This document shows, piece after piece, positions 1 to 64,000 of a DNA stretch of 64,000 nt. A program made the translations under genes and the position numbers. The stretch comes from Methylomonas koyamae (lineage in GTDB: Bacteria; Pseudomonadota; Gammaproteobacteria; Methylococcales; Methylomonadaceae). The stretch spans positions 434,001-498,000 of the forward strand of contig NZ_AP019777.1 in assembly GCF_019669905.1 (NCBI RefSeq), read 5' to 3'. Within the stretch, counting starts at the first letter, position 1; each line of letters starts with the position of its first letter. Under the pieces are notes generated by a model. The model saw nothing but the letters and a program-made list of their open reading frames with translations. It made no database searches and was not told where the DNA came from.

Positions 1-31
1 GGGGCAGTCCTTAACATGCTCAGGTAATTTT

Positions 32-289
32 ATGAAATCAAGACATTCTCGCAGCAGGCCGGCGGATTCGCCGGCCGACAAGGTCGAATCCGGTTTTCCG
101 TCGGCCCGTTATTTTCAGGTTCATTTCGAATATCTTCACGAAACCATCGGCGAACTGAAGCAGCAGATCGAGACGGCGAACCGGCAAATTGCCGAATTGC
201 AACAGCGGCTGTTGGATACGGAATCCAAGGGTATCGAATTGGAAGGCCAACCCGGCAACGCCTTTACGACTCAAGATTGGCGTTTGTAA
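32..289 (+). CDS. Small coiled-coil hypothetical protein
   Basis: An 85-residue protein I do not recognise. Its N-terminus is basic and probably disordered. From about residue 34 to 66 it forms a heptad-rich helix (for example ETIGELKQQIETANRQIAEL) that should make a coiled coil. There is no signal peptide or membrane segment. It is convergent with moaE and the two 3' ends overlap by about 19 bases. The start at 32 follows an AT-rich stretch without a clear ribosome binding site. The complementary frame is also open, so the call rests on the plausible coiled-coil composition. Confidence 0.5.
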   Translation: MKSRHSRSRPADSPADKVESGFPSARYFQVHFEYLHETIGELKQQIETANRQIAELQQRLLDTESKGIELEGQPGNAFTTQDWRL

Positions 290-723
290 CCGCCGCTGTT
301 TTTATCGACCCAGCGCTGCTCGCCGTTAGCCAGCGTTTCGCGTTTCCAAAACGGCGCCCGGCTTTTCAGATTTTCCATGATAAAGCGGCTGGCGTCGAAG
401 GCGTCGCCGCGATGTTCCGACCAGACCGCAACCAGAACTAGCGTATCGTTAGGTTCGACCCGGCCGACGCGGTGTACGACCAGCGTCTCCAGCACCTGCC
501 ATTGGCTTGTGGCTTGCGTAACGATCAGTTGCAGTTGGGTCTCGGTCATGCCCGGATAGTGTTCCAGATACATGCCGCAGACCGCATCGCCTTGGTTGAA
601 ATCGCGCATCGTGCCGACGAACACGGCCGTGGCGCCGTATTTTCCGGCCATTCCGGCCGCTTGCTGGTGGTTCGCGATTTCTTGCCAAGGATCGAAAACC
701 GTATCCGATAATTTCACCGCCAT
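271..723 (-). CDS. moaE: Molybdopterin synthase catalytic subunit MoaE
   Basis: MoaE is the large subunit of molybdopterin synthase. It transfers sulfur from the MoaD C-terminal thiocarboxylate to cyclic pyranopterin monophosphate in the cytoplasm. The 150-residue protein has family signatures: GATAVFVGTMRDFN near residue 30, LEHYPGM, HRVGRVEPND, and a C-terminal KSRAPFWKRE segment with the catalytic lysines. I choose the ATG at 723 because GGGAGG lies 9 bases upstream. A TTG at 732 would overlap the moaD stop (TTGA) and directly abut that ribosome binding site. It is cotranscribed with moaD. Confidence 0.95.
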   Translation of the reverse strand: MAVKLSDTVFDPWQEIANHQQAAGMAGKYGATAVFVGTMRDFNQGDAVCGMYLEHYPGMTETQLQLIVTQATSQWQVLETLVVHRVGRVEPNDTLVLVAVWSEHRGDAFDASRFIMENLKSRAPFWKRETLANGEQRWVDKNSGGYKRQS

Positions 724-728
724 AGCCT

Positions 729-962
729 TCAACCTCCCGTGACCGGTGGAAAGAACGCCACCTCGTCGCCGTCGCTGGCCAGACTATCCAGGCTTGCGTA
801 ATTCATATTGACCGCCGCCAGCAAAGCATTCGGCAGCGGCAGGTCAGGATTCGCCAATTGCCAGAGTTCCAGCAGCGAAACCGGCGCCGAAACCTGGAGT
901 TCGTCGCCGCTACGGCCAACTTGGTCTTTAAGGCTTGCGAAGTACAGCACTTTGATCGACAT
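729..962 (-). CDS. moaD: Molybdopterin synthase sulfur carrier subunit MoaD
   Basis: A 77-residue ubiquitin-fold protein starting [16 protein letters not shown] and ending in the diagnostic Gly-Gly (PPVTGG). MoeB adenylates that terminus and it is then thiocarboxylated. MoaD pairs with MoaE, encoded immediately downstream, to form molybdopterin synthase. It is divergently oriented from moaC with only about 50 bases between the two probable starts, so the regulatory region for this split cluster is very short. Length and terminal motif match the family. Confidence 0.95.
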
Positions 963-1013
963 TCTGTTCCACCGGGTAATACAATGCGCGCTGTTTCAAT
1001 AATTCCATCTGCC

Positions 1014-1508
1014 ATGTCCAATTCGCCGCTCACCCATTTCAACGCCGCAGGGGACGTCCACATGGTCGATGTCGGCGCCAAAGCCGTCACCCAGCGCAGC
1101 GCGGTTTGCGAGGGCTATATCGAAATGCGGCCGGAAACGCTGGCGTTGATTGTAAACGGCGCGCATAAAAAAGGCGACGTACTTGGCGTGGCCAGAATCG
1201 CCGGGATCATGGCCAGCAAGAAGACGGCGGAACTGATTCCGTTGTGCCATCCGTTGCCGCTGACCCACGTCGAAATCGATCTGCAGCCCCAGGCCGGCCT
1301 GAATCGGGTTTATTGCCGGACATTGGCCAAAACCAACGGCCAGACCGGCGTCGAAATGGAAGCGCTGACCGCGACGCAGATTGCCTTGCTGACCGTCTAC
1401 GACATGTGCAAGGCCGTCGATCGCGGCATGGTGATCCAGGGCGTGCGGCTGTTGGAAAAAAGTGGCGGCAAGTCCGGGGATTGGCAGGCAGACGCCGCCG
1501 CGCCTTAG
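1014..1508 (+). CDS. moaC: Cyclic pyranopterin monophosphate synthase MoaC
   Basis: MoaC converts 3',8-cyclo-GTP, the MoaA product, into cyclic pyranopterin monophosphate, the first stable molybdenum-cofactor intermediate. From the ATG at 1014 the protein is 164 residues, the normal family length. It shows [20 protein letters not shown], the active-site [16 protein letters not shown] and [11 protein letters not shown]. The frame is open further upstream, with another ATG at 984, but family alignment favours MSNSPLTH as the start. No strong ribosome binding site marks either. It is divergent from moaD and convergent with the BamC-like gene, overlapping it by 4 bases; moaA lies far away at 56.3 kb. 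Confidence 0.95.
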
Positions 1509-2080
1509 TTTTCCGGTTTGGCCTGCGGGCTCCGGTTCAGAATTTTCTCGTCTATAGTTTTGTGCAGCAAGCGCAACAATTCGGCTGAGCCGTCTTCGTC
1601 GCTCTCCATTTCTTCCGGTTTGGCCAAAGCCGCGCTGACACGGATGCCGCCGGTTTCCTGATGCAGCGTAATCAGATACTCGGCTTCGGCGTAATGGTTG
1701 TTCAGCAAGGTTCGGATTAGGCTCAGATCCTTGCCGGCCGTATCCGGATCGTAACGCACTTGAAAGCGGCCGTCCTGCTGGTTCTTATCCAGGATTTCAA
1801 TGTCGGTGATTTTCAAAGCCGTTGCCAACATATCCCAGGCCCGTTCTTCGCGGGTCTTCAGGATCAGCAGCGGTTTGTCGCCGTCGGTGAAGGCCATCAG
1901 CCCTGCCAGGACCGATTTCGGTTTCAAGTCGTCGGCGTCGATGGCCGGTTGCGGATTGGTGTGCTCGATCGGCAATACCGGCGGTAATTCCAAGTGGTGG
2001 GTGTCGCGGTATTTCTCGGGCGTTTCGCCGCAGGCGGCCAATAGCAAGCAGGGAAGTACGTGGCGGACTCGTTTCAACAT
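1505..2080 (-). CDS. BamC-like outer-membrane assembly lipoprotein
   Basis: A 191-residue predicted lipoprotein. The ATG at 2080 gives [17 protein letters not shown], a signal peptide ending in a lipobox with Cys17. The mature N-terminus has a proline-rich [16 protein letters not shown] stretch of the kind seen in BamC (NlpB/DapX), which binds BamD in the beta-barrel assembly complex. A folded segment follows (about residues 60-180) that could be one helix-grip domain, where E. coli BamC has two and is about 344 residues. The protein is thus short for BamC, and the assignment is by resemblance only. It starts 8 bases after the Nit-type gene stop. Confidence 0.6.
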
Positions 2081-2088
2081 AACCGGAT

Positions 2089-2907
2089 TCACTCGCAAAA
2101 ATAGCGTCTGTGTTCCAGCACCGGGAACGAGGCTCGCATTTTTTCCAACCGGTTTTTATCGATCTCGCCGCAGACGAAACCGGGACCGGTTTTGTAGCAA
2201 TCCAGCACCACGCCCCAAGGGTCGATGACCATGCTGTGGCCGTAAGTTTGCCGGCCGTTGATGTGGAAGCCGCCCTGGTTGGGCGCCAGTACGTAGCACA
2301 GGTTTTCGATGGCCCGCGCCCGCAGCAGCACTTCCCAGTGTGCGGCACCGGTCTTGGCGGTAAAGGCCGACGGAATCACCAAGATGTCGAGGCCTTTGCG
2401 GGCCATGGGCCGGAAAAATTCCGGAAAGCGCAGGTCGTAGCAGACGGCGACGCCCAGGCGGCCGAACGGGGTATCGATCACGCAGGAGCCTTCGCCGGCT
2501 TCTACCGAATCCGATTCGCGGTATTCCTCGGCGGTGTCGGGAACGCTGACGTCGAACAAATGCACCTTGTCGTATCGCGCCACGCGTTCGCCCTGGTCGT
2601 TGTAAATCAGGCAGGCTGCGCGGACTTTATTCGGCACCGAGGCCTGCATCGGCATCGTGCCGCCGACGATCCAGATGCCGTATTTTTTCGCCGTGGCGGC
2701 CAGAAACTCCTGAATCGGGCCTTGGCCGTCGGCTTCGGCCACTTTAACTTTGTCGTATTCGTTCATGCCCATGATGGCAAAGTTTTCCGGCAAAGCCACT
2801 AGTTTGGCTCCGGCGTTGACCGCTTCGGCAATTTGTTTTTCGGCTTCCAGCAGATTGGCGCTGACTTGCGGCCCGGAAGCCATTTGAATGGCGGCACATA
2901 GTGTCAT
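2089..2907 (-). CDS. Nit-type carbon-nitrogen hydrolase (deaminated-glutathione/omega-amidase-like)
   Basis: A 272-residue cytoplasmic amidohydrolase of the nitrilase superfamily, Nit1/YbeM-like branch. The catalytic triad is visible: Glu41 in LPENFAIMG, Lys114 in YDKVHLFD and Cys156 in AVCYDLRFPE. Members of this branch hydrolyse deaminated glutathione or alpha-keto amides as metabolite repair. The substrate here is inferred, not shown. It lies between yhdP (stop 61 bases upstream of this start) and the BamC-like gene in a minus-strand run. The ATG at 2907 starts the conserved first beta strand directly. Confidence 0.88.
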   Translation of the reverse strand: MTLCAAIQMASGPQVSANLLEAEKQIAEAVNAGAKLVALPENFAIMGMNEYDKVKVAEADGQGPIQEFLAATAKKYGIWIVGGTMPMQASVPNKVRAACLIYNDQGERVARYDKVHLFDVSVPDTAEEYRESDSVEAGEGSCVIDTPFGRLGVAVCYDLRFPEFFRPMARKGLDILVIPSAFTAKTGAAHWEVLLRARAIENLCYVLAPNQGGFHINGRQTYGHSMVIDPWGVVLDCYKTGPGFVCGEIDKNRLEKMRASFPVLEHRRYFCE

Positions 2908-2968
2908 GAGTAGTCCCTGTTGGTTTTTTAGGTTGATTGCGCGCTGGGGCGGACCGGCGCCGGGCCGG

Positions 2969-5900
2969 TCATTTGCCGAGCGAGTCCAGCCACTCGAAGC
3001 CGGTCAGGCTGCGCCAGGCTTTCTTCACCAAACCGTCCTGGTCGTGCAGCGGCGTGACTTCGACATTGCCCCACGGCCCGCTTAATTTGTATTGCGAGCC
3101 GAAGAAATATCCCTCTTTGTAATCGTCGGTCACCGCCTGGGTGATGATAGCGGCGATGCCGCCGACGATTGTACCAGCAATGGGAACGGCGCCGGAACTC
3201 TTGGGCACTACCGCCACCCGCTGGTCCAGGGTCTTGCGGACCAAGTCGGCGCTGCCGGCGACGCTGAGTTTGGCCGAGACCGCGTCGATCACCAGATCGT
3301 CGGAATACGCCAGGCCGTTGCTGATTTTGACGGTGCCGGTAATCGTATCGAAGGCCAGCCCCTGGCGGTAAACGTCGCTGAAATCCAGACTCAGGCGTTT
3401 GGCCCATTGTTCCATCGCGATCAGTCCGAGCAAGCGGCCGAAGCCGGGTTCGATGCTGGAGATGCGGCCGTCGCTGAGTTTGAGCCGGAGTTGGCCGTTG
3501 ACGTCGGCCAGCGAAAACTGCTGCGGGCCGCCGCGCCAACTGCCGTTGAAGCCGATTTCGGCGTCGGTGCCGCGGAAGTCGTCGGTAAAGCCGAGTTGCG
3601 ACAGGAACAAGCCGAAGCCCTTCATGTTCAATTTGCCGGTCAGTTGGGTGGAGCTGGCGCTGCCCAATTTCAACCAGTCGGCGCTGAAATCGATGGTGCC
3701 GGCCACGCTGGCCAATTGCACGTGTTTGAAATGGATGCCGTTGATCAGCCTTTCGGTGCGCAGTTTCAGATTGCCCAGGTCCACATTCCGCCACAGCAGT
3801 TGCTTGCTGTCGATATCGATCAGCGGCAAGTCGCCGACGGCCGCCTCTTCGGCCTCGCCGAAATTCAGCCCTTCCATGGCGGTCAGATTCAGATGCTCCA
3901 TCTGCAGGCGGATGCGTTCGGCGCCGCCGCGCTGGTCCGGAATCGCGAAGCGGCCGCTGGCCATCGCGCTGTCGATGGTGCCCTGCCAGGCTTGGCCGCT
4001 ATGCTGCATACTGCAGGCGACCGCGCCGAATTGGTGGCCTTGCCAGATCAACTCGCCGCTGTCCAGCACCAGTTCCTGCAGCGGGGGTAGCCGTGCCGGG
4101 GCGTCGCCGGTGCCGAAAGCGGCCAGCGCTTCGGATAATTTGAATTGCGGCTGGCGGATTTCCAGTTTCAGGCCGGGCCGGTCGAAAATTTCCGCGCTGC
4201 CTTCGCCGTAAACGATATGCGCCGAACGCAAGCCATTCCGTTTACCGTCGATTTGCAGCGCTGCCTGTAAATCCCGGCCGTAACCTATGTGCAGCGGCAC
4301 GAATTCGCTGTCGTCCAGCACAAAGCGCAAATTCAGCGCACGTTCCTCGCCGGCGGTTTTGCCGAGCCGCTCCGGCGCATCCAGGCTGACGCCTTGCAAA
4401 TTGCTGGTGATCTGCAAAACGTCCGGCTGGTCGGCCGCGTAAGGCAGGGTCAGTGCGGCCTGGTAATTGAAGCCGCCCTTGGCGGCCTGGTTTTTCAAGA
4501 AAGCGAATTGCTTTTGCAGGCGGTCGACGTCGGTAACGCCGCTGATCAACAATTGCGTCGCGCTCTGGTCGCTTTGCAGTTGGCCGCGGATCGGATAGCC
4601 CAGGGCTCTGGCTTCGAGCGGGCTGCTGCTGACGCGGTCTTCGGTAAAGTGCAGCACGCCGCCGATATTGTCGACCAGCAGGTCGACCGGCTTCAGCACC
4701 AAGCGCGCCTTGTCCAGATGGGCATCGACTTTAACCGTGGTGGGCAGGGTTTCGTAATAAGCGATTTTCAGGTCCAGATCGACTCGCGTGTCGCCTTCCG
4801 GTGCCAGCACCTTGGCCAGCGGGTCGGTTTTGACGTGCAGCGGGGTTTTTTGCAGGTATTGCAGGCTTTGCGGCAGCTTGCTGTGTACCTGGCCCCAGAC
4901 GTAAACGTAATCGCTGTCGGCCAGATCGGGAATGGTTACCACGGCCTGGCCGATATCGACCTCTTCGCTATGGCCGCCGTCGATGGCAACTTGCAGATCG
5001 GCGCCGAGAAATTGGACGTCGGCGTGCACCGCGCGCAAATGCGGCCACAACGCGTTGAACTGGATTTCGCCGTCGTCTATCGCGAACACGACTTCGAAAC
5101 GGCCGGCGCCGTTGCTGAACGGAAAGTCCGCCAGCTTGCCCTGCAACAGCATTTCGCCGTGGTCGATATGGCCGCCGATAAAGGCGTCGTCCAGCCAGGC
5201 TACGGCGTCCTTGCCCATGATTTTGGCCGGCAGGTAGCGCGGCACTTTGCCGATGTCGGCGAAATTGCCGAAGCGGGTATGCATGTCCAGTACCGGGCTG
5301 GAGCCGTCGTTCGGTAAGCTCAATTGTAGCCGGGTGTTGGTTTGGAAGTCGGCGCTGTCCAATTGCAGGCCGTCGCTCGAAATCTGCCAATCGCTGCCGG
5401 TTTGCACCCAGTCCAGGCTGCCGCTCAGGCGGGCAATCTCCAGCTTGTCCCGGAACAGTTCCGGCGCGTCGAAGCCGGCGCGTTCGGTCGCGAAATCCAG
5501 CCGGCCGCGCTGGTCGCCGGCACTGATGCTGCCGCGCAAGCCTTGCAATTGCGGTACGCCGTCGCCGCCGGTTATGCCGAGCTCGGCAAATTCGCCGTGC
5601 AGGGCGTAATGCTGCAACGTGCTGTCGCCATAAAATGCCGTATCGCGCAATTCGCCGCGCGGATTTAGTTTCAGCCAGCGCTCGAAGCCGGCGGCGTCGG
5701 CCAGAAAAGGCGCGGTCAAATGGTCGAGGGCCTGCAAATTCAATATTTCGATACGGCCGCCGAGATTGCCTTGGGCGTCGCGCTGTAGGTAAAACTCGCC
5801 GCCGCGCCAGCGCTGGCGGTTGCTGACCGCATTCATGTCGTAAACGCCCCAGCGTTGGCGGCCGCCGGTTTCGCTCCAGGCCAGATTGCCCTCGAAGGTG

Positions 5901-6775
5901 TCCAGTTCCAGCGCTTTGCCGTTCTGTTTGCCGATTTTAATCTGTTGGCCCTGGACGTAACCGGCGATCCGGTAAGGCGCCGAGTCGCGCCAATCGCTCC
6001 ACAGCCGGATATCGCCCGAGCCCGAATAAAGGTGCAGTCCGGCCGGCAAGTCTTCGATCAACCAGGCCGGCCCCTGCAGATTGTCGCCTTCGACGTAGAT
6101 CCGGCCGTTAAGCGCATTGGCCTGGAAAATATTGCCGTGCAATAGCGCGGAAATCCGCAGGCTATCGCCCAGCGTGTCCGGCAGCCGGCTGATGAGATGA
6201 ATTTCGTGGTTTTGTTCGGCGCGGTCGTTTTCGATGCGCAAATCGAAATTGGTTATCGTCACCGGCGGCCGCTGCCGTTTCAAGTCCAGCCAAGTGACTT
6301 GGCTTTGCAGGATTTCGTACTGGCCGCCTTCCAGCAGCCACAGCGGCTGCTCGTCGCTGCTGTGCAAGCCTTTGATGCGCAGCGAGCCGTCCGCGTCGCG
6401 GATGATGTCCAATTTGGCGCCGACCAGCGTGACCCAGCCGGAGGCCATCGCATCCTGGGTAAACAACCATTCCAGCAAATGGACGCCGATCCTGACCTGT
6501 TGCAAACTGATCGCCGGTTTGCTGCCGGCTTCCGCGGCGTCTATCGTTATGTCGCGCAGAATCAATTCCGGGCTGAAGCCGCGCATCTTGGCGCTGAGCC
6601 GGCCGATATGCAGCGGCACGCCGCTGATGCGGCGAATCTCGCTTTCCAGCCGTTGCCGGTGGTCGGCAATATCGACCAGAAACAGCCTGACCGCGCTAAG
6701 CGCAAAGGCCGCCGCGATCAGCGACCAGAACAGCAGATGCCGGGTAGCCCGGCTGACATGGCGGTGGATAAGCAA
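2969..6775 (-). CDS. yhdP: YhdP family AsmA-like envelope protein
   Basis: A 1268-residue protein with one N-terminal membrane anchor (HLLFWSLIAAAFALSAVRLF, about residues 13-32). A very long periplasmic beta-rich body follows, ending in an AsmA-like C-terminal domain with the segment LRLKLSDGRISSIEPGFGRLLGL. Size and ends match the YhdP/TIGR02099 family, which bridges inner and outer membranes and moves phospholipid outward. The start is a TTG 9 bases after the RNase G stop; an in-frame stop lies just upstream, so no earlier start is possible. Adjacency of rng and yhdP is common in gammaproteobacteria. Confidence 0.9.
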   Translation of the reverse strand: MLIHRHVSRATRHLLFWSLIAAAFALSAVRLFLVDIADHRQRLESEIRRISGVPLHIGRLSAKMRGFSPELILRDITIDAAEAGSKPAISLQQVRIGVHLLEWLFTQDAMASGWVTLVGAKLDIIRDADGSLRIKGLHSSDEQPLWLLEGGQYEILQSQVTWLDLKRQRPPVTITNFDLRIENDRAEQNHEIHLISRLPDTLGDSLRISALLHGNIFQANALNGRIYVEGDNLQGPAWLIEDLPAGLHLYSGSGDIRLWSDWRDSAPYRIAGYVQGQQIKIGKQNGKALELDTFEGNLAWSETGGRQRWGVYDMNAVSNRQRWRGGEFYLQRDAQGNLGGRIEILNLQALDHLTAPFLADAAGFERWLKLNPRGELRDTAFYGDSTLQHYALHGEFAELGITGGDGVPQLQGLRGSISAGDQRGRLDFATERAGFDAPELFRDKLEIARLSGSLDWVQTGSDWQISSDGLQLDSADFQTNTRLQLSLPNDGSSPVLDMHTRFGNFADIGKVPRYLPAKIMGKDAVAWLDDAFIGGHIDHGEMLLQGKLADFPFSNGAGRFEVVFAIDDGEIQFNALWPHLRAVHADVQFLGADLQVAIDGGHSEEVDIGQAVVTIPDLADSDYVYVWGQVHSKLPQSLQYLQKTPLHVKTDPLAKVLAPEGDTRVDLDLKIAYYETLPTTVKVDAHLDKARLVLKPVDLLVDNIGGVLHFTEDRVSSSPLEARALGYPIRGQLQSDQSATQLLISGVTDVDRLQKQFAFLKNQAAKGGFNYQAALTLPYAADQPDVLQITSNLQGVSLDAPERLGKTAGEERALNLRFVLDDSEFVPLHIGYGRDLQAALQIDGKRNGLRSAHIVYGEGSAEIFDRPGLKLEIRQPQFKLSEALAAFGTGDAPARLPPLQELVLDSGELIWQGHQFGAVACSMQHSGQAWQGTIDSAMASGRFAIPDQRGGAERIRLQMEHLNLTAMEGLNFGEAEEAAVGDLPLIDIDSKQLLWRNVDLGNLKLRTERLINGIHFKHVQLASVAGTIDFSADWLKLGSASSTQLTGKLNMKGFGLFLSQLGFTDDFRGTDAEIGFNGSWRGGPQQFSLADVNGQLRLKLSDGRISSIEPGFGRLLGLIAMEQWAKRLSLDFSDVYRQGLAFDTITGTVKISNGLAYSDDLVIDAVSAKLSVAGSADLVRKTLDQRVAVVPKSSGAVPIAGTIVGGIAAIITQAVTDDYKEGYFFGSQYKLSGPWGNVEVTPLHDQDGLVKKAWRSLTGFEWLDSLGK

Positions 6776-6784
6776 AACGTTAGC

Positions 6785-8242
6785 CTATAGCAACACCACG
6801 TCGTAGTGTTCCTGGTTATATTCGGCTTCGGCGCGAATCTTGATCGCCACCTTCAGAAACACCTCCAGCTCGGCCAGCATGTCGGCTTCCTCGTCCAGCA
6901 GCATTTCCACCACTTGCTCCGAGGCCAGCACCAGAATCTGCTGCACGCTGTATTGGCGGACGACGCGGATAATTTCGCGGAAGATTTCCAGGCAGATCGA
7001 TTCGGCGGTTTTCAACACGCCGCGGCCGCCGCAGGTCGAACAGGGTTCGCACAAGATGTGCTCCAGGCTCTCGCGGGTGCGCTTGCGGGTCATTTCCACC
7101 AGGCCCAGTGCCGACACCTCGGTGATCTTGGTCTTGGCGTGGTCCTTTTCCAGATTGCGCTGCAGCGCGGCCAGCACTTGTTTCTTGTGCTCGTCGCTCT
7201 GCATGTCGATGAAATCGATGATGATGATGCCGCCCAGATTGCGCAGCCGCAGTTGGCGGGAAATGGTCTGCGCCGCTTCCAGATTGGTTTTGAAAATGGT
7301 TTCTTCCAGATTGCGGCCGCCGACGTAGCCGCCGGTGTTGACGTCGACAGTCGTCATCGATTCGGTCTGGTCGAACACCAGATGGCCGCCGGATTTGAGT
7401 TTGACCTTGCGGTCCAGCGCCTTGCTGATCTCGTCCTCGACGTTGTAAATGTCGAACACCGGCCGCTCGCCGGAATAGTGTTCGATGACCGAGACGATTT
7501 CCGGCACGAAGGTTTCGGCGAATTCGACCAGCTTTAAAAAGGTTTCCTTCGAGTCGACCCGAATTTTTTCGATGCCGTCCTTGTACAGGTCGCGCAGCGT
7601 GCGGATGCTGAGCGGCAAGTCTTCGTGGATCAGCGATTTGACCTTGGCCTTTTTGCTCTTGTCCAGGATCGACTCCCACAGTTTGTGCAGGAAGGTCATG
7701 TCCGAATACAGAATCACTTCCTCGACGCATTCGGCGGCGGTACGGGCGATGAAGCCGCCCGGGACCTGGTGTTTTTGCTGATAGGCTTCGATACAGGCCC
7801 GTAACCTTACCCGCTCGGATTCGCTGTCAATGCGCTGCGACACGCCGGAATTGCCGGCGTAAGGCATATAAACTTGGTAACGCGACGGAATGGAAATATC
7901 GGTGGTGAGCCGGGCGCCCTTGTTGCCGAGCGGGTCTTTGGTGACCTGCACCACCAGCTTTTGGCCTTCCTTCAGGTAATGTTCGATATTCTCCGAGCCT
8001 TTTTCGGCCAGCTCCTGGCTGCTGAAATCGGACAAATGCAGAAAGGCGGCCTTGTCCAAGCCAATATCGACAAAGGCCGCCTGCATGCCCGGCAATACCC
8101 GGCACACCTCGCCTTTATAAATGTTGCCGACCAGGCCCTTCTGGCGAACGCGCTCGATGATCAGTTCCTGCAACACGCCGTTTTCGATGACGGCGACCCG
8201 GGTTTCCGGCGGCGTCACATTGATTAAGATTTCTTCGCTCAT
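6785..8242 (-). CDS. rng: Ribonuclease G
   Basis: A 485-residue RNase E/G family endoribonuclease that matures the 5' end of 16S rRNA and contributes to mRNA decay. The N-terminus carries an S1-like domain (GNIYKGEVCRVLPGMQAAFVDIG). The catalytic core contains VDVNTGGYVG and IIIDFIDM with magnesium-binding aspartates, followed by the zinc-link pair in CEPCSTCGGRG. The length is that of RNase G; the long C-terminal scaffold of RNase E is absent. Its start overlaps the maf stop (ATGA), so the two are translationally coupled. Confidence 0.97.
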   Translation of the reverse strand: MSEEILINVTPPETRVAVIENGVLQELIIERVRQKGLVGNIYKGEVCRVLPGMQAAFVDIGLDKAAFLHLSDFSSQELAEKGSENIEHYLKEGQKLVVQVTKDPLGNKGARLTTDISIPSRYQVYMPYAGNSGVSQRIDSESERVRLRACIEAYQQKHQVPGGFIARTAAECVEEVILYSDMTFLHKLWESILDKSKKAKVKSLIHEDLPLSIRTLRDLYKDGIEKIRVDSKETFLKLVEFAETFVPEIVSVIEHYSGERPVFDIYNVEDEISKALDRKVKLKSGGHLVFDQTESMTTVDVNTGGYVGGRNLEETIFKTNLEAAQTISRQLRLRNLGGIIIIDFIDMQSDEHKKQVLAALQRNLEKDHAKTKITEVSALGLVEMTRKRTRESLEHILCEPCSTCGGRGVLKTAESICLEIFREIIRVVRQYSVQQILVLASEQVVEMLLDEEADMLAELEVFLKVAIKIRAEAEYNQEHYDVVLL

Positions 8243-8817
8243 TGAATGACTTCTATGCCGGCTTGGCTCAATAGTTGTGCGGTTTCGAACAGCGGCAGGC
8301 CCATCACGCCGGAAAAACTGCCGGTGATCGACTCGATAAACACGCTGGCCAGCCCCTGAATCGCATAGGCACCAGCTTTATCGCAAGGTTCCCCGGTCTG
8401 CCAATAGCCGACGATTTCCTGGTGGCTCAACGGCCGGAAGCGGACCTCGCTGACGCTCAAAGCCTGCCAGTGGCGGCCTGCGCTGCGCAAAGATACTGCG
8501 CTGTAAACCTGGTGGTTGCGGCCGGATAGCCGGCTCAGCATCTCGATGGCGTGTTGCAAGTCGTCGGGCTTGCCCAGAATCCGGCCGTCGCAAATCACGC
8601 TGGTATCGGCGGCCAATACCGGCAGAAGGCTGTCGTTTTGGCTGGCGCAGACGGCCGATTTTTCGGCGGCTACCCGCTCGACGTAAGCGGCCGGATCTTC
8701 TCCGGGGAATGGGGTTTCGTCGATAGCGACGGCCATCACGGCGTGGCGGATGCCGATTTGCTTCAGCAATCCGCTGCGGCGCGGCGAGGCCGAAGCCAGG
8801 ATCAGTTGTGCTTGCAT
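8239..8817 (-). CDS. maf: Maf family nucleoside triphosphate pyrophosphatase
   Basis: A 192-residue Maf/YhdE-type house-cleaning pyrophosphatase. It hydrolyses noncanonical or modified NTPs to NMP and pyrophosphate. Family motifs seen are ILASASPRRSGLLKQIGI at the N-terminus, AADTSVICDGRILGKP with the catalytic aspartate, and GAYAIQGLASVFIESITGS. It lies 4 bases downstream of rlmH and overlaps rng by 4 bases. The order rlmH-maf-rng-yhdP on one strand is a well-known gammaproteobacterial arrangement. Confidence 0.95.
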   Translation of the reverse strand: MQAQLILASASPRRSGLLKQIGIRHAVMAVAIDETPFPGEDPAAYVERVAAEKSAVCASQNDSLLPVLAADTSVICDGRILGKPDDLQHAIEMLSRLSGRNHQVYSAVSLRSAGRHWQALSVSEVRFRPLSHQEIVGYWQTGEPCDKAGAYAIQGLASVFIESITGSFSGVMGLPLFETAQLLSQAGIEVIQ

Positions 8818-8821
8818 GCCG

Positions 8822-9286
8822 TTAACGGTGGTAAGGGTGGTTGTTGAGCAGACTCCAGGCCCGGTAAATCTGTTCGGCGACGACGATGCGGACCAACGGA
8901 TGCGGGAAGGTCAGCGGCGACAGGCTCCAGGATTCGCGCGCCAGCTCCTTGACCTGCGGCGCCAGGCCTTCCGGGCCGCCGACCATCAGCGCGACCGGCT
9001 GGCCGTTGCCGAGCCAACGTTGCAAGGCTTGGGCCAGATCGGGCGTAGACCACGGTTTACCGGGGATGTCCAGCGTCACGACGTGCGCCCGCGGCGGCAA
9101 CGCTGCGATCATGCGCTCGCCTTCGTCGCGGGTAATGCGGGCCACGTCGCCGCTTTTGCGCTTGTCCGGCGCGATTTCGCGCAACACCAATTCGCATTCC
9201 CGCGGCAGCCGCTTGGCGTAGTCATTATATCCTTGCAGTACCCAGTCCGGCATCTTGTTGCCGACGGCGATCAGATGAATTTGCAT
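8822..9286 (-). CDS. rlmH: 23S rRNA pseudouridine-1915 N3-methyltransferase RlmH
   Basis: A 154-residue SPOUT methyltransferase (YbeA) that methylates pseudouridine 1915 in helix 69 of 23S rRNA on assembled ribosomes. The protein starts MQIHLIAVGNKMPDWV. It has the trefoil-knot SAM-binding motif VALMVGGPEGLAPQ and ends with the conserved RIVVAEQIYRAWSLLNNHPYHR-type tail. It is the first gene of the minus-strand rlmH-maf-rng-yhdP run, and the promoter should lie in the gene-free stretch just above 9286. Confidence 0.97.
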   Translation of the reverse strand: MQIHLIAVGNKMPDWVLQGYNDYAKRLPRECELVLREIAPDKRKSGDVARITRDEGERMIAALPPRAHVVTLDIPGKPWSTPDLAQALQRWLGNGQPVALMVGGPEGLAPQVKELARESWSLSPLTFPHPLVRIVVAEQIYRAWSLLNNHPYHR

Positions 9287-9596
9287 GGCGGGGAGGATAC
9301 ACAGATGTTATGGGTGTGACAATGCGATGGCGTTTGGCGTGGCGGGGGATTTCCCGATAGGGGAAGGTGTGGCAGAAAGTCGATTTGACAGCGATGTGTT
9401 CGTTGCGGCCGGCTTCATTTTTGCGAAACAGCCTTTCATCTAGCGCCGCCATGCACCGATCTGATGATCGCCAGCTTGCTCATAGCCGCTTTTCTTCGCA
9501 AAACCATGCGTCCCAACCCATTTGCCGGGCGCTTGCCGAGCCGCGAGTCGCTGTAATATGCTTGGTTCAAATACATTTGATTTGCCGAGGTGACTC
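9287..9596. other. Gene-free intergenic stretch
   Basis: About 310 bases between the divergent rlmH and Uma2 genes. The minus-strand open frame covering part of it overlaps rlmH and looks like chance coding. I see no RNA gene or strong repeat. It marks the boundary between the conserved housekeeping run and the accessory segment to the right. Confidence 0.5.
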
Positions 9597-10187
9597 ATGT
9601 CCACCGTGCTTCAACAAACCCGTTATACCGCCGAAGAATACTTAAGTCTGGAGCGCAGCACATCGATTAAAAGCGAATTCCACGACGGGCAAATTTATGC
9701 GATGACCGGCGCCAGCCGGGAACATAATTTAATTTCCGGAAATATTTATAGAGAACTCAGTCAGCAACTGAAAAGCCGTCCCTGCGAAGCCTACATCAAC
9801 GACATGCGGGTCAAGGCCACCGAAGCTTGCAGTTACCACTATCCCGACATCGCCGTGGTTTGCGGTAAACCCGAGTTCGAAGATGCGCAGGTCGATACTT
9901 TGCTCAATCCGATGCTGCTTATCGAAGTGCTGTCGCCATCCACCGAAGCCTACGACCGCGGCGGCAAGTTTGCCCATTACCGAAAAATACCCAGCTTGCG
10001 CGAATATCTGCTGGTGATGCAAGACCAGCCTGGTATCGAACGTTATCTGCGTCAAGGCGAAGTCTGGATATTGAGCGAGACGCTGGGCCTGGAAGCAAGC
10101 GTAGCGCTGGAAAGCATCGATTGCCGGCTCAGCTTGCGCGAGGTTTACGATAAGGTTTTTGAGGACAATGCAGGCGGGGAGGGGTAA
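9597..10187 (+). CDS. Uma2 family (DUF820) predicted nuclease
   Basis: A 196-residue Uma2/DUF820 protein with a PD-(D/E)XK-like restriction fold. Visible motifs are the N-terminal YTAEEYLSLERSTSIKSEFHDGQIYAMTGAS, followed later by YHYPDIAVVC with the candidate catalytic aspartate, then LLIEVLSPSTEAYDRGGKFAHY with a Glu and a Lys. These proteins are very abundant in cyanobacteria and scattered elsewhere; their biological role is unproven. The ATG at 9597 is preceded by GAGGTGA. The gene stands alone next to the integron relic, which suits an accessory gene. Confidence 0.85.
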   Translation: MSTVLQQTRYTAEEYLSLERSTSIKSEFHDGQIYAMTGASREHNLISGNIYRELSQQLKSRPCEAYINDMRVKATEACSYHYPDIAVVCGKPEFEDAQVDTLLNPMLLIEVLSPSTEAYDRGGKFAHYRKIPSLREYLLVMQDQPGIERYLRQGEVWILSETLGLEASVALESIDCRLSLREVYDKVFEDNAGGEG

Positions 10188-10228
10188 GTCAGTTGCGTCT
10201 TGTCGGTCGACATGCAAATGCTTGATTG

Positions 10229-10441
10229 CTAGACCTGACCCCGATTTTTCGAAGCCACTTGGCGTTCGGTGGCCAGATAACTCAAAAACGCCTCGATCTT
10301 GGCCTCGGCGTCCTCGAACAAGGAGGCTCTTTCGCCAAGCCGATGAAACTTGACGAACTGCTTGATCCACTCGCAATAGATCCGCTCGGTATGTAGCGAA
10401 TAATGCTTGAGCCGCATGATGCGGCGCAAGTCATCCAGCAA
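10229..10441 (-). pseudogene. Truncated integron integrase, N-terminal fragment only
   Basis: This 70-residue frame encodes only the N-terminal SAM-like DNA-binding domain of an integron-type tyrosine recombinase (RRIMRLKHYSLHTERIYCEW, then AEAKIEAFLSYLATERQVAS). After ERQVAS the similarity stops and the frame closes within about six codons, in a sequence reading AGACCTGACCCC on the plus strand. The whole catalytic domain, including the Arg-His-Arg-Tyr residues, is missing. The orientation, divergent from the cassettes on its right, is canonical for intI. The break may mark insertion of another element or a deletion. Confidence 0.8.
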
Positions 10442-10641
10442 GGTCGGCGGGTTTGATGCTTGACATCTAATGATTAGCGAATATATTCAGGCGCTGATTA
10501 ATTGAAGAGTCAAATCCGCCGGAATTTATGGCTAATATCAGGTTATCAAGGCATATATGCACGGTTTGGCCGTTATCAAGGCAAAGTTTCCGAAAAGATA
10601 GGCAATACAGCTCGTCGGGCAGATTTTCGTGATAATCAATA
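10442..10641. other. Putative integron attI/promoter region
   Basis: A non-coding stretch between the integrase remnant and the first cassette core. This is where an attI site and cassette promoter would be expected. It holds a 12-base direct repeat, GTTATCAAGGCA, at 10542-10553 and 10572-10583. Integron integrases bind direct repeats in known attI sites, so this is suggestive, but attI sequences are not conserved and I cannot confirm it. The recombination core is the GTTGGGC at 10642-10648. Confidence 0.4.
10542..10583 (+). repeat. 12-base direct repeat in the putative attI region
   Basis: GTTATCAAGGCA occurs twice with starts 30 bases apart. The second copy ends about 58 bases before the first cassette core. 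It may be an integrase-binding repeat. Confidence 0.55.
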
Positions 10642-10663
10642 GTTGGGCATTACAAGGAGTGTC

Positions 10664-11011
10664 ATGCGCTTTATCGCAATAGTTCTTCTGGCAATCGTCA
10701 TTTCGTATTCCGCGCGAGCGGCGGAGACACGGCCCTTCTACGCTGCGACCTTCGGCATCACCATTGACGCTGATGGTGGACTGAAAGCATTTCGCTTAGT
10801 TGAAGTCACAGATCCTCTCAGCGGTACTGTGATACCAGTGAAGGTGCAACCGCCACAAAAATACGTGGATGCAGCGCGTCAGATCGTGCTTCAGAAGAAA
10901 TACACGCCAGTACTCGAAGGAGGAAAGCCCAAAGAATTCTTTACTTGGTTTTTCTACGTGCCATCCCAGCCAGACCGTGCCGATCTTGACCCAACGGAGC
11001 CGGTGAAATGA
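10664..11011 (+). CDS. Integron cassette 1: secreted hypothetical protein
   Basis: A 115-residue protein with a signal peptide (MRFIAIVLLAIVISYSARA). The mature part contains a YVDAARQIVLQKKYTPVLEGG stretch followed by an aromatic strand (FFTWFFYVP), which resembles the C-terminal domain of TonB-like proteins; this is a weak similarity. The ATG at 10664 has AAGGAG just upstream. The cassette runs from 10643 to 11084: it begins at core GTTGGGC (10642) and ends in an attC whose inverse core GCCCAAC is the exact complement. The stop codon abuts the attC. Function unknown. Confidence 0.8.
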   Translation: MRFIAIVLLAIVISYSARAAETRPFYAATFGITIDADGGLKAFRLVEVTDPLSGTVIPVKVQPPQKYVDAARQIVLQKKYTPVLEGGKPKEFFTWFFYVPSQPDRADLDPTEPVK

Positions 11012-11012
11012 T

Positions 11013-11090
11013 GCCCAACCCTATGCTCAAGTTGGCTCCCTCCGGTCGCTGGGACGCGCCTTCGGCGCGACCCTTAGCTTTACGTTGGGC
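11013..11090 (+). repeat. Integron attC site 1
   Basis: A 78-base imperfect palindrome. The inverse core GCCCAAC (11013-11019) pairs with the core GTTGGGC (11084-11090), and the centre folds as GGGACGCGCC-TTC-GGCGCGACCC. Core matching and size fit attC recombination sites, which IntI recognises as a folded single strand. Confidence 0.9.
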
Positions 11091-11093
11091 GTC

Positions 11094-11549
11094 ATGAAGA
11101 CTGTTTCTCTCATCCTCGCTGCACTAGTTATAACCCGCACCGCATGGGCAGAGGGTGTCCCGCTGAAGAATGGTCGCTACATCGGGCCAGTCATGGTTTT
11201 CACGCTGACTCCCGAACAGAAGGGCGTCATCAATCAATTCCGCACCTGCTATCTTGAGAGCTTCAAGACCATGAACAAGTACACACCTTACGTGCTCTGG
11301 CTAACGCCTGACCAGTCAAAAGAATTGAAAACCAAATCTGGCTTCGTCCCTCGTGATTTCGAGGCCTTTGAAACGTACCGTGGTTTTAACGATGCAGGGC
11401 CCCATTGGAATCTGGCTCTTAGATTTTCGGAGGATCAAATAGAGATACCGCTTGATCTTCTACTTCCAGACAGCAAGGCAAAGCAGGCGCATGCTGAACA
11501 AGGCTGGAAAACCACGAATCCATGCTTTCCGGAGCTTGGCAGAAAATGA
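11094..11549 (+). CDS. Integron cassette 2: secreted hypothetical protein
   Basis: A 151-residue protein with a signal peptide (MKTVSLILAALVITRTAWA) and a mature domain of about 130 residues that I do not recognise. It has two cysteines (in FRTCYLESF and NPCFPELG) that could form a disulfide in the periplasm. The start at 11094 lies 4 bases after the attC1 core, so translation is probably driven from a promoter upstream of the array. The gene stop precedes attC2 by one base. The cassette spans 11085-11631. Function unknown. Confidence 0.8.
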   Translation: MKTVSLILAALVITRTAWAEGVPLKNGRYIGPVMVFTLTPEQKGVINQFRTCYLESFKTMNKYTPYVLWLTPDQSKELKTKSGFVPRDFEAFETYRGFNDAGPHWNLALRFSEDQIEIPLDLLLPDSKAKQAHAEQGWKTTNPCFPELGRK

Positions 11550-11550
11550 C

Positions 11551-11637
11551 GTCCAACCAGCGAGTCAACTTGACCGTCAAAAGCTACGCTCCTATCGTCG
11601 CTACGCATTTGCCGTCAAGTTAACCTTTTCGTTATGG
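11551..11637 (+). repeat. Integron attC site 2
   Basis: An 87-base imperfect palindrome. The inverse core GTCCAAC (11551-11557) pairs, with one G-T wobble, with the GTTGGGC that opened cassette 2. The 3' core is GTTATGG (11631-11637). Inner arms CAACTTGACCGTCAA and GCCGTCAAGTTAACC are also complementary in part. Confidence 0.85.
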
Positions 11638-11909
11638 TTCAAAAGGAAATGGCTGAAACATATGTCACCATTCACGGAGATTCTTGGAAGAACGAGGATA
11701 TCGAAGAGTCCGTGCAGTGGGCGAAGGGCGAGCAGTGGAATATGGAAACCTGGTCTGGAAATGAAACATGGGACCATGACCACTGCCAAATCTGTTGGTG
11801 GAAACTTTACGAGAGCGATGACGCTGAACATGGCGTTGGCTATCGAAGCGAGAAAGACAATTGGCTTTGTACGGAATGTTATGAACAATTCATCAAGCCG
11901 GCACCATAA
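11634..11909 (+). CDS. Integron cassette 3: Cys-rich hypothetical protein
   Basis: A 91-residue cytoplasmic protein rich in Trp, Glu and Asp, with two CxxC-like pairs (DHDHCQICWWKLY and NWLCTECYEQF) that could bind a metal such as zinc. The ATG lies inside the attC2 core (GTTATGG) and the TAA stop lies inside the inverse core of attC3 (CCATAAC). The coding sequence thus fills the whole cassette, which runs from 11632 to 11960. The function is unknown and it has no relation to neighbouring chromosomal genes. Confidence 0.82.
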   Translation: MVQKEMAETYVTIHGDSWKNEDIEESVQWAKGEQWNMETWSGNETWDHDHCQICWWKLYESDDAEHGVGYRSEKDNWLCTECYEQFIKPAP

Positions 11910-11966
11910 CACGTCGCCCAAAGGGACGCTCCGCTTCGCTGCGCGCCCCTTAGCTTGGCGTTAGCT
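11904..11966 (+). repeat. Integron attC site 3
   Basis: A 63-base imperfect palindrome. The inverse core CCATAAC (11904-11910) is the exact complement of the GTTATGG that opens cassette 3; the 3' core is GTTAGCT (11960-11966). The centre folds as GGGACGCTCCGC-TTCG-CTGCGCGCCCC. Confidence 0.88.
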
Positions 11967-11968
11967 GT

Positions 11969-12037
11969 ATGAAACAGATCGGAGCCATTACCTTTCTTGC
12001 TATAGTCGCCTCTATCTCTGGTTGTGATGACGGCTAG
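11969..12037 (+). pseudogene. Integron cassette 4: truncated lipoprotein start
   Basis: Directly after the attC3 core an ATG opens a 22-residue frame, MKQIGAITFLAIVASISGCD, which looks like a lipoprotein signal peptide with a lipobox ending in Cys19. It stops three codons later. No attC with the expected inverse core AGCTAAC follows. Right of the stop lies GTTATACGC (12040-12048), repeated inverted as GCGTATAAC at 12231-12239. The cassette therefore appears broken by a deletion or by insertion of another repeat-bearing segment. Confidence 0.55.
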
Positions 12038-12450
12038 CTGTTATACGCATCTTTGCTTGTAACCGTCATTCCGGCAGGGACTCATGTCAGGCTGCCCTGC
12101 CTGACACCCCGGTGGTAATGCAAATCCATTCCAGACCGATTTGTGCCGGGGCCTTAGACCGCGAAGGCAAAAGGATGTTTGAAAGTACCGTCCATGGCAC
12201 TGGATGCCCGCGTCCTGCGGGCGCGACGTTGCGTATAACGATGAGCGGTCCTCCGTTGTAATACCTACTGTATGCAGGCTGATATGCGTTCCCATTTATG
12301 CCCTTCGGGTACGCAGAAGCGTGGGAACGAGGAAGGCCATTCGCCAATCCGGTATCCCAAAAGCCAAGTTCGAATCCTGAGGCATTTTCCTGACAAAACG
12401 CTCAATCCACCCGCTTCTAACTCGCGCCAGCCCCGTAGAGTAAGTTCCGA
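12038..12450. repeat. Gene-free stretch with palindromic repeats
   Basis: About 410 bases without a credible gene. It contains an inverted pair GTTATACGC / GCGTATAAC (12040 and 12231) enclosing about 180 bases, a hairpin GTCAGGC / GCCTGAC (12086-12105), a hairpin GATGCCCGC / GCGGGCGCG near 12206-12226, and a pair CGTTCCCA / TGGGAACG (12287-12294 and 12322-12329). The last type resembles dispersed intergenic palindromes. The segment may be eroded cassette array or a set of REP-like elements. Confidence 0.6.
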
Positions 12451-12711
12451 CTAAGCCGGGCAGCCTTCCATTTTGTAAATAAAGAATCCGTCGCGTTTGA
12501 TGCTGTCGATTACGTCGGCCGGCGCTTTCTGGCTGTGGCAGAAACGGCATTCCTTGCTGCTGACCGTTGCGTCCGCTTCGCCAATCGACGCCAGCCATTG
12601 TTTGGCATAGGCGATTGCCTGTTGGTCGTCGCGTTCCGCGGTGAACACGTCGAAGTGCATCAAGCGGCCGTCGCCGGCGGTGACGTAAGTGTCGTAAACA
12701 TGGATCTGCAT
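12451..12711 (-). CDS. DUF2024 family protein
   Basis: An 86-residue protein matching DUF2024: it starts MQIHVYDTYVTAGDGRLMHFDV and ends ECRFCHSQKAPADVIDSIKRDGFFIYKMEGC. The conserved CRFCHS motif suggests a possible metal or redox site. DUF2024 proteins are small alpha/beta proteins of unknown function. A ribosome binding site (AGGAGAAC) precedes the ATG. It is a single gene on the minus strand, about 100 bases downstream of the threonine aldolase gene and possibly cotranscribed with it. Confidence 0.85.
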   Translation of the reverse strand: MQIHVYDTYVTAGDGRLMHFDVFTAERDDQQAIAYAKQWLASIGEADATVSSKECRFCHSQKAPADVIDSIKRDGFFIYKMEGCPA

Positions 12712-12818
12712 AGTGGGTTCTCCTGGTGCAAAAAATCGGTATTGGCCGGCATATCCGGTCGAGCTATTTTATATCGAATCAATACTAATTTGCCGATTGC
12801 TTTGCAGAACGCGGCCGA

Positions 12819-13868
12819 TCATTGCAATAGTTGGATAAAGCGGTCCACTTCTTCGGCTTCTGTGGCGAAGCTGGCGACCAGCCGCAGCAACACCTCGTTG
12901 TCGGCGAGCAGGCCGGTGTTGGCATGCGGCGGATTCCACGGGTAGAACACCGCGCCGGCTTCTCGCAGCCGCTCGGCATCGCTCCGTTCCAACACGGCAA
13001 ACACCTCGTTGGCTTCTGCCGGCCAGGCCAGGCGGGCGCAGCGGGAAGCGGCAATACCTTGTTGCAGCCGGGCCGCCATCGCGTTGGCGTGGCCGGCCAG
13101 CTCCAGCCATAACCCGTCTTGCAAATAGGCTTCGAATTGGGCGGCAATGAAGCAGCTTTTGGAGAACAATTGCGCGGCGCGTTTGCGGATGAACGGCAAG
13201 TCTTTCGCTGCGTCCGGGTCCATGAACACCAAGGCCTCGGCGCACCAGCAGCCGTTTTTGGTGGCGCCGAACGAGACGATGTCCACCCCGAGTTGCCAGG
13301 TCATTTGCGCCGGCGTCAATTGCAGTGCGGCCAGCGCGTTGGCGAAGCGGGCGCCGTCCATGTGCAAAGGCAGCCGGTGCCGGCGGACGACCTCGGCAAT
13401 GGCGGCGATTTCATCGGGCCGGTACAGCGTGCCGATTTCGGTGGCCTGGGTGATCGAGACCGCCATCGGCTGGCCGGCGTGGATGAAGCCGGGCGGAAAG
13501 CGGCCGATTTCGGCGGCCAGTTTGGCCGGGTCGATCTTGCCCAAGTCGCCGTCGACCGGCGCCAGCCGGGCGCCGTGGGTGAAAAACTCCGGCGCGCCGC
13601 ATTCGTCTTCCAGCATGTGCGCTTCGCGGTGGCAAAACGTGACGCCGCCGGGGCGGTTGATTGCAGCCAAGGCCAGTGCGTTGGCCGCGGTGCCGGTGCC
13701 GACGAAAAATACCGCAACCTCGCGTTCGAACAATTCGCAGAAGCGGCGTTCGATGTTGCGGTCCAGTTCGCTGTTGCCGTAAGGTGCGGCGAAGCCGCTA
13801 CCGGCGGCCAGCAGGTGTTGGGCGATTGCCGGATGGGTACCGGCCCAGTTGTCGGATGCGAAATTCAT
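12819..13868 (-). CDS. Low-specificity threonine aldolase / beta-eliminating lyase family
   Basis: A 349-residue PLP-dependent fold-type I enzyme of the threonine aldolase group, which cleaves L-threonine or allo-threonine to glycine and acetaldehyde. It opens MNFASDNWAGTHPAI, has GTGTAANALAL and HMDGARFANAL (aspartate contacting PLP), and the Schiff-base lysine is Lys204 in FGATKNG. Length is normal. Exact substrate range is inferred from the family. It is divergent from the DAB-type operon, and their start codons are 208 bases apart. Confidence 0.88.
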   Translation of the reverse strand: MNFASDNWAGTHPAIAQHLLAAGSGFAAPYGNSELDRNIERRFCELFEREVAVFFVGTGTAANALALAAINRPGGVTFCHREAHMLEDECGAPEFFTHGARLAPVDGDLGKIDPAKLAAEIGRFPPGFIHAGQPMAVSITQATEIGTLYRPDEIAAIAEVVRRHRLPLHMDGARFANALAALQLTPAQMTWQLGVDIVSFGATKNGCWCAEALVFMDPDAAKDLPFIRKRAAQLFSKSCFIAAQFEAYLQDGLWLELAGHANAMAARLQQGIAASRCARLAWPAEANEVFAVLERSDAERLREAGAVFYPWNPPHANTGLLADNEVLLRLVASFATEAEEVDRFIQLLQ

Positions 13869-13981
13869 GGGGTATCGACGCGGTTGAGTTGCTGGAAAAA
13901 GGGTTCCGGTTCGGCGTTGGCCAAGCGGTTGCGGCGACGATACCGCTAGCGCGGGCCGGGCAGATCGGTATGGGCGCTAGT

Positions 13982-14032
13982 TTTGGTTTATTTCAACCAA
14001 TCGGCTTTTAAAAATGGCTTTTTTCAACCAAT
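13982..14032. promoter_or_regulatory. Repeated operator-like motif before the inorganic-carbon operon
   Basis: TTTCAACCAAT occurs at 13991-14001 and 14022-14032, starts 31 bases apart (about three helical turns). The first copy is part of an inverted repeat TTGGTT-N6-AACCAA; the second has a degenerate left arm (ATGGCT). The second copy overlaps the expected -35 region, so a transcription factor could control the operon here. Confidence 0.5.
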
Positions 14033-14044
14033 AGCCGGTAGAAT
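14016..14044 (+). promoter_or_regulatory. Candidate promoter of the DAB-type operon
   Basis: A good -10 box, TAGAAT (14039-14044), lies 32 bases before the first start codon. The sequence 17 bases upstream is a poor -35, which would fit an activator-dependent promoter using the neighbouring repeats. Confidence 0.4.
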
Positions 14045-14076
14045 GCGGCCATTTTCGACTCATTACCCTATCAACG

Positions 14077-15549
14077 ATGGCCATACTCAGCACGCTGCTT
14101 TGGACCCCCGCTGCCGGGGCGCTGGTGCTAGTACTGATTCCCGCCCAACGGGCGCAAGCGGTGCGCCTGGCGGCCAATCTGTTCGCCGCTGCGGCGCTGG
14201 TTCTGGCCTGCGTACTGTTGGCGCGCTACGATGCCGCCGATCCGGCATTGCAATTCAACGAATTCTACCCGCTCAACCCCAAACTCGGTAGCGCCTATGC
14301 CTTGGGCATCGACGGTCTGTCGTTGCCGATGCTGGTCCTGGCGGCGCTACTGACCTCGATTTCGCTGATCGCGTCCTTTAATCTGGCCGACGGCGTCAAG
14401 GGTTACCACATCTGCATCCTGCTGCTCGAATTCGGCATGCTCGGCGTGTTCATGGCCCAGGATTGGGCCTTGTTCTATATCTTTTGGGAAGTGACCCTGA
14501 TCCCGTTGTTTTTTCTGATCGACCGCTGGGGCGGCAAGCGCCGCCATGCCGCCAGCCTGAACTTCGTGCTGTACACGATGGGCGGCTCGGTGTTCATGCT
14601 GCTGAGTTTGTTGGCGATCAGCCAGTACGACTTGCAGAACCAGGGCTCGTTGATGGCGTCGATGGGGCAGGCGGCGCAGAACATGCCGGCCGTCGAACAA
14701 GTGCTGGTGCTGCTGGGTTTTTTGATCGGTTTCGGCGTGAAGATGCCGATTTTTCCGCTGCACGGCTGGTTGCCGCTGGCGCACGTCGAAGCGCCGAGCG
14801 CGGTCAGTATCCTGTTGTCCGGCATTTTATTGAAGATGGGGGCTTACGGCCTGCTGCGCTCGGTGGTGATGCTGCCGGTCGCCGCGCAAATGATCCAGCC
14901 GCTGCTGATGTTTCTGGCTCTGTTCGGTATGGTTTACGGCGGCCTGCTGGCTTGGCGCCAGCCGGACATGAAAGCGATGGTGGCCTATTCGTCGTTGAGC
15001 CACATGGGCGTGGTGTTGCTCGGCATCGCCACCTTGAACCGGACCGGCTTCATCGGCGCCATTCTGCAAATGAGCGCGCACGGCTTGATCGCCGGCGCCT
15101 TGTTCCTGCTGGTGGGGCTGCTGTACGAACGCACCCATACCCGCAATATCCAGGATTACAGTTCGCTAGTGCAGGTGATGCCGCGTTTTGCCGGGCTGGC
15201 GACGCTGGCGCTGTTGGCGGCGATGGGCCTGCCGGGCTCGATCGGCTTTGTCGCCGAATTGCATACCGTGATTGGCGGCTTTCAGCAATGGGGCGGCTGG
15301 ATGGCGTTTTTCAGCCTGAGCATACTGATCAGCGCGGCCTATGCCATGCGTACCATCGGCCTGCTGTTCACCGGTCCGGTCAAGCCGCAGATGCGCGACG
15401 TCGCCGATTTGACGCCGCCTGAGCTGGCGGCGTCGGCGGTTTTGGTCGGCGGTATCGTTGTATTCGGCTTGCTGCCGGCGCCGTTGATCGAGTTATCGGC
15501 CGCGTCGGTGGGGCGAATGTTGGCCGTGATCGGCGAGAGGTTGCTGTGA
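14077..15549 (+). CDS. NuoM/MrpD-like proton-channel subunit (first antiporter-like subunit)
   Basis: A 490-residue integral membrane protein of the Complex I/Mrp antiporter family with about 14 helices. It keeps the charged residues of a proton channel: Glu138 in FYIFWEVTLIPLFFL (TM5 glutamate) and Lys222 in FGVKMPIFPLHGWLP (TM7 lysine). No NADH or quinone module subunits of Complex I are nearby. It is the first gene of the cluster, 43 bases before the DabA gene, so its likely job is to couple ion flow to inorganic-carbon uptake rather than respiration. Electron-transfer coupling cannot be excluded from sequence alone. Confidence 0.85.
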   Translation: MAILSTLLWTPAAGALVLVLIPAQRAQAVRLAANLFAAAALVLACVLLARYDAADPALQFNEFYPLNPKLGSAYALGIDGLSLPMLVLAALLTSISLIASFNLADGVKGYHICILLLEFGMLGVFMAQDWALFYIFWEVTLIPLFFLIDRWGGKRRHAASLNFVLYTMGGSVFMLLSLLAISQYDLQNQGSLMASMGQAAQNMPAVEQVLVLLGFLIGFGVKMPIFPLHGWLPLAHVEAPSAVSILLSGILLKMGAYGLLRSVVMLPVAAQMIQPLLMFLALFGMVYGGLLAWRQPDMKAMVAYSSLSHMGVVLLGIATLNRTGFIGAILQMSAHGLIAGALFLLVGLLYERTHTRNIQDYSSLVQVMPRFAGLATLALLAAMGLPGSIGFVAELHTVIGGFQQWGGWMAFFSLSILISAAYAMRTIGLLFTGPVKPQMRDVADLTPPELAASAVLVGGIVVFGLLPAPLIELSAASVGRMLAVIGERLL

Positions 15550-15592
15550 TGCGGCTAAGCTACGTCGGCCGGGCTGATTCGGGAGCGGTCTG

Positions 15593-18500
15593 ATGGCGGT
15601 ATCGGTTACCGGCGAACTGGACCCGCGCGGCATTGTCCGCCAGGCGCTCGAGCATCTGGACCACGTATTGCCCGGCCAGGCGCCGATCCACGATTTCGTG
15701 CACCACAACACCTTGCACGGCTTTCAGCATTTGCCGTTCGAACAAGCCTTGGCCGAATTTACCGAGCTGACCGGCATCGACTGCTATCTGTCGGCCGAGC
15801 AGTTTCGCGAGTTCTACCGGCAACAACGCATCACCGACCGCGATCTCGATGCCGCGCTGCAGCAGCGCTTCGGCAGCGCTTTAACCGAACCGCTGGCCGG
15901 CTGCCCCGGCGCGGCGCGGCGCGAACTTTACCGCGCGGTTTTATTGCACGACGTTCAAGTTATTACCCCGCAGCAACTCGCCTGGCGGCTGCGCGAATCG
16001 GCCGAATTCGCCAGCGAAACTTGTGGCGGCCGGCCGCTGACGGAGCTGTGGCAGGCCGTATCGGCCAAATTGGAGTTGCCCGCAGCCGAGTTGCACCCCG
16101 AGGACATGTTGGAGCTATCCGCCGAGCAACTCGACGACTGGTTGCCGCAGATGGACGATGCCGAAAGTCCGGCACGCTGGTTCGGCCGGGTCGGCGACGG
16201 CCGGACTTGGCGCGGCGTGCTGCTGGCGTTGGCCGGCAAGGACATTCTGGATTCGGTGCGGCCGCAATTGATTCGCTTGTGCGCGTCGCTGCTCGACGAA
16301 GGTTTGGCGGCCTGGCGCTTGCCGCAGCGCCAGGAACTGGGGCTGTATGCGGCTTGGCGGCAGGCGCTGGAGTACGATGCGCTGCCGTTATTTCACGATT
16401 TGGACGATTGGCGCGGCATCACGGCGCGCTTGCCGGAGCAGTCGCTGGACGCCATCGTGCAGCAATTGCAGGCCATGGCGTTGCCGGCGGCACGCTGGGA
16501 AGGTTATTTGCGGCGGCTGGCGCTGGAGTTGCCGGGCTGGTCCGGCCTGGTCAACTGGCGGCAGCGGCACCCGGATTATCGGGAAGGCCGGCCGGTGCCG
16601 GTCGATTTGGCCGATTATCTGGCCATCCGCCTGGTGTTGGACCGGCTCTACGCGCAAGCGCTGTGCCGCAGCCTGTGGCATAGTCCGGCCCAACTAGACC
16701 GGTTGCAGGCATACTTTGAAATGCACCGAGCCGAATTCGCCGTGCGCCGGGCGCTGTTCGCCGGCGAATTGCCGGAGTATTTGGCTCAGGCCGCGCAGCA
16801 ATTGCTGTCTGCCGCCGATAGCTCGCGGCAAGCGTGGCAAACGCTGGCGGAACGGATTCGGACCTGGCGCCACAGCCCGTTGGCGGTAACTCCAAACCGA
16901 GTCAACGCGTGCGACCACGGTTGGCGGCTGTTTTCGCTGTGCCGCCATTTGGCTTTGGCGCCCGACACCGTGTCCGCTATGGACAAAAGCCAATTGCTGG
17001 CCTGGTTGCCTATCGTCGATGCGTTCGACGGCCAACAACGGGCCATGGTGTGGCTGGATGCTTACGAGCGCCATTACCGCCAGGAGTTATTGCAGGCCTT
17101 GCACGCCAACCGTGGCCGCGGCCGTTGGCGGCAGCGCGAGCGGCGGCCGCAGGCCCAGGTTTTTTTCTGCATGGACGAGCGCGAAGAAAGTTTCCGCCGC
17201 CATTTGGAAGAGTTGAATCCGGCCGTGGAAACCTTGGGTGCGGCCGGATTTTTCGGCGTGGCGATGGATTTTCAGGGACTGGACGACCATCATCCGACGC
17301 CGCTGTGCCCGGTGGTGGTCACGCCGGCGCACCGGGTCGAGGAAATCGGATTGGCCGGCAGCGATGATGCGCTGACCGCCCACCGCGCCGGCTTGAACCG
17401 GGCGCAAATCCTCAGCGATTGGCTGCATCAAACCTTACGCCGGCATCTGTTGCGGGCTTATCCGCTGTTATACCTGTTTGCGCCGCTGAAGCTGGCCGGT
17501 TTGTTGGGCAAGACCTTGTGGCCGGGTCTGCAATACCGTCTGGAACAGGCCTGGCAGACGAGTTTGGTGCCGGCGGCGCCGACCCGCTTGCAGTTCAGCG
17601 CGGATGCGGCAACGCCGGCCGCAGCGAAACCCGGTTTCAGCGACGAGGAGCAGGCGCAACGGGTCGGCCAATTTTTGCGGACCACCGGCTTGAGTTACGG
17701 CTTTGCCCGCATCGTCGCCATTTTGGGCCACGGTTCCACCAGCCAAAACAATCCGCACGAGGCCGCCCACGATTGCGGCGCCTGCGGCGGCCGCCGCGGC
17801 GGACCGAATGCCAGGTTGTTCGCGGCAATGGCCAACCGGCCGCAAGTGCGCGCCTTGTTGGCTGCGCAGGGCATCGCGATTCCGGACGATACCTGGTTCG
17901 TCGGCGGCCAGCACGATACCTGCAGCGACGCGATTGACTGGTACGACGCCGATCTGGTGCCGGCTGCACTGGCCGACGATTTCGCCCGGTTGCAGGCCGA
18001 TCTTGCAGAAGCCGACCGGCGGGCGGCGGCGGAACGTTGCCGGCGCTTTGCCTCGTCCGGTTATCCGGCTGCGCCGTGGGCCGCGTTCCGCCATGTGCAG
18101 CGCCGCGCCGCCGACTTGAGCCAGGTGCGGCCGGAGTTCGGTCACGCCACCAACGCCGCGGCGTTTATCGGCCGGCGCGCGGCGACGCAGGGCGTGTTTT
18201 TCGACCGCCGCCTGTTTTTGATTTCCTACGATCCGACCCAAGACGGCGACGGCGCGATTTTGGAGAACATTTTGCTGACCGCCGGACCGGTCGGCGCCGG
18301 CATCAATCTGGAGTATTACTTTTCGACCGTCAATAACGACCGGCTCGGCTGCGGCACCAAGATTCCGCATAACGTCACCGGTTTGTTCGGCGTGATGGAA
18401 GGCGCCGCCAGCGATTTGCGCACCGGTTTGCCGTTGCAGATGGTGGAAATTCACGAGGCGATGCGGCTGCAAATCGTGGTCGAGGCCAAGACCGAAGTGC

Positions 18501-18742
18501 TGGAACGCATTTACGGCCGGCAAGCGGCGTTGCAGGAACTGGTCGGCGGCGGTTGGGTGCATTTAAACGCTGTGGACCCGGACGACGGCCGGATTTTCCT
18601 GTTCGACCGCCGCGCCGGTTTCGTAGCCTGGCAACCGGAACCGCGCGAGTTGCCGCTGCGCGACGATTCGGCGGCCTGCTATGCCGGGCAGACCCAAGCC
18701 GTTGCGCCGATGCTGGTGCGGCAACCGGAAACCATGGAATAA
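15593..18742 (+). CDS. dabA: DabA-type inorganic carbon transporter subunit (DUF2309)
   Basis: A 1049-residue soluble or peripheral protein of the DUF2309/UPF0753 family, the DabA subunit of DAB complexes. These hydrate CO2 with a beta-carbonic-anhydrase-like zinc site driven by ion flow through an antiporter-like partner. The zinc-site residues are present with correct spacing: Cys526 and Asp528 in VFFCMDEREESF, His713 in ILGHGSTSQNNP, and Cys728 in AAHDCGACGG. The His-Cys distance of 15 equals that reported for Halothiobacillus DabA. It is longer than the roughly 830-residue characterised form, mainly before the CxD motif. GGGAG precedes the ATG. Confidence 0.95.
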   Translation: MAVSVTGELDPRGIVRQALEHLDHVLPGQAPIHDFVHHNTLHGFQHLPFEQALAEFTELTGIDCYLSAEQFREFYRQQRITDRDLDAALQQRFGSALTEPLAGCPGAARRELYRAVLLHDVQVITPQQLAWRLRESAEFASETCGGRPLTELWQAVSAKLELPAAELHPEDMLELSAEQLDDWLPQMDDAESPARWFGRVGDGRTWRGVLLALAGKDILDSVRPQLIRLCASLLDEGLAAWRLPQRQELGLYAAWRQALEYDALPLFHDLDDWRGITARLPEQSLDAIVQQLQAMALPAARWEGYLRRLALELPGWSGLVNWRQRHPDYREGRPVPVDLADYLAIRLVLDRLYAQALCRSLWHSPAQLDRLQAYFEMHRAEFAVRRALFAGELPEYLAQAAQQLLSAADSSRQAWQTLAERIRTWRHSPLAVTPNRVNACDHGWRLFSLCRHLALAPDTVSAMDKSQLLAWLPIVDAFDGQQRAMVWLDAYERHYRQELLQALHANRGRGRWRQRERRPQAQVFFCMDEREESFRRHLEELNPAVETLGAAGFFGVAMDFQGLDDHHPTPLCPVVVTPAHRVEEIGLAGSDDALTAHRAGLNRAQILSDWLHQTLRRHLLRAYPLLYLFAPLKLAGLLGKTLWPGLQYRLEQAWQTSLVPAAPTRLQFSADAATPAAAKPGFSDEEQAQRVGQFLRTTGLSYGFARIVAILGHGSTSQNNPHEAAHDCGACGGRRGGPNARLFAAMANRPQVRALLAAQGIAIPDDTWFVGGQHDTCSDAIDWYDADLVPAALADDFARLQADLAEADRRAAAERCRRFASSGYPAAPWAAFRHVQRRAADLSQVRPEFGHATNAAAFIGRRAATQGVFFDRRLFLISYDPTQDGDGAILENILLTAGPVGAGINLEYYFSTVNNDRLGCGTKIPHNVTGLFGVMEGAASDLRTGLPLQMVEIHEAMRLQIVVEAKTEVLERIYGRQAALQELVGGGWVHLNAVDPDDGRIFLFDRRAGFVAWQPEPRELPLRDDSAACYAGQTQAVAPMLVRQPETME

Positions 18743-18750
18743 CGACGACG

Positions 18751-20322
18751 ATGGCCGCATACGCATTCTTGATACCGCTGTTACCGCTGCTGGCTGCATC
18801 GTGCATCGGCGGCCTGCATTTTTTTAATCGGTTGCACGGTGTCGCCGGCGAGCGCATCAGCGTCCGCTTGGCAGTAGCGTCGATTGGCTTGGCCGCCGCG
18901 TTGGCCGCGAGTCTGGTCGGGTTGGAGCTGGTCGGCAGCGCCGGCGGGTTACAGGTTTACGGCAATTGGCTGGCCAGCGGCAAACTGGCGATAGCCTTTT
19001 CGTTGCAAGCGGGCGGTTTGAATATGGCATTGGCGGCCTTGTTCGGCGTGCTGTTGCTGGTCGTGGCCCGCTTTTCCGCCAATTACCTGCACCGCGAGCC
19101 CGGTTTTCACCGTTTTTTCTTTATTCTGAGCCTGTTTGCCGCGGCAATGCTGTTATTGGTGTTGGCCGGTAATGCGATATTCACCTTCGTCGGCTGGGAG
19201 GTCGCCGGGGTCTGTTCCTATCTGCTGATCGCCTACGCCTACGACCGGCCGGTAGCGGCGCACAACGCCACCCGCGCGTTTGTCACCAACCGGGTCGGCG
19301 ACGGCGGGTTTTTGCTGGGCATCGGCTTGATGCTGGCCTGGCTGGAAACCGCCGACTGGCAAAGCCTGAATGCCGGCGCGGCCGATCTGGACCGCGGCGA
19401 CGCCACCTTGCTGGCTTTAAGTTTTGCCGTCGCCGCCTTCGCCAAATCGGCGCAGATCCCGTTTACGCCGTGGTTGGCGCGGGCGATGGAAGGGCCGACG
19501 CCGTCCAGCGCGATCTTTTACGGCGGGGCGATGGTGCACGCCGGCGTGTTCCTGGCCATACAACTGCGGCCATTGTTCGAGCAGGCGCCGGCGGCGATGG
19601 CCTTGTTGGCGGCGATCGGGGCGATGACGGCGGTTTACGGCTATTGGGTGGGTTTGAGCCAGACCGATATCAAAAGCTCGCAGATATTCGCCGCGTCGGT
19701 GCAACTGGGATTGATGTTCGTCGAATGCGGTTGCGGCTGGTGGACGTTGGCGGTCTGGCATTTGGCGGCACATGCCGTGGTGCGTTGCTATCTGTTCCTG
19801 ACGGCGCCGTCGATTTTGCATAGCACGCATGGCCGGCCGATAGCGCCGGTCGCGGCCACGCTTGCCGATTGCCGCTGGGCCTTCGTGGCCTCGTTACAGC
19901 GCGGCTGGCTGGAACCGGCCGTGGATTGGTTGTTGGTGAAGCCGGTGTTGCAATTGGCCAAGGACGCCCGCTATATCGAAGAGCGGATTCTGGACCCGCT
20001 GATGGGCTCGCCGGCGCCGGCGATTCGGGCGATGTCGACGTTGGCGCAACGCGAGGAGCAAAAAATGGGTGCCAATCTGAGCAGTGCCGAAGACCGTTTC
20101 GCCCAGGGTAGCGGTCTGGCCGGCAAGCTGGCGCAATGGACGGCGGCGTTGCTGAACTGGTTCGAATACCATTTCATCTTGCGCGGCATCGGCCGCGACT
20201 CGATCCAGGTCGGACGCCGGCTGGGGCGGGCGGCCAACCGTTTCGAACATTTGCTGCTGCGAGCCCGTTATCTGGCACTGTTCGTCTTGATTACCTTGAT
20301 GGTGGCTTTGGGATACCGATGA
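18751..20322 (+). CDS. dabB: DabB-like / NuoL-type antiporter subunit
   Basis: A 523-residue membrane protein of the NuoL/MrpA type. Channel residues are conserved: Glu150 in FVGWEVAGVCSYLL and Lys232 in AAFAKSAQIPFTPWLARAME. It lacks the full lateral helix of NuoL but keeps a soluble C-terminal part (FEYHFILRGIGRDSIQVG). It starts 8 bases after the dabA stop and is the closest match to the canonical DabB partner. Its stop overlaps the next start (ATGA). The frame is open further upstream inside dabA, but the protein-like sequence begins at MAAYAFLIPLLPLL. Confidence 0.87.
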   Translation: MAAYAFLIPLLPLLAASCIGGLHFFNRLHGVAGERISVRLAVASIGLAAALAASLVGLELVGSAGGLQVYGNWLASGKLAIAFSLQAGGLNMALAALFGVLLLVVARFSANYLHREPGFHRFFFILSLFAAAMLLLVLAGNAIFTFVGWEVAGVCSYLLIAYAYDRPVAAHNATRAFVTNRVGDGGFLLGIGLMLAWLETADWQSLNAGAADLDRGDATLLALSFAVAAFAKSAQIPFTPWLARAMEGPTPSSAIFYGGAMVHAGVFLAIQLRPLFEQAPAAMALLAAIGAMTAVYGYWVGLSQTDIKSSQIFAASVQLGLMFVECGCGWWTLAVWHLAAHAVVRCYLFLTAPSILHSTHGRPIAPVAATLADCRWAFVASLQRGWLEPAVDWLLVKPVLQLAKDARYIEERILDPLMGSPAPAIRAMSTLAQREEQKMGANLSSAEDRFAQGSGLAGKLAQWTAALLNWFEYHFILRGIGRDSIQVGRRLGRAANRFEHLLLRARYLALFVLITLMVALGYR

Positions 20323-21854
20323 CGACCGATATTGTTTATTGGCAAGCTGCCGCGGCATTTCCGGTGTTGAGCGTGTTGACCGCGCTGCCGCTGTTGACCT
20401 GCGGCGCGGTTTTGGGCTTGAAAGGCTGGCGGCTGTGGCCGACCGCGTTGACCGGCGCGGTGCTGAACGTGGTGTTGAGCATTTATCTGCTGTGGGTGTT
20501 CGACGCCGAAGCCCCCGGCATCCATCTGGCCGAGAAAATCGACGGCCTGGGCTACCGGGTCGGCGTCGACGGCACCAATATTCTGTTCATCCCGTTGACG
20601 GCGGTGTTGGGCGCGCTGGCACTGGTCTATACCCTGATCACCCGCCACTGCAACGACCGCTTGTTCGTCGCCTGTCTGCTGGCTTACCAAGGCATTCTGA
20701 TCGGCGCATTTGCGGCGCTGAATACGCTGCAGTTTTGGTGCTGGAGCCTGTTGGAGCTGGTGCCGGTGGCCTTGCTGACCATGGTTGCCGGTACCGGCCG
20801 CTTACGTAACCAGGCCGTCAAAACCCTGCTGCAATACTGGTTGTCCGCTCTGGCGATGAGTTTGGCCGGATTTCTGTTGTTGAGCTTCGGTCTGGCGGCG
20901 AACGGTATGGAATTGAGCTTCGATTGGCTGGCGTTGAAGCAGCATAATCTGGCGATTCCGAACGAGACCTTGATCTTTCTGTTGCTGTTCTTCGGCTTCG
21001 CGGTGCGGATGCCGCTGTTTCCGTTCCACGCCTGGCTGCCGGTACTGGGCGAACACGGTACCGCAGCCAGTGCGGCGATTTTCCTGCACGGCCTGAAGCT
21101 GGGCATCTACGCCTTAATCCGTTTCATCTTGCCGCTGACGCCGGGCGCCGCCGAACAATGGACCCATTTCGTCGTCACGCTGGGGTTGATCGGGATTTTT
21201 TACGGCGCATTGCTGGCCTTGATGCAAATCAACATGCGGCGCTTGATCGCGTTCGCGGTAATCAGCCATACCGGCATGCTGGCCATCGGCGTATTTTCGT
21301 TCAACGATTTTGCGCTGGAAGGCAGTATTTTGTTGTCGGTGGCCTACGGTCTGGCTTCCGCCGGCATGCTGTTCAGTATCGGCCTGATTTACGAACGTAC
21401 CCGCACCTCGTTTCTGCCGCGCTTGGGCGGGCTGTTCGAGACCAATTCGACCTTGGCCCTGCTGTTTCTGATCTCGGCGCTGAGTACCATGGTGATGCCG
21501 GGCACGCCCGGATTCGACGCCGCCCACCTGCTGATCGAGGGCACCATCGAAGAGCACGGCTGGTGGATCGCGATCTCGATTCTGTTGGGCAACGTGCTGG
21601 GCGCGGCGTTTTTATTATGGGCGTTTCAGCGCCTGTTCATCGCCCATCCGCGCCGTTTCGTGCAGCCTTACGGCAGTATCCACCATCCGGTACTGAAAGA
21701 ACGCATCATCGCCGTCACCGTGTGCGGTTTATTGATAGGCACCGGTTTTTATACGACGCCTTGGTTGAAATACATCGACCAGGAAGCCCGCGAAATCGGC
21801 GAGCATTATCCGGCCCACCATCGCCACCACATCAACGAGACCCACCATGAATGA
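20319..21854 (+). CDS. NuoM-like subunit with altered channel residues (third antiporter-like subunit)
   Basis: A 511-residue polytopic NuoM/MrpD-family protein. The usual TM7 lysine is replaced by Arg230 (FGFAVRMPLFPFHAWLP). At the TM5 position where relatives have Trp-Glu it reads FWCWSLLELVPVAL, so Glu146 sits about three residues later and the canonical position is leucine. It ends with a His-rich tail (HYPAHHRHH). Start and stop overlap both neighbours (ATGA; then 8 bases), showing tight coupling. The altered residues suggest a different or impaired proton path; this is an inference from motif alignment by eye. Confidence 0.84.
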   Translation: MTTDIVYWQAAAAFPVLSVLTALPLLTCGAVLGLKGWRLWPTALTGAVLNVVLSIYLLWVFDAEAPGIHLAEKIDGLGYRVGVDGTNILFIPLTAVLGALALVYTLITRHCNDRLFVACLLAYQGILIGAFAALNTLQFWCWSLLELVPVALLTMVAGTGRLRNQAVKTLLQYWLSALAMSLAGFLLLSFGLAANGMELSFDWLALKQHNLAIPNETLIFLLLFFGFAVRMPLFPFHAWLPVLGEHGTAASAAIFLHGLKLGIYALIRFILPLTPGAAEQWTHFVVTLGLIGIFYGALLALMQINMRRLIAFAVISHTGMLAIGVFSFNDFALEGSILLSVAYGLASAGMLFSIGLIYERTRTSFLPRLGGLFETNSTLALLFLISALSTMVMPGTPGFDAAHLLIEGTIEEHGWWIAISILLGNVLGAAFLLWAFQRLFIAHPRRFVQPYGSIHHPVLKERIIAVTVCGLLIGTGFYTTPWLKYIDQEAREIGEHYPAHHRHHINETHHE

Positions 21855-23406
21855 AGGTTTGCCGTTATTGACGCTATGCCTGTTATGGCCCTTGCTCGGC
21901 GCGTTGGCGATTGGCTGCGTCCGCGATAGCGGCCGGGCGAAGCGGCTGGCCTTGGCGGTGGCCGGCGTCGAATTGCTGCTGACTTTGGGCGTCGTCTACG
22001 GGTTCGATCCGAGCGACGGCGGCTTTCAATGGCAGGAACAATACTCGTGGATACCCAGCCTGAACGCTTACTACGCGGTCGGGGTGGACGGCGTTTCGCT
22101 ATTGTTTCTGCCGCTGACGGCTTTGCTGACCTTGATGGCGCTGTTGGCCGGCTGGAACGCGGCAACGCGCTTGCACCGCTTTCACTTGGCGCTGATGCTG
22201 ATATTGGAAAGCGCCACCGTCGGCGTGTTCGTGGCATTGGACATGGCTTTGTTTTTTCTGTTTTGGGAGTTGACGCTGCCGCCGATTTTTTTCCTGGCCG
22301 GTTTATGGGGGATCGGTGCCGAACGGCGCCAGGCCGCGTTGAAGTACACCTTATATATGTTGTTCGGCGGCGTGCCGCTGTTGTTCGCGATCGCGACGCT
22401 GGCGTTGAACCACGTTCATTACACCGGCGGCGACATGCCGGGCGGCTTGGCCTTCAGTTTGCCGGTGTTGCTGAACACGCCGATGGACGCTGCATCGCAA
22501 GAACTGGTGTTTTTCCTGCTGATGCTCGGCTTCGCCGTCAAGGCGCCGCTAGTGCCGTTTCATACCTGGCTGCCGACGCTGGCGATGGAAGGGCCGGCTT
22601 TTCTCAGCGCGTTGTTGGTCGGTTTGAAGTTGGGTTTGTACGGTATCGTCCGCTTTGCCTTGCCGTTGGCGCCGCAAGCGGCACTGGAGCACCGCTGGCT
22701 ATTGGCCATCGTCGGCGCGGTTACGCTGGTATACGCGGCCCTGATCGCAATGCAGCAAACCAATCTGCGCCGCTTACTGGCCTATGCCAGCATTAGCCAC
22801 GTCGGTTTGGTATTGGTGGGTTTGGCCGCATTCAATTACCAGGGCCAGCAAGGCGCGTTGCTGCAGTTGCTGAATTTTACCGTGGCCGCCGGCAGCCTGA
22901 TGCTGATGGCCGGTATGTTGCAACAGCGCATGGGCAGTTGCGAGCTGGTGCATTTGGGCGGATTGGCCAAACCGGCGCCGCGCTTGGCTTGCTTGTTCTT
23001 TTTGTTTGCGCTGGCTAACATGGGGGTACCGGGTACTAACGGTTTTCCAGCGGAATTGCTGGTTTTGGTCGGTACCTTGCAGGCGTATCCGGCCTTGGCG
23101 CTGGTGGCTTTGTTCGGCGCCGTGTTGAGTGCCGCTTATTTGCTCGGTTTTGCCAGGAAGGCCTTTTTCGGGCCGACCGGAACCGTGTCCGCCACTTGCC
23201 CCGATCTGACGACGCGCGAGCTGGTGCTGTTGTTGGTGCCGGCTGTGCTGGTGCTGATGGTGGGATTCAGCCCGCAAAGCGTGTTAGCCTGGCCGGAAAG
23301 CAGCCTGCAAATGCGGCAACGGGCCGTGGCCGAAGCGGAGGCGGTGCGTGCGGCTTCCGGGCCGATTTCGTCGCGGGCCGTGGTTTACCAACAGGGCTCG
23401 ATTTAA
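21847..23406 (+). CDS. NuoM-like proton-channel subunit (fourth antiporter-like subunit)
   Basis: A 519-residue integral membrane protein of the Complex I/Mrp family with canonical channel residues: Glu141 in FFLFWELTLPPIFFL and Lys232 in FAVKAPLVPFHTWLP. A conserved loop NMGVPGTNGFPAELLVL is also seen. It overlaps the preceding gene by 8 bases, so the four membrane subunits and DabA appear to be one transcript. The carbonic anhydrase gene follows after about 150 bases. No signal peptide is needed because the first helix acts as anchor. Confidence 0.86.
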   Translation: MNEGLPLLTLCLLWPLLGALAIGCVRDSGRAKRLALAVAGVELLLTLGVVYGFDPSDGGFQWQEQYSWIPSLNAYYAVGVDGVSLLFLPLTALLTLMALLAGWNAATRLHRFHLALMLILESATVGVFVALDMALFFLFWELTLPPIFFLAGLWGIGAERRQAALKYTLYMLFGGVPLLFAIATLALNHVHYTGGDMPGGLAFSLPVLLNTPMDAASQELVFFLLMLGFAVKAPLVPFHTWLPTLAMEGPAFLSALLVGLKLGLYGIVRFALPLAPQAALEHRWLLAIVGAVTLVYAALIAMQQTNLRRLLAYASISHVGLVLVGLAAFNYQGQQGALLQLLNFTVAAGSLMLMAGMLQQRMGSCELVHLGGLAKPAPRLACLFFLFALANMGVPGTNGFPAELLVLVGTLQAYPALALVALFGAVLSAAYLLGFARKAFFGPTGTVSATCPDLTTRELVLLLVPAVLVLMVGFSPQSVLAWPESSLQMRQRAVAEAEAVRAASGPISSRAVVYQQGSI

Positions 23407-23554
23407 CTTAGGCCGAAAGCGCGAACCAGGCCGGAAAATTGATTGGCATATAGTTTCGAATCGATATAGTATTGACTTCAGCCCGGCCTGCTTTAGGTCG
23501 GCGTACCGAAAAACTCATTCTGTTATTGGGATTACCCCATTAAGGACGACAACT

Positions 23555-24187
23555 ATGCATACTCCTGCGAAATTATTGTTAGAAAATAGAGCCTGGTCCG
23601 AAGAAATCAGTAGAAAGGACCCGGATTTTTTTGCCCAATTGGCCAAGGAACAAAAACCGGATTTTTTGTGGATCGGTTGTTCCGACAGCAGGGTGCCGGC
23701 GGATACCATCGTTAACGCCAGACCGGGCGAGATTTTCGTCCACCGCAACATCGCCAACCAGGTTATAGTCACCGACTTCAACTGCCTCAGCGTGGTGCAA
23801 TACGCCGTCAACGTCTTGAAAGTCAAACACGTCATCGTCTGCGGCCATTACGGTTGCGGCGGGGTCAAGGCAGCGTTGCAGCAGCAAAAATCCGATCTGG
23901 TCATAGCCAACAAATGGCTGATGCATATCAAGGACGTGTACCGCCTGCACCAGGAAGAGCTGGAGTCGGTATCGCCGGAGCAGAAAGTGGACCGCCTGAT
24001 CGAGTTGAACATCGTCGAACAGGTCTACCGCTTGGCGTATACCTCGATTATCCAGTCCGCCTGGCGCCACGGCCACAAACCCAGCTTGCACGGCTGGGTA
24101 TACGGTTTGAACGACGGTTTGATCCAGGAATTGATCAAGCTCGACCATAACACCCAGATCAATCCGATTTACCGTTACGCGGATTAA
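23555..24187 (+). CDS. can: Beta-class carbonic anhydrase
   Basis: A 210-residue beta-carbonic anhydrase interconverting CO2 and bicarbonate. Zinc ligands are Cys42, His98 and Cys101, with the Asp44-Arg46 dyad in WIGCSDSRVPADT and the second motif VIVCGHYGCGGVK. The numbering equals that of E. coli Can, so this is the Can subtype. AAGGACG precedes the ATG at 23555; the frame runs open into the previous gene but the family start is here. Its position after the DabA cluster and before a SulP transporter fits a concerted inorganic-carbon system. Confidence 0.96.
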   Translation: MHTPAKLLLENRAWSEEISRKDPDFFAQLAKEQKPDFLWIGCSDSRVPADTIVNARPGEIFVHRNIANQVIVTDFNCLSVVQYAVNVLKVKHVIVCGHYGCGGVKAALQQQKSDLVIANKWLMHIKDVYRLHQEELESVSPEQKVDRLIELNIVEQVYRLAYTSIIQSAWRHGHKPSLHGWVYGLNDGLIQELIKLDHNTQINPIYRYAD

Positions 24188-24220
24188 ACCGCGAGCTCCC
24201 TTAACTACCGATTGAAGCCA

Positions 24221-25780
24221 ATGACATCGCAACTGAATTTGTACTTGAAGCATTTGCACCAGGATTTGCCGGCCGGCATCGTGGTTTTTCTGGTGGCGCT
24301 GCCGCTCTGCCTGGGCGTGGCGCTGGCGTCCGGCGCGCCGCTGTTTTCCGGGATCATTGCCGGCCTGATCGGCGGTTTGCTGGTGTCCTGGGCCAGCGGC
24401 TCGCAGCTCAGCGTGTCCGGTCCGGCCGCCGGTCTGACCGTGATCGTGTTCGAGGCGATAGAGACTTTGGGCGGTTTCGGCGGCTTTTTGTTGAGCGTCG
24501 TGCTGGCCGGCGGGTTGCAGATTGTGTTGGGCTTCTTGAAAGCCGGGGTCATCGGTGCGTTTTTTCCGGCGGCGGTGATCAAAGGCATGCTGGCGGCCAT
24601 CGGTTTGATTTTGATCATCAAGCAGACGCCGCACGCCACCGGTTTCGACGCCAGCCCCGAAGGCGACGAGAGCTATATGCAGGAGACCGCCGAATCGAGT
24701 TTTTTCGAATTGTCGGAAGCATTGGAAGGCATTACGCCGGGCGTGACGCTGGTCAGCGTCGTGGCCTTGCTGATCCTGATCATTTGGGACAGCGCTTTCG
24801 TCAAACGCGTTAAAGCGTTTCGGCTGGTGCCGGGGCCGTTGCTGGCCGTGATTTGGGGCGTCGGCTTCAATGTCGCGGCGTTGCGCTATTTTCCGGAACT
24901 GGCGATCAGCGAGAAGCATTTGGTTTCGTTGCCGGAGTTGGGCAGCACCGCCAATTTCCTCAACCAGTTGCGGTTACCGGATTTCAGCTATTTCGATAAT
25001 CCGAAAATTTATTCGATTGCTGTGACCATCGCCGTTATCGCCAGCCTGGAAACCCTGTTGAGCATCGAGGCGGTCGATAAGCTGGACCCGCATAAACGGG
25101 TGGCGCCGACCAACCGCGAGTTGAAGGCGCAGGGCTTGGGCAATGTCGTCAGCGGCCTGATCGGCGGCTTGCCGATCACCGCGGTAATCGTACGCAGTTC
25201 GGCCAATATCAACGCCGGCGGCCAAACCCGGGTGGCCAGCTTTTTCCACGGCGTGCTGTTGATGGTCAGCGTGCTGTTTTTCGCCAAGTACCTGAACATG
25301 ATCCCGTTGGCCTGTCTGGCGGCGATATTGCTGCAAACCGGTTACAAATTAGCCAAGCCGGGCATGTTCGTCGAGTTTTACCGCAAGGGCTGGAACCAAT
25401 TCCTGCCGTTCGTCATTACCGTTGGCGCGATTCTGTTGACCGATTTGCTGGTCGGTATCGCGATCGGTATGATCTGCGGCTTCTTCTTCGTGTTGCGCGC
25501 CAATTTCCACGCCGCGATTACGTTGACCCAACACGGCGAACACTATCTGTTGCGTTTGCATAAAGACGTATCGTTTTTGAACAAGGCCTTGCTGCGCAAG
25601 TATCTGCAAGAGGTACCGGATGATTGCGAGTTGCTGATAGACGGTTACAAGGCGCAATTCGTCGATTTGGATATTCTGGAGACCATCGGCGATTTCATGC
25701 TGTCAGCGCCGGACCGCGGCATTGCCGTGGAAATCCAAGGCATTCCGTTGGAAGACATTACGCCGTCCGCCGGCCATTGA
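24221..25780 (+). CDS. SulP family anion (probable bicarbonate) transporter
   Basis: A 519-residue SLC26/SulP transporter. The N-terminal DLPAGIVVFLVALPLCLGVALASG and about a dozen further helices form the transport domain, with GLIGGLPITAVIVRSSANIN in the core. A short C-terminal STAS-like domain follows (about residues 440-519). The family carries sulfate, bicarbonate or other anions. Coupling to a carbonic anhydrase gene 33 bases upstream points to bicarbonate, as with BicA-like proteins, but specificity cannot be read from sequence. The ATG at 24221 is preferred over a TTG 9 bases upstream. Confidence 0.88.
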   Translation: MTSQLNLYLKHLHQDLPAGIVVFLVALPLCLGVALASGAPLFSGIIAGLIGGLLVSWASGSQLSVSGPAAGLTVIVFEAIETLGGFGGFLLSVVLAGGLQIVLGFLKAGVIGAFFPAAVIKGMLAAIGLILIIKQTPHATGFDASPEGDESYMQETAESSFFELSEALEGITPGVTLVSVVALLILIIWDSAFVKRVKAFRLVPGPLLAVIWGVGFNVAALRYFPELAISEKHLVSLPELGSTANFLNQLRLPDFSYFDNPKIYSIAVTIAVIASLETLLSIEAVDKLDPHKRVAPTNRELKAQGLGNVVSGLIGGLPITAVIVRSSANINAGGQTRVASFFHGVLLMVSVLFFAKYLNMIPLACLAAILLQTGYKLAKPGMFVEFYRKGWNQFLPFVITVGAILLTDLLVGIAIGMICGFFFVLRANFHAAITLTQHGEHYLLRLHKDVSFLNKALLRKYLQEVPDDCELLIDGYKAQFVDLDILETIGDFMLSAPDRGIAVEIQGIPLEDITPSAGH

Positions 25781-25863
25781 TTCCGCCGGCCCGCTCGCCA
25801 GCGCGGCGGGCGGCTGTTCGACCGGCCCTATCATCGCCGGCATTCCGTTCGGGCAAAGCAGGT

Positions 25864-26937
25864 CTAAGCCCGGGCGGCTGCCGGCGTCAATCCCGCTATC
25901 AACTCCCGTATCGCGCCGCTTTGGCGTTCGATGTCCCGCACTAGCTCGAATTGGGCCAGCGCCCGGCGCAGATTGTGGCCGGCGTCGTCGACTTTAAAAT
26001 AACGGTCGCCCTGCAAATAATCGGTGAAGAAGCGCAAACCCAGTTCGAACGGGATCAGGCGAATTGCCGGATACAGGTAACGGTAATCCGCCGCCGTAAA
26101 AAATCCGCCCGCCTCGGCCAGATAATGCTCCAGAATCGTGCGGCAGCGCGACAGATCGAAACCGTTGGTTTCCGGAATGTGGCAACAGGAGCGCAGGCAA
26201 TCGCCGATGTCGTAATGTACCAGGCCCGGTTTGACGGTATCCAAGTCGACCAAGCCGATAATCCGGTCGCTGTCAGGTTCGAACAGAAAGTTATTCAGTT
26301 TCGGGTCGCCGTGAATCACGCGTTCGGCCAATTCGCCGCGGTGTTTGGCCTGTTCCAGCTCGCCGATTTGTGCGGCGAAATCGGCGATAAAATCGCGGCA
26401 GCGTCGAATGTCGGGGCTGGCCGGCAAGATTGGCGTTTGCGCCAAAGCGGTTTGATATTGGCGGAAATATTCCGGCGCGATATGAAAGCCGGGCAGGGTG
26501 TCGTGCAGGGTCTCGGCGGCCATAGCGCTGCACAAGCTATGAAAATGGCCGAGTGCGGCGCCGACTTGGCCGGCTTGGGCCGGATTGGCGAGCCGCTCCC
26601 GGCTTTCGGAAGGCGCGATCCATTCCAGTGCCCGCCAGACCCGGCCGCTGGCGTCGTCGCGAATGTGCCAGCCGTCTGCGGCCGGCAGCAGCCGCGGGAT
26701 ACGCAGCCGCACCGCACTGGCTTGTTGCCGGCCGATATGTAGGCTCAATAGGTTTAAATTGGCGGCGATGCGTTCCGGATGCGGGAACACCCGTTCGTTG
26801 ATGGCTTGTAAGACAAAGTTGCCGCCGTCCGTTTCGACCAGGAAGGTGTCGTTGATCAAGCCGTTGCCTAGCGGCCGGACCGCGCCGATGCGCCGGTCGC
26901 CGGCGAAGCGGCGGGCAATCGGTTCCAACCGGTTCAA
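25864..26937 (-). CDS. NahK-like phosphotransferase (aminoglycoside phosphotransferase fold)
   Basis: A 357-residue kinase of the APH/choline-kinase fold. Motifs are the nucleotide loop LGNGLINDTFLVET, the catalytic HGDPKLNNFLFE (Brenner-type Asp and Asn) and the metal-binding VDLDTVKPGLVHYDIGD. These resemble N-acetylhexosamine 1-kinase (NahK), so a sugar or amino sugar is the likely substrate; this is by resemblance only. The probable start is a TTG at 26937 that overlaps the rdgB stop (TTGA). The longer upstream frame lies inside rdgB and is not protein-like. It is convergent with the SulP gene. Confidence 0.75.
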   Translation of the reverse strand: MNRLEPIARRFAGDRRIGAVRPLGNGLINDTFLVETDGGNFVLQAINERVFPHPERIAANLNLLSLHIGRQQASAVRLRIPRLLPAADGWHIRDDASGRVWRALEWIAPSESRERLANPAQAGQVGAALGHFHSLCSAMAAETLHDTLPGFHIAPEYFRQYQTALAQTPILPASPDIRRCRDFIADFAAQIGELEQAKHRGELAERVIHGDPKLNNFLFEPDSDRIIGLVDLDTVKPGLVHYDIGDCLRSCCHIPETNGFDLSRCRTILEHYLAEAGGFFTAADYRYLYPAIRLIPFELGLRFFTDYLQGDRYFKVDDAGHNLRRALAQFELVRDIERQSGAIRELIAGLTPAAARA

Positions 26938-27518
26938 GGGGTTAGCTGCCGGGCCAACGCCCGCAAGGCTTGGCCGCGGTGGCTGATCGCATTTTTGGTT
27001 TCCGGCGCCAGTTGCGCGGAGGAGCATTGGTATTGGTCCAGCCAGAAGATCGGATCGTAACCGAAGCCGTTTTCGCCGACCGCCGCACGCAGGATTTTGC
27101 CCTCCCAAACGCCTTGCGCGATCAGCGGCGTCGGGTCGGCGGCGTGGCGCAAATAGACCATCACGCAAACAAAGCGGGCGCTACGCAAGGCATCCGGCAC
27201 CTCGCGCATTTCCACCAGCAGTTTTTCCAGATTGGCCCGGTCGTCGGCGCCAATGCCGGCATAGCGCGCGGAAATCAAGCCGGGCGCGCCGTCCAGTGCG
27301 TCGACCACGATGCCGGAATCGTCGGCAATCGCCGGTAGCCGGCAATGGGCGGCGGCGTTGCGGGCCTTGATGATCGCATTTTCGATAAAGGTGGAACCGG
27401 TTTCCTCCGGCTCGGCGACGTTGAATTGCGATTGCGGCAGAATCTTGTCGTTTTGCAGAATGGCCTGGATCTCCCGAATCTTGCCGGGATTGCCGCTGGC
27501 TAAAACAATCGAACTCAT
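26934..27518 (-). CDS. rdgB: RdgB/HAM1 family non-canonical purine NTP pyrophosphatase
   Basis: A 194-residue ITPase that hydrolyses ITP, XTP and dITP to monophosphates and so keeps deaminated purines out of nucleic acids. Family motifs are SIVLASGNPGKIREIQAIL, ETGSTFIENAIIKAR, AIADDSGIVVDALDGAPG and GFGYDPIF, plus SHRGQALRAL near the end. The ATG at 27518 starts four bases after the RNase PH stop; an upstream in-frame start inside that gene is less likely. It overlaps the start of the NahK-like kinase, so rph-rdgB-kinase form one operon. Confidence 0.96.
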   Translation of the reverse strand: MSSIVLASGNPGKIREIQAILQNDKILPQSQFNVAEPEETGSTFIENAIIKARNAAAHCRLPAIADDSGIVVDALDGAPGLISARYAGIGADDRANLEKLLVEMREVPDALRSARFVCVMVYLRHAADPTPLIAQGVWEGKILRAAVGENGFGYDPIFWLDQYQCSSAQLAPETKNAISHRGQALRALARQLTP

Positions 27519-27522
27519 CCGT

Positions 27523-28272
27523 TTACAGCACAACCCGTAGCGGCGCCGGTTTTACGGCGTCGCGTAACGCGGCTTGTTGTTTTTCGATCAGTTGGTTGAT
27601 GCCCAATTCGGCCAATTCCAGCATGACGTTGAGTTCGTCCTTTCTGAAGGCATGGCCCTCGGCGGTGCCCTGGACTTCGATGAAATGGCCGGCTTCGTTC
27701 ATGACCACGTTCATATCGGTTTCGGCCTGGTGGTCTTCGGCATAGTCCAGATCCAACACCGGCACGCCATTGTAAATACCTACAGAGACCGACGCGACTT
27801 GGCCGTGCAGCGGGTTTTTCTTGATCTTGTGGGTTTTCAGCAGGTGGTCGATCGCAATCGACAGGGCGACGAAACCGCCGGTAATCGAGGCGGTGCGGGT
27901 GCCGCCGTCGGCTTGGATCACGTCGCAATCGATGGTGATGGTATTCTCGCCCAGCGCCTTCAAGTCGATGGCGGCACGCAAGGAGCGGCCGATCAAGCGT
28001 TGGATTTCCAGCGTTCTGCCGCCTTGTTTGCCGCGGCCGGCTTCACGGTCCATCCGGCTGTGGGTCGAGCGCGGCAGCATGCCGTATTCGGCGGTGACCC
28101 AGCCCTCGCCCTTGCCTTTCAAAAACCGGGGGACGCTGTTGTCGACGCTGGCGGTGCACAAGACCCGGGTGTCGCCGAATTCCACCAACACCGAGCCTTC
28201 GGCGTGTTTGGTGTAATGGCAGGTAAAACGAATTTCGCGTAATTGGTCCGGATTGCGTCCGCTTGGTCTCAT
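27523..28272 (-). CDS. rph: Ribonuclease PH
   Basis: A 249-residue phosphorolytic 3'-5' exoribonuclease that trims tRNA 3' ends. It opens [20 protein letters not shown] and carries [54 protein letters not shown] and [19 protein letters not shown]. These match the active phosphate-binding and metal sites; no frameshift of the E. coli K-12 kind is present. It heads the rph-rdgB-kinase run. Confidence 0.97.
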
Positions 28273-28333
28273 AGGTGTCTCGGCAGTATCAAAAGTTGCG
28301 GCATTATACTGGCTTTGCCGGGCCGGTTTTTAA

Positions 28334-29233
28334 CTATTGGGGACTTAGCGCCTGCTGCAATTCGGCCACGCTTTGCGGCCGGTTTTCCGGAAAAATCGCC
28401 ATGGCCCAGTCGATGGCCTTTAACAGATATTCCGGAAACCGGCGTTTGTGGGCTTTGACGGCCGGCGGCAAGTTGTCCTGTTTGACCCGGTCCGGCGACG
28501 GTATCGGGATTTTGAAGTCGAGGCAGGCGCGCATGCTGGCGCCGACGGCGTAGATATCCGACCAGGGGCCGAGGTTGCCGTTGTTGTCGTATTGTTCGAT
28601 CGGCGAATAACCGTTGGTCAGCACCTTGGCGCGGTTGCGTTGCGGGTCCAGCGTAATTTTGCGGATCGCGCCGAAGTCCAGCAACAGCGGATCGTTTTCG
28701 GCGCGGATCAGAATGTTGGCGGGCTTGATATCCAGATGCACCAAGCCTTTTTGGTGCACGGCCTCGATGCCGTTCAGCAGCAGAGGAAATACCGCCAGCA
28801 GGAACTCTTCGGTGATGGGCAGCATTTTGCGGTGCAGGATTTTGTCCAGCGTGACGCCGTAGTCGTAGGTCATGACCATATACACGGTATCGTTGGCCTG
28901 GAAGAAGTTGATTACATCGACGATGTTGTGGTGTTTCAGCATCGCCAGCACCTTGGCTTCCTCGAAAAACAGCGCCCGGCCACGCATGAACAAGGTCTTG
29001 GCCTCATCGCCGTTCGGCGCCACCAGGTTGTTCCAGGTGCGGTGCGCCAGCTTGCGCGGCAGGTATTCCTTGATCGCCACTTGGGTCTGGTCCGTCATTT
29101 GCCGGGCCAGATACACCGAACTGAAGCCGCCGTGCGCCAATTCCCGCTCGATCATGTACTGATCTATAATGGTTCCCGATTGCAGGTAGTTCCATTGTTT
29201 CGGGTAGGTTTCCGGATCGTAGTATTCGGCCAT
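28334..29233 (-). CDS. Hanks-type serine/threonine protein kinase
   Basis: A 299-residue soluble protein kinase. The glycine loop is ELAHGGFSSVYLA and the ATP lysine is in VAIKEYLP. The catalytic loop reads HLDIKPANILI and the metal loop LLDFGAIRK; a GYSPIEQYD segment is typical of bacterial kinases in the Pkn group. There is no transmembrane helix or sensor domain, so the kinase is a bare catalytic unit in the cytoplasm. The start is taken at the ATG at 29233, two codons inside a TTG. It is divergent from yicC, with about 40 bases between them. Confidence 0.9.
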   Translation of the reverse strand: MAEYYDPETYPKQWNYLQSGTIIDQYMIERELAHGGFSSVYLARQMTDQTQVAIKEYLPRKLAHRTWNNLVAPNGDEAKTLFMRGRALFFEEAKVLAMLKHHNIVDVINFFQANDTVYMVMTYDYGVTLDKILHRKMLPITEEFLLAVFPLLLNGIEAVHQKGLVHLDIKPANILIRAENDPLLLDFGAIRKITLDPQRNRAKVLTNGYSPIEQYDNNGNLGPWSDIYAVGASMRACLDFKIPIPSPDRVKQDNLPPAVKAHKRRFPEYLLKAIDWAMAIFPENRPQSVAELQQALSPQ

Positions 29234-29276
29234 GGGCAAAGCTGCACGGGTAAAGCGTGAAGATTATAGGTGAAAA

Positions 29277-30140
29277 ATGATTAGAAGCATGACCGCGTTC
29301 GCGGACGGCGAAATGAGTGCCGACAACCTGACTATCTTGTGCGAATTGCGTTCGGTTAACCACCGTTACAGCGATGTCAGCGTCAAGCTGCCCGAGCGTT
29401 TGCGCTTTGCCGAAGCCGATGTCCGCCGTTTGATCTCTGAAAAACTGAAACGCGGCAAGATCGAATGTTGCTTGAGTTACAAGAAGCAGGCCGGCGAAGC
29501 CAGCTTCAACGTCAACCGCGAAATCGTGCAGCGGCTGCTGGCGGCTACCGCGGCCATCGAAGCCGAAATGCACAATCCGCAAGCCTTTTCCGCGCTCGAC
29601 GTGTTGGCTTTCCCCGGCGTGCAGCAAGAGCAGGAAACCGACAAGGAGGCCTTGCGCGACAAGATCGTCCAGCTTTTGGACGATACCTTGGACAAAATGC
29701 TGGAGACCCGTGCCCGCGAGGGGGCGCAACTGGCGCAATTGCTGGAAGACCGTTGCCAGAAGGTGATGCTGCTGGTCGAAGCCGCCCACAAACGCATGCC
29801 CGAGGTATTGAACAACTTGCGCAACAAACTGACGGCGCGGGTACTGGAAATGGTGGCCGAGCCCAATTTCGACCGGCTGGAGCAGGAGCTGGTGCTGCTG
29901 GCGCAAAAGTTAGACGTGGCGGAAGAGCTGGACCGGCTGGAAACCCATGTGTTGGAAGTGCTGCGCGCATTAAAACAACCCGAACCCACCGGCCGCCGCC
30001 TGGATTTTCTGATGCAGGAAATGAACCGGGAAGCCAACACGCTAGGCTCCAAATCCGCCGACCGGGAAATGACCCAGATCTCGATCGATTTGAAAGTATT
30101 GATCGAGCAGATGCGCGAGCAGATCCAGAACATCGAGTAA
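29277..30140 (+). CDS. yicC: YicC/YloC family endoribonuclease
   Basis: A 287-residue protein of the YicC family, metal-dependent endoribonucleases implicated in RNA turnover and stress survival. It has the N-terminal MIRSMTAFADGE, the segment ELRSVNHRYSDVSVKLPE, and the conserved C-terminal GRRLDFLMQEMNREANTLGSK followed by LKVLIEQMREQIQNIE. Length and both ends match the family. It often neighbours gmk or rph; here rph lies about 1 kb away on the other strand. A hairpin follows its stop. Confidence 0.93.
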   Translation: MIRSMTAFADGEMSADNLTILCELRSVNHRYSDVSVKLPERLRFAEADVRRLISEKLKRGKIECCLSYKKQAGEASFNVNREIVQRLLAATAAIEAEMHNPQAFSALDVLAFPGVQQEQETDKEALRDKIVQLLDDTLDKMLETRAREGAQLAQLLEDRCQKVMLLVEAAHKRMPEVLNNLRNKLTARVLEMVAEPNFDRLEQELVLLAQKLDVAEELDRLETHVLEVLRALKQPEPTGRRLDFLMQEMNREANTLGSKSADREMTQISIDLKVLIEQMREQIQNIE

Positions 30141-30155
30141 CGCCAAGCGCTGGCT

Positions 30156-30183
30156 GGCCGGGTAATTTCGATTATTCCCGGCC
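30156..30183. terminator. Hairpin between convergent yicC and hsdM
   Basis: Arms GGCCGGG (30156-30162) and CCCGGCC (30177-30183) enclose an inner TAAT-TTCG-ATTA hairpin. It has no long T-run on either side, so it may be a bidirectional or weak terminator between convergent genes. Confidence 0.4.
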
Positions 30184-30230
30184 CGAATGCTCCAGTTATC
30201 CGGCCGGGGATGCGGCCGCCACCGTGCGGA

Positions 30231-31706
30231 TTAGCCCAACATCCCGGCAATCTCCCGAAAACACGCCAACCCTGCCTCCACGTTGTCGATAATCTCGGCA
30301 GCAATATCATCCGGTTCCGGCAGATTATCCAAATCGGCCAGTGACTTATCCTTCAGCCAAAAAATATCCAGACTGGTTTTATCCCGCGCCAGGATTTGCT
30401 CGTAACTGAACTTGCGCCAGCGGCCTTCCGGGTTGGTTTGCTCGTGCCAGGTTTCGGTGCGTTGATGACGATTTACCGGGTTATAGCAGTCGATAAAATC
30501 CTGCAAATCTTCGATGCGCAGTGGTTTCTTTTTCAGCGTGTGATGGATATTGGTGCGGTAATCGTAATACCAGACTTCCTTGGTCCACGGGTTCGGACTG
30601 GCCTCGCGGTTATCAAAAAACAGCACATTCGCTTTAACGCCATTGGCATAGAAAATACCGGTCGGTAGCCGCAGGATGGTGTGCAAATCGGTATTCTGCA
30701 TCAGCTTTTGGCGGACTTTTTCCCCAGCACCGCCTTCAAACAACACATTATCCGGCACCACCACGGCGGCACGGCCGCTGATTTTCAGCATGCTGCGAAT
30801 GTGCTGCACAAAATTCAACTGCTTGTTGGAGGTGGTCGCCCAAAAATCCTGGCGGTTGTAGGTTAAATCGTCTTTTTCCTGCTCGCCTTCCTCGTTGGTA
30901 AAAGTCATGCTGCTTTTCTTACCAAACGGCGGATTGGCCAGCACATAATCCACCGTTTCCGCCGGCGGCGATACCAAGGCATCGTTGGCGGACACGGCAC
31001 TGTTGCCGTCGATCTCGCCAATGTTATGCAAAAACATGTTCATCAAGCACAGGCGGCGCGTGTTGGCGACGATCTCGTTACCGTAAAAAGTTTCGTGCTT
31101 CAAAAACGCCAACTGCTTTTTATCCAACGGATAATTGGTTTTCAAAAAATCATAGGCCGCCAAAAAGAATCCGCCGGTGCCGCAGGCTGGGTCGGCAATG
31201 CTCTTGCTCGGCTCAGGCCGCACACATTCCACCATCGTTTTGATCAAAGCCCTCGGCGTAAAGTATTGGCCCGCGCCGGACTTGGTATCCTCCGCGTTTT
31301 TTTCCAGCAGACCCTCGTAAATAGTGCCCTTGGTGTCCGCACCCAACAACACCCAATCGGTATCGTTGACCAGCTCGATTAGCCGCGACAACTTGGCGGG
31401 GTCTTGAATCTTGTTTTGCGCCTTGGTGAAAATTTGCCCCAGCATCCCCGGCTTGTTGCCCAGTTCGCGCAGCAACAGCACATAATGCCCTTCCAGCGCC
31501 GCGCCTTTTTTGGCTTTCAGGCTTTGCCAGTTGTAGTCGGCCGGAATGCCGACATTGCGGTTATGCGGCGGCCGGCTGTACTCGTCGGCCATTTTCAAAA
31601 AAATCAGATAGGTCAGCTGTTCCAGATAATCGCCATAGCCCACGCCATCATCGCGCAGGGTGGTGCAAAAACTCCAGACTTTGGAAACGATGGATTCGGC
31701 GTTCAT
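30231..31706 (-). CDS. hsdM: Type I restriction-modification DNA methyltransferase subunit
   Basis: A 491-residue N6-adenine methyltransferase. The N-terminal HsdM domain begins MNAESIVSKVWSFCTTLRDDGVGYGDYLEQ. The SAM motif is DPACGTGGFFLAAYD and the catalytic motif IV is VLANPPFGKK. It would pair with HsdS to recognise and methylate the host site. It is the last gene of the hsd operon, read hsdR-hsdS-hsdM on the minus strand, and is separated from hsdS by a DUF4160/DUF2442 pair. The methylase looks intact, but its specificity subunit is broken. Confidence 0.93.
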   Translation of the reverse strand: MNAESIVSKVWSFCTTLRDDGVGYGDYLEQLTYLIFLKMADEYSRPPHNRNVGIPADYNWQSLKAKKGAALEGHYVLLLRELGNKPGMLGQIFTKAQNKIQDPAKLSRLIELVNDTDWVLLGADTKGTIYEGLLEKNAEDTKSGAGQYFTPRALIKTMVECVRPEPSKSIADPACGTGGFFLAAYDFLKTNYPLDKKQLAFLKHETFYGNEIVANTRRLCLMNMFLHNIGEIDGNSAVSANDALVSPPAETVDYVLANPPFGKKSSMTFTNEEGEQEKDDLTYNRQDFWATTSNKQLNFVQHIRSMLKISGRAAVVVPDNVLFEGGAGEKVRQKLMQNTDLHTILRLPTGIFYANGVKANVLFFDNREASPNPWTKEVWYYDYRTNIHHTLKKKPLRIEDLQDFIDCYNPVNRHQRTETWHEQTNPEGRWRKFSYEQILARDKTSLDIFWLKDKSLADLDNLPEPDDIAAEIIDNVEAGLACFREIAGMLG

Positions 31707-31724
31707 TATCAGTTTTCTAACAGT

Positions 31725-32087
31725 TTATTCATAAGATTGACGCACAGATTGCAGTGTGTCGGATAAGGGCAAACGTTCGCCAGACGCAAGTTGCGCTAGC
31801 GAAGTGTTGATATCGTTTATGATTTCTAACCATGTAATGTTCTTCCCCGTCGCCCGCTCGTACAAGGTTTCCGGCGACACATCGAAGCCGCAATCCCAAA
31901 CCACGGTAGACCACTCATCCAGGCTGAATTGTTGAAAGCGGCTTTTATCGCGTAAGGGTTCTGCTGCCGGGTATTTGAAAACTAAATCCTGCAAATCCAC
32001 CTCACCGTTCGCGCCGTCGTTGAAGTGCAGGCGTAATCGGTAGTCACCCAGATACTCTGCTTGAGTTACGCTAATAATGATGTTCAC
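31725..32087 (-). CDS. DUF2442 family protein (first copy)
   Basis: A 120-residue DUF2442 protein (YLGDYRLRLHFNDGANGEVDLQDLVFK, then WDCGFDVSPETLYERATGKN). These small proteins commonly follow DUF4160 genes and are thought to form toxin-antitoxin-like pairs, but no activity is shown here. It starts directly after the DUF4160 stop and ends 18 bases before hsdM. A second, diverged DUF2442 copy occurs at 35.4 kb in the same operon. Confidence 0.8.
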   Translation of the reverse strand: MNIIISVTQAEYLGDYRLRLHFNDGANGEVDLQDLVFKYPAAEPLRDKSRFQQFSLDEWSTVVWDCGFDVSPETLYERATGKNITWLEIINDINTSLAQLASGERLPLSDTLQSVRQSYE

Positions 32088-32088
32088 C

Positions 32089-32322
32089 TCACACCAGGGG
32101 TTCGAGTTTATGAAAATCCTTGCTCTGCCACATCATCAGCAATTCAGCCCATTCTTCCACCAAGCCGCGAACCTTGCCGGGTAAATAACCCGCCAGAATA
32201 TTGAGCGTTTGGATATCCATCACTGCTTTATAGTCGTTGTATTTGACATGAAAATGCGGCGGATTTTGATCGGCGAAATACATCAAAATCACGATACCGA
32301 GAAAGCGGCAGATTTCAGGCAT
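32089..32322 (-). CDS. DUF4160 family protein (first copy)
   Basis: A 77-residue DUF4160 protein with the typical core VILMYFADQNPPHFHVKYN, in which PPHFHV is the family hallmark. It overlaps the end of the hsdS distal fragment by 8 bases and is followed at once by DUF2442. The pair is likely a small two-gene module. The module sits between hsdS and hsdM, so it shares the restriction operon transcript unless it has its own promoter. Confidence 0.82.
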   Translation of the reverse strand: MPEICRFLGIVILMYFADQNPPHFHVKYNDYKAVMDIQTLNILAGYLPGKVRGLVEEWAELLMMWQSKDFHKLEPLV

Positions 32323-32662
32323 GCTTGGTTTTCCTTGACTTGGGTTTGTCGGATGCGGCTTTCTCGGCGCGTATCCGTTCCAACAACACGCTGGCCGGTT
32401 CGTCGTTCGGGTCTTGCGGGACCAACTGGCCGGAGAAGGCTTTTTTCAGGATAGACTGGCGCAGGGCTTCGGCTTGTTGCAGGGCGGTGGTGATGGTTTG
32501 GTCGAGTTGGTCAATGATTGATAAATTTGTTTCGACTTCGGTAAGCACTTTCTGCTGCTCTTCGACACCACATAGAGCAACTATCAATGATTGAATTTCT
32601 CCTGAGTTTATATTGTTAACACCACTCGTTGATTTTGCTTTTGCCTCAATCTGCTTTCTTAA
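32315..32662 (-). pseudogene. hsdS: hsdS distal (C-terminal) fragment beyond IS insertion
   Basis: This part encodes about 114 residues (RKQIEAKAKSTSGVNNINSG onward) of the type I specificity subunit, ending with the distal conserved helix and tail (QAEALRQSILKKAFSGQLVP). It is separated from the proximal part by an IS5-like element. Removing the element and one TTAA copy joins the two parts in frame as ...AAHSL-RKQIEAK..., giving a normal HsdS of about 534 residues. Translation could start within the element, but a functional product is unlikely. Confidence 0.88.
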
Positions 32663-34017
32663 CAGGCTGGTGAAAAACCCACTGATATTTCCCCTTACCC
32701 ACGGTTTCCGTGATTTTTTCGTGTTGAAATCGGTCATGACATCGAGTTTCAACCGTTTTGCCCCTGTTTCAAGGGCTTTTTATTCGCCTGAAGCCGTCTG
32801 TGGACGGTTTTCAGGCGCACTTCGCCCTAGGTGGGCGCACTCCACGCCGGTTTCGGCGTGAACACCAATAGGTTGAGCAAGCGCGTCAGGTTGTAGGCGG
32901 CAAAGCAAAACAAGGCCTGACCTGCGACTTTGGCTAAGCCGATGTGGCGGGTTTTACGCAGGCCCCCGACGGTCTTGATCCAGCCGAAGGCTTCTTCGAC
33001 GATTTTGCGGCGCTTGAGGCTTTGAGCGTACGCTTTGCCGCGCGCGGTGCGGCCATCGACGGCACTGCCGGTCTTTTTGCGAGCAACATGGGCTTTGATG
33101 TCTTGCGTCTTGAGTTTGTTGACGAACGCCGGTTGGTCATAGCCTTTGTCGGCACCGACGCTGCCGCCTTTGGGAACACGGCGTTTGATCATTGTTTGCG
33201 CGGCTTCGATTTCAGCGGTGCCGGTGGCTTGGGTGGTTTCGACATCGACAATCAGGCCGTTACGATTCTCGGATAGGGCATGGGTGATGTAACGCAGTTT
33301 GGCCTCGGTGTATTCGCCTTTCTTGTAAAGCCGCGCTTCGGGGTCTGTCGTGCTCTGATGCGTGGCATTGCTGCGCTTTTCGCCGCTGAAGTCGACCTCG
33401 GGATTGCGGCCGGCGGGTTTATCAGGACCGCTGCCGTCTTTCTTCACGAAGCTTTTGTGCGAGGCCCAGGCTTCGATCAGGCTGCCGTCGACACTGAAGT
33501 GTTCGTCGGACACCAGGTTTTGCCATTCGGCAATGGCCAAGACCCGCTCAAAAAACTCGCGACTCAGTGCTTCGGACAGCAGGCGCTCGCGGTTGGCGCT
33601 GAACACGCTGCGTTCCCAGACAGCATCGTCGATACCCAAACCGACAAACCAGCGAAACAGCAGGTTGTAGTCCAGCTGTTCCATCAACTGGCGTTCGCTA
33701 CGAACGGTGTACAGCACTTGCAATAGCAAGGCGCGCAGCAGTTTTTCGGGCGCAATCGACGGGCGGCCAGTATGGGAGTAGCATTCGGCAAAGACCGCAT
33801 CCATAGAGGCCAATACGCCATCGACGAGTAGCCGTAAACGACGCAACGGATGCTGTTTGGGAATACGGTCTTCCAGGCTAACGTAGCTGAACCAGCTATT
33901 TTGAATGGCATCGTGTCCGCGCATGGGGGGCTTCTCCAATTTAGATGCGCTATTTTACTTGTTTGCTGAGGCTATGCGCCTTGATGACTGCAGCTTTGGG
34001 AGTTTTTCACCAGCCTG
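32663..34017 (-). mobile_element. IS5-family insertion sequence in hsdS
   Basis: A 1355-base element with matching termini: CAGGCTGGTGAAAAAC at the left end and its inverse complement GTTTTTCACCAGCCTG at the right end. It is flanked by a 4-base target duplication TTAA (32659-32662 and 34018-34021). It carries one transposase gene. TTAA fits the YTAR target pattern known for a branch of the IS5 family. The ends are intact and the transposase is complete, so the element is probably recent and may still move. Confidence 0.93.
32827..33939 (-). CDS. IS5-like DDE transposase
   Basis: A 370-residue transposase. The N-terminal domain contains SYVSLEDRIPKQHPLRRLRLLVD. The DDE catalytic core shows the first Asp in EHFSVDGSLIEAW, the second in VGADKGYDQPAF and the glutamate in RRKIVEEAFGWIKT followed by a Lys/Arg-rich stretch. 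The frame is uninterrupted. It lies wholly within the element's inverted repeats, with about 80 bases upstream for a promoter and 160 bases of non-coding sequence downstream. Confidence 0.94.
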   Translation of the reverse strand: MEKPPMRGHDAIQNSWFSYVSLEDRIPKQHPLRRLRLLVDGVLASMDAVFAECYSHTGRPSIAPEKLLRALLLQVLYTVRSERQLMEQLDYNLLFRWFVGLGIDDAVWERSVFSANRERLLSEALSREFFERVLAIAEWQNLVSDEHFSVDGSLIEAWASHKSFVKKDGSGPDKPAGRNPEVDFSGEKRSNATHQSTTDPEARLYKKGEYTEAKLRYITHALSENRNGLIVDVETTQATGTAEIEAAQTMIKRRVPKGGSVGADKGYDQPAFVNKLKTQDIKAHVARKKTGSAVDGRTARGKAYAQSLKRRKIVEEAFGWIKTVGGLRKTRHIGLAKVAGQALFCFAAYNLTRLLNLLVFTPKPAWSAPT

Positions 34018-35278
34018 TTAAAGAATGTGCCGCAAGCTGATTAACTAAATATGTGGAAGCAATTAAAACTTGATTTGGGCGTAGCTTAATCAAATATCCG
34101 GCATACAAATAGTTAATGTCTTGCTCAGAAACTAATGCGCATTTTCCCACTATCGAAATGCTACCGTTAGAGCGAATTAATAAAATATCTCCAACATCGA
34201 GTTTGTATGAAGCTCTTTCATCTGCGTCAAATTGTGCAAACTTAAGATCGGACGCATTAATTTTTCCAGAAACTACGTTTGGAATTCTAAGAACGCCTAT
34301 TCCATCAACTTCGTAGTCACATTTTTTGGCAGTTCCGTAAGTAGGTTCGTCTATTAACGCGCCAAGTCTTGAATACACCCATCCCTCTGGCAATTCCGGC
34401 AACTCGGCCAATTCTTCAGCAGTAAGCGGCGGCAAGGTTTTGGGGGCTTTGGGTTTGGAAATCCCCCCTAGCCCCCCTTTTTCAAAGGGGGGGATTTTGG
34501 GGTGTTTCGAATCGGGCTTCCCCTTTTGTAAAAGGGGGATTGAGGGGGATTTGTCCTCCCAGTCTTTGAGTTGTTGCTGATAGCGTTGCTGGCGTTCGGT
34601 TTGGATGCGTTGCAGCAGGGTTTCGGCGCTTTCCAATTTACCCGCATTCTCCGCCCGCCATTGCTCGGTGAGCTTGCCGGAAAAGGCGTGTTTCAACAGC
34701 GCTTGCCGGTAGATTTTCAGCTGCTCGCGGGCGGTTTTAAAACTTTCGATGCCTTTATCCAGCTCGGAAAACAAGGCTTCGATTTTGGCGACGATGCGGT
34801 GTTGTTCTGAGAGTGGTGGCAACTCAAAGTCTAAATCAGTTAGCTGTTTTTTCGTTATTCCGGAAATTGTTGTTCCGCGACCGTCAAACTTTAGATATTG
34901 AAGTTTATAACTCAAAAGATAGAGAGTGTATTCTGGACAAATTATTTTTGGGCTTTGTATAAGTCCCTGCAAATCTTGGCTAAAGCATATCGATGTTTCG
35001 GATATTGCTATCTTGCCTAAACCAACACGAGTAACAACTAAAAGGGTTTTCGGAGGAACCTTATTTGTCGTACTTTCTTTAATACCTTTTTCAGATACAT
35101 ATTTCCTGATTTTTATTTGACGTACACTCTCAATGTCAGCGCTTGTAACCCAAGGAATATTTCCATCCCAGTAATCTGGAACTTCAGTTGATGGAGTTCC
35201 ACCTCCAACAACTTGATAGACGTTACCTAACGTGGTTGTCTCCCAGGTCTGCGGTATTTTTTTTGCTAGAGTATTCAA
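34018..35278 (-). pseudogene. hsdS: hsdS proximal fragment (type I specificity subunit), disrupted
   Basis: About 420 residues of a type I HsdS. First target-recognition domain: TWETTTLGNVYQVVGGGTPS, about residues 10-170. Central conserved helix: PPLSEQHRIVAKIEALFSEL to KIYRQALLKHAFSGKLTEQW. A linker follows, then most of the second recognition domain (GWVYSRLGALIDEPTYGTAK onward). An IS element interrupts it after AAHSL; the frame then stops within the element at 34007. The start is a TTG that overlaps the stop of a duplicated hsdR tail (TTGA). The linker carries an inserted palindromic repeat. The truncated protein might still act as a half subunit, but loss of function is more likely. Confidence 0.88.
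34459..34552. repeat. Palindromic repeat pair inserted in the hsdS reading frame
   Basis: Two C/G-run palindromes lie in the linker of hsdS: AATCCCCCC ... GGGGGGATT (34460-34496) and CCCCTTTTGTAAAAGGGG (34520-34537). On the coding strand they read as SPSIPLLQKG and IPPFEKGGLGGI peptides. This is a familiar translation of a dispersed palindromic element. The frame stays open through it. Confidence 0.75.
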
Positions 35279-35355
35279 GCCGCTAATACCTCATTCAATT
35301 CCTCCAACAACGTATCCTCCTCGGCGCCAAATAACGTATATATCTTGCTCAAGCC
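35275..35355 (-). pseudogene. Duplicated 3' tail of hsdR
   Basis: The minus strand reads GLSKIYTLFGAEEDTLLEEL followed by NEVLAA and a stop. This is a diverged copy of the hsdR C-terminus GLSKMYQLFGAEMDTVLEEL-NEALAA. There is no start codon. Its stop overlaps the hsdS TTG start (TTGA), which is probably the ancestral hsdR-hsdS junction left behind when a DUF4160/DUF2442 module was inserted. DUF2442 ends inside its 5' edge. Confidence 0.85.
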
Positions 35356-35663
35356 ACTTTCTCTTCATAACGCAACAATTGCCGCTCGGCTAACTTGCGA
35401 TGAATATTGGCCGGACTCAGTTCTAAACCATTTGGCCAGCATAAAGCGCCCAACTCCAAATAACAGCGTTTGAAATAGTCATCATTATTCAAAGGTTGCA
35501 CCAGTTCAGTGTGCTGGGCAATGAGCGGTTGCAAATCATAATCACCATGGCTGGCATCGGAAAAATACAAGCGCAAGCGTTTGCCCTCGAGAGGTTCTAT
35601 ACGGATGATTTTAATCATTATCGGCTCCCGGAATTCGCAGCAAGGGTTTGAGTTCGATCGCAT
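35349..35663 (-). CDS. DUF2442 family protein (second copy)
   Basis: A 104-residue DUF2442 protein (IIRIEPLEGKRLRLYFSDAS, then LCWPNGLELSPANIHRKLAE). It overlaps the preceding DUF4160 gene by about 50 bases, so the pair is tightly coupled. The sequence is clearly diverged from the first copy at 31.7 kb, so the two modules were probably acquired separately rather than by recent duplication. Its 3' end overlaps the remnant hsdR tail. Confidence 0.8.
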   Translation of the reverse strand: MRSNSNPCCEFREPIMIKIIRIEPLEGKRLRLYFSDASHGDYDLQPLIAQHTELVQPLNNDDYFKRCYLELGALCWPNGLELSPANIHRKLAERQLLRYEEKVA

Positions 35664-35877
35664 ATTGCCAATCGATTAACAATTCACTTTGGTGTTCGAT
35701 AGCCCATTCGCGAACTAATTTAAGTGCTTTATTGGGTAACGAACCGGCCAATACCTCGCCGGTTTCGATGGCAATTAAGGCTTCATGACCTTGATATTCG
35801 ACATGAAAATGCGGTGGGTTATGGTCGTCATGGTACATACGGATGTAGATACCAAAAAAATAGGAAATGATCGGCAT
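35611..35877 (-). CDS. DUF4160 family protein (second copy)
   Basis: An 88-residue DUF4160 protein with the core IYIRMYHDDHNPPHFHVEYQ and a C-terminal tail on the usual fold. It starts 34 bases after the hsdR stop and overlaps the DUF2442 gene. It is homologous to the first copy at 32.1 kb but shares only the core residues. The pair probably acts together; toxin-antitoxin behaviour is a guess from gene organisation. Confidence 0.82.
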   Translation of the reverse strand: MPIISYFFGIYIRMYHDDHNPPHFHVEYQGHEALIAIETGEVLAGSLPNKALKLVREWAIEHQSELLIDWQYAIELKPLLRIPGADND

Positions 35878-35911
35878 TATAAACCCCGCTTCAATCGGTC
35901 ATATTGCAAAC

Positions 35912-38677
35912 TCATGCCGCCAACGCCTCATTCAATTCCTCCAACACCGTATCCATCTCGGCGCCAAACAATTGATACATCTTGCTCAAGCCGCCCTGGC
36001 CGTCGAACGGGGCCAGTTCCAGGTCGTCGCGGTCGATGTGGTAGGAGTTGGCGATGCTGTCGCGGATCATTTGCAGCCAAGCCATTTGTTCTTCGCTGAA
36101 TTTGTCGGGGTTGCCGGCGTGGTGTTGCATGACCCAGGTTTGGAAGTTGCGGCGCACGGTGTCGGCGAAATGGGTCAATTGTTGATCCATGCCACAGACG
36201 CGGCGGATTAAGCCCACCAAGGCGGTGAGTTCGCTAATCGGTTGCTGGCCCTGGTAGTTATCCAGTTGGCTGTAGGCTTGCCAGACATGCAGCGGCGCCA
36301 GCTTGGGTTTGTCGGTTTTGAGTTGATCGAGGATTTGGTGCAGCATGGCGTTGGTGATGTTACGGCGGCGTTGGGGTTGGTCGTAAAAAATGCTGAGGGC
36401 TTCGATTTGGTCTTTGTGGCTGGCCAGATAGTCGGCAAATTCCTGAGTCAGATGTTCGGCGGCGGTTTGCGCATCGGTAGCCCAGCCGGAAAACCTCAAT
36501 GTATCCAGATTGAGATGGTCGATGGTTTGTTCCTTGTCGCGACGGATGCTGTCGATCAAGTTGACCAGCTCGCCGGTAAAAACCTTGGCCGCCTGTTTGA
36601 CCAATTCGGCCTGGGCTTGCTGACATTGCTGGTCGCTGGGTTCGGCATCGCTGGGCAGGCCGGCTTGTTCGCAGGCTTTTTGGGCGATGCTGTCGGGATC
36701 GATGGCGTTGAACAGATTATTGATGATCTGGCTCAAGGGTATGCCGCCGGCCAGATTTTTAATTTTGGCTTGATCGGCAGGGCTGAGCTGTTGATTTAAG
36801 CGCGCCAAGCGGGCAGCCAGGGAACTGACGGCGTCGCTATCGTGGGCGCCCATCATTACGCCCATGGCCAAGTCTTTTAATGCCACGGTGGGTTTGGTAA
36901 TCAAGGGCTGGCTGGCGGTTTTTAGGGATTTGGTCACGCCGACCGCATCGACAATCACATAATGGGTTTTGGCGGTGAGCGCGGACGGGGTGACTTTTTT
37001 CAGGCCGTCCATATCCAGGGTGCGGGTGCCACGGCCTTTCATTTGCTCGAAGTAGTTGCGGCTACGCACGTCGCGCATGAACAGCAGGCATTCCAACGGT
37101 TTGACGTCGGTGCCGGTGGCGATCATATCCACGGTAACGGCGATGCGTGGATGGTAGGCGTTGCGAAAATCGGCCAGGGTGGATTTGGGGTCTTCATCGG
37201 CTTTATAGGTGACCTTTTTACAAAAGGCATTACCTTCCGCAAATTCTTCGCGCACGGTCTGGATGATGTCGTCGGCGTGGCTGTCGGTTTTGGCAAAGAT
37301 CAGGGTTTTGGGGACTTCCTGCCGACCGGGGAACATCGTCTGCCAATTTTGTTGATAGGCACGAATCACGGTGCGAATCTGATCGGGGTTGACGACGCTG
37401 TTGTCCAGTTCCTTATTGGTGTAGGTTTCGTCCTGGTCTTGCTGCTCCCAGCGTTTTTTGCGGGTGAGTTTTTCGCGTTTTTGAATTTGCAGTTTGGCCG
37501 GGATTTTGCCGCCGGACTGGCTAATGTGGGTTTCGATCAGGTAAATTTCATTACCGACATTGACGCCATCCGCTACGGCTTTTTCGTGGGTGTATTCGCT
37601 GACCACGTTTTTCTTGAAGAAGCCGTAGGTGCGATTATCCGGCGTGGCGGTGAGGCCGATTAAAAAGCTGTCGAAATAATCCAGCACTTGTTGCCACAGG
37701 TTGTAGATCGAGCGGTGGCATTCGTCGATGAAGATAAAATCAAAAAACTCCAGCGGAACTTTATCGTTATATACCACCGGCATCGGCTGCTTGGGTTTGG
37801 TGAGTTGTTCCGCCGGGTTAATGTCTTCCAGGCTGCTGTCGAGCTCTTCGCCTTTGAGGATGGAATACAGGCGCTGGATGGTGCTGATGCAGACCTGACT
37901 ATCCTTGGCGACATACGACGATTGCAGACGCTGCACGCTGTAAAGCTCGGTGAATTTGCGGTTATCGTCGTTGGGCGTGTAGCTCATCATTTCCTGCTCG
38001 GCCTGTTCGCCCAAGTTGCGGGTATCGACCAGAAACAGAATGCGTTTGGCTTCGCCAAATTTCAGCAGCCGATACATGCTGGTAATGGCGGTATAGGTCT
38101 TGCCGGAACCGGTGGCCATTTGGATCAGCGCGCGGGGCCGATTGTGTTTGAACGAGTCTTCCAGGTTGTTGATGGCAATTTCCTGGCATTCGCGCAAGCC
38201 TTGCGGATTAAGATGCGGCAGGCTTTGCAATCGATGACGCAATGATCTGCCTTGCTCTAACCATTCCTTTAGCGTTTCCGGCCGGTGAAAGCTGAACACT
38301 TCGCGAGAGCGCGGCTTAGGATCGCGGGCATCGGTAAAGCGGGTAATGGCGCCGGTGCTTTCGTACAGAAATGGCAGCGGTCCTTGGCTATTGACCCATT
38401 TCAGTTTGGCGGCGGCGTATTCGGCGGTTTGCTCTTCGACCGTGGTGAGCTTGTGGCCTAGGCTTTCTGCTTTGGCCTCGATGACGCCAACCGGTTTGCT
38501 GTCGACGAATAGGATGTAATCGGCGGGGCCGGTGTCGGTTTGGTATTCCCTGACTGCTTGGCCTAAGCCAGCATGCAAGTTGATCTGGTTTTTGTTCTGT
38601 ACCGCCCAGCCCGCTTGCTGCAAGAGCTTGTCAATATGATCGCGGGCGATTTGTTCCGGGTTTTGGTTGCTGGGCAT
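35912..38677 (-). CDS. hsdR: Type I restriction endonuclease R subunit (EcoEI-like)
   Basis: A 921-residue HsdR. The N-terminal nuclease domain has DYILFVDSKPVGVIEAKAE (PD...ExK pattern). The helicase motor has Walker A MATGSGKTYTAI, the DECH box in FIDECHRSIYNLW, and motif VI in MKGRGTRTLD. A C-terminal EcoEI-type domain ends LSKMYQLFGAEMDTVLEELN. It would cut unmodified DNA after ATP-driven translocation, guided by HsdS. It is intact and is the first gene of the minus-strand operon. Because hsdS is broken, the complex is probably inactive. Confidence 0.93.
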   Translation of the reverse strand: MPSNQNPEQIARDHIDKLLQQAGWAVQNKNQINLHAGLGQAVREYQTDTGPADYILFVDSKPVGVIEAKAESLGHKLTTVEEQTAEYAAAKLKWVNSQGPLPFLYESTGAITRFTDARDPKPRSREVFSFHRPETLKEWLEQGRSLRHRLQSLPHLNPQGLRECQEIAINNLEDSFKHNRPRALIQMATGSGKTYTAITSMYRLLKFGEAKRILFLVDTRNLGEQAEQEMMSYTPNDDNRKFTELYSVQRLQSSYVAKDSQVCISTIQRLYSILKGEELDSSLEDINPAEQLTKPKQPMPVVYNDKVPLEFFDFIFIDECHRSIYNLWQQVLDYFDSFLIGLTATPDNRTYGFFKKNVVSEYTHEKAVADGVNVGNEIYLIETHISQSGGKIPAKLQIQKREKLTRKKRWEQQDQDETYTNKELDNSVVNPDQIRTVIRAYQQNWQTMFPGRQEVPKTLIFAKTDSHADDIIQTVREEFAEGNAFCKKVTYKADEDPKSTLADFRNAYHPRIAVTVDMIATGTDVKPLECLLFMRDVRSRNYFEQMKGRGTRTLDMDGLKKVTPSALTAKTHYVIVDAVGVTKSLKTASQPLITKPTVALKDLAMGVMMGAHDSDAVSSLAARLARLNQQLSPADQAKIKNLAGGIPLSQIINNLFNAIDPDSIAQKACEQAGLPSDAEPSDQQCQQAQAELVKQAAKVFTGELVNLIDSIRRDKEQTIDHLNLDTLRFSGWATDAQTAAEHLTQEFADYLASHKDQIEALSIFYDQPQRRRNITNAMLHQILDQLKTDKPKLAPLHVWQAYSQLDNYQGQQPISELTALVGLIRRVCGMDQQLTHFADTVRRNFQTWVMQHHAGNPDKFSEEQMAWLQMIRDSIANSYHIDRDDLELAPFDGQGGLSKMYQLFGAEMDTVLEELNEALAA

Positions 38678-39022
38678 GGCAGTCCGTTACGCGCAGTGCT
38701 CGGTTTGTGGAGTAATAAATTCGGCCGTTAGTTTTTGCCAGTATAAATGAAACGGGCTACGGATTAGAACGGCAGCCGGCCGGATACCAAGACGCGCTTT
38801 GGCTGGCCGTGCCTGGTCTGCAACAGGAATTGAAAATCGGCAGGGTTGCGAATCGGCCGCGTATGCACGAATTTACATTAATATTAATTCGTAAGTGATT
38901 GACATGCTTAATTCCTGAATAATCAATACCTTAAGCGGACTTTAATCCAGTTGCTTTTTGCCGGTTTTATGTGAATACTCGCCATCCCTAGTCCATTTTT
39001 GCTGTCAATTTCGGGGGTGGTT
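38678..39022. other. Gene-free stretch upstream of hsdR
   Basis: About 345 bases without a gene. It must hold the divergent promoters for hsdR and the small genes to the right. TTGACA occurs at about 38899 in an AT-rich stretch but no convincing spaced -10 was found. Nothing else recognisable. Confidence 0.4.
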
Positions 39023-39163
39023 ATGAAGATGGTTATTGTCATATTGTCCGGTTTGGTCATCGGAGCTTTGGTGGTTATTGCTGCTTTGCAATTAATTCGC
39101 GTAGTTGGCAAGGAATTTGTGGATTTGATGTCGGAAGCCTGGAACAGCGCGGAAACTCATTGA
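39023..39163 (+). CDS. Small single-pass membrane protein (46 residues)
   Basis: A short frame with one hydrophobic helix, MKMVIVILSGLVIGALVVIA, followed by an amphipathic tail (EFVDLMSEAWNSAETH). GGGGTGG lies just upstream of the ATG. I do not recognise a family. It precedes a secreted-protein gene by about 120 bases on the same strand, and that gene has a similar GGGGATGG leader. It could be a genuine small membrane protein; the evidence is the ribosome binding site and the clean transmembrane profile. Confidence 0.5.
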   Translation: MKMVIVILSGLVIGALVVIAALQLIRVVGKEFVDLMSEAWNSAETH

Positions 39164-39285
39164 CCGGCGGATTGCCGGCCGTTTTCGAGCGGAGCGAGCG
39201 GCAATCGGTTGCGGTTGACGAATCAGCCGAAATTGGTCAATCTGTTGGTTTGCGGGCAACGGTTTCAATTTTCGGGGATGGTTAA

Positions 39286-39600
39286 ATGAGTTCGGTAAAC
39301 AAATTTTGGGGAGTGTTGTTGCTCGGTCTGGTGTCCGGCGCGGTTCAGGCCAGAGCGGTTGACTACTGTAAGGCAATACGAACTTTCGACGACAAAGATG
39401 CTAGTGCGGCTCCGGCGATCAAATACGAAGACTGTTCCGGCGTCGCCTTTATCGATTACGCCAAATATTACGTCGAAGCCCGTTGCTGGGCCGGCGCGTA
39501 CGATCTAGTCCCCGGCAAATGCGATTCGGTAAAGACCGAAGCTGTTGCGGAGCCCGAGCCGGCGGAAGCGACTCCGGCAGAACCGGCTGAGGCCGAATAA
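39286..39600 (+). CDS. Secreted hypothetical protein with acidic Pro/Glu/Ala tail
   Basis: A 104-residue protein with a signal peptide (FWGVLLLGLVSGAVQARA). A mature domain of about 55 residues holds four cysteines (DYCKAIRTF, EDCSGVAF, ARCWAGAY, GKCDSVK) that could form two disulfides. An acidic low-complexity tail (EPEPAEATPAEPAEAE) ends the protein. GGGGATGG lies upstream of the ATG. A Rho-independent terminator follows its stop. I do not recognise the family; a small periplasmic protein is the best description. Confidence 0.72.
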   Translation: MSSVNKFWGVLLLGLVSGAVQARAVDYCKAIRTFDDKDASAAPAIKYEDCSGVAFIDYAKYYVEARCWAGAYDLVPGKCDSVKTEAVAEPEPAEATPAEPAEAE

Positions 39601-39638
39601 GAACGAAACATAAATTAGGTTCCCAAAACCAGATATCC

Positions 39639-39665
39639 AAAGCCGCTTTAATCAGCGGCTTTTTT
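39639..39665 (+). terminator. Rho-independent terminator
   Basis: Stem AAGCCGC / GCGGCTT with loop TTTAATCA is followed by a run of T. It closes the transcript of the secreted-protein gene. Confidence 0.85.
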
Positions 39666-39858
39666 GTGCCTGTCGATAAATGGCGATGGCCCGATGCGGA
39701 AAAAAATATTCAATACCGGGTAACGTACGAGGCACTCTCGGTAAAAATTTGCAAAATCGCGGAAATCACGGAATTTTGTGGCTACCGGGCTGTCGTATCG
39801 GCGTTCGGAACCATTCGGTTCAGTTTAAAGGGCTATTGGATATCGCTGGAGGTTGGAG

Positions 39859-40020
39859 ATGGTTGCTATGCGCTATAACATCAAAAAATTCGGTAAAGTC
39901 ATTTCGCACATCAGCCCGGACAAAATGAGCCCGGGATTGGCGAAGGAATTGAAATCGCGGGGTTACCGAATCAGCAGTGCTTACCTCGATCAACACCAAG
40001 TAGCTGTCGCAGGCGGCTAA
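39859..40020 (+). CDS. Small basic hypothetical protein (53 residues)
   Basis: A short frame, MVAMRYNIKKFGKVISHISP then DKMSPGLAKELKSRGYRISS, that looks like a folded basic domain. GGAGG lies 6 bases before the ATG at 39859, favouring it over the ATG at 39868. A strong Rho-independent terminator begins 28 bases after the stop. No family recognised. The ribosome binding site, stop and terminator together make this a credible small gene. Confidence 0.6.
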   Translation: MVAMRYNIKKFGKVISHISPDKMSPGLAKELKSRGYRISSAYLDQHQVAVAGG

Positions 40021-40047
40021 CGGTAAGCGCAATCGAGCAGAACGGAG

Positions 40048-40072
40048 AAGCCGGCTTGTCGCCGGCTTTTTT
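40048..40072 (+). terminator. Rho-independent terminator
   Basis: Stem AAGCCGGC / GCCGGCTT with loop TTGTC, followed by TTTTTT. It closes the small basic protein gene and insulates the RND operon. Confidence 0.88.
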
Positions 40073-40125
40073 GTGGCCGCATCTCTTTGACGAGCTTTCG
40101 TCTGTTATTTTCAACCAGTTCCTAT

Positions 40126-40141
40126 CGGTTGATTTCAACCG
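40126..40141. promoter_or_regulatory. Perfect palindrome upstream of the RND operon
   Basis: CGGTTGA-TT-TCAACCG lies about 195 bases before the first gene, with another TCAACC half-site 24 bases to its left. It is a candidate operator in a roughly 260-base gene-free stretch; TAGAAT at 40222-40227 may be the -10 box of the operon promoter. Confidence 0.35.
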
Positions 40142-40335
40142 GCCGTTAACCGAAATTTCCCGCCAAACCGACGGGTACGGCAAGTTGCGCGCAATTCGGT
40201 AGCGTTTCGCTACTTATTTGCTAGAATCGCCCACCTTTGCGCGCGCTGCGAGACGGTTTTGGGCGGCGCACTGTTTGTGGCCTAAACGTTGCTATGTAGC
40301 ATTGACTAAATTTAATCGAAAGACGCCGATTGCCA

Positions 40336-41667
40336 ATGAAAGTTTCCCGTACCCGTTTTATGGCTATCGCCGGCTTGAGTTTACTTACGGCCGGTTCGGC
40401 TTATTCGCAACAAGCGCAAGTGTCGGTCGACGAGGTCGTTGCTCTGTTTTACCAGCGCAACCTGGATTTGATTGCCGCGCAATACAACATCGACCAAGCG
40501 CGCGCCGAACAAGTGGTGGCCGGGGCGATTCCCAATCCGGTGTTCGGTTTTCAAGTCTCCGAAATCAGTAACAATCCCAACATGGGATCCAATGCTATCG
40601 GTTGCAACCATAGCCCCAGCGTATCGTGCGGGCCGGCCGAATATTTTTCTTTCAGCCAATTAATCGAAGTGGCCGGTAAGCGCGGTTTGCGGATGCAGAG
40701 CAGCGGCTTTGCCACGCAGGCAGCCGAGAGCGATTTGCGCGATGCCGTGCGCATCTTCAGCAACATGGTGCGCGATGCTTATTTCGATTTGTTGCTGGCG
40801 CAAAAGAACCGCTGGTTAGCCGAAGAGATTGCCGGCCATTACCGCGAAATAGGCGAAGCCAACGCGTTGCGCCTGAAAAGCGGCGACATTGCCGAGGCCG
40901 ATTATTTGCGGGTGAAAATGGAGGGGTTACGTGCCCAATCCGATCTGGACAGCGCCCAAGCCGCAGTCGAGCAGGCCCAGGCGGCACTGGCGGTGTTGCT
41001 GCGCTGGCCGGAGCAGAGTTTGCGCATCGAAGCGCAGGACGCCTGGCCGGCGTTGGCCGACATAGGCCAAACCGGCGATAAGAACGAATTGATCGATCGG
41101 GCCTTGCACCAACGTCCCGATCTGCAAGCCGACAAACAGCGCGCCGAACAGGCGAAAAAGGAATTGGAGCTGGCGCGGCGCTTGAAATACCCGGATGTCA
41201 CGGTCAACGCCGGCTACGCCCGCGATCCGAGTAACAATTCCTTGAATTCCGCTTTTGTCGGTTTCAGCGTGCCGCTGCCGTTGTTTTACCAATACCAGGG
41301 CGAGGCGGACAAGGCGACAGTCAATCTGAACCAATCGCAACTGGCGGTCGAACAAACCGAGCTCGGCATTCGCAACGACATCGTCAGCGCGCTGGCAGCG
41401 TGGAACAGCGCCGATAAAATCGTGCAACGTTTCGACGGCGGCTTGCTGGACGATGCCCGTAGCGTACGCGACAGCGCGGAACTGGCTTTTAGAAAAGGCG
41501 CGACCGGCGTGCTGGAGTTTATCGAAGCGCAACGCAGCTATAAGAGCGTGATGCGCGATTACTATGCGGCCATGATCAATCGCACCAATGCCTACTACGA
41601 TTTGGGCAAAGCGTTAGGCATCGAACCAAGCGCAGACCATCCTGCCGCAACCGCCGGTCCGAAATAA
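40336..41667 (+). CDS. CzcC/TolC-like outer membrane efflux protein
   Basis: A 443-residue outer membrane factor. After a signal peptide (MAIAGLSLLTAGSAYSQQ) two TolC-type repeats follow, with coiled-coil helices such as DIAEADYLRVKMEGLRAQSD and the second-repeat NELIDRALHQRPDLQADKQR. It would form the channel of a tripartite efflux pump with the two genes downstream. The ATG at 40336 is preferred over a TTG 6 bases earlier. The pump type next door points to divalent metal export. Confidence 0.9.
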   Translation: MKVSRTRFMAIAGLSLLTAGSAYSQQAQVSVDEVVALFYQRNLDLIAAQYNIDQARAEQVVAGAIPNPVFGFQVSEISNNPNMGSNAIGCNHSPSVSCGPAEYFSFSQLIEVAGKRGLRMQSSGFATQAAESDLRDAVRIFSNMVRDAYFDLLLAQKNRWLAEEIAGHYREIGEANALRLKSGDIAEADYLRVKMEGLRAQSDLDSAQAAVEQAQAALAVLLRWPEQSLRIEAQDAWPALADIGQTGDKNELIDRALHQRPDLQADKQRAEQAKKELELARRLKYPDVTVNAGYARDPSNNSLNSAFVGFSVPLPLFYQYQGEADKATVNLNQSQLAVEQTELGIRNDIVSALAAWNSADKIVQRFDGGLLDDARSVRDSAELAFRKGATGVLEFIEAQRSYKSVMRDYYAAMINRTNAYYDLGKALGIEPSADHPAATAGPK

Positions 41668-41684
41668 AAGGCCGGTTCTTTCCC

Positions 41685-42863
41685 ATGTACAAAACCCCTT
41701 CCATGAATAAGCAAGCGATGTTCCGATTACACCGTTGCTGCGCCCGGTTCGGGTTGCTGGCATTGTTAGTGTTGAATGCCTGTTCCGAATCCGCCGATAA
41801 ACGCCAGCCGCAACCTGTGGTTCAGGCGGTTCCCGGAGAAGTTTACTTAACCCCCGATTCGCCGAAGAAAGCCTATGTCAAAACCAGTAGGCTGAGCCTG
41901 ACCCGGCCGCCGTTGCTGGAGCCGCTGGCCGGTAAAATCGCCTATAACGAAAGTGCGACGTCCCGAATCAGTTCTCCGGTAAGCGGCCGAGTGCTGGACC
42001 ATCCTTTGCCGCTGGGGAGTAAAGTCGAGGCCGGAACCGTGTTGTTGGAATTGCATAGCCCGGAGGTGGCGGATGCCCAGGCCGATTATGCCAAGGCGCA
42101 AGCGCAAGTGACCTTGGCCGAGCATGCGTTCCGGCGCCAGCAAGAGTTGTATCAAGGCAAGGTCGTCTCGCGTAAGGATTTGGAACAGGCCGAGGACGAT
42201 TTGAGCCAAGCCCGCAGCGAAGTGCAACGGGCGCAAAACCGCTTGAAAAATCTGCAATTGGCCTTGGCCCAAAACAATGCCCGCTTCGCCTTGCGTTCGC
42301 CGATAAACGGCGTGGTGGTGGAGCGTAACGTCAATCCGGGGCAACAGGTCGGTCCGGATTTGGACAAGCCTTTGTTCGTCGTTTCCGATATGCAACGGCT
42401 GACGGTGGTGATGGACGTGTTCGAAGTCAATCTGGCCAAAATCAAGCCCGGCCAACAATTGAATATTTCAGTGCCGGCTTACCCGGGCGAAACCTTTCCG
42501 GCGACGATAGAGTACGTCGGCCAGGTCTTGAGCGAAACCACCCGTAGCGTGCAAGTGCGTTGCGCCTTGCCTAATCCGGACGGCCGCTTGCTGCCGGGCA
42601 TGTACGCCTCCATCAACGTCGAAAGTCCGCCGGATGCCCTGGCCATTGTGGTGCCGTTGACCGCGGTATTCACCGAAGACGAATCCGACTACGTGTTTGT
42701 CGCCGTCGACGAAAACCACTATAAGCAGCGGCCGGTAAAAATGGGCTTGCGGCTGAAGGATAGGGCGGTGGTGACCGAGGGTTTGCAGCCCGGCGAGCAA
42801 TTGGTTACCGAGGGGGCGTTGGTGTTGCGCGCCGAAGAAGATGTCAACGATGCCAACCCATAG
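41685..42863 (+). CDS. RND efflux periplasmic adaptor (CzcB-like lipoprotein)
   Basis: A 392-residue membrane fusion protein. The N-terminus GLLALLVLNAC is a lipobox signal peptide. The body has the barrel-sandwich hybrid halves (SPVSGRVLDHPLPLGSKVEA and FALRSPINGVVVERNVNPG) around an alpha-helical hairpin rich in Gln and Ala, then the beta-barrel and membrane-proximal domains. It links the inner-membrane pump to the outer membrane channel and may hand over metal ions. A second possible start is ATG 41703. It begins 17 bases after the outer-membrane gene. Confidence 0.9.
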   Translation: MYKTPSMNKQAMFRLHRCCARFGLLALLVLNACSESADKRQPQPVVQAVPGEVYLTPDSPKKAYVKTSRLSLTRPPLLEPLAGKIAYNESATSRISSPVSGRVLDHPLPLGSKVEAGTVLLELHSPEVADAQADYAKAQAQVTLAEHAFRRQQELYQGKVVSRKDLEQAEDDLSQARSEVQRAQNRLKNLQLALAQNNARFALRSPINGVVVERNVNPGQQVGPDLDKPLFVVSDMQRLTVVMDVFEVNLAKIKPGQQLNISVPAYPGETFPATIEYVGQVLSETTRSVQVRCALPNPDGRLLPGMYASINVESPPDALAIVVPLTAVFTEDESDYVFVAVDENHYKQRPVKMGLRLKDRAVVTEGLQPGEQLVTEGALVLRAEEDVNDANP

Positions 42864-42877
42864 TCCAGGACGCTAAA

Positions 42878-45800
42878 ATGATTGCCCGCGTTATCGCTTT
42901 TTGTTTGCAACAGCGCCTGATGGTGATCGGCGCTACCTTGGCTATCGCCGTTTCCGGCATCGTGGCCTTCGAGAATCTGCCGGTGCAGGCGTTTCCGGAC
43001 GTGCAGAACGTGTTCGTGCAGGTGGTGACGCAATTCCCCGGCCAGGCGCCGGAGGAAGTGGAAAAAGTCATTTCGTTGCCGATCGAACGGGAAATGAACG
43101 GCCTACCGCATTTGTTGAATATGCGCTCGGTGTCGATTTTCGGCCTGTCGGTGGTGACGCTGATCTTCGACGATGGTGCCGAAGACTATTTCTCCCGCCA
43201 GCAAGTCCTGGAGCGTTTGCGCGGCGCCGACCTGCCCAGCGACGTCAAGCCGCAAATCGGGCCGTTGTCGACCGGTGTCGGCGAGATTTACCGTTATGTG
43301 ATCGACGCCAAACACCTGCCGTTGACCGAGCAGCGGGCCTTGCAGGATTGGGTGATCGAGCCGCGGCTGCGTAGCGTACAGGGTGTGGCCGACGTGGTGT
43401 CTTACGGCGGCGGCGTCAAGGAATACAAAGTCGTGGTTCGGCCGGACAGTCTGAAAAATTACCGGTTGAATCTGAATCAGGTCTACGCCGCGATCGCCGC
43501 CAACAATACCAATACCGGCGGCGGCTATATCGAGGACGGCGACGAGGCCTTGGTGGTCCGGGGCGTCGGTTTGCTGAAATCGGCCGACGAGATCGGCGAA
43601 ATCGTCGTGACCAGTAACGACGGCGTACCGATCCGGGTGAAAGATGTTGCCGATATTAGCATCGGCCCGCAACCGCGCACCGGTATCGTGTCGTTGAACC
43701 AGCGCGACGATATCGTCGAAGGCATCGTGTTGCTGATCAAAGGCCGCGACGCGGTCGGCGTGCTGGCCGGCGTCAAGCAGAAAATCGAGGAATTGAATGC
43801 GTTCGGCTTGCCGCCGGGCGTGAAAATCACGCCGATTTACGATCGCACCGAACTGGTCGGCCACACCGTGCACACCGTCGAACACAACATGATCGAAGGT
43901 GCGGTATTGATCTTGATCATTCTGCTGGTGTTTCTGCAACGTTTCGTGGCCGCGTTTCTGGTCACGCTGATTATTCCGCTGTCGTTGCTATTCGCTTTTA
44001 TTCTGGTCGATTTAGGCGGTATCTCCGCCAACCTGATTTCGTTGGGGGCGATCGATTTCGGCATCATCGTCGACAGTGCCGTGGTCTTGGTGGAAGCGGT
44101 CATGGTGCAAGTGACGCTGGATATGCAGCGTAACTCGGACATCCGCCATTTGCGGCAATCGTTGTTGAATACCGCAACCGAAATGGGGCGGCCGATTTTG
44201 TTCTCCAAGATCATCATCATCATTGCCTTCCTGCCGATTTTTACTTTTCAGCGGGTCGAGGCCAAAATCTTCTCGCCGATGGCGTATACGCTGAGCTTTG
44301 CGTTGGTGGCTTCGATGCTGTTCAGCCTGACTTTTATTCCGTCGATGCTGACTTATTTGTTGGGGCCGAAGCTGGCCGAGCGCCACAATCCGTTGGTGCA
44401 TGCCATGGAACGCCATTACCGCAACATTCTGGAATGGGTGTTGAAACATGCCCGCTTGGTTTTCTTTGCCGCGGTCGGCGCCTTGGCCTTGAGTTTCCTG
44501 TCGGTGCGTTTGATCGGCACCGAATTCATGCCGAAGCTGGACGAGGGCAACATCTGGCTGACCATCACGCTGCCGACGCCGGTGTCGCTCACCACCGCGA
44601 AGGATATCGAGCGCAAGGTCCGCGAGCGGCTGGAAACTTTCGGCGAGGCCAGGACTATCCTGACCCAATTGGGCCGGCCGGAAGACGGTACCGATCCCAA
44701 AGGTTTTAACAATCTGGAGGTGTTGATAGACCTCAACCCCAAGGAAACCTGGCGTTATCCGAAAAAAGACGAATTGGTGCAGGCCATGGATCAATCGTTG
44801 TCGATTTTTCCGGGTATTCAGACCAATTTTTCGCAGGTGATTCAGGACAACGTCGAAGAAGCCATTTCCGGGGTTAAGGGCGAGATTGCGATCAAGGTGT
44901 TCGGTAGCGATCTGCAAACCTTGCAGGACAAGGCCGATCAGATTACCCATATCCTGGCCGGCATCCGCGGCGCCAGCGACGTTGCCGCCGAACAGCAGGC
45001 CGGCTTGGCGCAAGTCATCGTCGACATCGACCGGGCCAAAATCTCCCGTTACGGTATCAATGTCGCCGATGTCGAGCAGGTGTTGGAAATCGGCATGGGC
45101 GGTAAGGCGGCGTCGCATTTTCTGGAAGGCGAACGCCGCTTCGATATTTCGCTGCGCTATGCGGAAAGCGCCCGCGATTCGGTCTCGGGCCTGGAAAGTC
45201 TGACGGTGCAAACTCCGCTGGGCCAATTGATACCGCTATCCGAGTTGGCGACGATCAAGGTCAATCAAGGCGCTTCCAGAATCAGCCGCGAAGACAACAT
45301 GCGCCGGATTGCGATCAAATGCAATCTGATCGACCGCGACCAGGGCAGTTTCGTCGCCGAAGCCCAGGAAAAGGTGGCGGCGCAGGTGGCGTTGCCGCCC
45401 GGTTACCGCATCGTCTGGAGCGGCCAATTCGAGAACCAGCAACGGGCGATGAAGCGGCTGGCGATCATCGTGCCGATCAGTCTGGGCTTGATTTTCGTCT
45501 TGTTGTTCTGGACCTTTATGTCGGTTAAAAACGCATTGCTGATCGTGATGAACGTGCCGTTTGCGTTGATCGGCGGTTTATTGATCCTGCTGGCGACCGG
45601 TATCAATCTCAGCGTTTCCGCCGCGGTGGGTTTTATCGCCTTGTTCGGTATTGCGGTACAGAATGGCGTTATTCTGGTGTCGCAATTGAACAAACTGCGG
45701 CGCGAGGGCCAATCGTTGCACAACGCAATCGTCAACGGTTCGGTCAGTCGGTTGCGGCCGGTGGTGATGACTGCATTGATGGCGATGCTGGGCCTGTTCC

Positions 45801-45946
45801 CGGCGGCATTGTCCACTAGCGTCGGTTCCGAGACCGCCAAGCCGTTTGCCGTGGTCATTATCGGCGGCCTGATTAGCGCGACCCTACTGACCTTGACCCT
45901 GCTGCCGGCGTTATACCGTTACTTTGCCGAAGCCGACGAGCTTTAA
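42878..45946 (+). CDS. CzcA-like heavy-metal RND efflux transporter
   Basis: A 1022-residue RND pump with 12 helices and two large periplasmic loops. It opens MIARVIAFCLQQRLMVIGAT and has PDVQNVFVQVVTQFPGQAPEEVEKV. The TM4 proton-relay segment is LGAIDFGIIVDSAVVLVE. This DFGxxxD pattern fits the divalent-cation (Zn/Co/Ni) branch better than the Cu/Ag CusA type, which lacks DFG. The substrate metal is inferred. It starts 14 bases after the adaptor gene and is followed at once by a PII-like gene. Confidence 0.92.
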   Translation: MIARVIAFCLQQRLMVIGATLAIAVSGIVAFENLPVQAFPDVQNVFVQVVTQFPGQAPEEVEKVISLPIEREMNGLPHLLNMRSVSIFGLSVVTLIFDDGAEDYFSRQQVLERLRGADLPSDVKPQIGPLSTGVGEIYRYVIDAKHLPLTEQRALQDWVIEPRLRSVQGVADVVSYGGGVKEYKVVVRPDSLKNYRLNLNQVYAAIAANNTNTGGGYIEDGDEALVVRGVGLLKSADEIGEIVVTSNDGVPIRVKDVADISIGPQPRTGIVSLNQRDDIVEGIVLLIKGRDAVGVLAGVKQKIEELNAFGLPPGVKITPIYDRTELVGHTVHTVEHNMIEGAVLILIILLVFLQRFVAAFLVTLIIPLSLLFAFILVDLGGISANLISLGAIDFGIIVDSAVVLVEAVMVQVTLDMQRNSDIRHLRQSLLNTATEMGRPILFSKIIIIIAFLPIFTFQRVEAKIFSPMAYTLSFALVASMLFSLTFIPSMLTYLLGPKLAERHNPLVHAMERHYRNILEWVLKHARLVFFAAVGALALSFLSVRLIGTEFMPKLDEGNIWLTITLPTPVSLTTAKDIERKVRERLETFGEARTILTQLGRPEDGTDPKGFNNLEVLIDLNPKETWRYPKKDELVQAMDQSLSIFPGIQTNFSQVIQDNVEEAISGVKGEIAIKVFGSDLQTLQDKADQITHILAGIRGASDVAAEQQAGLAQVIVDIDRAKISRYGINVADVEQVLEIGMGGKAASHFLEGERRFDISLRYAESARDSVSGLESLTVQTPLGQLIPLSELATIKVNQGASRISREDNMRRIAIKCNLIDRDQGSFVAEAQEKVAAQVALPPGYRIVWSGQFENQQRAMKRLAIIVPISLGLIFVLLFWTFMSVKNALLIVMNVPFALIGGLLILLATGINLSVSAAVGFIALFGIAVQNGVILVSQLNKLRREGQSLHNAIVNGSVSRLRPVVMTALMAMLGLFPAALSTSVGSETAKPFAVVIIGGLISATLLTLTLLPALYRYFAEADEL

Positions 45947-45949
45947 AGG

Positions 45950-46282
45950 ATGGCCATGAAAGAAATCCGTGCCTATATTCAGCCGCATAAACTTAACCAA
46001 CTGACGCTGGCCTTGATGGAAATTCCCGATTTTCCGGGGATGTCGGTGATGGATTGCGAGGGTTTCGGTCGCGAACGCACCGAACACATTCAGGATTACA
46101 AGCCGTTTCTGGCCAAAAAACGGATCGAGATCTTTGCACCGGAGCATCTGGTGGAGACGATTTTTCAGACCGTCATGAAGGTTGCGCGTAGCGGCCACCA
46201 CGGCGACGGCAAGGTCTACATCGTCGAAGCGGTGGCGGGCGGGCGGATCAGCACCGGCGAACGCGATGCTGATTTAGGCTAA
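45950..46282 (+). CDS. PII-like signalling protein in RND operon
   Basis: A 110-residue GlnB-fold protein. It keeps the PII framework: KEIRAYIQPHKLNQLTLAL at the start, CEGFGRERTEH before the T-loop, KKRIEIFAPEHLVETIFQTV, and the C-terminal HHGDGKVYIVEA with GGRISTGERD. The T-loop is several residues shorter than in GlnB and lacks the uridylylated tyrosine. It starts 3 bases after the pump stop. PII-like proteins in such operons may sense a nucleotide or metal and modulate the pump; this role is inferred. Confidence 0.85.
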   Translation: MAMKEIRAYIQPHKLNQLTLALMEIPDFPGMSVMDCEGFGRERTEHIQDYKPFLAKKRIEIFAPEHLVETIFQTVMKVARSGHHGDGKVYIVEAVAGGRISTGERDADLG

Positions 46283-46305
46283 GCCGGTAAGCTGAAAATT
46301 CCGGG

Positions 46306-47202
46306 TTACCGGCCCAGCAGCTTCAATTCCGCCTCGCGGTATTTCTCGGCGCATTTGCTGCTGACCTCTTCCGGCAATTTCGGGCCGGGAGCGGTTTTAT
46401 TCCAATCCAACGTTTCCAGGTAATCGCGCAAATATTGCTTGTCGAAGCTGGGCGGGCTGATGCCGACTTGGTATTGTTCGACCGGCCAGAAGCGCGACGA
46501 GTCCGGCGTCAGCGCTTCGTCGATCAGGTACAGGGTGCCGGCCGCGTCCAGGCCGAATTCGAACTTGGTGTCGGCGATGATGATGCCGCGCTGGCGGGCG
46601 TATTCGGCCGCCGTGGTGTAAAGCCGCAGGCTGGCGTCGCGAACTTTGCCGGCTAATTCCTCTCCGATTAATTTGACGGTGTCGGCAAAGCTGATGTTCT
46701 CGTCGTGCACGCCGACTTCGGCTTTGCTGGACGGCGTGTAAATCGGTTGCGGCAGTTGTTGCGCCTGTTGCAGGCCGGCCGGCAGTTCGATGCCGCATAC
46801 GGCGCCGCAACGCTGGTAGTCCTTCCAGCCGGAACCGATCAGGTAGCCGCGGACGATGGCTTCCACCGGCAGCGGTTTCAGGCGCTTGACGATAATGGCG
46901 CGGCCTTCCACCTGTGCTCTGAGCTCCGGATCGGGAATCACGTCGGCCAAGGTCAAATCGTCGCTCAAGTGGTTGGGGATGATGTCGCGCATTTTCTCGA
47001 ACCAGAAGTTGGAGACGCTGGTCAATACCCTGCCTTTGCCCGGAATCGGATCGGGCATGATCACGTCGAATGCCGACATCCGGTCGGTCGTGACGATCAG
47101 CAAATGGCTGTCGTCGATTTCGTACATGTCGCGGACTTTGCCGCGGCCGAGCAGTTTCAGATGCGGCAGGGAGGATTCGTAAAGGGCGGCGGGGGCATTC
47201 AT
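46306..47202 (-). CDS. purC: Phosphoribosylaminoimidazole-succinocarboxamide synthase
   Basis: A 298-residue SAICAR synthetase, the ATP-dependent ligase joining CAIR and aspartate in purine synthesis. It opens [21 protein letters not shown] and shows [56 protein letters not shown] and [20 protein letters not shown]. This is the longer type of the enzyme, found in many proteobacteria and yeast. It is convergent with the PII-like gene and divergent from djlA. Confidence 0.97.
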
Positions 47203-47271
47203 ATCGAGGGCGGATAGTCAGTGAAAATTGCTCGAAATTTTATCATTAATCGGAAGAGGGATAGGTAACGC

Positions 47272-48075
47272 ATGAGTTGGTTGGGTAAATTGGTTGGAGG
47301 CGCTTTCGGCTTCTTGATGGGGGGGCCGTTGGGCGCCATTTTCGGCGCGGCGGTCGGCCACCAGTTCGATGCCGGGATGCAAGAGACGGCGGACCAGACT
47401 TTGCATCCGGGCGAGCAGCATCGGGTACAAACCGCGTTCTTTACCGCGACGTTTGCCGTGATGGGCCATGTGGCCAAGGTCGACGGCCGGGTGTCGAGCG
47501 AGGAAATCGGCTTGGCCAACCGGGTCATGGAGAATATGGAACTGACGCCGGAACTGCGCGAAGCTGCGATCCATCTGTTTCGCCAGGGTAAGCAAGCCGG
47601 CTTTCCGTTGGCCGGCGTACTGAAGCAATTCCGCAACGAGTGTCATCGGCGTACGCATTTGTTGCGGATGTTCGTCGAAATCCAGTTGCAGGCGGCGTTC
47701 GCCGACGGCGTGTTCGATGCCAGCGAAGAAGCGTTGCTGAAAGATATTTGCCGGCAACTCGGCTTGTCGGAATTCGAATACCGGGTGATCAAGGGCCAAG
47801 TCGCCGCCCAACAGCGCTTTCGCCAGCAGAGCAGCCGCGAATATGCCTCAGAACCCGCGGCACCGCGCGTGGAGGATGCTTATGCCGTGCTGGGCATCTC
47901 GGCGCAGGCCAGCGAGGCGGAAGTCAAAAAAGCTTATCGCCGGCTGATGAGCCAGCATCATCCGGATAAGTTGGTAGCGAAAGGTTTGCCGGAAGAAATG
48001 ATGGCCTTAGCCAAACAGAAAACCCAACAGATCAGAAAAGCTTACGAAACTATCAAGGAGCGCCGGGGCTTTTAA
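47272..48075 (+). CDS. djlA: DjlA-type membrane-anchored DnaJ co-chaperone
   Basis: A 267-residue protein. A glycine-rich N-terminal membrane segment (LVGGAFGFLMGGPLGAIFGA) resembles the dimerising anchor of DjlA. A central TerB-like helical domain follows (about residues 50-180), then a C-terminal J-domain with the HHPDKL variant of the HPD motif (YRRLMSQHHPDKL). It should activate DnaK at the membrane. The order purC-djlA divergent is local; no partner chaperone gene is nearby. Confidence 0.93.
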   Translation: MSWLGKLVGGAFGFLMGGPLGAIFGAAVGHQFDAGMQETADQTLHPGEQHRVQTAFFTATFAVMGHVAKVDGRVSSEEIGLANRVMENMELTPELREAAIHLFRQGKQAGFPLAGVLKQFRNECHRRTHLLRMFVEIQLQAAFADGVFDASEEALLKDICRQLGLSEFEYRVIKGQVAAQQRFRQQSSREYASEPAAPRVEDAYAVLGISAQASEAEVKKAYRRLMSQHHPDKLVAKGLPEEMMALAKQKTQQIRKAYETIKERRGF

Positions 48076-48111
48076 AAAAATGCCCGCCTCACCTGTGGCA
48101 GGTGGGCGGGC
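48074..48111 (-). terminator. Rho-independent terminator of the small membrane protein gene
   Basis: On the minus strand the stem GCCCGCC / GGCGGGC with inner ACCTG / CAGGT arms is followed by ATTTTTTT. Its T-run overlaps the djlA stop, so the convergent genes share it. Confidence 0.85.
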
Positions 48112-48163
48112 CAAGCTAAACAGAGCTACTGCTTGATCGCGTGAGGGGGGTACAACAAACAGG

Positions 48164-48325
48164 TTAAGCGCGGAACGAGCCGGTAAAATCCAGATTGCTG
48201 GAAATGGTGGCCGCTCCGAACAGCATGGTGGAGATAATGAACTCACCCGACATGAAGCCAAACACGCCGGTGGTAAAAAACAGACCAGTGAGTATGTCTC
48301 GATAAAGATTGTTAGATTTGCTCAT
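48164..48325 (-). CDS. Small hydrophobic protein (53 residues) with strong expression signals
   Basis: A 53-residue protein starting MSKSNNLYRDILTGLFFTTG. It has one or two hydrophobic segments (GLFFTTGVFGFMSGEFIIST, MLFGAATISS) and ends LDFTGSFRA. A perfect GGAGGAAAC ribosome binding site precedes the ATG. A promoter with TTGTAA and TATAGT spaced 17 bases lies just upstream, and a strong terminator downstream, so it is a monocistronic, probably well-expressed gene. I do not recognise the family. A longer frame reaching to 48460 lacks a ribosome binding site. Confidence 0.78.
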   Translation of the reverse strand: MSKSNNLYRDILTGLFFTTGVFGFMSGEFIISTMLFGAATISSNLDFTGSFRA

Positions 48326-48370
48326 GTTTCCTCCCAGACTGGTGACAGTCAATTCAATGAAGACGGTTCT

Positions 48371-48399
48371 ACTATATGAGCTAGCGCTTTTATTTACAA
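48371..48399 (-). promoter_or_regulatory. Promoter of the 53-residue membrane protein gene
   Basis: Minus-strand -35 TTGTAA (48399-48394) and -10 TATAGT (48376-48371) with a 17-base spacer. Predicted transcription starts about 38 bases before the start codon. Confidence 0.7.
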
Positions 48400-48420
48400 T
48401 ATCGACGATTGTGTACACCT

Positions 48421-48439
48421 TGTTTCCATATGGGAAACA
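48421..48439. promoter_or_regulatory. Operator-like palindrome TGTTTCC-N5-GGAAACA
   Basis: A perfect 7+7 inverted repeat lies 22 bases upstream of the -35 box of the small membrane protein gene. That position suits an activator site. Confidence 0.55.
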
Positions 48440-48482
48440 ATTCTGTAATAAAGTCGTCACATTCGGCTGTTATGAGTCGGTT

Positions 48483-49043
48483 TTATGCCAGAAAGGCGTC
48501 GAGGGACGGGAGATTGTGCTTGGGCAGTTTCACCGTCAGCCGCACGTTGTCGCTGAATTCCTGCGCCAGGATGCTGCCGTCCAATTTCTTTAACTGGTAT
48601 TCCAGCGGCTGCAAGCGGCTGTAGTCCAAGGTCAGGTCGACTTCGGCAAATTCGACGTAATCGACAATGTCCGCCGCTTCGATCACCGCTTTGGCGACGT
48701 TGCCGTAAGCCCGGGTCAGGCCGCCGGCGCCGAGCTTGATGCCTCCGAAATAACGTACCACCGCAACGACCAAATTAATCAGTTGCTTTCCTTCCAGATG
48801 CTGAAAAATCGGCTTGCCGGCGGTGCCGCTGGGTTCGCCGGCATCGTAAAACCGGCAGACCAGGCCGTCGGCCGACTGGATGCGGTAAGCGTAAACGATG
48901 TGGCTGGCATCCGGATAACGCCGGTGCAGATCGGTTAACACTGCCAGCGCCTCGGCTTCCGCGCGGCACGGGCTGATGACGCCGATGAAGCGGGATTTCT
49001 TGACGATCTCTTCGATCTGGCAGGCCGCGGCGACGATTTTCAC
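48483..49043 (-). CDS. yigZ: YigZ/IMPACT family protein
   Basis: A 186-residue member of the UPF0029/IMPACT family. It has EEIVKKSRFIGVISPCRAEA, the hallmark CRFYDAGEPSGTAGKPIFQHLEG, and VAVVRYFGGIKLGAGGLTRAYG, with a ferredoxin-like C-terminal domain. Eukaryotic IMPACT acts in translational control; the bacterial role is unclear. It begins 2 bases after the ABC ATPase gene stop but is unrelated in function. Confidence 0.92.
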   Translation of the reverse strand: MKIVAAACQIEEIVKKSRFIGVISPCRAEAEALAVLTDLHRRYPDASHIVYAYRIQSADGLVCRFYDAGEPSGTAGKPIFQHLEGKQLINLVVAVVRYFGGIKLGAGGLTRAYGNVAKAVIEAADIVDYVEFAEVDLTLDYSRLQPLEYQLKKLDGSILAQEFSDNVRLTVKLPKHNLPSLDAFLA

Positions 49044-49044
49044 G

Positions 49045-49785
49045 TTACAACAGTCCGTTGATAGCCGGATGCTGCTTCAACAAGTATTCGCGGAAGGCTT
49101 CGATTTGGACTTCGTCGTGGCGGCCGTCGCGCGGGATATCGACGGTAATATCGCTGACGATACGCATCGGCGGCGGCGACAAAAATATCAGACGGTCGGC
49201 CAACGCGATTGCCTCGCGCAAATCGTGGCTGACGAACAACACGGTATGCGGCCGCTGTTGCCACAGCGCATACAACAGCGTGCGCACCTGGCGGGCGCTG
49301 GGGGCGTCCAGCGATACGAAGGGTTCGTCCATCAGCAGGATGTCGGGATTCACGGCAAAGGCGCGGATGATTGCCACCCGGCGCTGCATGCCCAGCGACA
49401 GCCGCTCGGGGTAACTGTGCTGTACCGCGTCGAGCTGCATGCCGGCCAGCAACTCGTCGATCAGCGCGGCCGGCGGCGGACCGTCGAATACCAATTCGAT
49501 GTTTTGGCGAACGGTGCGCCATGGCAGCAGCCGCGGACTTTGGAACACGTAGCCGATTTTAGCGGCGGCGGCTTGCCCGCCGATGCGGATTTTGCCCTGA
49601 TAATGGCGGTCCAGGCCGGCCACCATATTCAACAGCGTGGTTTTTCCGCAGCCCGACGGGCCGAGCAGGCAGACGAATTCGTTGGGTTCGACTTTGAAAT
49701 TCAGATCGGCGATTGTGCTGCGTTGCGCGCCGCCATGGCCGTCGCGGTAAGTCTTATCTTGTATGCTGATGCCGATTTCGTTCAT
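49045..49785 (-). CDS. NitT/TauT-type ABC transporter ATP-binding protein
   Basis: A 246-residue ABC ATPase of the SsuB/TauB/NrtD group. Walker A is LLGPSGCGKTTLLN, the Q-loop is IGYVFQSPRLLPW, the signature is RLSLGMQRRVAII and Walker B is ILLMDEPFVSLD, with the switch histidine in LFVSHDLREA. The ATG at 49785 overlaps the permease stop (ATGA). It powers import together with the two genes upstream. The substrate is unknown; family members import sulfonates, nitrate, thiamine precursors and others. Confidence 0.93.
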   Translation of the reverse strand: MNEIGISIQDKTYRDGHGGAQRSTIADLNFKVEPNEFVCLLGPSGCGKTTLLNMVAGLDRHYQGKIRIGGQAAAAKIGYVFQSPRLLPWRTVRQNIELVFDGPPPAALIDELLAGMQLDAVQHSYPERLSLGMQRRVAIIRAFAVNPDILLMDEPFVSLDAPSARQVRTLLYALWQQRPHTVLFVSHDLREAIALADRLIFLSPPPMRIVSDITVDIPRDGRHDEVQIEAFREYLLKQHPAINGLL

Positions 49786-50549
49786 CGCCGCCACCTCAGC
49801 GCCGCCCGGTCCAGCGGCCGCAACACCAGCCACTCGATGGCCTGGATCACCGCAATAAAGGCAAAGGTGTAAGCCAACAGGCTGGCGACGTCGAACAACT
49901 GGAAGAACAAATGCAGTTGGTAACCCATGCCGTCGCTGCGGCCCAGCAATTCCACCAGTAGAATGATCTTCCAGATCAGGGCCAAGCCGGAACGGGTGGC
50001 CGCCATCACAAATGGATGCAGTTGCGGCCAGATCACGTGTACCAGGGTTTTGCGGCGGCTGAAGCGGTAGCTTTGTGCCATTTCCAGCAAATCCTGGTCC
50101 AGCGCCCGGGCGCCCTCGCGGATCGTGACGATCACGTTCGGCAGCTTGTTAACCACGACGGCCAGAATCGCCGCCGATTCTTGCAAACCGAACCAGATGT
50201 AACACAGTATGACGGTGACTAGGGCCGGGATGTTCAGAAAAATCACCAGCCAATTGTCGAAGAACGCGTCCATGGCTTTGTTTTTGCCCAACAGGAGCCC
50301 GATTGCGCAGCCGAGCAGCATCGCAATCGAAAAACTAACGGCCAGCCGAAACAAGGTGGCGCCCAGGTGGTGCGGTAATTCGCCGGAAGCGGTTGCCTGC
50401 CAAAACACGCCGGCCACCCTTGCCGGCAGCGGCAGGCTGGGATCGTCGAGCAGCATCGCCGCCGCTTGCCAAATACCGAGCAACAGTAACAGCGATAACA
50501 GCGTAACCACGCCGCTACGCTGCCGGGTAGGACCGGACCACCTCATCAA
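49782..50549 (-). CDS. NitT/TauT-type ABC transporter permease
   Basis: A 255-residue permease with about six helices. The EAA-type loop is MAQSYRFSRRKTLVHVIWPQ, which contacts the ATPase. It overlaps both neighbours by 4 bases (ATGA), so the three genes are translationally coupled. It places a single channel subunit, probably a homodimer, in the inner membrane. Substrate not determined. Confidence 0.92.
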   Translation of the reverse strand: MMRWSGPTRQRSGVVTLLSLLLLLGIWQAAAMLLDDPSLPLPARVAGVFWQATASGELPHHLGATLFRLAVSFSIAMLLGCAIGLLLGKNKAMDAFFDNWLVIFLNIPALVTVILCYIWFGLQESAAILAVVVNKLPNVIVTIREGARALDQDLLEMAQSYRFSRRKTLVHVIWPQLHPFVMAATRSGLALIWKIILLVELLGRSDGMGYQLHLFFQLFDVASLLAYTFAFIAVIQAIEWLVLRPLDRAALRWRR

Positions 50550-51508
50550 TCGGCGGACCAGAACGTGCCTGGCTGGATGTGGCCGGCAGCGCCGGTCAGT
50601 TTGCTATCGATCTGGTGCAACATCAGGTAGATTTTTTCGGCCGCGGCTTGTTGGGCCGGTGTCCATTGCTCGATGCGGCCCTTGCAATAACCGGCGCGGA
50701 GTTTTTCCTGCTCGGCCGGGCTGCCGGCTTCGGTCAGCGGCAGGATTTTCGCCCATTCGGCATCGTTGCTGCACAAGCTGTCGCGAGCTTGCCGGCTTAA
50801 TTCGAAGAATTGCTTTAGTGCGGCTTTATGTTGCTCGGCCCACTCCTGTTTGAACACGTAGCCGATACTGGGTACGGTTTCGGCTATGCCCAACTGGCGG
50901 ACCATGTCCTCGCCGCTGAGCAAGGTCCGGTAACCCTGGGCTTCCAGGCGGGCGGCGAATTGCCAGTAGGTCAATAACGCATCCACCCGTTGCCCCAGCA
51001 ATTGCTGGCTTAACAACGGCGGGGCGCCGTAGACTTTTTCGACGCCGGCATTCAGGTCCAATTGCTGCTGCCGACCCAAGGCTTGCAGCAACAGCCAGTT
51101 TTTATCCAGCTCGCCGCCGGCAATGCCCAGTTTTTTGCCTTTCAGATCGGCCAGCGTTTTGATCGGGCTGGCGTTTGCGACCAGCAGCGCGCCGGAGGTG
51201 TCGGAAAACGGGTAAAAACTCAACTTGGCGCCTTCGCCGCGCATGCTCGAGGTCCAGATCCAGTCGGAGACGATCAGGTCGACCGCGCCGGCTTGCAGCG
51301 CGACTTTGCCGGCTTGCTGGTTGGCGAAGGCGACGTTTTCGATCGCAAAATCCGCCCGCTCCAACAAGCCCTGGTTGCGCATCGCCGCCAATTCCCAGTT
51401 CAGCGTGCCGGAGGCCATCGCGCCGATTCTGATCGCGGTTTTCTCGGCGGTTTCGCCGGTGGCGGCGAATAAAGCCGCCGCAGTCAACAGGCAGATTTTC
51501 AAGTTCAT
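50546..51508 (-). CDS. NitT/TauT-type ABC transporter substrate-binding protein
   Basis: A 320-residue periplasmic binding protein with a signal peptide (MNLKICLLTAAALFAATGETA). The mature part has the family pattern IRIGAMASGTLNWELAAMRN near the start, VDLIVSDWIW, and LADLKGKKLGIAGG. AGGGA lies before the ATG at 51508; the frame is open 25 codons further but that part is not signal-like. It would deliver the ligand to the downstream permease. Ligand unknown; no metabolic genes nearby hint at one. Confidence 0.9.
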   Translation of the reverse strand: MNLKICLLTAAALFAATGETAEKTAIRIGAMASGTLNWELAAMRNQGLLERADFAIENVAFANQQAGKVALQAGAVDLIVSDWIWTSSMRGEGAKLSFYPFSDTSGALLVANASPIKTLADLKGKKLGIAGGELDKNWLLLQALGRQQQLDLNAGVEKVYGAPPLLSQQLLGQRVDALLTYWQFAARLEAQGYRTLLSGEDMVRQLGIAETVPSIGYVFKQEWAEQHKAALKQFFELSRQARDSLCSNDAEWAKILPLTEAGSPAEQEKLRAGYCKGRIEQWTPAQQAAAEKIYLMLHQIDSKLTGAAGHIQPGTFWSAD

Positions 51509-51601
51509 GTTTTGTCCCTGGCAGAATGGTCGAGCGCGCGATTTTAACGCAGCCGCGGCGATTGCAAGAAGGTTTCTCGGCACCGATTCGAAACTAACAG
51601 G

Positions 51602-54600
51602 TTAACTGTGGAATTGGGCGGCCGGAACCGGGCGGCCGATGTGGTAACCCTGGTAGGACAGGCAGCCTTTTTCCCGCAAGAACAGCACTTGCTCCGCGGT
51701 TTCCACGCCTTCGGCAATCACGTGCAGGCGCAGGCTTTTCGCCATATTGATGATGGTCTCGACGATGACGGCGTCGTTTTGGTCTTCCGGCAGGTCTTTG
51801 ACGAAGCTTTGGTCGATTTTGAGCTGGCTGATCGGCAGCGTTTTCAGGTAAGACAGCGACGAATAGCCGATGCCGAAATCGTCGATCGAGGTTTTGACGC
51901 CCAAGGTTTGCAAATCGCGCATCTTCCTGACCGTATCCTCGATGTTGCTGATCACCGACCCTTCGGTCAATTCGATCACCAGCCGGTCGGCGGACAGGCC
52001 GGCATCGGCCAGAATCCGCTCGATTTGTTGGACAAAGTCCGGCTGGCGGAACTGGCGGGAACTGACGTTGACGGCGACGTGGCCGATGGCCCGGTTTTCC
52101 CGGTCCCAGGCGCCGATCTGGCGGCAGGTCTCGCGGATCACCCATTCGCCGAGCGGCAAAATCAAGCGAGTATCTTCGGCAACCGGGATAAATTCGGCCG
52201 GGGAAATCATGCCGCGCTGCGGATGCTGCCAGCGAATCAGGGCCTCTGCGCTGACCACGCGGCCGCTGTCGTCGACCTGGGGCTGGTAATGCAATACGAA
52301 TTGGGATTGTTTCAAGGCCTCGCGAATTTCCTTTTCCAGAGTCAGCCGGCGGTCGGCGGTTTCCTGCATCGACGGCCGGTAGAAGCTGATGCCGTTGCGG
52401 CCGCTTTCCTTGGCCCGGTACATCGCCGTGTCGGCTTGCTGGATCACCGCCTCCGGCTGTTCGGCCGCTTCCGGAAACAGTGTGACGCCGATGCTGGTGG
52501 AAAAATGGTGTTCGCTGCCCTGCACGTTGAAGGGCTGGTTGATGGTGTGCAGAATCTTCTCGGCCAGCATCACGGCGTGGTGGGTGGCTTGGGCCAGTTC
52601 GCTGTAGCGTCCCGGTACCATGACGATAAACTCGTCGCCGCCCAGGCGGCAGGCCGTGTCTTCTTCGCGGATGATGGCGCGCAGCCGCTGCGCAACCTGA
52701 GTCAACAGCTCGTCGCCGACCTGGTGGCCGCGGGAATCGTTCAGCGTCTTGAAATGGTCCAGATCCAGAAAAAACAGCGCGCCGTAACAATGTTGGCGCT
52801 TGGCGGCGGCGATTTCCTGTTTCAAGCGGTCCAGCAGCAGACGCCGGTTCGGCAAGCCGGTCAGCGGATCGTAGAACGCCAGCTCGTGGATTTCGCGTTC
52901 CGCCGCTTTCTGTTCGCTGATGTCGGAAAAGATGGCGACGTAATTCAATTGTTTACCGCTTTCGTCGCGGACGCCGGTCACGGTCAGCCACTCCGGGAAC
53001 ACGTCGCCGTTTTTCCGCCGGTTCCAGATCTCGCCGCGCCACTGGTTGTCGCGCAACAAGGCGCGGAACAGGCCATGCAACAGGCCCGGTGCCTGGCGGA
53101 CTTTGGACAACAGATCGGACCGGCGGCCGATGACTTCGTCGGCGCTATAACCGGTAATGCGGCTGAAGGCGTCGTTAACTCTGAGCACCACGCCCTTGGC
53201 ATCGGTGACCATGATTGCCTCGTGCGACTGAAACGTGGCGGCGGCGATGCGCAATTCGTTTTCCTGTTGCTTGCGGCGTTCGATCTCGCTGTTCAGGGCT
53301 TGGTTGCTGCGCAGCAGGTCGCGGGTTTTCAACGCCACCAAATCTTCGATGCGGGCGGTGCGGCCGGTCATCAGCATCAGGCCGAAACTGGTCAGGCCGC
53401 ACAACAGAAAACTGCCGGACAGAAGCCACCACACCGTCCAGGAATGCTGTTCGGCGTAAAACGCCGGCGACGGCCGGTAGTGAATGCTCCAGACGCGGTC
53501 CGCTATTTTCAAATCCAATTGCTGGTGCAATTTTGGAAATTGCATGGCGGATTGCGGATTGGGCGCCGCGGCGCCGAACAGCTGCCGTTCCCCGTCGTAA
53601 ATGCCGAGCGACAAGCGGTTGGATTCGAGGCGGGACATGATTTCCGCCACTTCGCTGCTCAGCCGGAACACATTGGCGACTAGGCCCTGCAAATGCTGTT
53701 CGCGTTGTTGCACCGTGTTGAGCGGCTTACCTTTGGCATAGATCGGTGAAAACACGGCAAAGCCGAATTGGCCGTCGGCAAACGCCAGGCCGCCGGTGGC
53801 GCTGGTTTTGCCGGAAGCGACGGCAGTGTTTATCGCGTTGCGTAATTCGGGCCGGCTCAGCGCATCCAGGCCCAGGTTTTGCTCGTTGCCGAACCAGTAA
53901 GCTACCGGCAGATAAAACTCGCGCTCGGTTGCCGCTTTATCGGCCCCCTGCGAATCGCGTTCGACGATGCGGATTTGCTCGCGGTTCTCGAATGCGCTGC
54001 GTTGCGCCTGCTCGACTTTGGGCAGCCATTCCAACACTTCCAGTTCCGGGTGCTGGCTAAAGATGGTGTGGGCGAACAGGCGGAATTCGTTGCGGTCCAC
54101 GCTATCGGAACTGTCGAACAAGGCTTTCAGCAACTGGTTGTTCAGTATGTCGCTATCGAAATGTTGCTGAATGCTCTGGTGCAGCAAACCGGTCTGGCTT
54201 TCGAACAGTTCGCGGATGCGGCGGTGTTCCAGATTGCTGCTGTAGACCACGGCGACGACCACCAGTACCAGGGTTGCAGCCAGCGGATAGACCACGAATT
54301 GTTGGCGTTGGCGCCATGTGTGGCGCGGGGCGGCGATGAAGGCCAGCCAGATCGGCGCGAAGATTACCGCACCGATCGAATCGCCGACCCACCAGGTGCT
54401 CCAGTTCAGGCCGAATTCGCTGAGTTCGATGCAACCCAGCAAGTAAAGCAGGCCGGAACCCAGCGTCGGCGCCAGCAGGCAACTGGCGATGGCCAACACG
54501 AAGAAGTGGACGATGTGGCGGTCTTCCAGCAACGGATTGTGCGGGCCGATCCAGCGGTTGATCATAAATGCGCCGAGCCAGGCTTGGCCGCAGGCGGCGA

Positions 54601-54877
54601 TGCCGGCCGCAGTCCCCATCCAATAGCCCAACGTTGGGGATTGGCCGCCGCCGAGCCCGGAAAATGCGTAAATTTGCGCCGCAATCGCGCCGACCGCCAG
54701 GCCGGGCAACACGTTCCGGCCCGAATGCAGCATGCCGGCCAGGGCGATGCCGGCCGGCGGCCAGATGGCGCTGGCCTGGCTGGGCGGCATGGTCAGCATG
54801 TGGCCCAGAAATCCGCCGATAAAATACGCCAGTGCGAAAAAACTATTGCTGAGTAGCGGATTGAGAAAAGCTGGCAT
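51602..54877 (-). CDS. MASE1-CHASE-PAS-GGDEF-EAL cyclic-di-GMP protein
   Basis: A 1091-residue membrane sensor. Order of domains: MASE1 with about eight helices (residues 1-290), a periplasmic CHASE sensor (HTIFSQHPELEVLEWLPKVE), a helix, a PAS domain (ITGYSADEVIGRRSDLLS), GGDEF at 746-750 and EAL at 878-880. The cyclase motif GGDEF is intact, with an upstream I-site REED five residues before it. The phosphodiesterase keeps EALIRW, DDFGIGYSS and EGVET. Both activities are therefore possible. The ATG at 54877 starts MASE1; the longer frame overlaps the upstream HugZ-like gene. Confidence 0.93.
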   Translation of the reverse strand: MPAFLNPLLSNSFFALAYFIGGFLGHMLTMPPSQASAIWPPAGIALAGMLHSGRNVLPGLAVGAIAAQIYAFSGLGGGQSPTLGYWMGTAAGIAACGQAWLGAFMINRWIGPHNPLLEDRHIVHFFVLAIASCLLAPTLGSGLLYLLGCIELSEFGLNWSTWWVGDSIGAVIFAPIWLAFIAAPRHTWRQRQQFVVYPLAATLVLVVVAVVYSSNLEHRRIRELFESQTGLLHQSIQQHFDSDILNNQLLKALFDSSDSVDRNEFRLFAHTIFSQHPELEVLEWLPKVEQAQRSAFENREQIRIVERDSQGADKAATEREFYLPVAYWFGNEQNLGLDALSRPELRNAINTAVASGKTSATGGLAFADGQFGFAVFSPIYAKGKPLNTVQQREQHLQGLVANVFRLSSEVAEIMSRLESNRLSLGIYDGERQLFGAAAPNPQSAMQFPKLHQQLDLKIADRVWSIHYRPSPAFYAEQHSWTVWWLLSGSFLLCGLTSFGLMLMTGRTARIEDLVALKTRDLLRSNQALNSEIERRKQQENELRIAAATFQSHEAIMVTDAKGVVLRVNDAFSRITGYSADEVIGRRSDLLSKVRQAPGLLHGLFRALLRDNQWRGEIWNRRKNGDVFPEWLTVTGVRDESGKQLNYVAIFSDISEQKAAEREIHELAFYDPLTGLPNRRLLLDRLKQEIAAAKRQHCYGALFFLDLDHFKTLNDSRGHQVGDELLTQVAQRLRAIIREEDTACRLGGDEFIVMVPGRYSELAQATHHAVMLAEKILHTINQPFNVQGSEHHFSTSIGVTLFPEAAEQPEAVIQQADTAMYRAKESGRNGISFYRPSMQETADRRLTLEKEIREALKQSQFVLHYQPQVDDSGRVVSAEALIRWQHPQRGMISPAEFIPVAEDTRLILPLGEWVIRETCRQIGAWDRENRAIGHVAVNVSSRQFRQPDFVQQIERILADAGLSADRLVIELTEGSVISNIEDTVRKMRDLQTLGVKTSIDDFGIGYSSLSYLKTLPISQLKIDQSFVKDLPEDQNDAVIVETIINMAKSLRLHVIAEGVETAEQVLFLREKGCLSYQGYHIGRPVPAAQFHS

Positions 54878-54933
54878 GGCGCTTAAGCGGGTTCCTAGTT
54901 CAGTCGTGCGTGCTGGTCCGGATAAGTTTAGTC

Positions 54934-55398
54934 CTACGGGGCCGGTTCGTTTGGATTGGCGGCAAAACTGTAGGCTTTGCCGAAACCGGCCACATACTGG
55001 TAGCGAATCGGCGTCAGGGCTAGCAAGCGGAAATCCGGCAAGGTGCGCAGCAGGCCTACGACATTGCCGAAACGGGCTTCTAGCCTGTCGAGTAATTCCA
55101 CGTAATGCGGATCGTCGGGTGCGATTTCGGCGACGGTACAGCTTACGCTGGCTCGGGGCCGGGCAAACGGGTTGCCGCCTGCCTCGCCCAAAAACAGTAG
55201 CGAGCCCTGGCGACGGCGCAATAGGTTCCCGTTGTGTTTGGCCAGGCCGCTGACGTAAACGTAAAAAATACCGCCATGCTGCAACACCGGCGCGTAACTG
55301 GCTTCGGCATCGCCGTCGGCCGCGCAACTGGCGATAGCCGCGCCGTCGCTGGCCGCGATCAGGCGCAGGCAGTCGGTTTCCGGAGCGGCGGCCTGCAT
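54934..55398 (-). CDS. HugZ-like / pyridoxamine 5'-phosphate oxidase-fold protein
   Basis: A 154-residue split-barrel protein of the pyridoxamine-phosphate-oxidase superfamily. It resembles the N-terminal barrel of heme-utilisation HugZ proteins (ASYAPVLQHGGIFYVYVSGLAKH, then RYQYVAGFGKAYSF near the end). HugZ members degrade heme to release iron, but binding residues cannot be fixed here. It starts 4 bases after the tag gene stop, so it is probably cotranscribed with tag, yajD and moaA. Function assigned by fold only. Confidence 0.75.
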   Translation of the reverse strand: MQAAAPETDCLRLIAASDGAAIASCAADGDAEASYAPVLQHGGIFYVYVSGLAKHNGNLLRRRQGSLLFLGEAGGNPFARPRASVSCTVAEIAPDDPHYVELLDRLEARFGNVVGLLRTLPDFRLLALTPIRYQYVAGFGKAYSFAANPNEPAP

Positions 55399-55402
55399 CG
55401 CT

Positions 55403-55972
55403 TTACGACCGGGCCAATTCCGCGTGGCGGAAGCAATCGACGGTATGGTCGTTGACCATGCCCACCGCCTGCATGTAGGCGTAGCAGATGGTGCGGCCGA
55501 CGAATTTGAAGCCGCGTTTTTGCAAATCTTTGCTCATGCGTTCGGATTCCGCCGAGTAGGCCGGTAGCTCGGCATGGCTTTGCCAGCGGTTTTGGATGGT
55601 GCGGCCGTCGACGAAGCTCCAAATGTAACTGTCGAAGCTGCCGAATTGCCGTTGTACCGCCAGAAACGCTTGGGCATTGGCGACGGCGGACTGGATTTTC
55701 AAGCGGTTTCTGACGATGCCGGGGTTACCCAGCAATTGTTCGAGTTTGGCGGCATCGTATTCGGCGACGATCTCGGGCACGAAATCGTCGAAGGCGGCGC
55801 GGTATGCCGGGCGCTTGTTCAGAATCGTGCGCCAACTCAACCCGGCCTGGGCGCCTTCCAGCACTAAAAACTCGAACAGGCGGCGGTCGTCGTGGAGCGG
55901 CTCGCCCCATTCGTTGTCGTGGTAGTGTTCTTCGTTGGCGCTGGCCAAAGCCCAGACGCATTTGGCCGCCAT
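55403..55972 (-). CDS. tag: DNA-3-methyladenine glycosylase I
   Basis: A 189-residue Tag glycosylase that removes 3-methyladenine from alkylated DNA. It begins KCVWALASANEEHYHDNEWGEPLHDD and has LEGAQAGLSWRTILNKR, IVRNRLKIQSAVANAQAFL and CYAYMQAVGMVNDHTVDCFRH. The last segment holds the zinc-snap His and Cys residues. It overlaps the yajD stop by one base. Confidence 0.96.
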   Translation of the reverse strand: MAAKCVWALASANEEHYHDNEWGEPLHDDRRLFEFLVLEGAQAGLSWRTILNKRPAYRAAFDDFVPEIVAEYDAAKLEQLLGNPGIVRNRLKIQSAVANAQAFLAVQRQFGSFDSYIWSFVDGRTIQNRWQSHAELPAYSAESERMSKDLQKRGFKFVGRTICYAYMQAVGMVNDHTVDCFRHAELARS

Positions 55973-56331
55973 CAGTCTTTATTCATCATTTTTTTCAGAT
56001 CGGCGAACGGATTGAACGTCGCCGTCGGCGATTTGCCGTCCGCGCTGCCTTTGCCGCCGTAGCGCACCTGTTCTTCGTAGCGCTGGTGTTCGTTGTCGTG
56101 GCAGTAAAGGCACAGCAGCTCCCAATTGCTGCCGTCGGGCGGGTTGTGGTCGTGGTCGTGGTTGATGTGGTGTACCGTCAGTTCCCGCAGATTCTTATGG
56201 TCGAACTCCCTGGCGCAGCGCCCGCAGATCCACGGATATAACTTCAAGGCCTGCTCCCGGTAGCCTTTTTCCCGCTCTTCTTTGTAGCGCCGGGCTTCGG
56301 CAACGATATGGTAGGCTTTGTTATCCGACAT
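55972..56331 (-). CDS. yajD: YajD-like HNH nuclease
   Basis: A 119-residue HNH-fold protein. The zinc-binding CxxC pairs are CGRCAREF and CLYCHDNEH, and the core is LTVHHINHDHDHNPPDGSNW, where VHH-N-H forms the nuclease motif. It matches E. coli YajD, a family without proven role, probably a nicking or repair nuclease. It lies between moaA and tag on the same strand, with 15 bases to moaA. Confidence 0.92.
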   Translation of the reverse strand: MSDNKAYHIVAEARRYKEEREKGYREQALKLYPWICGRCAREFDHKNLRELTVHHINHDHDHNPPDGSNWELLCLYCHDNEHQRYEEQVRYGGKGSADGKSPTATFNPFADLKKMMNKD

Positions 56332-56346
56332 GGTGTCCTCCGTTTC

Positions 56347-57351
56347 TCAACCGCCGGTCGCGTTCATGTGTCGCAAAATCACCGGCTGTTCGTGAATGTT
56401 GAATTCGTGCTTCTCGGGTTTGATTTGCATCGCTGCGACGATGGCTTGTTTCAGCGCCGCGATGTCGCCCGGCTGCTCTCTGACCACCCGTTTCAGATCG
56501 ACCGAGTGCTCGTTACCCAGGCACAGCAGCAAGCGGCCTTCGGCGGTCAGCCTGACCCGGTTGCAACTGCCGCAGAAATTGGCGCTGTGCGGCGAGATGA
56601 AGCCGACCCGGCTGGCGCTGCCCGCCACCCGGTAATAGGCCGACGGGCCGCCGGTAGTGTCGGCCACGGCCTGTAAGTTGAAGCGGCTGCTCAAGTCGCG
56701 GCGGATGGCGTCGCTGGGGTAGTAGCTTTCGCCGCGGTGGTGGCGGTCGACTTGGCCCAACGGCATTTCTTCGATGAAGCTGATGTCCAACGAATTATCC
56801 AGCGCAAACTGCACCAGATCGGCCACTTCGTGGTGGTTGCGGTTTTTCATAACCACCGTGTTCAATTTGATGAGCTCGAAACCAGCGGCGCGGGCGGCGG
56901 CGATACCGTCCAGCACCCGTTGCAGATTGCCGGTGCGGGTCAGCTCGCGGAATTTATCCGGGTCTAAAGTATCCAGGCTGATGTTCAGGCGTTTGACGCC
57001 GGCGGCACGCAGATCGGCGGCCATTTCGGCCAAGCGCGAGCCGTTGCTGGTCAGTACCAGTTCGTTCAGCCCCGGCATGCTGCCGATGTCGCGTAACAGG
57101 TCCACTACGCCTTTGCGCACCAACGGTTCGCCGCCGGTGACCCGAATCTTTTTCACGCCCAGTTCGACGAAGGCCCGGCAAATGGTGCGGATTTCCTCCA
57201 GGCTGAGGATTTGGCTGCGCGGCAGGAATTCCATGTCTTCGGCCATGCAGTAGACGCAACGGAAATCGCAGCGGTCGGTGATCGAGACCCGCAGATAATT
57301 GACCACTCGTCCGAAGCGGTCTACCAGAAGCAACGGTTTATTCGGCGCCAT
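56347..57351 (-). CDS. moaA: GTP 3',8-cyclase MoaA
   Basis: A 334-residue radical SAM enzyme that makes 3',8-cyclo-GTP, the substrate of MoaC. The SAM cluster motif is CDFRCVYCM and the second iron-sulfur cluster is [20 protein letters not shown]. The C-terminus is Gly-Gly, which is required for activity. The ATG at 57351 is taken because it begins the family-like [15 protein letters not shown]; a GTG 13 codons earlier is also in frame. It is about 55 kb from moaC, moaD and moaE. Confidence 0.96.
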
Positions 57352-57460
57352 TACGGAAACATCAAAACGGAAAGGAACAAATATTACCACGCTGCCGCCT
57401 TTTGCAAGAACGGCTTGGTTTCAGATCGGCCGCCGCCGCAGGAGTTCCGCAGCGGGGCAA

Positions 57461-57904
57461 TTAGCGGCCGCCGCCGGCCAAACGTTCCAGCAATGCCAAT
57501 ACCGCAGTTTCGATTTGCGGCAGGGCGCGGTCCGGATGGGTGTCGCCGATGTCGTCGACCTGCCAGTACTCGACACGTTCGGCCCAGTCCGGAAATTTTT
57601 GCTGCAACATCGGTTGGTGCTCGCTGCGTTTCAAGGCCACGATCAAGCGGGCACGCTGTAAATCCGGTTCCGTCACCGATATCGGCGGCCGCACCGGTTC
57701 GGGCGGAATCCGGCGCAAAGCCAAGCCGCGCAAGGTGTGCGGCGAGATCGGCCCGGCATCGCGTTCCAGCAATTCGATTGCCAATCCACGCGAGTCGGCG
57801 CGCCAAGGCAAGCGGTAGGCCTGCGCGTGGTGGTTGAACAGGTACTCGGCGAACCGGCTGCGGTAGTAATTGCCGGTACACAGAAACAATACTTGGTTAT
57901 GCAT
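57461..57904 (-). CDS. Low-molecular-weight protein tyrosine phosphatase-like protein
   Basis: A 147-residue protein of the LMW-PTP fold. The P-loop is LFLCTGNYYRSR (CX5R with Cys near residue 9), with Tyr-Tyr in place of the more common second Cys of the pattern. A late EYWQVDDIGDTHPD supplies the general-acid Asp. It could dephosphorylate tyrosine or arginine, or act as an arsenate-reductase-like enzyme. The ATG at 57904 begins the fold; the longer frame upstream has a different composition. It ends about 110 bases before moaA. Confidence 0.85.
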   Translation of the reverse strand: MHNQVLFLCTGNYYRSRFAEYLFNHHAQAYRLPWRADSRGLAIELLERDAGPISPHTLRGLALRRIPPEPVRPPISVTEPDLQRARLIVALKRSEHQPMLQQKFPDWAERVEYWQVDDIGDTHPDRALPQIETAVLALLERLAGGGR

Positions 57905-57992
57905 GCGGAGGTCTGCCCACGCCGATCGGCGCGCCGTTGACAAGGTGGCCGGCATTAGACAACGCCGCCGGGCCGTTTTCAAGTCTGCCCCG

Positions 57993-58979
57993 TCAGGCCG
58001 ACAGTTGTGCCTGTAAAAATTCGCCGATCCGCGCTTCCAGCCAGTAAGCCGGCCGGCCTCCGCTGGCGCCGACGAAGCCGACGTGGCCGCCGCCGTTGCT
58101 GATTTCCAGATGCACCGCAGCGGACAATTCCGCCGGACTCGGCAGCACGCGTTCCGTCATGAACGGATCGTCCTTGGCTTGCAGCAACAAGCTCGGCACC
58201 CGGATGGTTTGCAAAAACTGGCGCGAACTGCTGCGCCGGTAATAGTCGGCGGCATCGGCGAAACCGTGCAACCGCGCCACTACCCGGCCGTCGTATTGCC
58301 AGAACGAGCGAATCGGCCGCAGATCGCCGAGTTGGCGGATCAGTTCGGCCTGGTCGTCGCGGCCGATAGCCGACAGATGCCGTTGCTTGATTTGCATGTA
58401 CTGCTTCAATTCCCGCAACAGGTAATCGCGGTAGATTCTGGAGAAGCCCCGGTCCAGTTTGTCGGCGCATTCGCTCAAGACCAGCGGCACCGACACCGCG
58501 GCGGCGGCGAACAGATCGGCATCGGCACCTTGCTCGCCCAGCCACTTCAGTAATACGTTGCCGCCCAGCGAAAAGCCGATTGCCGCCAGCGGCCGCTGCG
58601 GAAAACGCCGGCGCAGCTCCCGCTGCAAAAAGCCGATGTCTTCGGTTTCGCCGGAGTGGTAGCAACGCGCCAAGCGGTTCATTTCGCCGCTGCAACCGCG
58701 AAAATTCAAGGCCACGCTGGCAAAGCCCTGGCTTGGCAAGCTGCGTTGCAGACCGGCGATATAACCCGAACGGCTGCTGCCGGCCAGGCCGTGCAACAAA
58801 ATTACCAGCGGCTTGGTTGCGTCTTCGCACCAGTCGATATCCAAAAAATCGCCGTCCGGCGTTGCCAGCCGTTCCCGGCGAATGGCGGCCGGCGGTGCGG
58901 TCCGCCGCAATAAGGCCGGGTAAATGGTTTGCAGATGGGGGCCGTTCAGCCACCAGGCCGGGCGGAAAGCGTTGTGCAT
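57993..58979 (-). CDS. yheT: YheT-like alpha/beta hydrolase
   Basis: A 328-residue hydrolase of the YheT/ABHD1 group. It opens MHNAFRPAWWLNGPHLQTIYP, has the oxyanion HGLAGSSRSGYIAGLQ, the nucleophile elbow GFSLGGNVLLKWLGEQ, the acid KDDPFMTERVLPS and the base GGGHVGFVGASGG. Members hydrolyse esters or lipids. The ATG at 58979 is chosen because the upstream extension is basic and repetitive and overlaps the divergent transglycosylase gene. It is divergent from that gene. Confidence 0.9.
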   Translation of the reverse strand: MHNAFRPAWWLNGPHLQTIYPALLRRTAPPAAIRRERLATPDGDFLDIDWCEDATKPLVILLHGLAGSSRSGYIAGLQRSLPSQGFASVALNFRGCSGEMNRLARCYHSGETEDIGFLQRELRRRFPQRPLAAIGFSLGGNVLLKWLGEQGADADLFAAAAVSVPLVLSECADKLDRGFSRIYRDYLLRELKQYMQIKQRHLSAIGRDDQAELIRQLGDLRPIRSFWQYDGRVVARLHGFADAADYYRRSSSRQFLQTIRVPSLLLQAKDDPFMTERVLPSPAELSAAVHLEISNGGGHVGFVGASGGRPAYWLEARIGEFLQAQLSA

Positions 58980-59120
58980 GGTTGGCGCCTGCTTTATAGT
59001 TGATCGGAGAGCGAAAGCTGCCCGGAGAATATACCGCCGCTGGCGGCAAATGCTAGCCGGCGCCTTGGCGGCAGCTAACATCGCGCCCTTTATTCCCTTC
59101 TTCACATTCCCGATGGTTCG

Positions 59121-60197
59121 ATGTCCCGGCCCGTACCGATAAAAAAAGCCCCGGCAAAGCCGCGGCCGCCGTCGCGCCCGGCGCAAGGCGGGCGCGGCAA
59201 ACCGGCTCGTAAAGCCAAGCGCAAACCTCAGTTGCAACCGGCATGGAACGGTTGGTTGCTGACTGTGGAAATTGCAGCGTTGGCCGTTTCCGCCGTGTTG
59301 GCGACGATGTTTCTGTTGGGCTATTCGGCCAACTGGCTGTCCGGCTCGGGATTTTTCACCAATCTGTTGCCGTTCGCCGGCGGCGTCGTGCTATTGGTGC
59401 TGGCTGCGGCGCTGTTGTTGATCGTTTGGTGGCAGGCTCGGCGCTGGCTCGGCCTGCGCCTGCGTTATTTGCCGGCCGCCGTGGCCGCGACGCTGGCGCT
59501 GGGGTGCGCCTGGTTTGTGGCGCACGACGGTTACACGCCGGTCTTCACCCATTTCCGGACCCTGGTCGGCGGCAAGCAGGAGGCCGAACGGGTGACGCTG
59601 GCGCATCAGGTCTACGCCGCCTATCGCCGGCACGATAACGGCGGCCTGCAAAAAATGTTGGCGCGGGCCCAGCCGTTCGATCCGGCGATCAACGAAGCGG
59701 CTCGGGCGTTCGAGGTCGACGCCGATTTGCTGCACGGTATTGCCGCGACCGAATCGTCGTTCATGCCACGCGACAGCCGCGACGGCGGCAAGGGCTTGTT
59801 TCAGATTACCGCGGTGCCCAAATCCATCACCCGCGAAGCCGCCCGCGAACTCGGCGTGGCCGAACCGTTGCCGGCCGACGCCCGCCATAACGCTTATCTG
59901 GCTGCGGCGACGTTCAAACACTACTTAAAGGAAATGAACGGCGATCTGTTTTTGGGCTTGCTGGCTTACAACATCGGTCCGCGCAACGGCGGCTTACGCT
60001 TCATCATGCAGCAATACGGCGCCAGCGATTTCGCGACGATGCAGCCTTATCTGCAAACGCTGCCGCGCGATTACCCGATTCGGGTGTTGTCTTATGCGTT
60101 GGCGTTCAAATTGTGGCGGCACGACGGTAAGTTACTGGCTTACGAGGAAGGCGATAACGCCGTGCATATTCAGCAAGTAGGGATTCCGGGGCTTTGA
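59121..60197 (+). CDS. SLT-domain lytic transglycosylase with membrane anchor
   Basis: A 358-residue protein. A basic tail rich in Pro, Lys and Arg precedes two or three membrane segments (residues about 45-140). The periplasmic domain contains a lysozyme-like lytic transglycosylase: LLHGIAATESSFMPRDS, where the Glu is catalytic, then GGKGLFQIT and LLAYNIGPRNGGLRF. It would cleave peptidoglycan near the inner membrane, for example during growth or assembly of an envelope machine. It is divergent from yheT. Confidence 0.9.
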   Translation: MSRPVPIKKAPAKPRPPSRPAQGGRGKPARKAKRKPQLQPAWNGWLLTVEIAALAVSAVLATMFLLGYSANWLSGSGFFTNLLPFAGGVVLLVLAAALLLIVWWQARRWLGLRLRYLPAAVAATLALGCAWFVAHDGYTPVFTHFRTLVGGKQEAERVTLAHQVYAAYRRHDNGGLQKMLARAQPFDPAINEAARAFEVDADLLHGIAATESSFMPRDSRDGGKGLFQITAVPKSITREAARELGVAEPLPADARHNAYLAAATFKHYLKEMNGDLFLGLLAYNIGPRNGGLRFIMQQYGASDFATMQPYLQTLPRDYPIRVLSYALAFKLWRHDGKLLAYEEGDNAVHIQQVGIPGL

Positions 60198-60394
60198 GCG
60201 GTGGGTAGGCGGGCGGGAGTTTCGGACCGATGCCGTTAGGTTTGGAAAAACACTGATCCCGGCTGCGAATGCCGGGTGCCAATCGCCAAGGATCGCGCAG
60301 GCGTCCCACATCCCTGTGAACTGGATACCGGCAATCCCTGCCGGTATGAAGGCTTCACTTAACGGCATCGGGTTTTTGCAGATGCCTGGTCGGT
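60198..60394. repeat. Intergenic stretch with two hairpins
   Basis: About 200 bases between convergent genes. CCCGGC / GCCGGG (60258-60276) and a perfect ATACCGGC / GCCGGTAT (60325-60347) form hairpins of REP-like type. No T-run follows, but they could block transcription. Confidence 0.55.
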
Positions 60395-61483
60395 TTACTT
60401 GTTCATCGCAATCACGTTGTTGATCAAACTGATGCCGGGAAAATCGGCCATGATGATGCCCACCCGTTTGCTCAGGCGGATGTTCAGATTCAAGCTTTGG
60501 TACATCCGGTTCAAAGTGGCGTAATTCGTTTTCAAATCGGCGATGAATTTGCTGCTCAGTTGGTTGGTACCGAGGAAGGCGATGGAGCACAGGCTGCCCA
60601 GGCAACTGACGCGTGGGAAATCCAGATAGGTATTCGGGCTGGTCAGAGTGGTCAGGCCGGTCATCAATTGCGGCGCGCCGGTTTCGTGCGAACTGTGGCC
60701 GCTGGCGACGAAATAGGGGAAGGCGCCGGTCGCACCGCTCAGGTAGTTCAGATAGATTTTATTGCTGTCGCCGGTCGATGCCGACATGATTTGGCTTTTG
60801 ACCTGCTGCCATTTGCCGTACAAATCCCAGTTGGTTTTCAGTTCGTAGTTGTCCTGTACCGTGCCCTGGTTCTCCAACGACGAATAGGAGATGCCCTGCA
60901 ACACGCCGGCAAAGTTCTGCAGCATCACCACCTTGCCGCGAACGGCGCCCAGCGTCGGATTGCTGCTGCCGCTCGGTACCCAGAACAGGTCGGGATATTT
61001 ACTGGCGATGGCGTTGAAGGTGTCGGCAAAGCTGCGGGTATTATTCTTGCCGGTATTTTCCTCCTTGACCCGCATCACCACGGTTTCGCCGGGATTCGCG
61101 GCCAGAAACGCGTCGACGGTATCCAGCACGTCGCTGAAGCTGGCATTCTGCAACACGACGCCGTGGGCGATCTGGAAGTTGTTGGCGATATGCCAGCACC
61201 GGATGTCCAACACCCGGATGCCGGCATTCAATTGGGTTTCCAGGTCCATGGCCTGGGTTTGCGGAATGTCGCCGCCGTACAAGGCCATCGAATCGTGAGT
61301 GCCGGGCAACGACAATTGGCTCAGCCGCAGCGTATCCGGCAGCGCGGTCAGCCATTTGGGGTTGACGGCGCCGTTGTAACTGTCGTGGGAATAAGCGGCG
61401 TGGTCGATGGCGGTGGCGGCGCCGGCGTCGAAAGCGATCGCGGCGGCGAAGGTGCATGCGGTCAGAATGGATTTGATGTTCAT
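60395..61483 (-). CDS. Secreted phosphatidylinositol-specific phospholipase C
   Basis: A 362-residue protein with a signal peptide (ILTACTFAAAIAFDAGAA). It carries the PI-PLC X domain: LPGTHDSMALYGGD with the first catalytic His, LNAGIRVLDIRCWH, and NFQIAHGVVLQNASF with the second His. A middle segment has VMRVKEENTGKN, and the barrel closes with IIMADFPGISLIN. Bacterial PI-PLC cleaves phosphatidylinositol and related anchors. Whether the target is environmental or a self-made lipid is unknown. It is divergent from hemF and preceded by a roughly 320-base gene-free stretch. Confidence 0.88.
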   Translation of the reverse strand: MNIKSILTACTFAAAIAFDAGAATAIDHAAYSHDSYNGAVNPKWLTALPDTLRLSQLSLPGTHDSMALYGGDIPQTQAMDLETQLNAGIRVLDIRCWHIANNFQIAHGVVLQNASFSDVLDTVDAFLAANPGETVVMRVKEENTGKNNTRSFADTFNAIASKYPDLFWVPSGSSNPTLGAVRGKVVMLQNFAGVLQGISYSSLENQGTVQDNYELKTNWDLYGKWQQVKSQIMSASTGDSNKIYLNYLSGATGAFPYFVASGHSSHETGAPQLMTGLTTLTSPNTYLDFPRVSCLGSLCSIAFLGTNQLSSKFIADLKTNYATLNRMYQSLNLNIRLSKRVGIIMADFPGISLINNVIAMNK

Positions 61484-62723
<1,240 letters not shown>

Positions 62724-62836
62724 CGCCGCAGCGGCCGATCAGCGTTAAATTGATCTCGGCCGATAAACTGGTATTCTTCGTGGCGGCAATGTTTCGAATT
62801 CGTCTCTAATAACGCTTGAAAACGGAAAAATCTGGT

Positions 62837-63373
62837 ATGCAAACATTAACTAAAACAATAACAAAAACTGCGGCGATGATTGTTTTCGGCGCATTACTGC
62901 CGCTTGGCCACGCTGCCTGGGCGGAGTCGGACATGAAATTGCAGGAAAAAGCGCTGAAGGCGCGGGAAATGCAGAACATGGACCACTCCAAACACGCCGA
63001 AATGGAGGAAGCCAATCAGACCGGCGGCTTCCGCGGCGTGTTTTACGGCTATCTGCCTTGCGAGCAGGAGGGTTGCGACGGTTTCAAGATGACCTTGTCG
63101 TTGAAGCAAAGGAACAATTACCTGCTGGTGACCCAGTACGCCAAAGCCTCCTCGCGCGAGTATTACGACAAGGGCAAATACAGTTGGGATGACGCCAGTC
63201 GCATATTGACGCTGGTTTCCAATAAAAACGACGAGAAACGCCTGTTTGCAATTAAGGACGAAGGTACCTTGGTTCATTTGAACAAAGACGGCCAGCCGAT
63301 AGCCGGAGACCAGGACGATTACACCTTGAGCCGCAGCGACAAAGCCAAATCCCGCGAGGTGCATATCCATTAG
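62837..63373 (+). CDS. NlpE-like periplasmic protein without lipid anchor
   Basis: A 178-residue protein with a signal peptide (MIVFGALLPLGHAAWAES). The mature part has a charged N-terminus containing a His/Met cluster (MQNMDHSKHAEM) and then an NlpE-like barrel domain, GGFRGVFYGYLPCEQEGCDG, with the CxxxxC pair. NlpE proteins bind copper and activate Cpx surface sensing. Here there is no lipobox cysteine, so the protein is probably free in the periplasm. The ATG at 62837 is used; a TTG seven codons upstream is possible. It follows hemF by about 110 bases. Confidence 0.78.
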   Translation: MQTLTKTITKTAAMIVFGALLPLGHAAWAESDMKLQEKALKAREMQNMDHSKHAEMEEANQTGGFRGVFYGYLPCEQEGCDGFKMTLSLKQRNNYLLVTQYAKASSREYYDKGKYSWDDASRILTLVSNKNDEKRLFAIKDEGTLVHLNKDGQPIAGDQDDYTLSRSDKAKSREVHIH

Positions 63374-63532
63374 CAGGCATTCGGTTTAGCGGCGCCGGTG
63401 CCCTCGTTGAGCCGCCGGCCGCCTGCTAAATCGGCGACAGCATCTATAATTCCGGGTTGGCAAATCTTGTTTCGATCTAATCGCTGAGCCTGAGCCGGAA
63501 TTGTAGCCAAGGTAGGCAGTACCAAGGATTGT

Positions 63533-64000
63533 ATGCTCGACCTTTTCATAGCATGCGCGCGGCCGCCACGCCCGACCCGATGGCGCCGCGCGCTGGGTTT
63601 CAGAATCGCCGTACTCGGGCTGGTGCCGGCGCTGGCCGACTCGGCAGCGCTGCCGGACTCGGCTCCGGTGTCCAGCGAATTTTATTCGCTGCAACTCTAC
63701 GGCATCGGCTTCGAAGCCGGCGGCCAGCGGGCCGGAGTCTATATCTACGACCATACCTTCGATGCCCAAGCCTTCGGCTTTTTGAGCATCGTCAACGCCA
63801 ACACTTCGCAAACCATTTTTTCCCGGACTTACGGCGATTACGGAACGTTCACGACCGCCGGCACGTTTTCCGAAAACTTCTTGTTGCCGTACGCCACGCC
63901 GCTCAATATCAGCATCAACGGCCGGGAATTCAGCAACATGTCGATCCTGATCGGCGGCCAAGTGGTCGCTGCCGGCGGCAGTTTCAATGGCCAATTCCCC
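63533..64000 (+). CDS. Secreted beta-rich hypothetical protein (runs off window end)
   Basis: An open frame of at least 156 codons, truncated by the window end. It starts MLDLFIACARPPRPTRW, with a hydrophobic segment (FRIAVLGLVPALADSAA) that is a likely signal peptide with a long n-region. The mature part is rich in Gly, Ser, Phe and Tyr (FYSLQLYGIGFEAGGQRAGV, then FGFLSIVNANTSQTIFSRTY), suggesting a beta-structured extracellular domain. I do not recognise the family. The antisense frame is also open, so the call depends on the signal-like start. Confidence 0.5.
   Translation, partial: MLDLFIACARPPRPTRWRRALGFRIAVLGLVPALADSAALPDSAPVSSEFYSLQLYGIGFEAGGQRAGVYIYDHTFDAQAFGFLSIVNANTSQTIFSRTYGDYGTFTTAGTFSENFLLPYATPLNISINGREFSNMSILIGGQVVAAGGSFNGQFP

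Follow-up and report, generated by a model that had tools for sequence, protein, structure and literature searches.

In the methanotroph Methylomonas koyamae, five genes of a tightly packed operon probably encode one complex driven by the proton motive force (PMF), in which a DAB-type vectorial carbonic anhydrase hydrating CO2 is joined to a membrane arm like that of Complex I. Compared with the two-part CO2-uptake machines studied to date, to which it is related, the module is larger and built in a different way. It was analysed in a window of 64,000 nucleotides (contig NZ_AP019777.1, positions 434,001 to 498,000), where the genes M1-DabA-L-M2-M3 occupy 14077-23406 on the + strand. The one-complex reading rests on the conserved order, the retention of the parts when they are dispersed, the fusion of L with M2 and the co-occurrence of both, as well as on the zinc site and beta-carbonic-anhydrase-like model of DabA, the proton-path residues of M1 and M3 and the lateral ion-pair residues of L. 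The single particle of five subunits, H+ as the ion, the direction and the signal path are what we infer.

M1 (14077-15549), a NuoM-type subunit, matches PF00361 and scores 475.8 bits with the NCBIfam model NDH_I_M (cut-off 263.8). It is followed by a DabA of the long class with 1049 amino acids (15593-18742; PF10070, 841.7 bits), by the NuoL-like subunit L, a probable DabB of 523 amino acids (18751-20322; PF00361, homologous to NuoL from residue 1 as far as about 360), and by M2, an altered NuoM-type subunit (20319-21854; NDH_I_M, 276.7 bits), and M3, again NuoM-type (21847-23406; NDH_I_M, 449.7 bits), both with PF00361 matches. The original prediction, made from the letters of the window, had described the order M-DabA-L-M-M, and gene coordinates and Pfam matches agree that it is real; the overlaps it had reported, ATGA between L and M2 and eight bases between M2 and M3, were found as well.

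Outside the three DabA loci of the host, a PF00361 search of the genome detected no Complex-I-type membrane subunits, and NuoH had no PF00146 match in the genome, in a search that was positive in 11 of 14 controls. A remnant of Complex I or Mrp was rejected on these grounds, and the extra subunits are not part of an ordinary Complex I or Mrp locus, the host having neither. The large subunit of RuBisCO was not found in the host genome, consistent with the suggestion that the Calvin cycle may be missing. A RuBisCO match is also missing in 74 of 92 relatives with any DabA, hence such machinery does not serve the Calvin cycle only. The host further possesses two strong matches to beta-carbonic anhydrases, with which the predicted pull of CO2 against a steeper gradient sits badly.

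A search for the gene order in other genomes, which had been proposed with the original prediction, recovered the five genes as one uninterrupted run at 43 of 53 loci of other genomes and at 55 of 80 loci with names, two collections which overlap slightly (four exact duplicates among 120 DabA rows). Over 98 loci with the run, median gaps are 7, 1, -4 and -6 bases, and this recurrence exceeds chance. Carriers are methanotrophs, ammonia oxidisers, nitrite oxidisers, sulfur oxidisers and Magnetococcales. In the genomes checked that have an interrupted run (G082, G057, G061, G224 and G478), its members turned up at other places. Among 369 class-wide genomes, L-type genes are present in 17, M2-type genes in 17 and both in 16, so that 16 of the 18 genomes with either gene possess both; DabA was present in all 15 L-bearing genomes tested. 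The extra subunits thus co-occur with DabA, as they should if they belong to it. The two mismatches of L and M2 (G467, G364) sit at contig ends.

These distributions bear on an unlikely alternative, namely that DabA and L form an ordinary two-part DAB pair, and M1 to M3 a translocator of protons or cations in its own right, merely co-transcribed with the pair. Two-part DAB systems function alone, according to the available part of PMC13144422, two further DabA loci of the host are devoid of extra M genes, and M1-DabA may occupy an operon apart from L-M2-M3. Against a separate translocator stand the presence of both gene types in 16 of the 18 genomes with an L- or M2-type gene, the fusion of L and M2 into one gene (G348, G218, L166, L169, L171), the reduced membrane part of L, which is without TM12-15, and the fact that M1 stays clustered with DabA even in split operons. 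In trees, M1, M2, M3 and L of the window each lie next to their counterparts from Nitrosomonas marina (L131) within their clades, and the DabA of the window groups with Nitrosomonadales, placements which fit a unit passed on together. A single recruitment of M1, M2 and M3 was neither rejected nor established, with an AU p value of 0.305 (33 rows). Mutual information over 94 loci (about 66 effective) was uninformative on contacts: M2 had high values with everything, and the DabA-L control was not outstanding.

In DabA, C526, D528, H713 and C728 align with the zinc-site residues of DabA2 and were kept together with R530 in 44 of 44 rows; in the larger alignment C526, H713 and C728 with D528 and R530 are intact in 120 of 120 rows, which confirms the intact zinc site that had been predicted. 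This site with its Asp-Arg dyad is shared with DAB2 of Halothiobacillus neapolitanus (DabA2-DabB2, PDB 9rd0), where a NuoL-like membrane partner gene likewise adjoins DabA; here L follows DabA directly. Unlike DAB2, a two-part complex, the module has four membrane genes, adding three NuoM-type subunits. Its DabA is about 190 residues longer, Ser356 is replaced by Glu and Leu658 by His (His851, a His in 120 of 120 rows), and Glu444 of the DAB2 finger is not kept, Glu being absent from the five commonest letters at this position, which cover 91 of 120 rows and where the alignment is unsure. The best structural matches of an AF2 model of DabA are beta-carbonic anhydrases; 9rd0 was not among the matches listed for DabA or the other chain model (structure library to April 2026). 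A Na+/HCO3- symporter devoid of carbonic anhydrase activity, as argued for MpsAB, which is held to use sodium in the accessible text of PMC13144422, would agree with the SulP genes frequently close by; it is very improbable in view of a zinc site intact in every one of the 120 rows and of the NuoM proton-path residues in M1 and M3.

The tree of the four antiporter-like proteins, which includes no verified Mrp row, places M1 to M3 in the NuoM clade and L near NuoL, so that the proposed hybrid of DAB and a Complex-I-like arm fits. An Mrp antiporter was discarded, M1 to M3 falling in this clade and M1 reaching only 141.9 bits with the MrpD model (cut-off 542), as against its 475.8 bits with NDH_I_M. 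M1 holds all proton-path residues of NuoM, with E138, K222, K253, H309 and H335 in 113 of 114 rows (one gap) and E394 in all 114. M3 keeps them except at H348, which is Phe (E141 in 96 of 97 rows, K232 and K261 in 97 of 97, E403 in 95 with two gaps). In M2, the TM5 Glu occurs in none of 101 rows and the TM7 Lys is replaced by R230 in all of them, whereas K260 (100 of 101) and, in TM12, D400 (100 of 101) and H403 (101 of 101) are conserved.

The NuoL homology of L ends near residue 360, a DabB2-type profile matches residues 82-360, and after TM11 only one hydrophobic segment follows in 97 of 103 rows, whereas at least three were present in 12 of 12 DAB2-type DabBs. By sequence and by the overlay of a structural model, L is a NuoL without TM12-15. 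For this reason, L alone can probably not carry a proton across the membrane, and letters aligned with K399/D400 of NuoL were disregarded, TM12 being absent from L. The lateral ion-pair residues E150, R181, D184 and K232 are kept, the tail is weakly similar to the lateral-helix region of NuoL, and docking of DabA by L as its DabB partner is probable. The several ion channels of the original prediction therefore stand in part: M1 and M3 look complete, but L is without TM12-15 and M2 without TM5 Glu and TM7 Lys. Four equal channels are not supported by the residue patterns; besides M1 and M3, there is perhaps one more channel, shared by L and M2.

Such sharing leads to a tentative proposal, which we regard as possible: L and M2 may be two halves of a single proton path, making the complex a carbonic anhydrase with a split channel beside two complete ones. 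L would retain the first half (TM5 Glu, TM7 Lys, TM9-11) and have lost TM12-15; M2, having lost the first-half residues (TM5 Glu; TM7 Lys to Arg) and kept the TM8 Lys, would substitute for the lost part with its second half, in which TM12 has gained the conserved Asp400 and His403. The L-M2 fusions, which occur in Competibacter-type genomes, fit this proposal. In an Acidobacteria-labelled relative (L199), four further TM segments are still present in L, and the counterpart of M2 is already devoid of the TM5 Glu, retains the TM7 Lys and carries adjacent Glu and His (GFNGEHL), which looks like an earlier step toward a split path.

In the favoured single complex, DabA would be attached to L from the cytoplasmic side and convert CO2 to bicarbonate at its zinc site, L would dock DabA and relay, and M2 would be the specialised partner of L. 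PMF-driven protons would pass through M1 and M3, and their movement would be transmitted laterally to L and DabA, in the manner proposed for Complex I and NDH-1MS. Carboxylases apart from RuBisCO could then use the bicarbonate, or it could help to control pH. More protons per bicarbonate, if true, could permit work at low PMF; by our own arithmetic, at 60 mV one proton would allow about tenfold and three about thousandfold accumulation. Complex-I-type subunits would apparently power a carbonic anhydrase with no electron transfer involved, offering a natural test of sideways energy passing, which is debated for Complex I itself.

Methanotrophs release CO2 intracellularly, and with a host lacking a RuBisCO match this would suit reverse energetics, in which an exergonic DabA reaction such as hydration of metabolic CO2 powers the M subunits as ion exporters that maintain pH or ion balance. 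The accessible portion of PMC5700660 proposes such a direction for ybcC operons; we consider it quite unlikely, since DAB2 is described as PMF-driven, proton-coupled and unidirectional in excerpts of PMC13144422, and the free energy of CO2 hydration would be small near equilibrium.

The single complex with a Complex-I-like arm resembles the membrane arm of Complex I (NuoL/M/N) in its NuoL- and NuoM-type subunits and in the tail of L. Unlike Complex I, the cluster contains three NuoM-type subunits and no NuoN-type, and no redox part was found in a redox-side search confined to NuoH (PF00146). Cyanobacterial NDH-1MS (NdhD3/NdhF3-CupA) similarly has an antiporter-like chain whose terminal NuoL-type subunit bears a zinc protein that hydrates CO2 (available text of PMC6981117) and has been modelled with a sideways signal along these subunits (PMC13144422; PMC6981117, both in part); it is redox-driven, and CupA has no beta-carbonic anhydrase fold, whereas DabA here is best matched by such enzymes.

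NuoM genes beside DUF2309 were already reported in 2017 (PMC5700660, available part), wherefore the module is a known kind in new form. The 'clade C' ybcC/DUF2309 operons of this COGNAT paper likewise have a nuoL homologue downstream of ybcC and genes for NuoM and SulP in the vicinity, and its authors linked membrane gene number to ion number. The accessible part of the paper gives no fixed five-gene make-up, truncated L or altered M2 for them, and neither fusion nor carbonic anhydrase function; within open-licence literature, as far as accessible, it was the only source on multi-NuoM DabA clusters.

Behind M3 and a gap of 148 bases follow, on the + strand, a Can-type beta-carbonic anhydrase (23555-24187; Pro_CA; NF007756, 267.3 bits versus 251) and a SulP-family transporter (24221-25780, or from a TTG at 24212; PF00916, Sulfate_transp). 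Both are present as predicted, but as variable neighbours: of 38 stretches that extend from about 6 kb upstream of DabA to about 9 kb downstream, 13 contain the pair, which lies upstream in three of these. With this gap and variable presence, they were dropped as machine parts, and the carbonic anhydrase is probably a separate unit. A promoter-like site at 23443-23470 was not above chance (four found in the scan, 4.0 expected). SulP scored below the cut-offs of the BicA, DauA and sulP models.

A SulP-linked DabA-L class of the host (G000:C1:1644636) is the sister class in the DabA and L trees and shares the active-site His and Glu of DabA. Unlike the module, it has no M genes in the fetched stretch, and its DabB is longer (about 630 amino acids) with more hydrophobic segments; a TM12-like motif near the C-terminus of this DabB gave weak profile matches only (E 0.044 and 0.0024). 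The TM5 Glu of L was dropped as a marker of multi-subunit systems, for this one-DabB class also carries it.

Five genes on the + strand of the window form a packed run, M1 (14077-15549), DabA (15593-18742), L (18751-20322), M2 (20319-21854) and M3 (21847-23406), in which M1 to M3 are NuoM-type membrane subunits, L is NuoL-like and DabA is the PF10070/DUF2309 zinc protein. A Can-type beta-carbonic anhydrase (23555-24187, +) lies 148 bases after M3 and is followed by a SulP transporter (24221-25780, +). Overlaps among the membrane genes and the zinc residues of DabA (C526, D528, H713, C728) had been given correctly in the original prediction.

The order M1-DabA-L-M2-M3 recurred as a single run in 43 of 53 loci (38 picked among the relatives' long DabA hits, plus 15 from class-wide sampling that carried an L-type match) and, complete, in 55 of 80 named loci, the top 80 from over 579 relatives; the two collections overlap slightly (116 of 120 DabA rows distinct). 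In this named scan the closest loci were from Methylomonas, with the best DabA segment 65% identical, which makes a Methylomonas-like methanotroph the probable host. Median intergenic gaps along the run were 7, 1, -4 and -6 bases (98 loci). Exceptions among the 53 loci comprised M1-DabA only (L051, L064, L070), an L-M2 fusion (L090, L095), contig ends (L096, L103), dispersed parts (L101, L102) and a different class with NuoL and two NuoM (L058). The last, from genome G098, encodes a DabA whose 658 position is Leu, beside a full-size NuoL-like gene and two NuoM-like genes, and is another multi-subunit class. The 25 misses among the best 80 named loci were classed as 16 contig ends and nine variants (L146, L153, L165, L166, L169, L171, L184, L199, L203).

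L-M2-M3 were located elsewhere in genomes G082, G057 and G061, and in G478 the parts are spread over three places. G224 keeps M1-L-M2-M3 together with DabA on a separate contig; this DabA belongs to the long clade, although its branch is long and its placement unsure. L and M2 are fused into a single protein of 1045 aa in G348 and G218, whose M1 and M3 genes lie apart from it, and the fusion likewise occurs in L166, L169 and L171, L169 and the G348 fusion being probably one and the same contig. Among 369 class-wide genomes, the extra subunits did co-occur: L-type genes were found in 17, M2-type in 17 (20 matches minus three NuoM-looking ones at 30-33% identity) and both in 16. A Thiothrix MAG (L184) has the DabA-L pair doubled within the cluster (M1-DabA-L-DabA-L-M2-M3). 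An Acidobacteria-labelled MAG (L199) shows M1-DabA-L and two NuoM-like genes, with L full-length and M2 intermediate, a stage in evolution that may have preceded the five-gene form.

M1, M2, M3 and L each formed a single clade in a tree of 86 rows (SH-aLRT 99-100). As a tree of the four antiporter-like proteins it placed M1-M3 with NuoM, M2 being joined to M3 (support 99), and L beside the DabBs of the SulP-linked class of DabA-L pairs (support 88), near NuoL; a common origin of M1, M2 and M3 was not rejected by a tree test. The window adjoins Nitrosomonas marina in the M1, M2, M3 and L clades alike, and its DabA clusters with Nitrosomonadales, shared neighbours such as would be seen for a unit passed on together.

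That the membrane proteins might instead be parts of an ordinary Complex I or Mrp locus elsewhere was ruled out in the host genome (5.10 Mb, 2 contigs, completeness given as 99.97%), since PF00361 matches were restricted to three loci, every one with a DabA, and NuoH had no match there in a search positive in 11 of 14 control genomes. Besides the window, these loci are a DAB2-type pair near C1:4236842 (L040, G000:C1:4230000-4246000) and a SulP-linked DabA-L pair near C1:1644636 (L041, G000:C1:1636500-1653500), so that one methanotroph holds three kinds of DAB.

For NuoM we take the key residues to be E144, K234, K265, H322, H348 and E407, numbers checked only for matching residue letters in E. 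coli NuoM. M1 has equivalents of the first five in 113 of 114 rows (one gap) and of E407 in 114/114; M3 keeps the same residues apart from the H348 position, which is Phe (96/97 rows). M2 has the TM5 Glu in 0/101 rows, an Arg replacing the TM7 Lys in all 101, the TM8 Lys in 100/101, and at the E407 position in TM12 no Glu, with D400 in 100/101 and H403 in 101/101; these changes are uniform across rows and not decay-like. L carries a Glu at TM5 as well as R181 and D184 in 102/103 rows, and K232 in 103/103 (numbering of L itself; the NuoL numbers used for comparison are those of PMC13144422). The TM5 position is Ile, Met or Ala in 12/12 DAB2-type DabBs and Glu in 10/10 of the SulP-linked class. 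In SulP-linked DabBs (L041, L214-L223) a lateral-helix-like stretch is joined straight to TM11 and a TM12-like motif lies near the C-terminus, as if permuted, with weak profile matches.

In DAB2, the DabA2-DabB2 pair of Halothiobacillus neapolitanus, protons are thought to pass through DabB2 and the finger Glu of DabA (excerpts of PMC13144422), whereas the window system lacks both this Glu and TM12-15 of L, and its proton route must therefore differ. Complete NuoM-type paths are retained in M1 and M3. From this comparison we infer that M1 and M3 would tap the PMF and that energy would then travel sideways from them into L and DabA. A relay of this kind has been argued for NDH-1MS, in which NdhF3, the terminal subunit, likewise retains the ion pairs but has no lateral-channel charges (excerpts of PMC6981117). 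The half lost from L may be provided by M2.

In line with the suspected lack of a Calvin cycle in the host, the RuBisCO large subunit had no match in its genome in a search positive in 5 of 14 control genomes. RuBisCO likewise had no match in 74 of 92 relatives with any DabA, nor in 27 of 38 with a fetched locus (11 matched, one of them, G069, broken). Given that most DabA-bearing relatives miss it, the product is likely used by other carboxylases or in pH adjustment. A strong concentrating role is spoken against because cytosolic carbonic anhydrase would put a bicarbonate surplus at risk of dissipation (passages of PMC10880623); the host genome has three beta-carbonic anhydrase matches, two of them strong.

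Passages of PMC5700660 already describe ybcC/DUF2309-nuoL with neighbouring NuoM and SulP genes, and offer the guess that the number of ions rises with that of membrane genes. As far as searches of open-licence literature show, the fixed five-part make-up, truncated L, altered M2 and L-M2 fusion are new, as is the His-type active site (His851 at the DabA2 Leu658 position) in the long five-gene DabA class; the system is filed as a variant of DAB, not as DAB2.

Elsewhere in the window, type I restriction-modification genes (30231-38677, - strand) have S and R subunits by Pfam and an M-like 491-aa ORF assigned by eye only, with a transposase gene (32827-33939) between them. A PI-PLC-X domain protein (60395-61483, - strand) adjoins coproporphyrinogen oxidase and an NlpE-like gene, and a Uma2-family protein (putative restriction endonuclease, PF05685) is encoded at 9597-10187 (+ strand).
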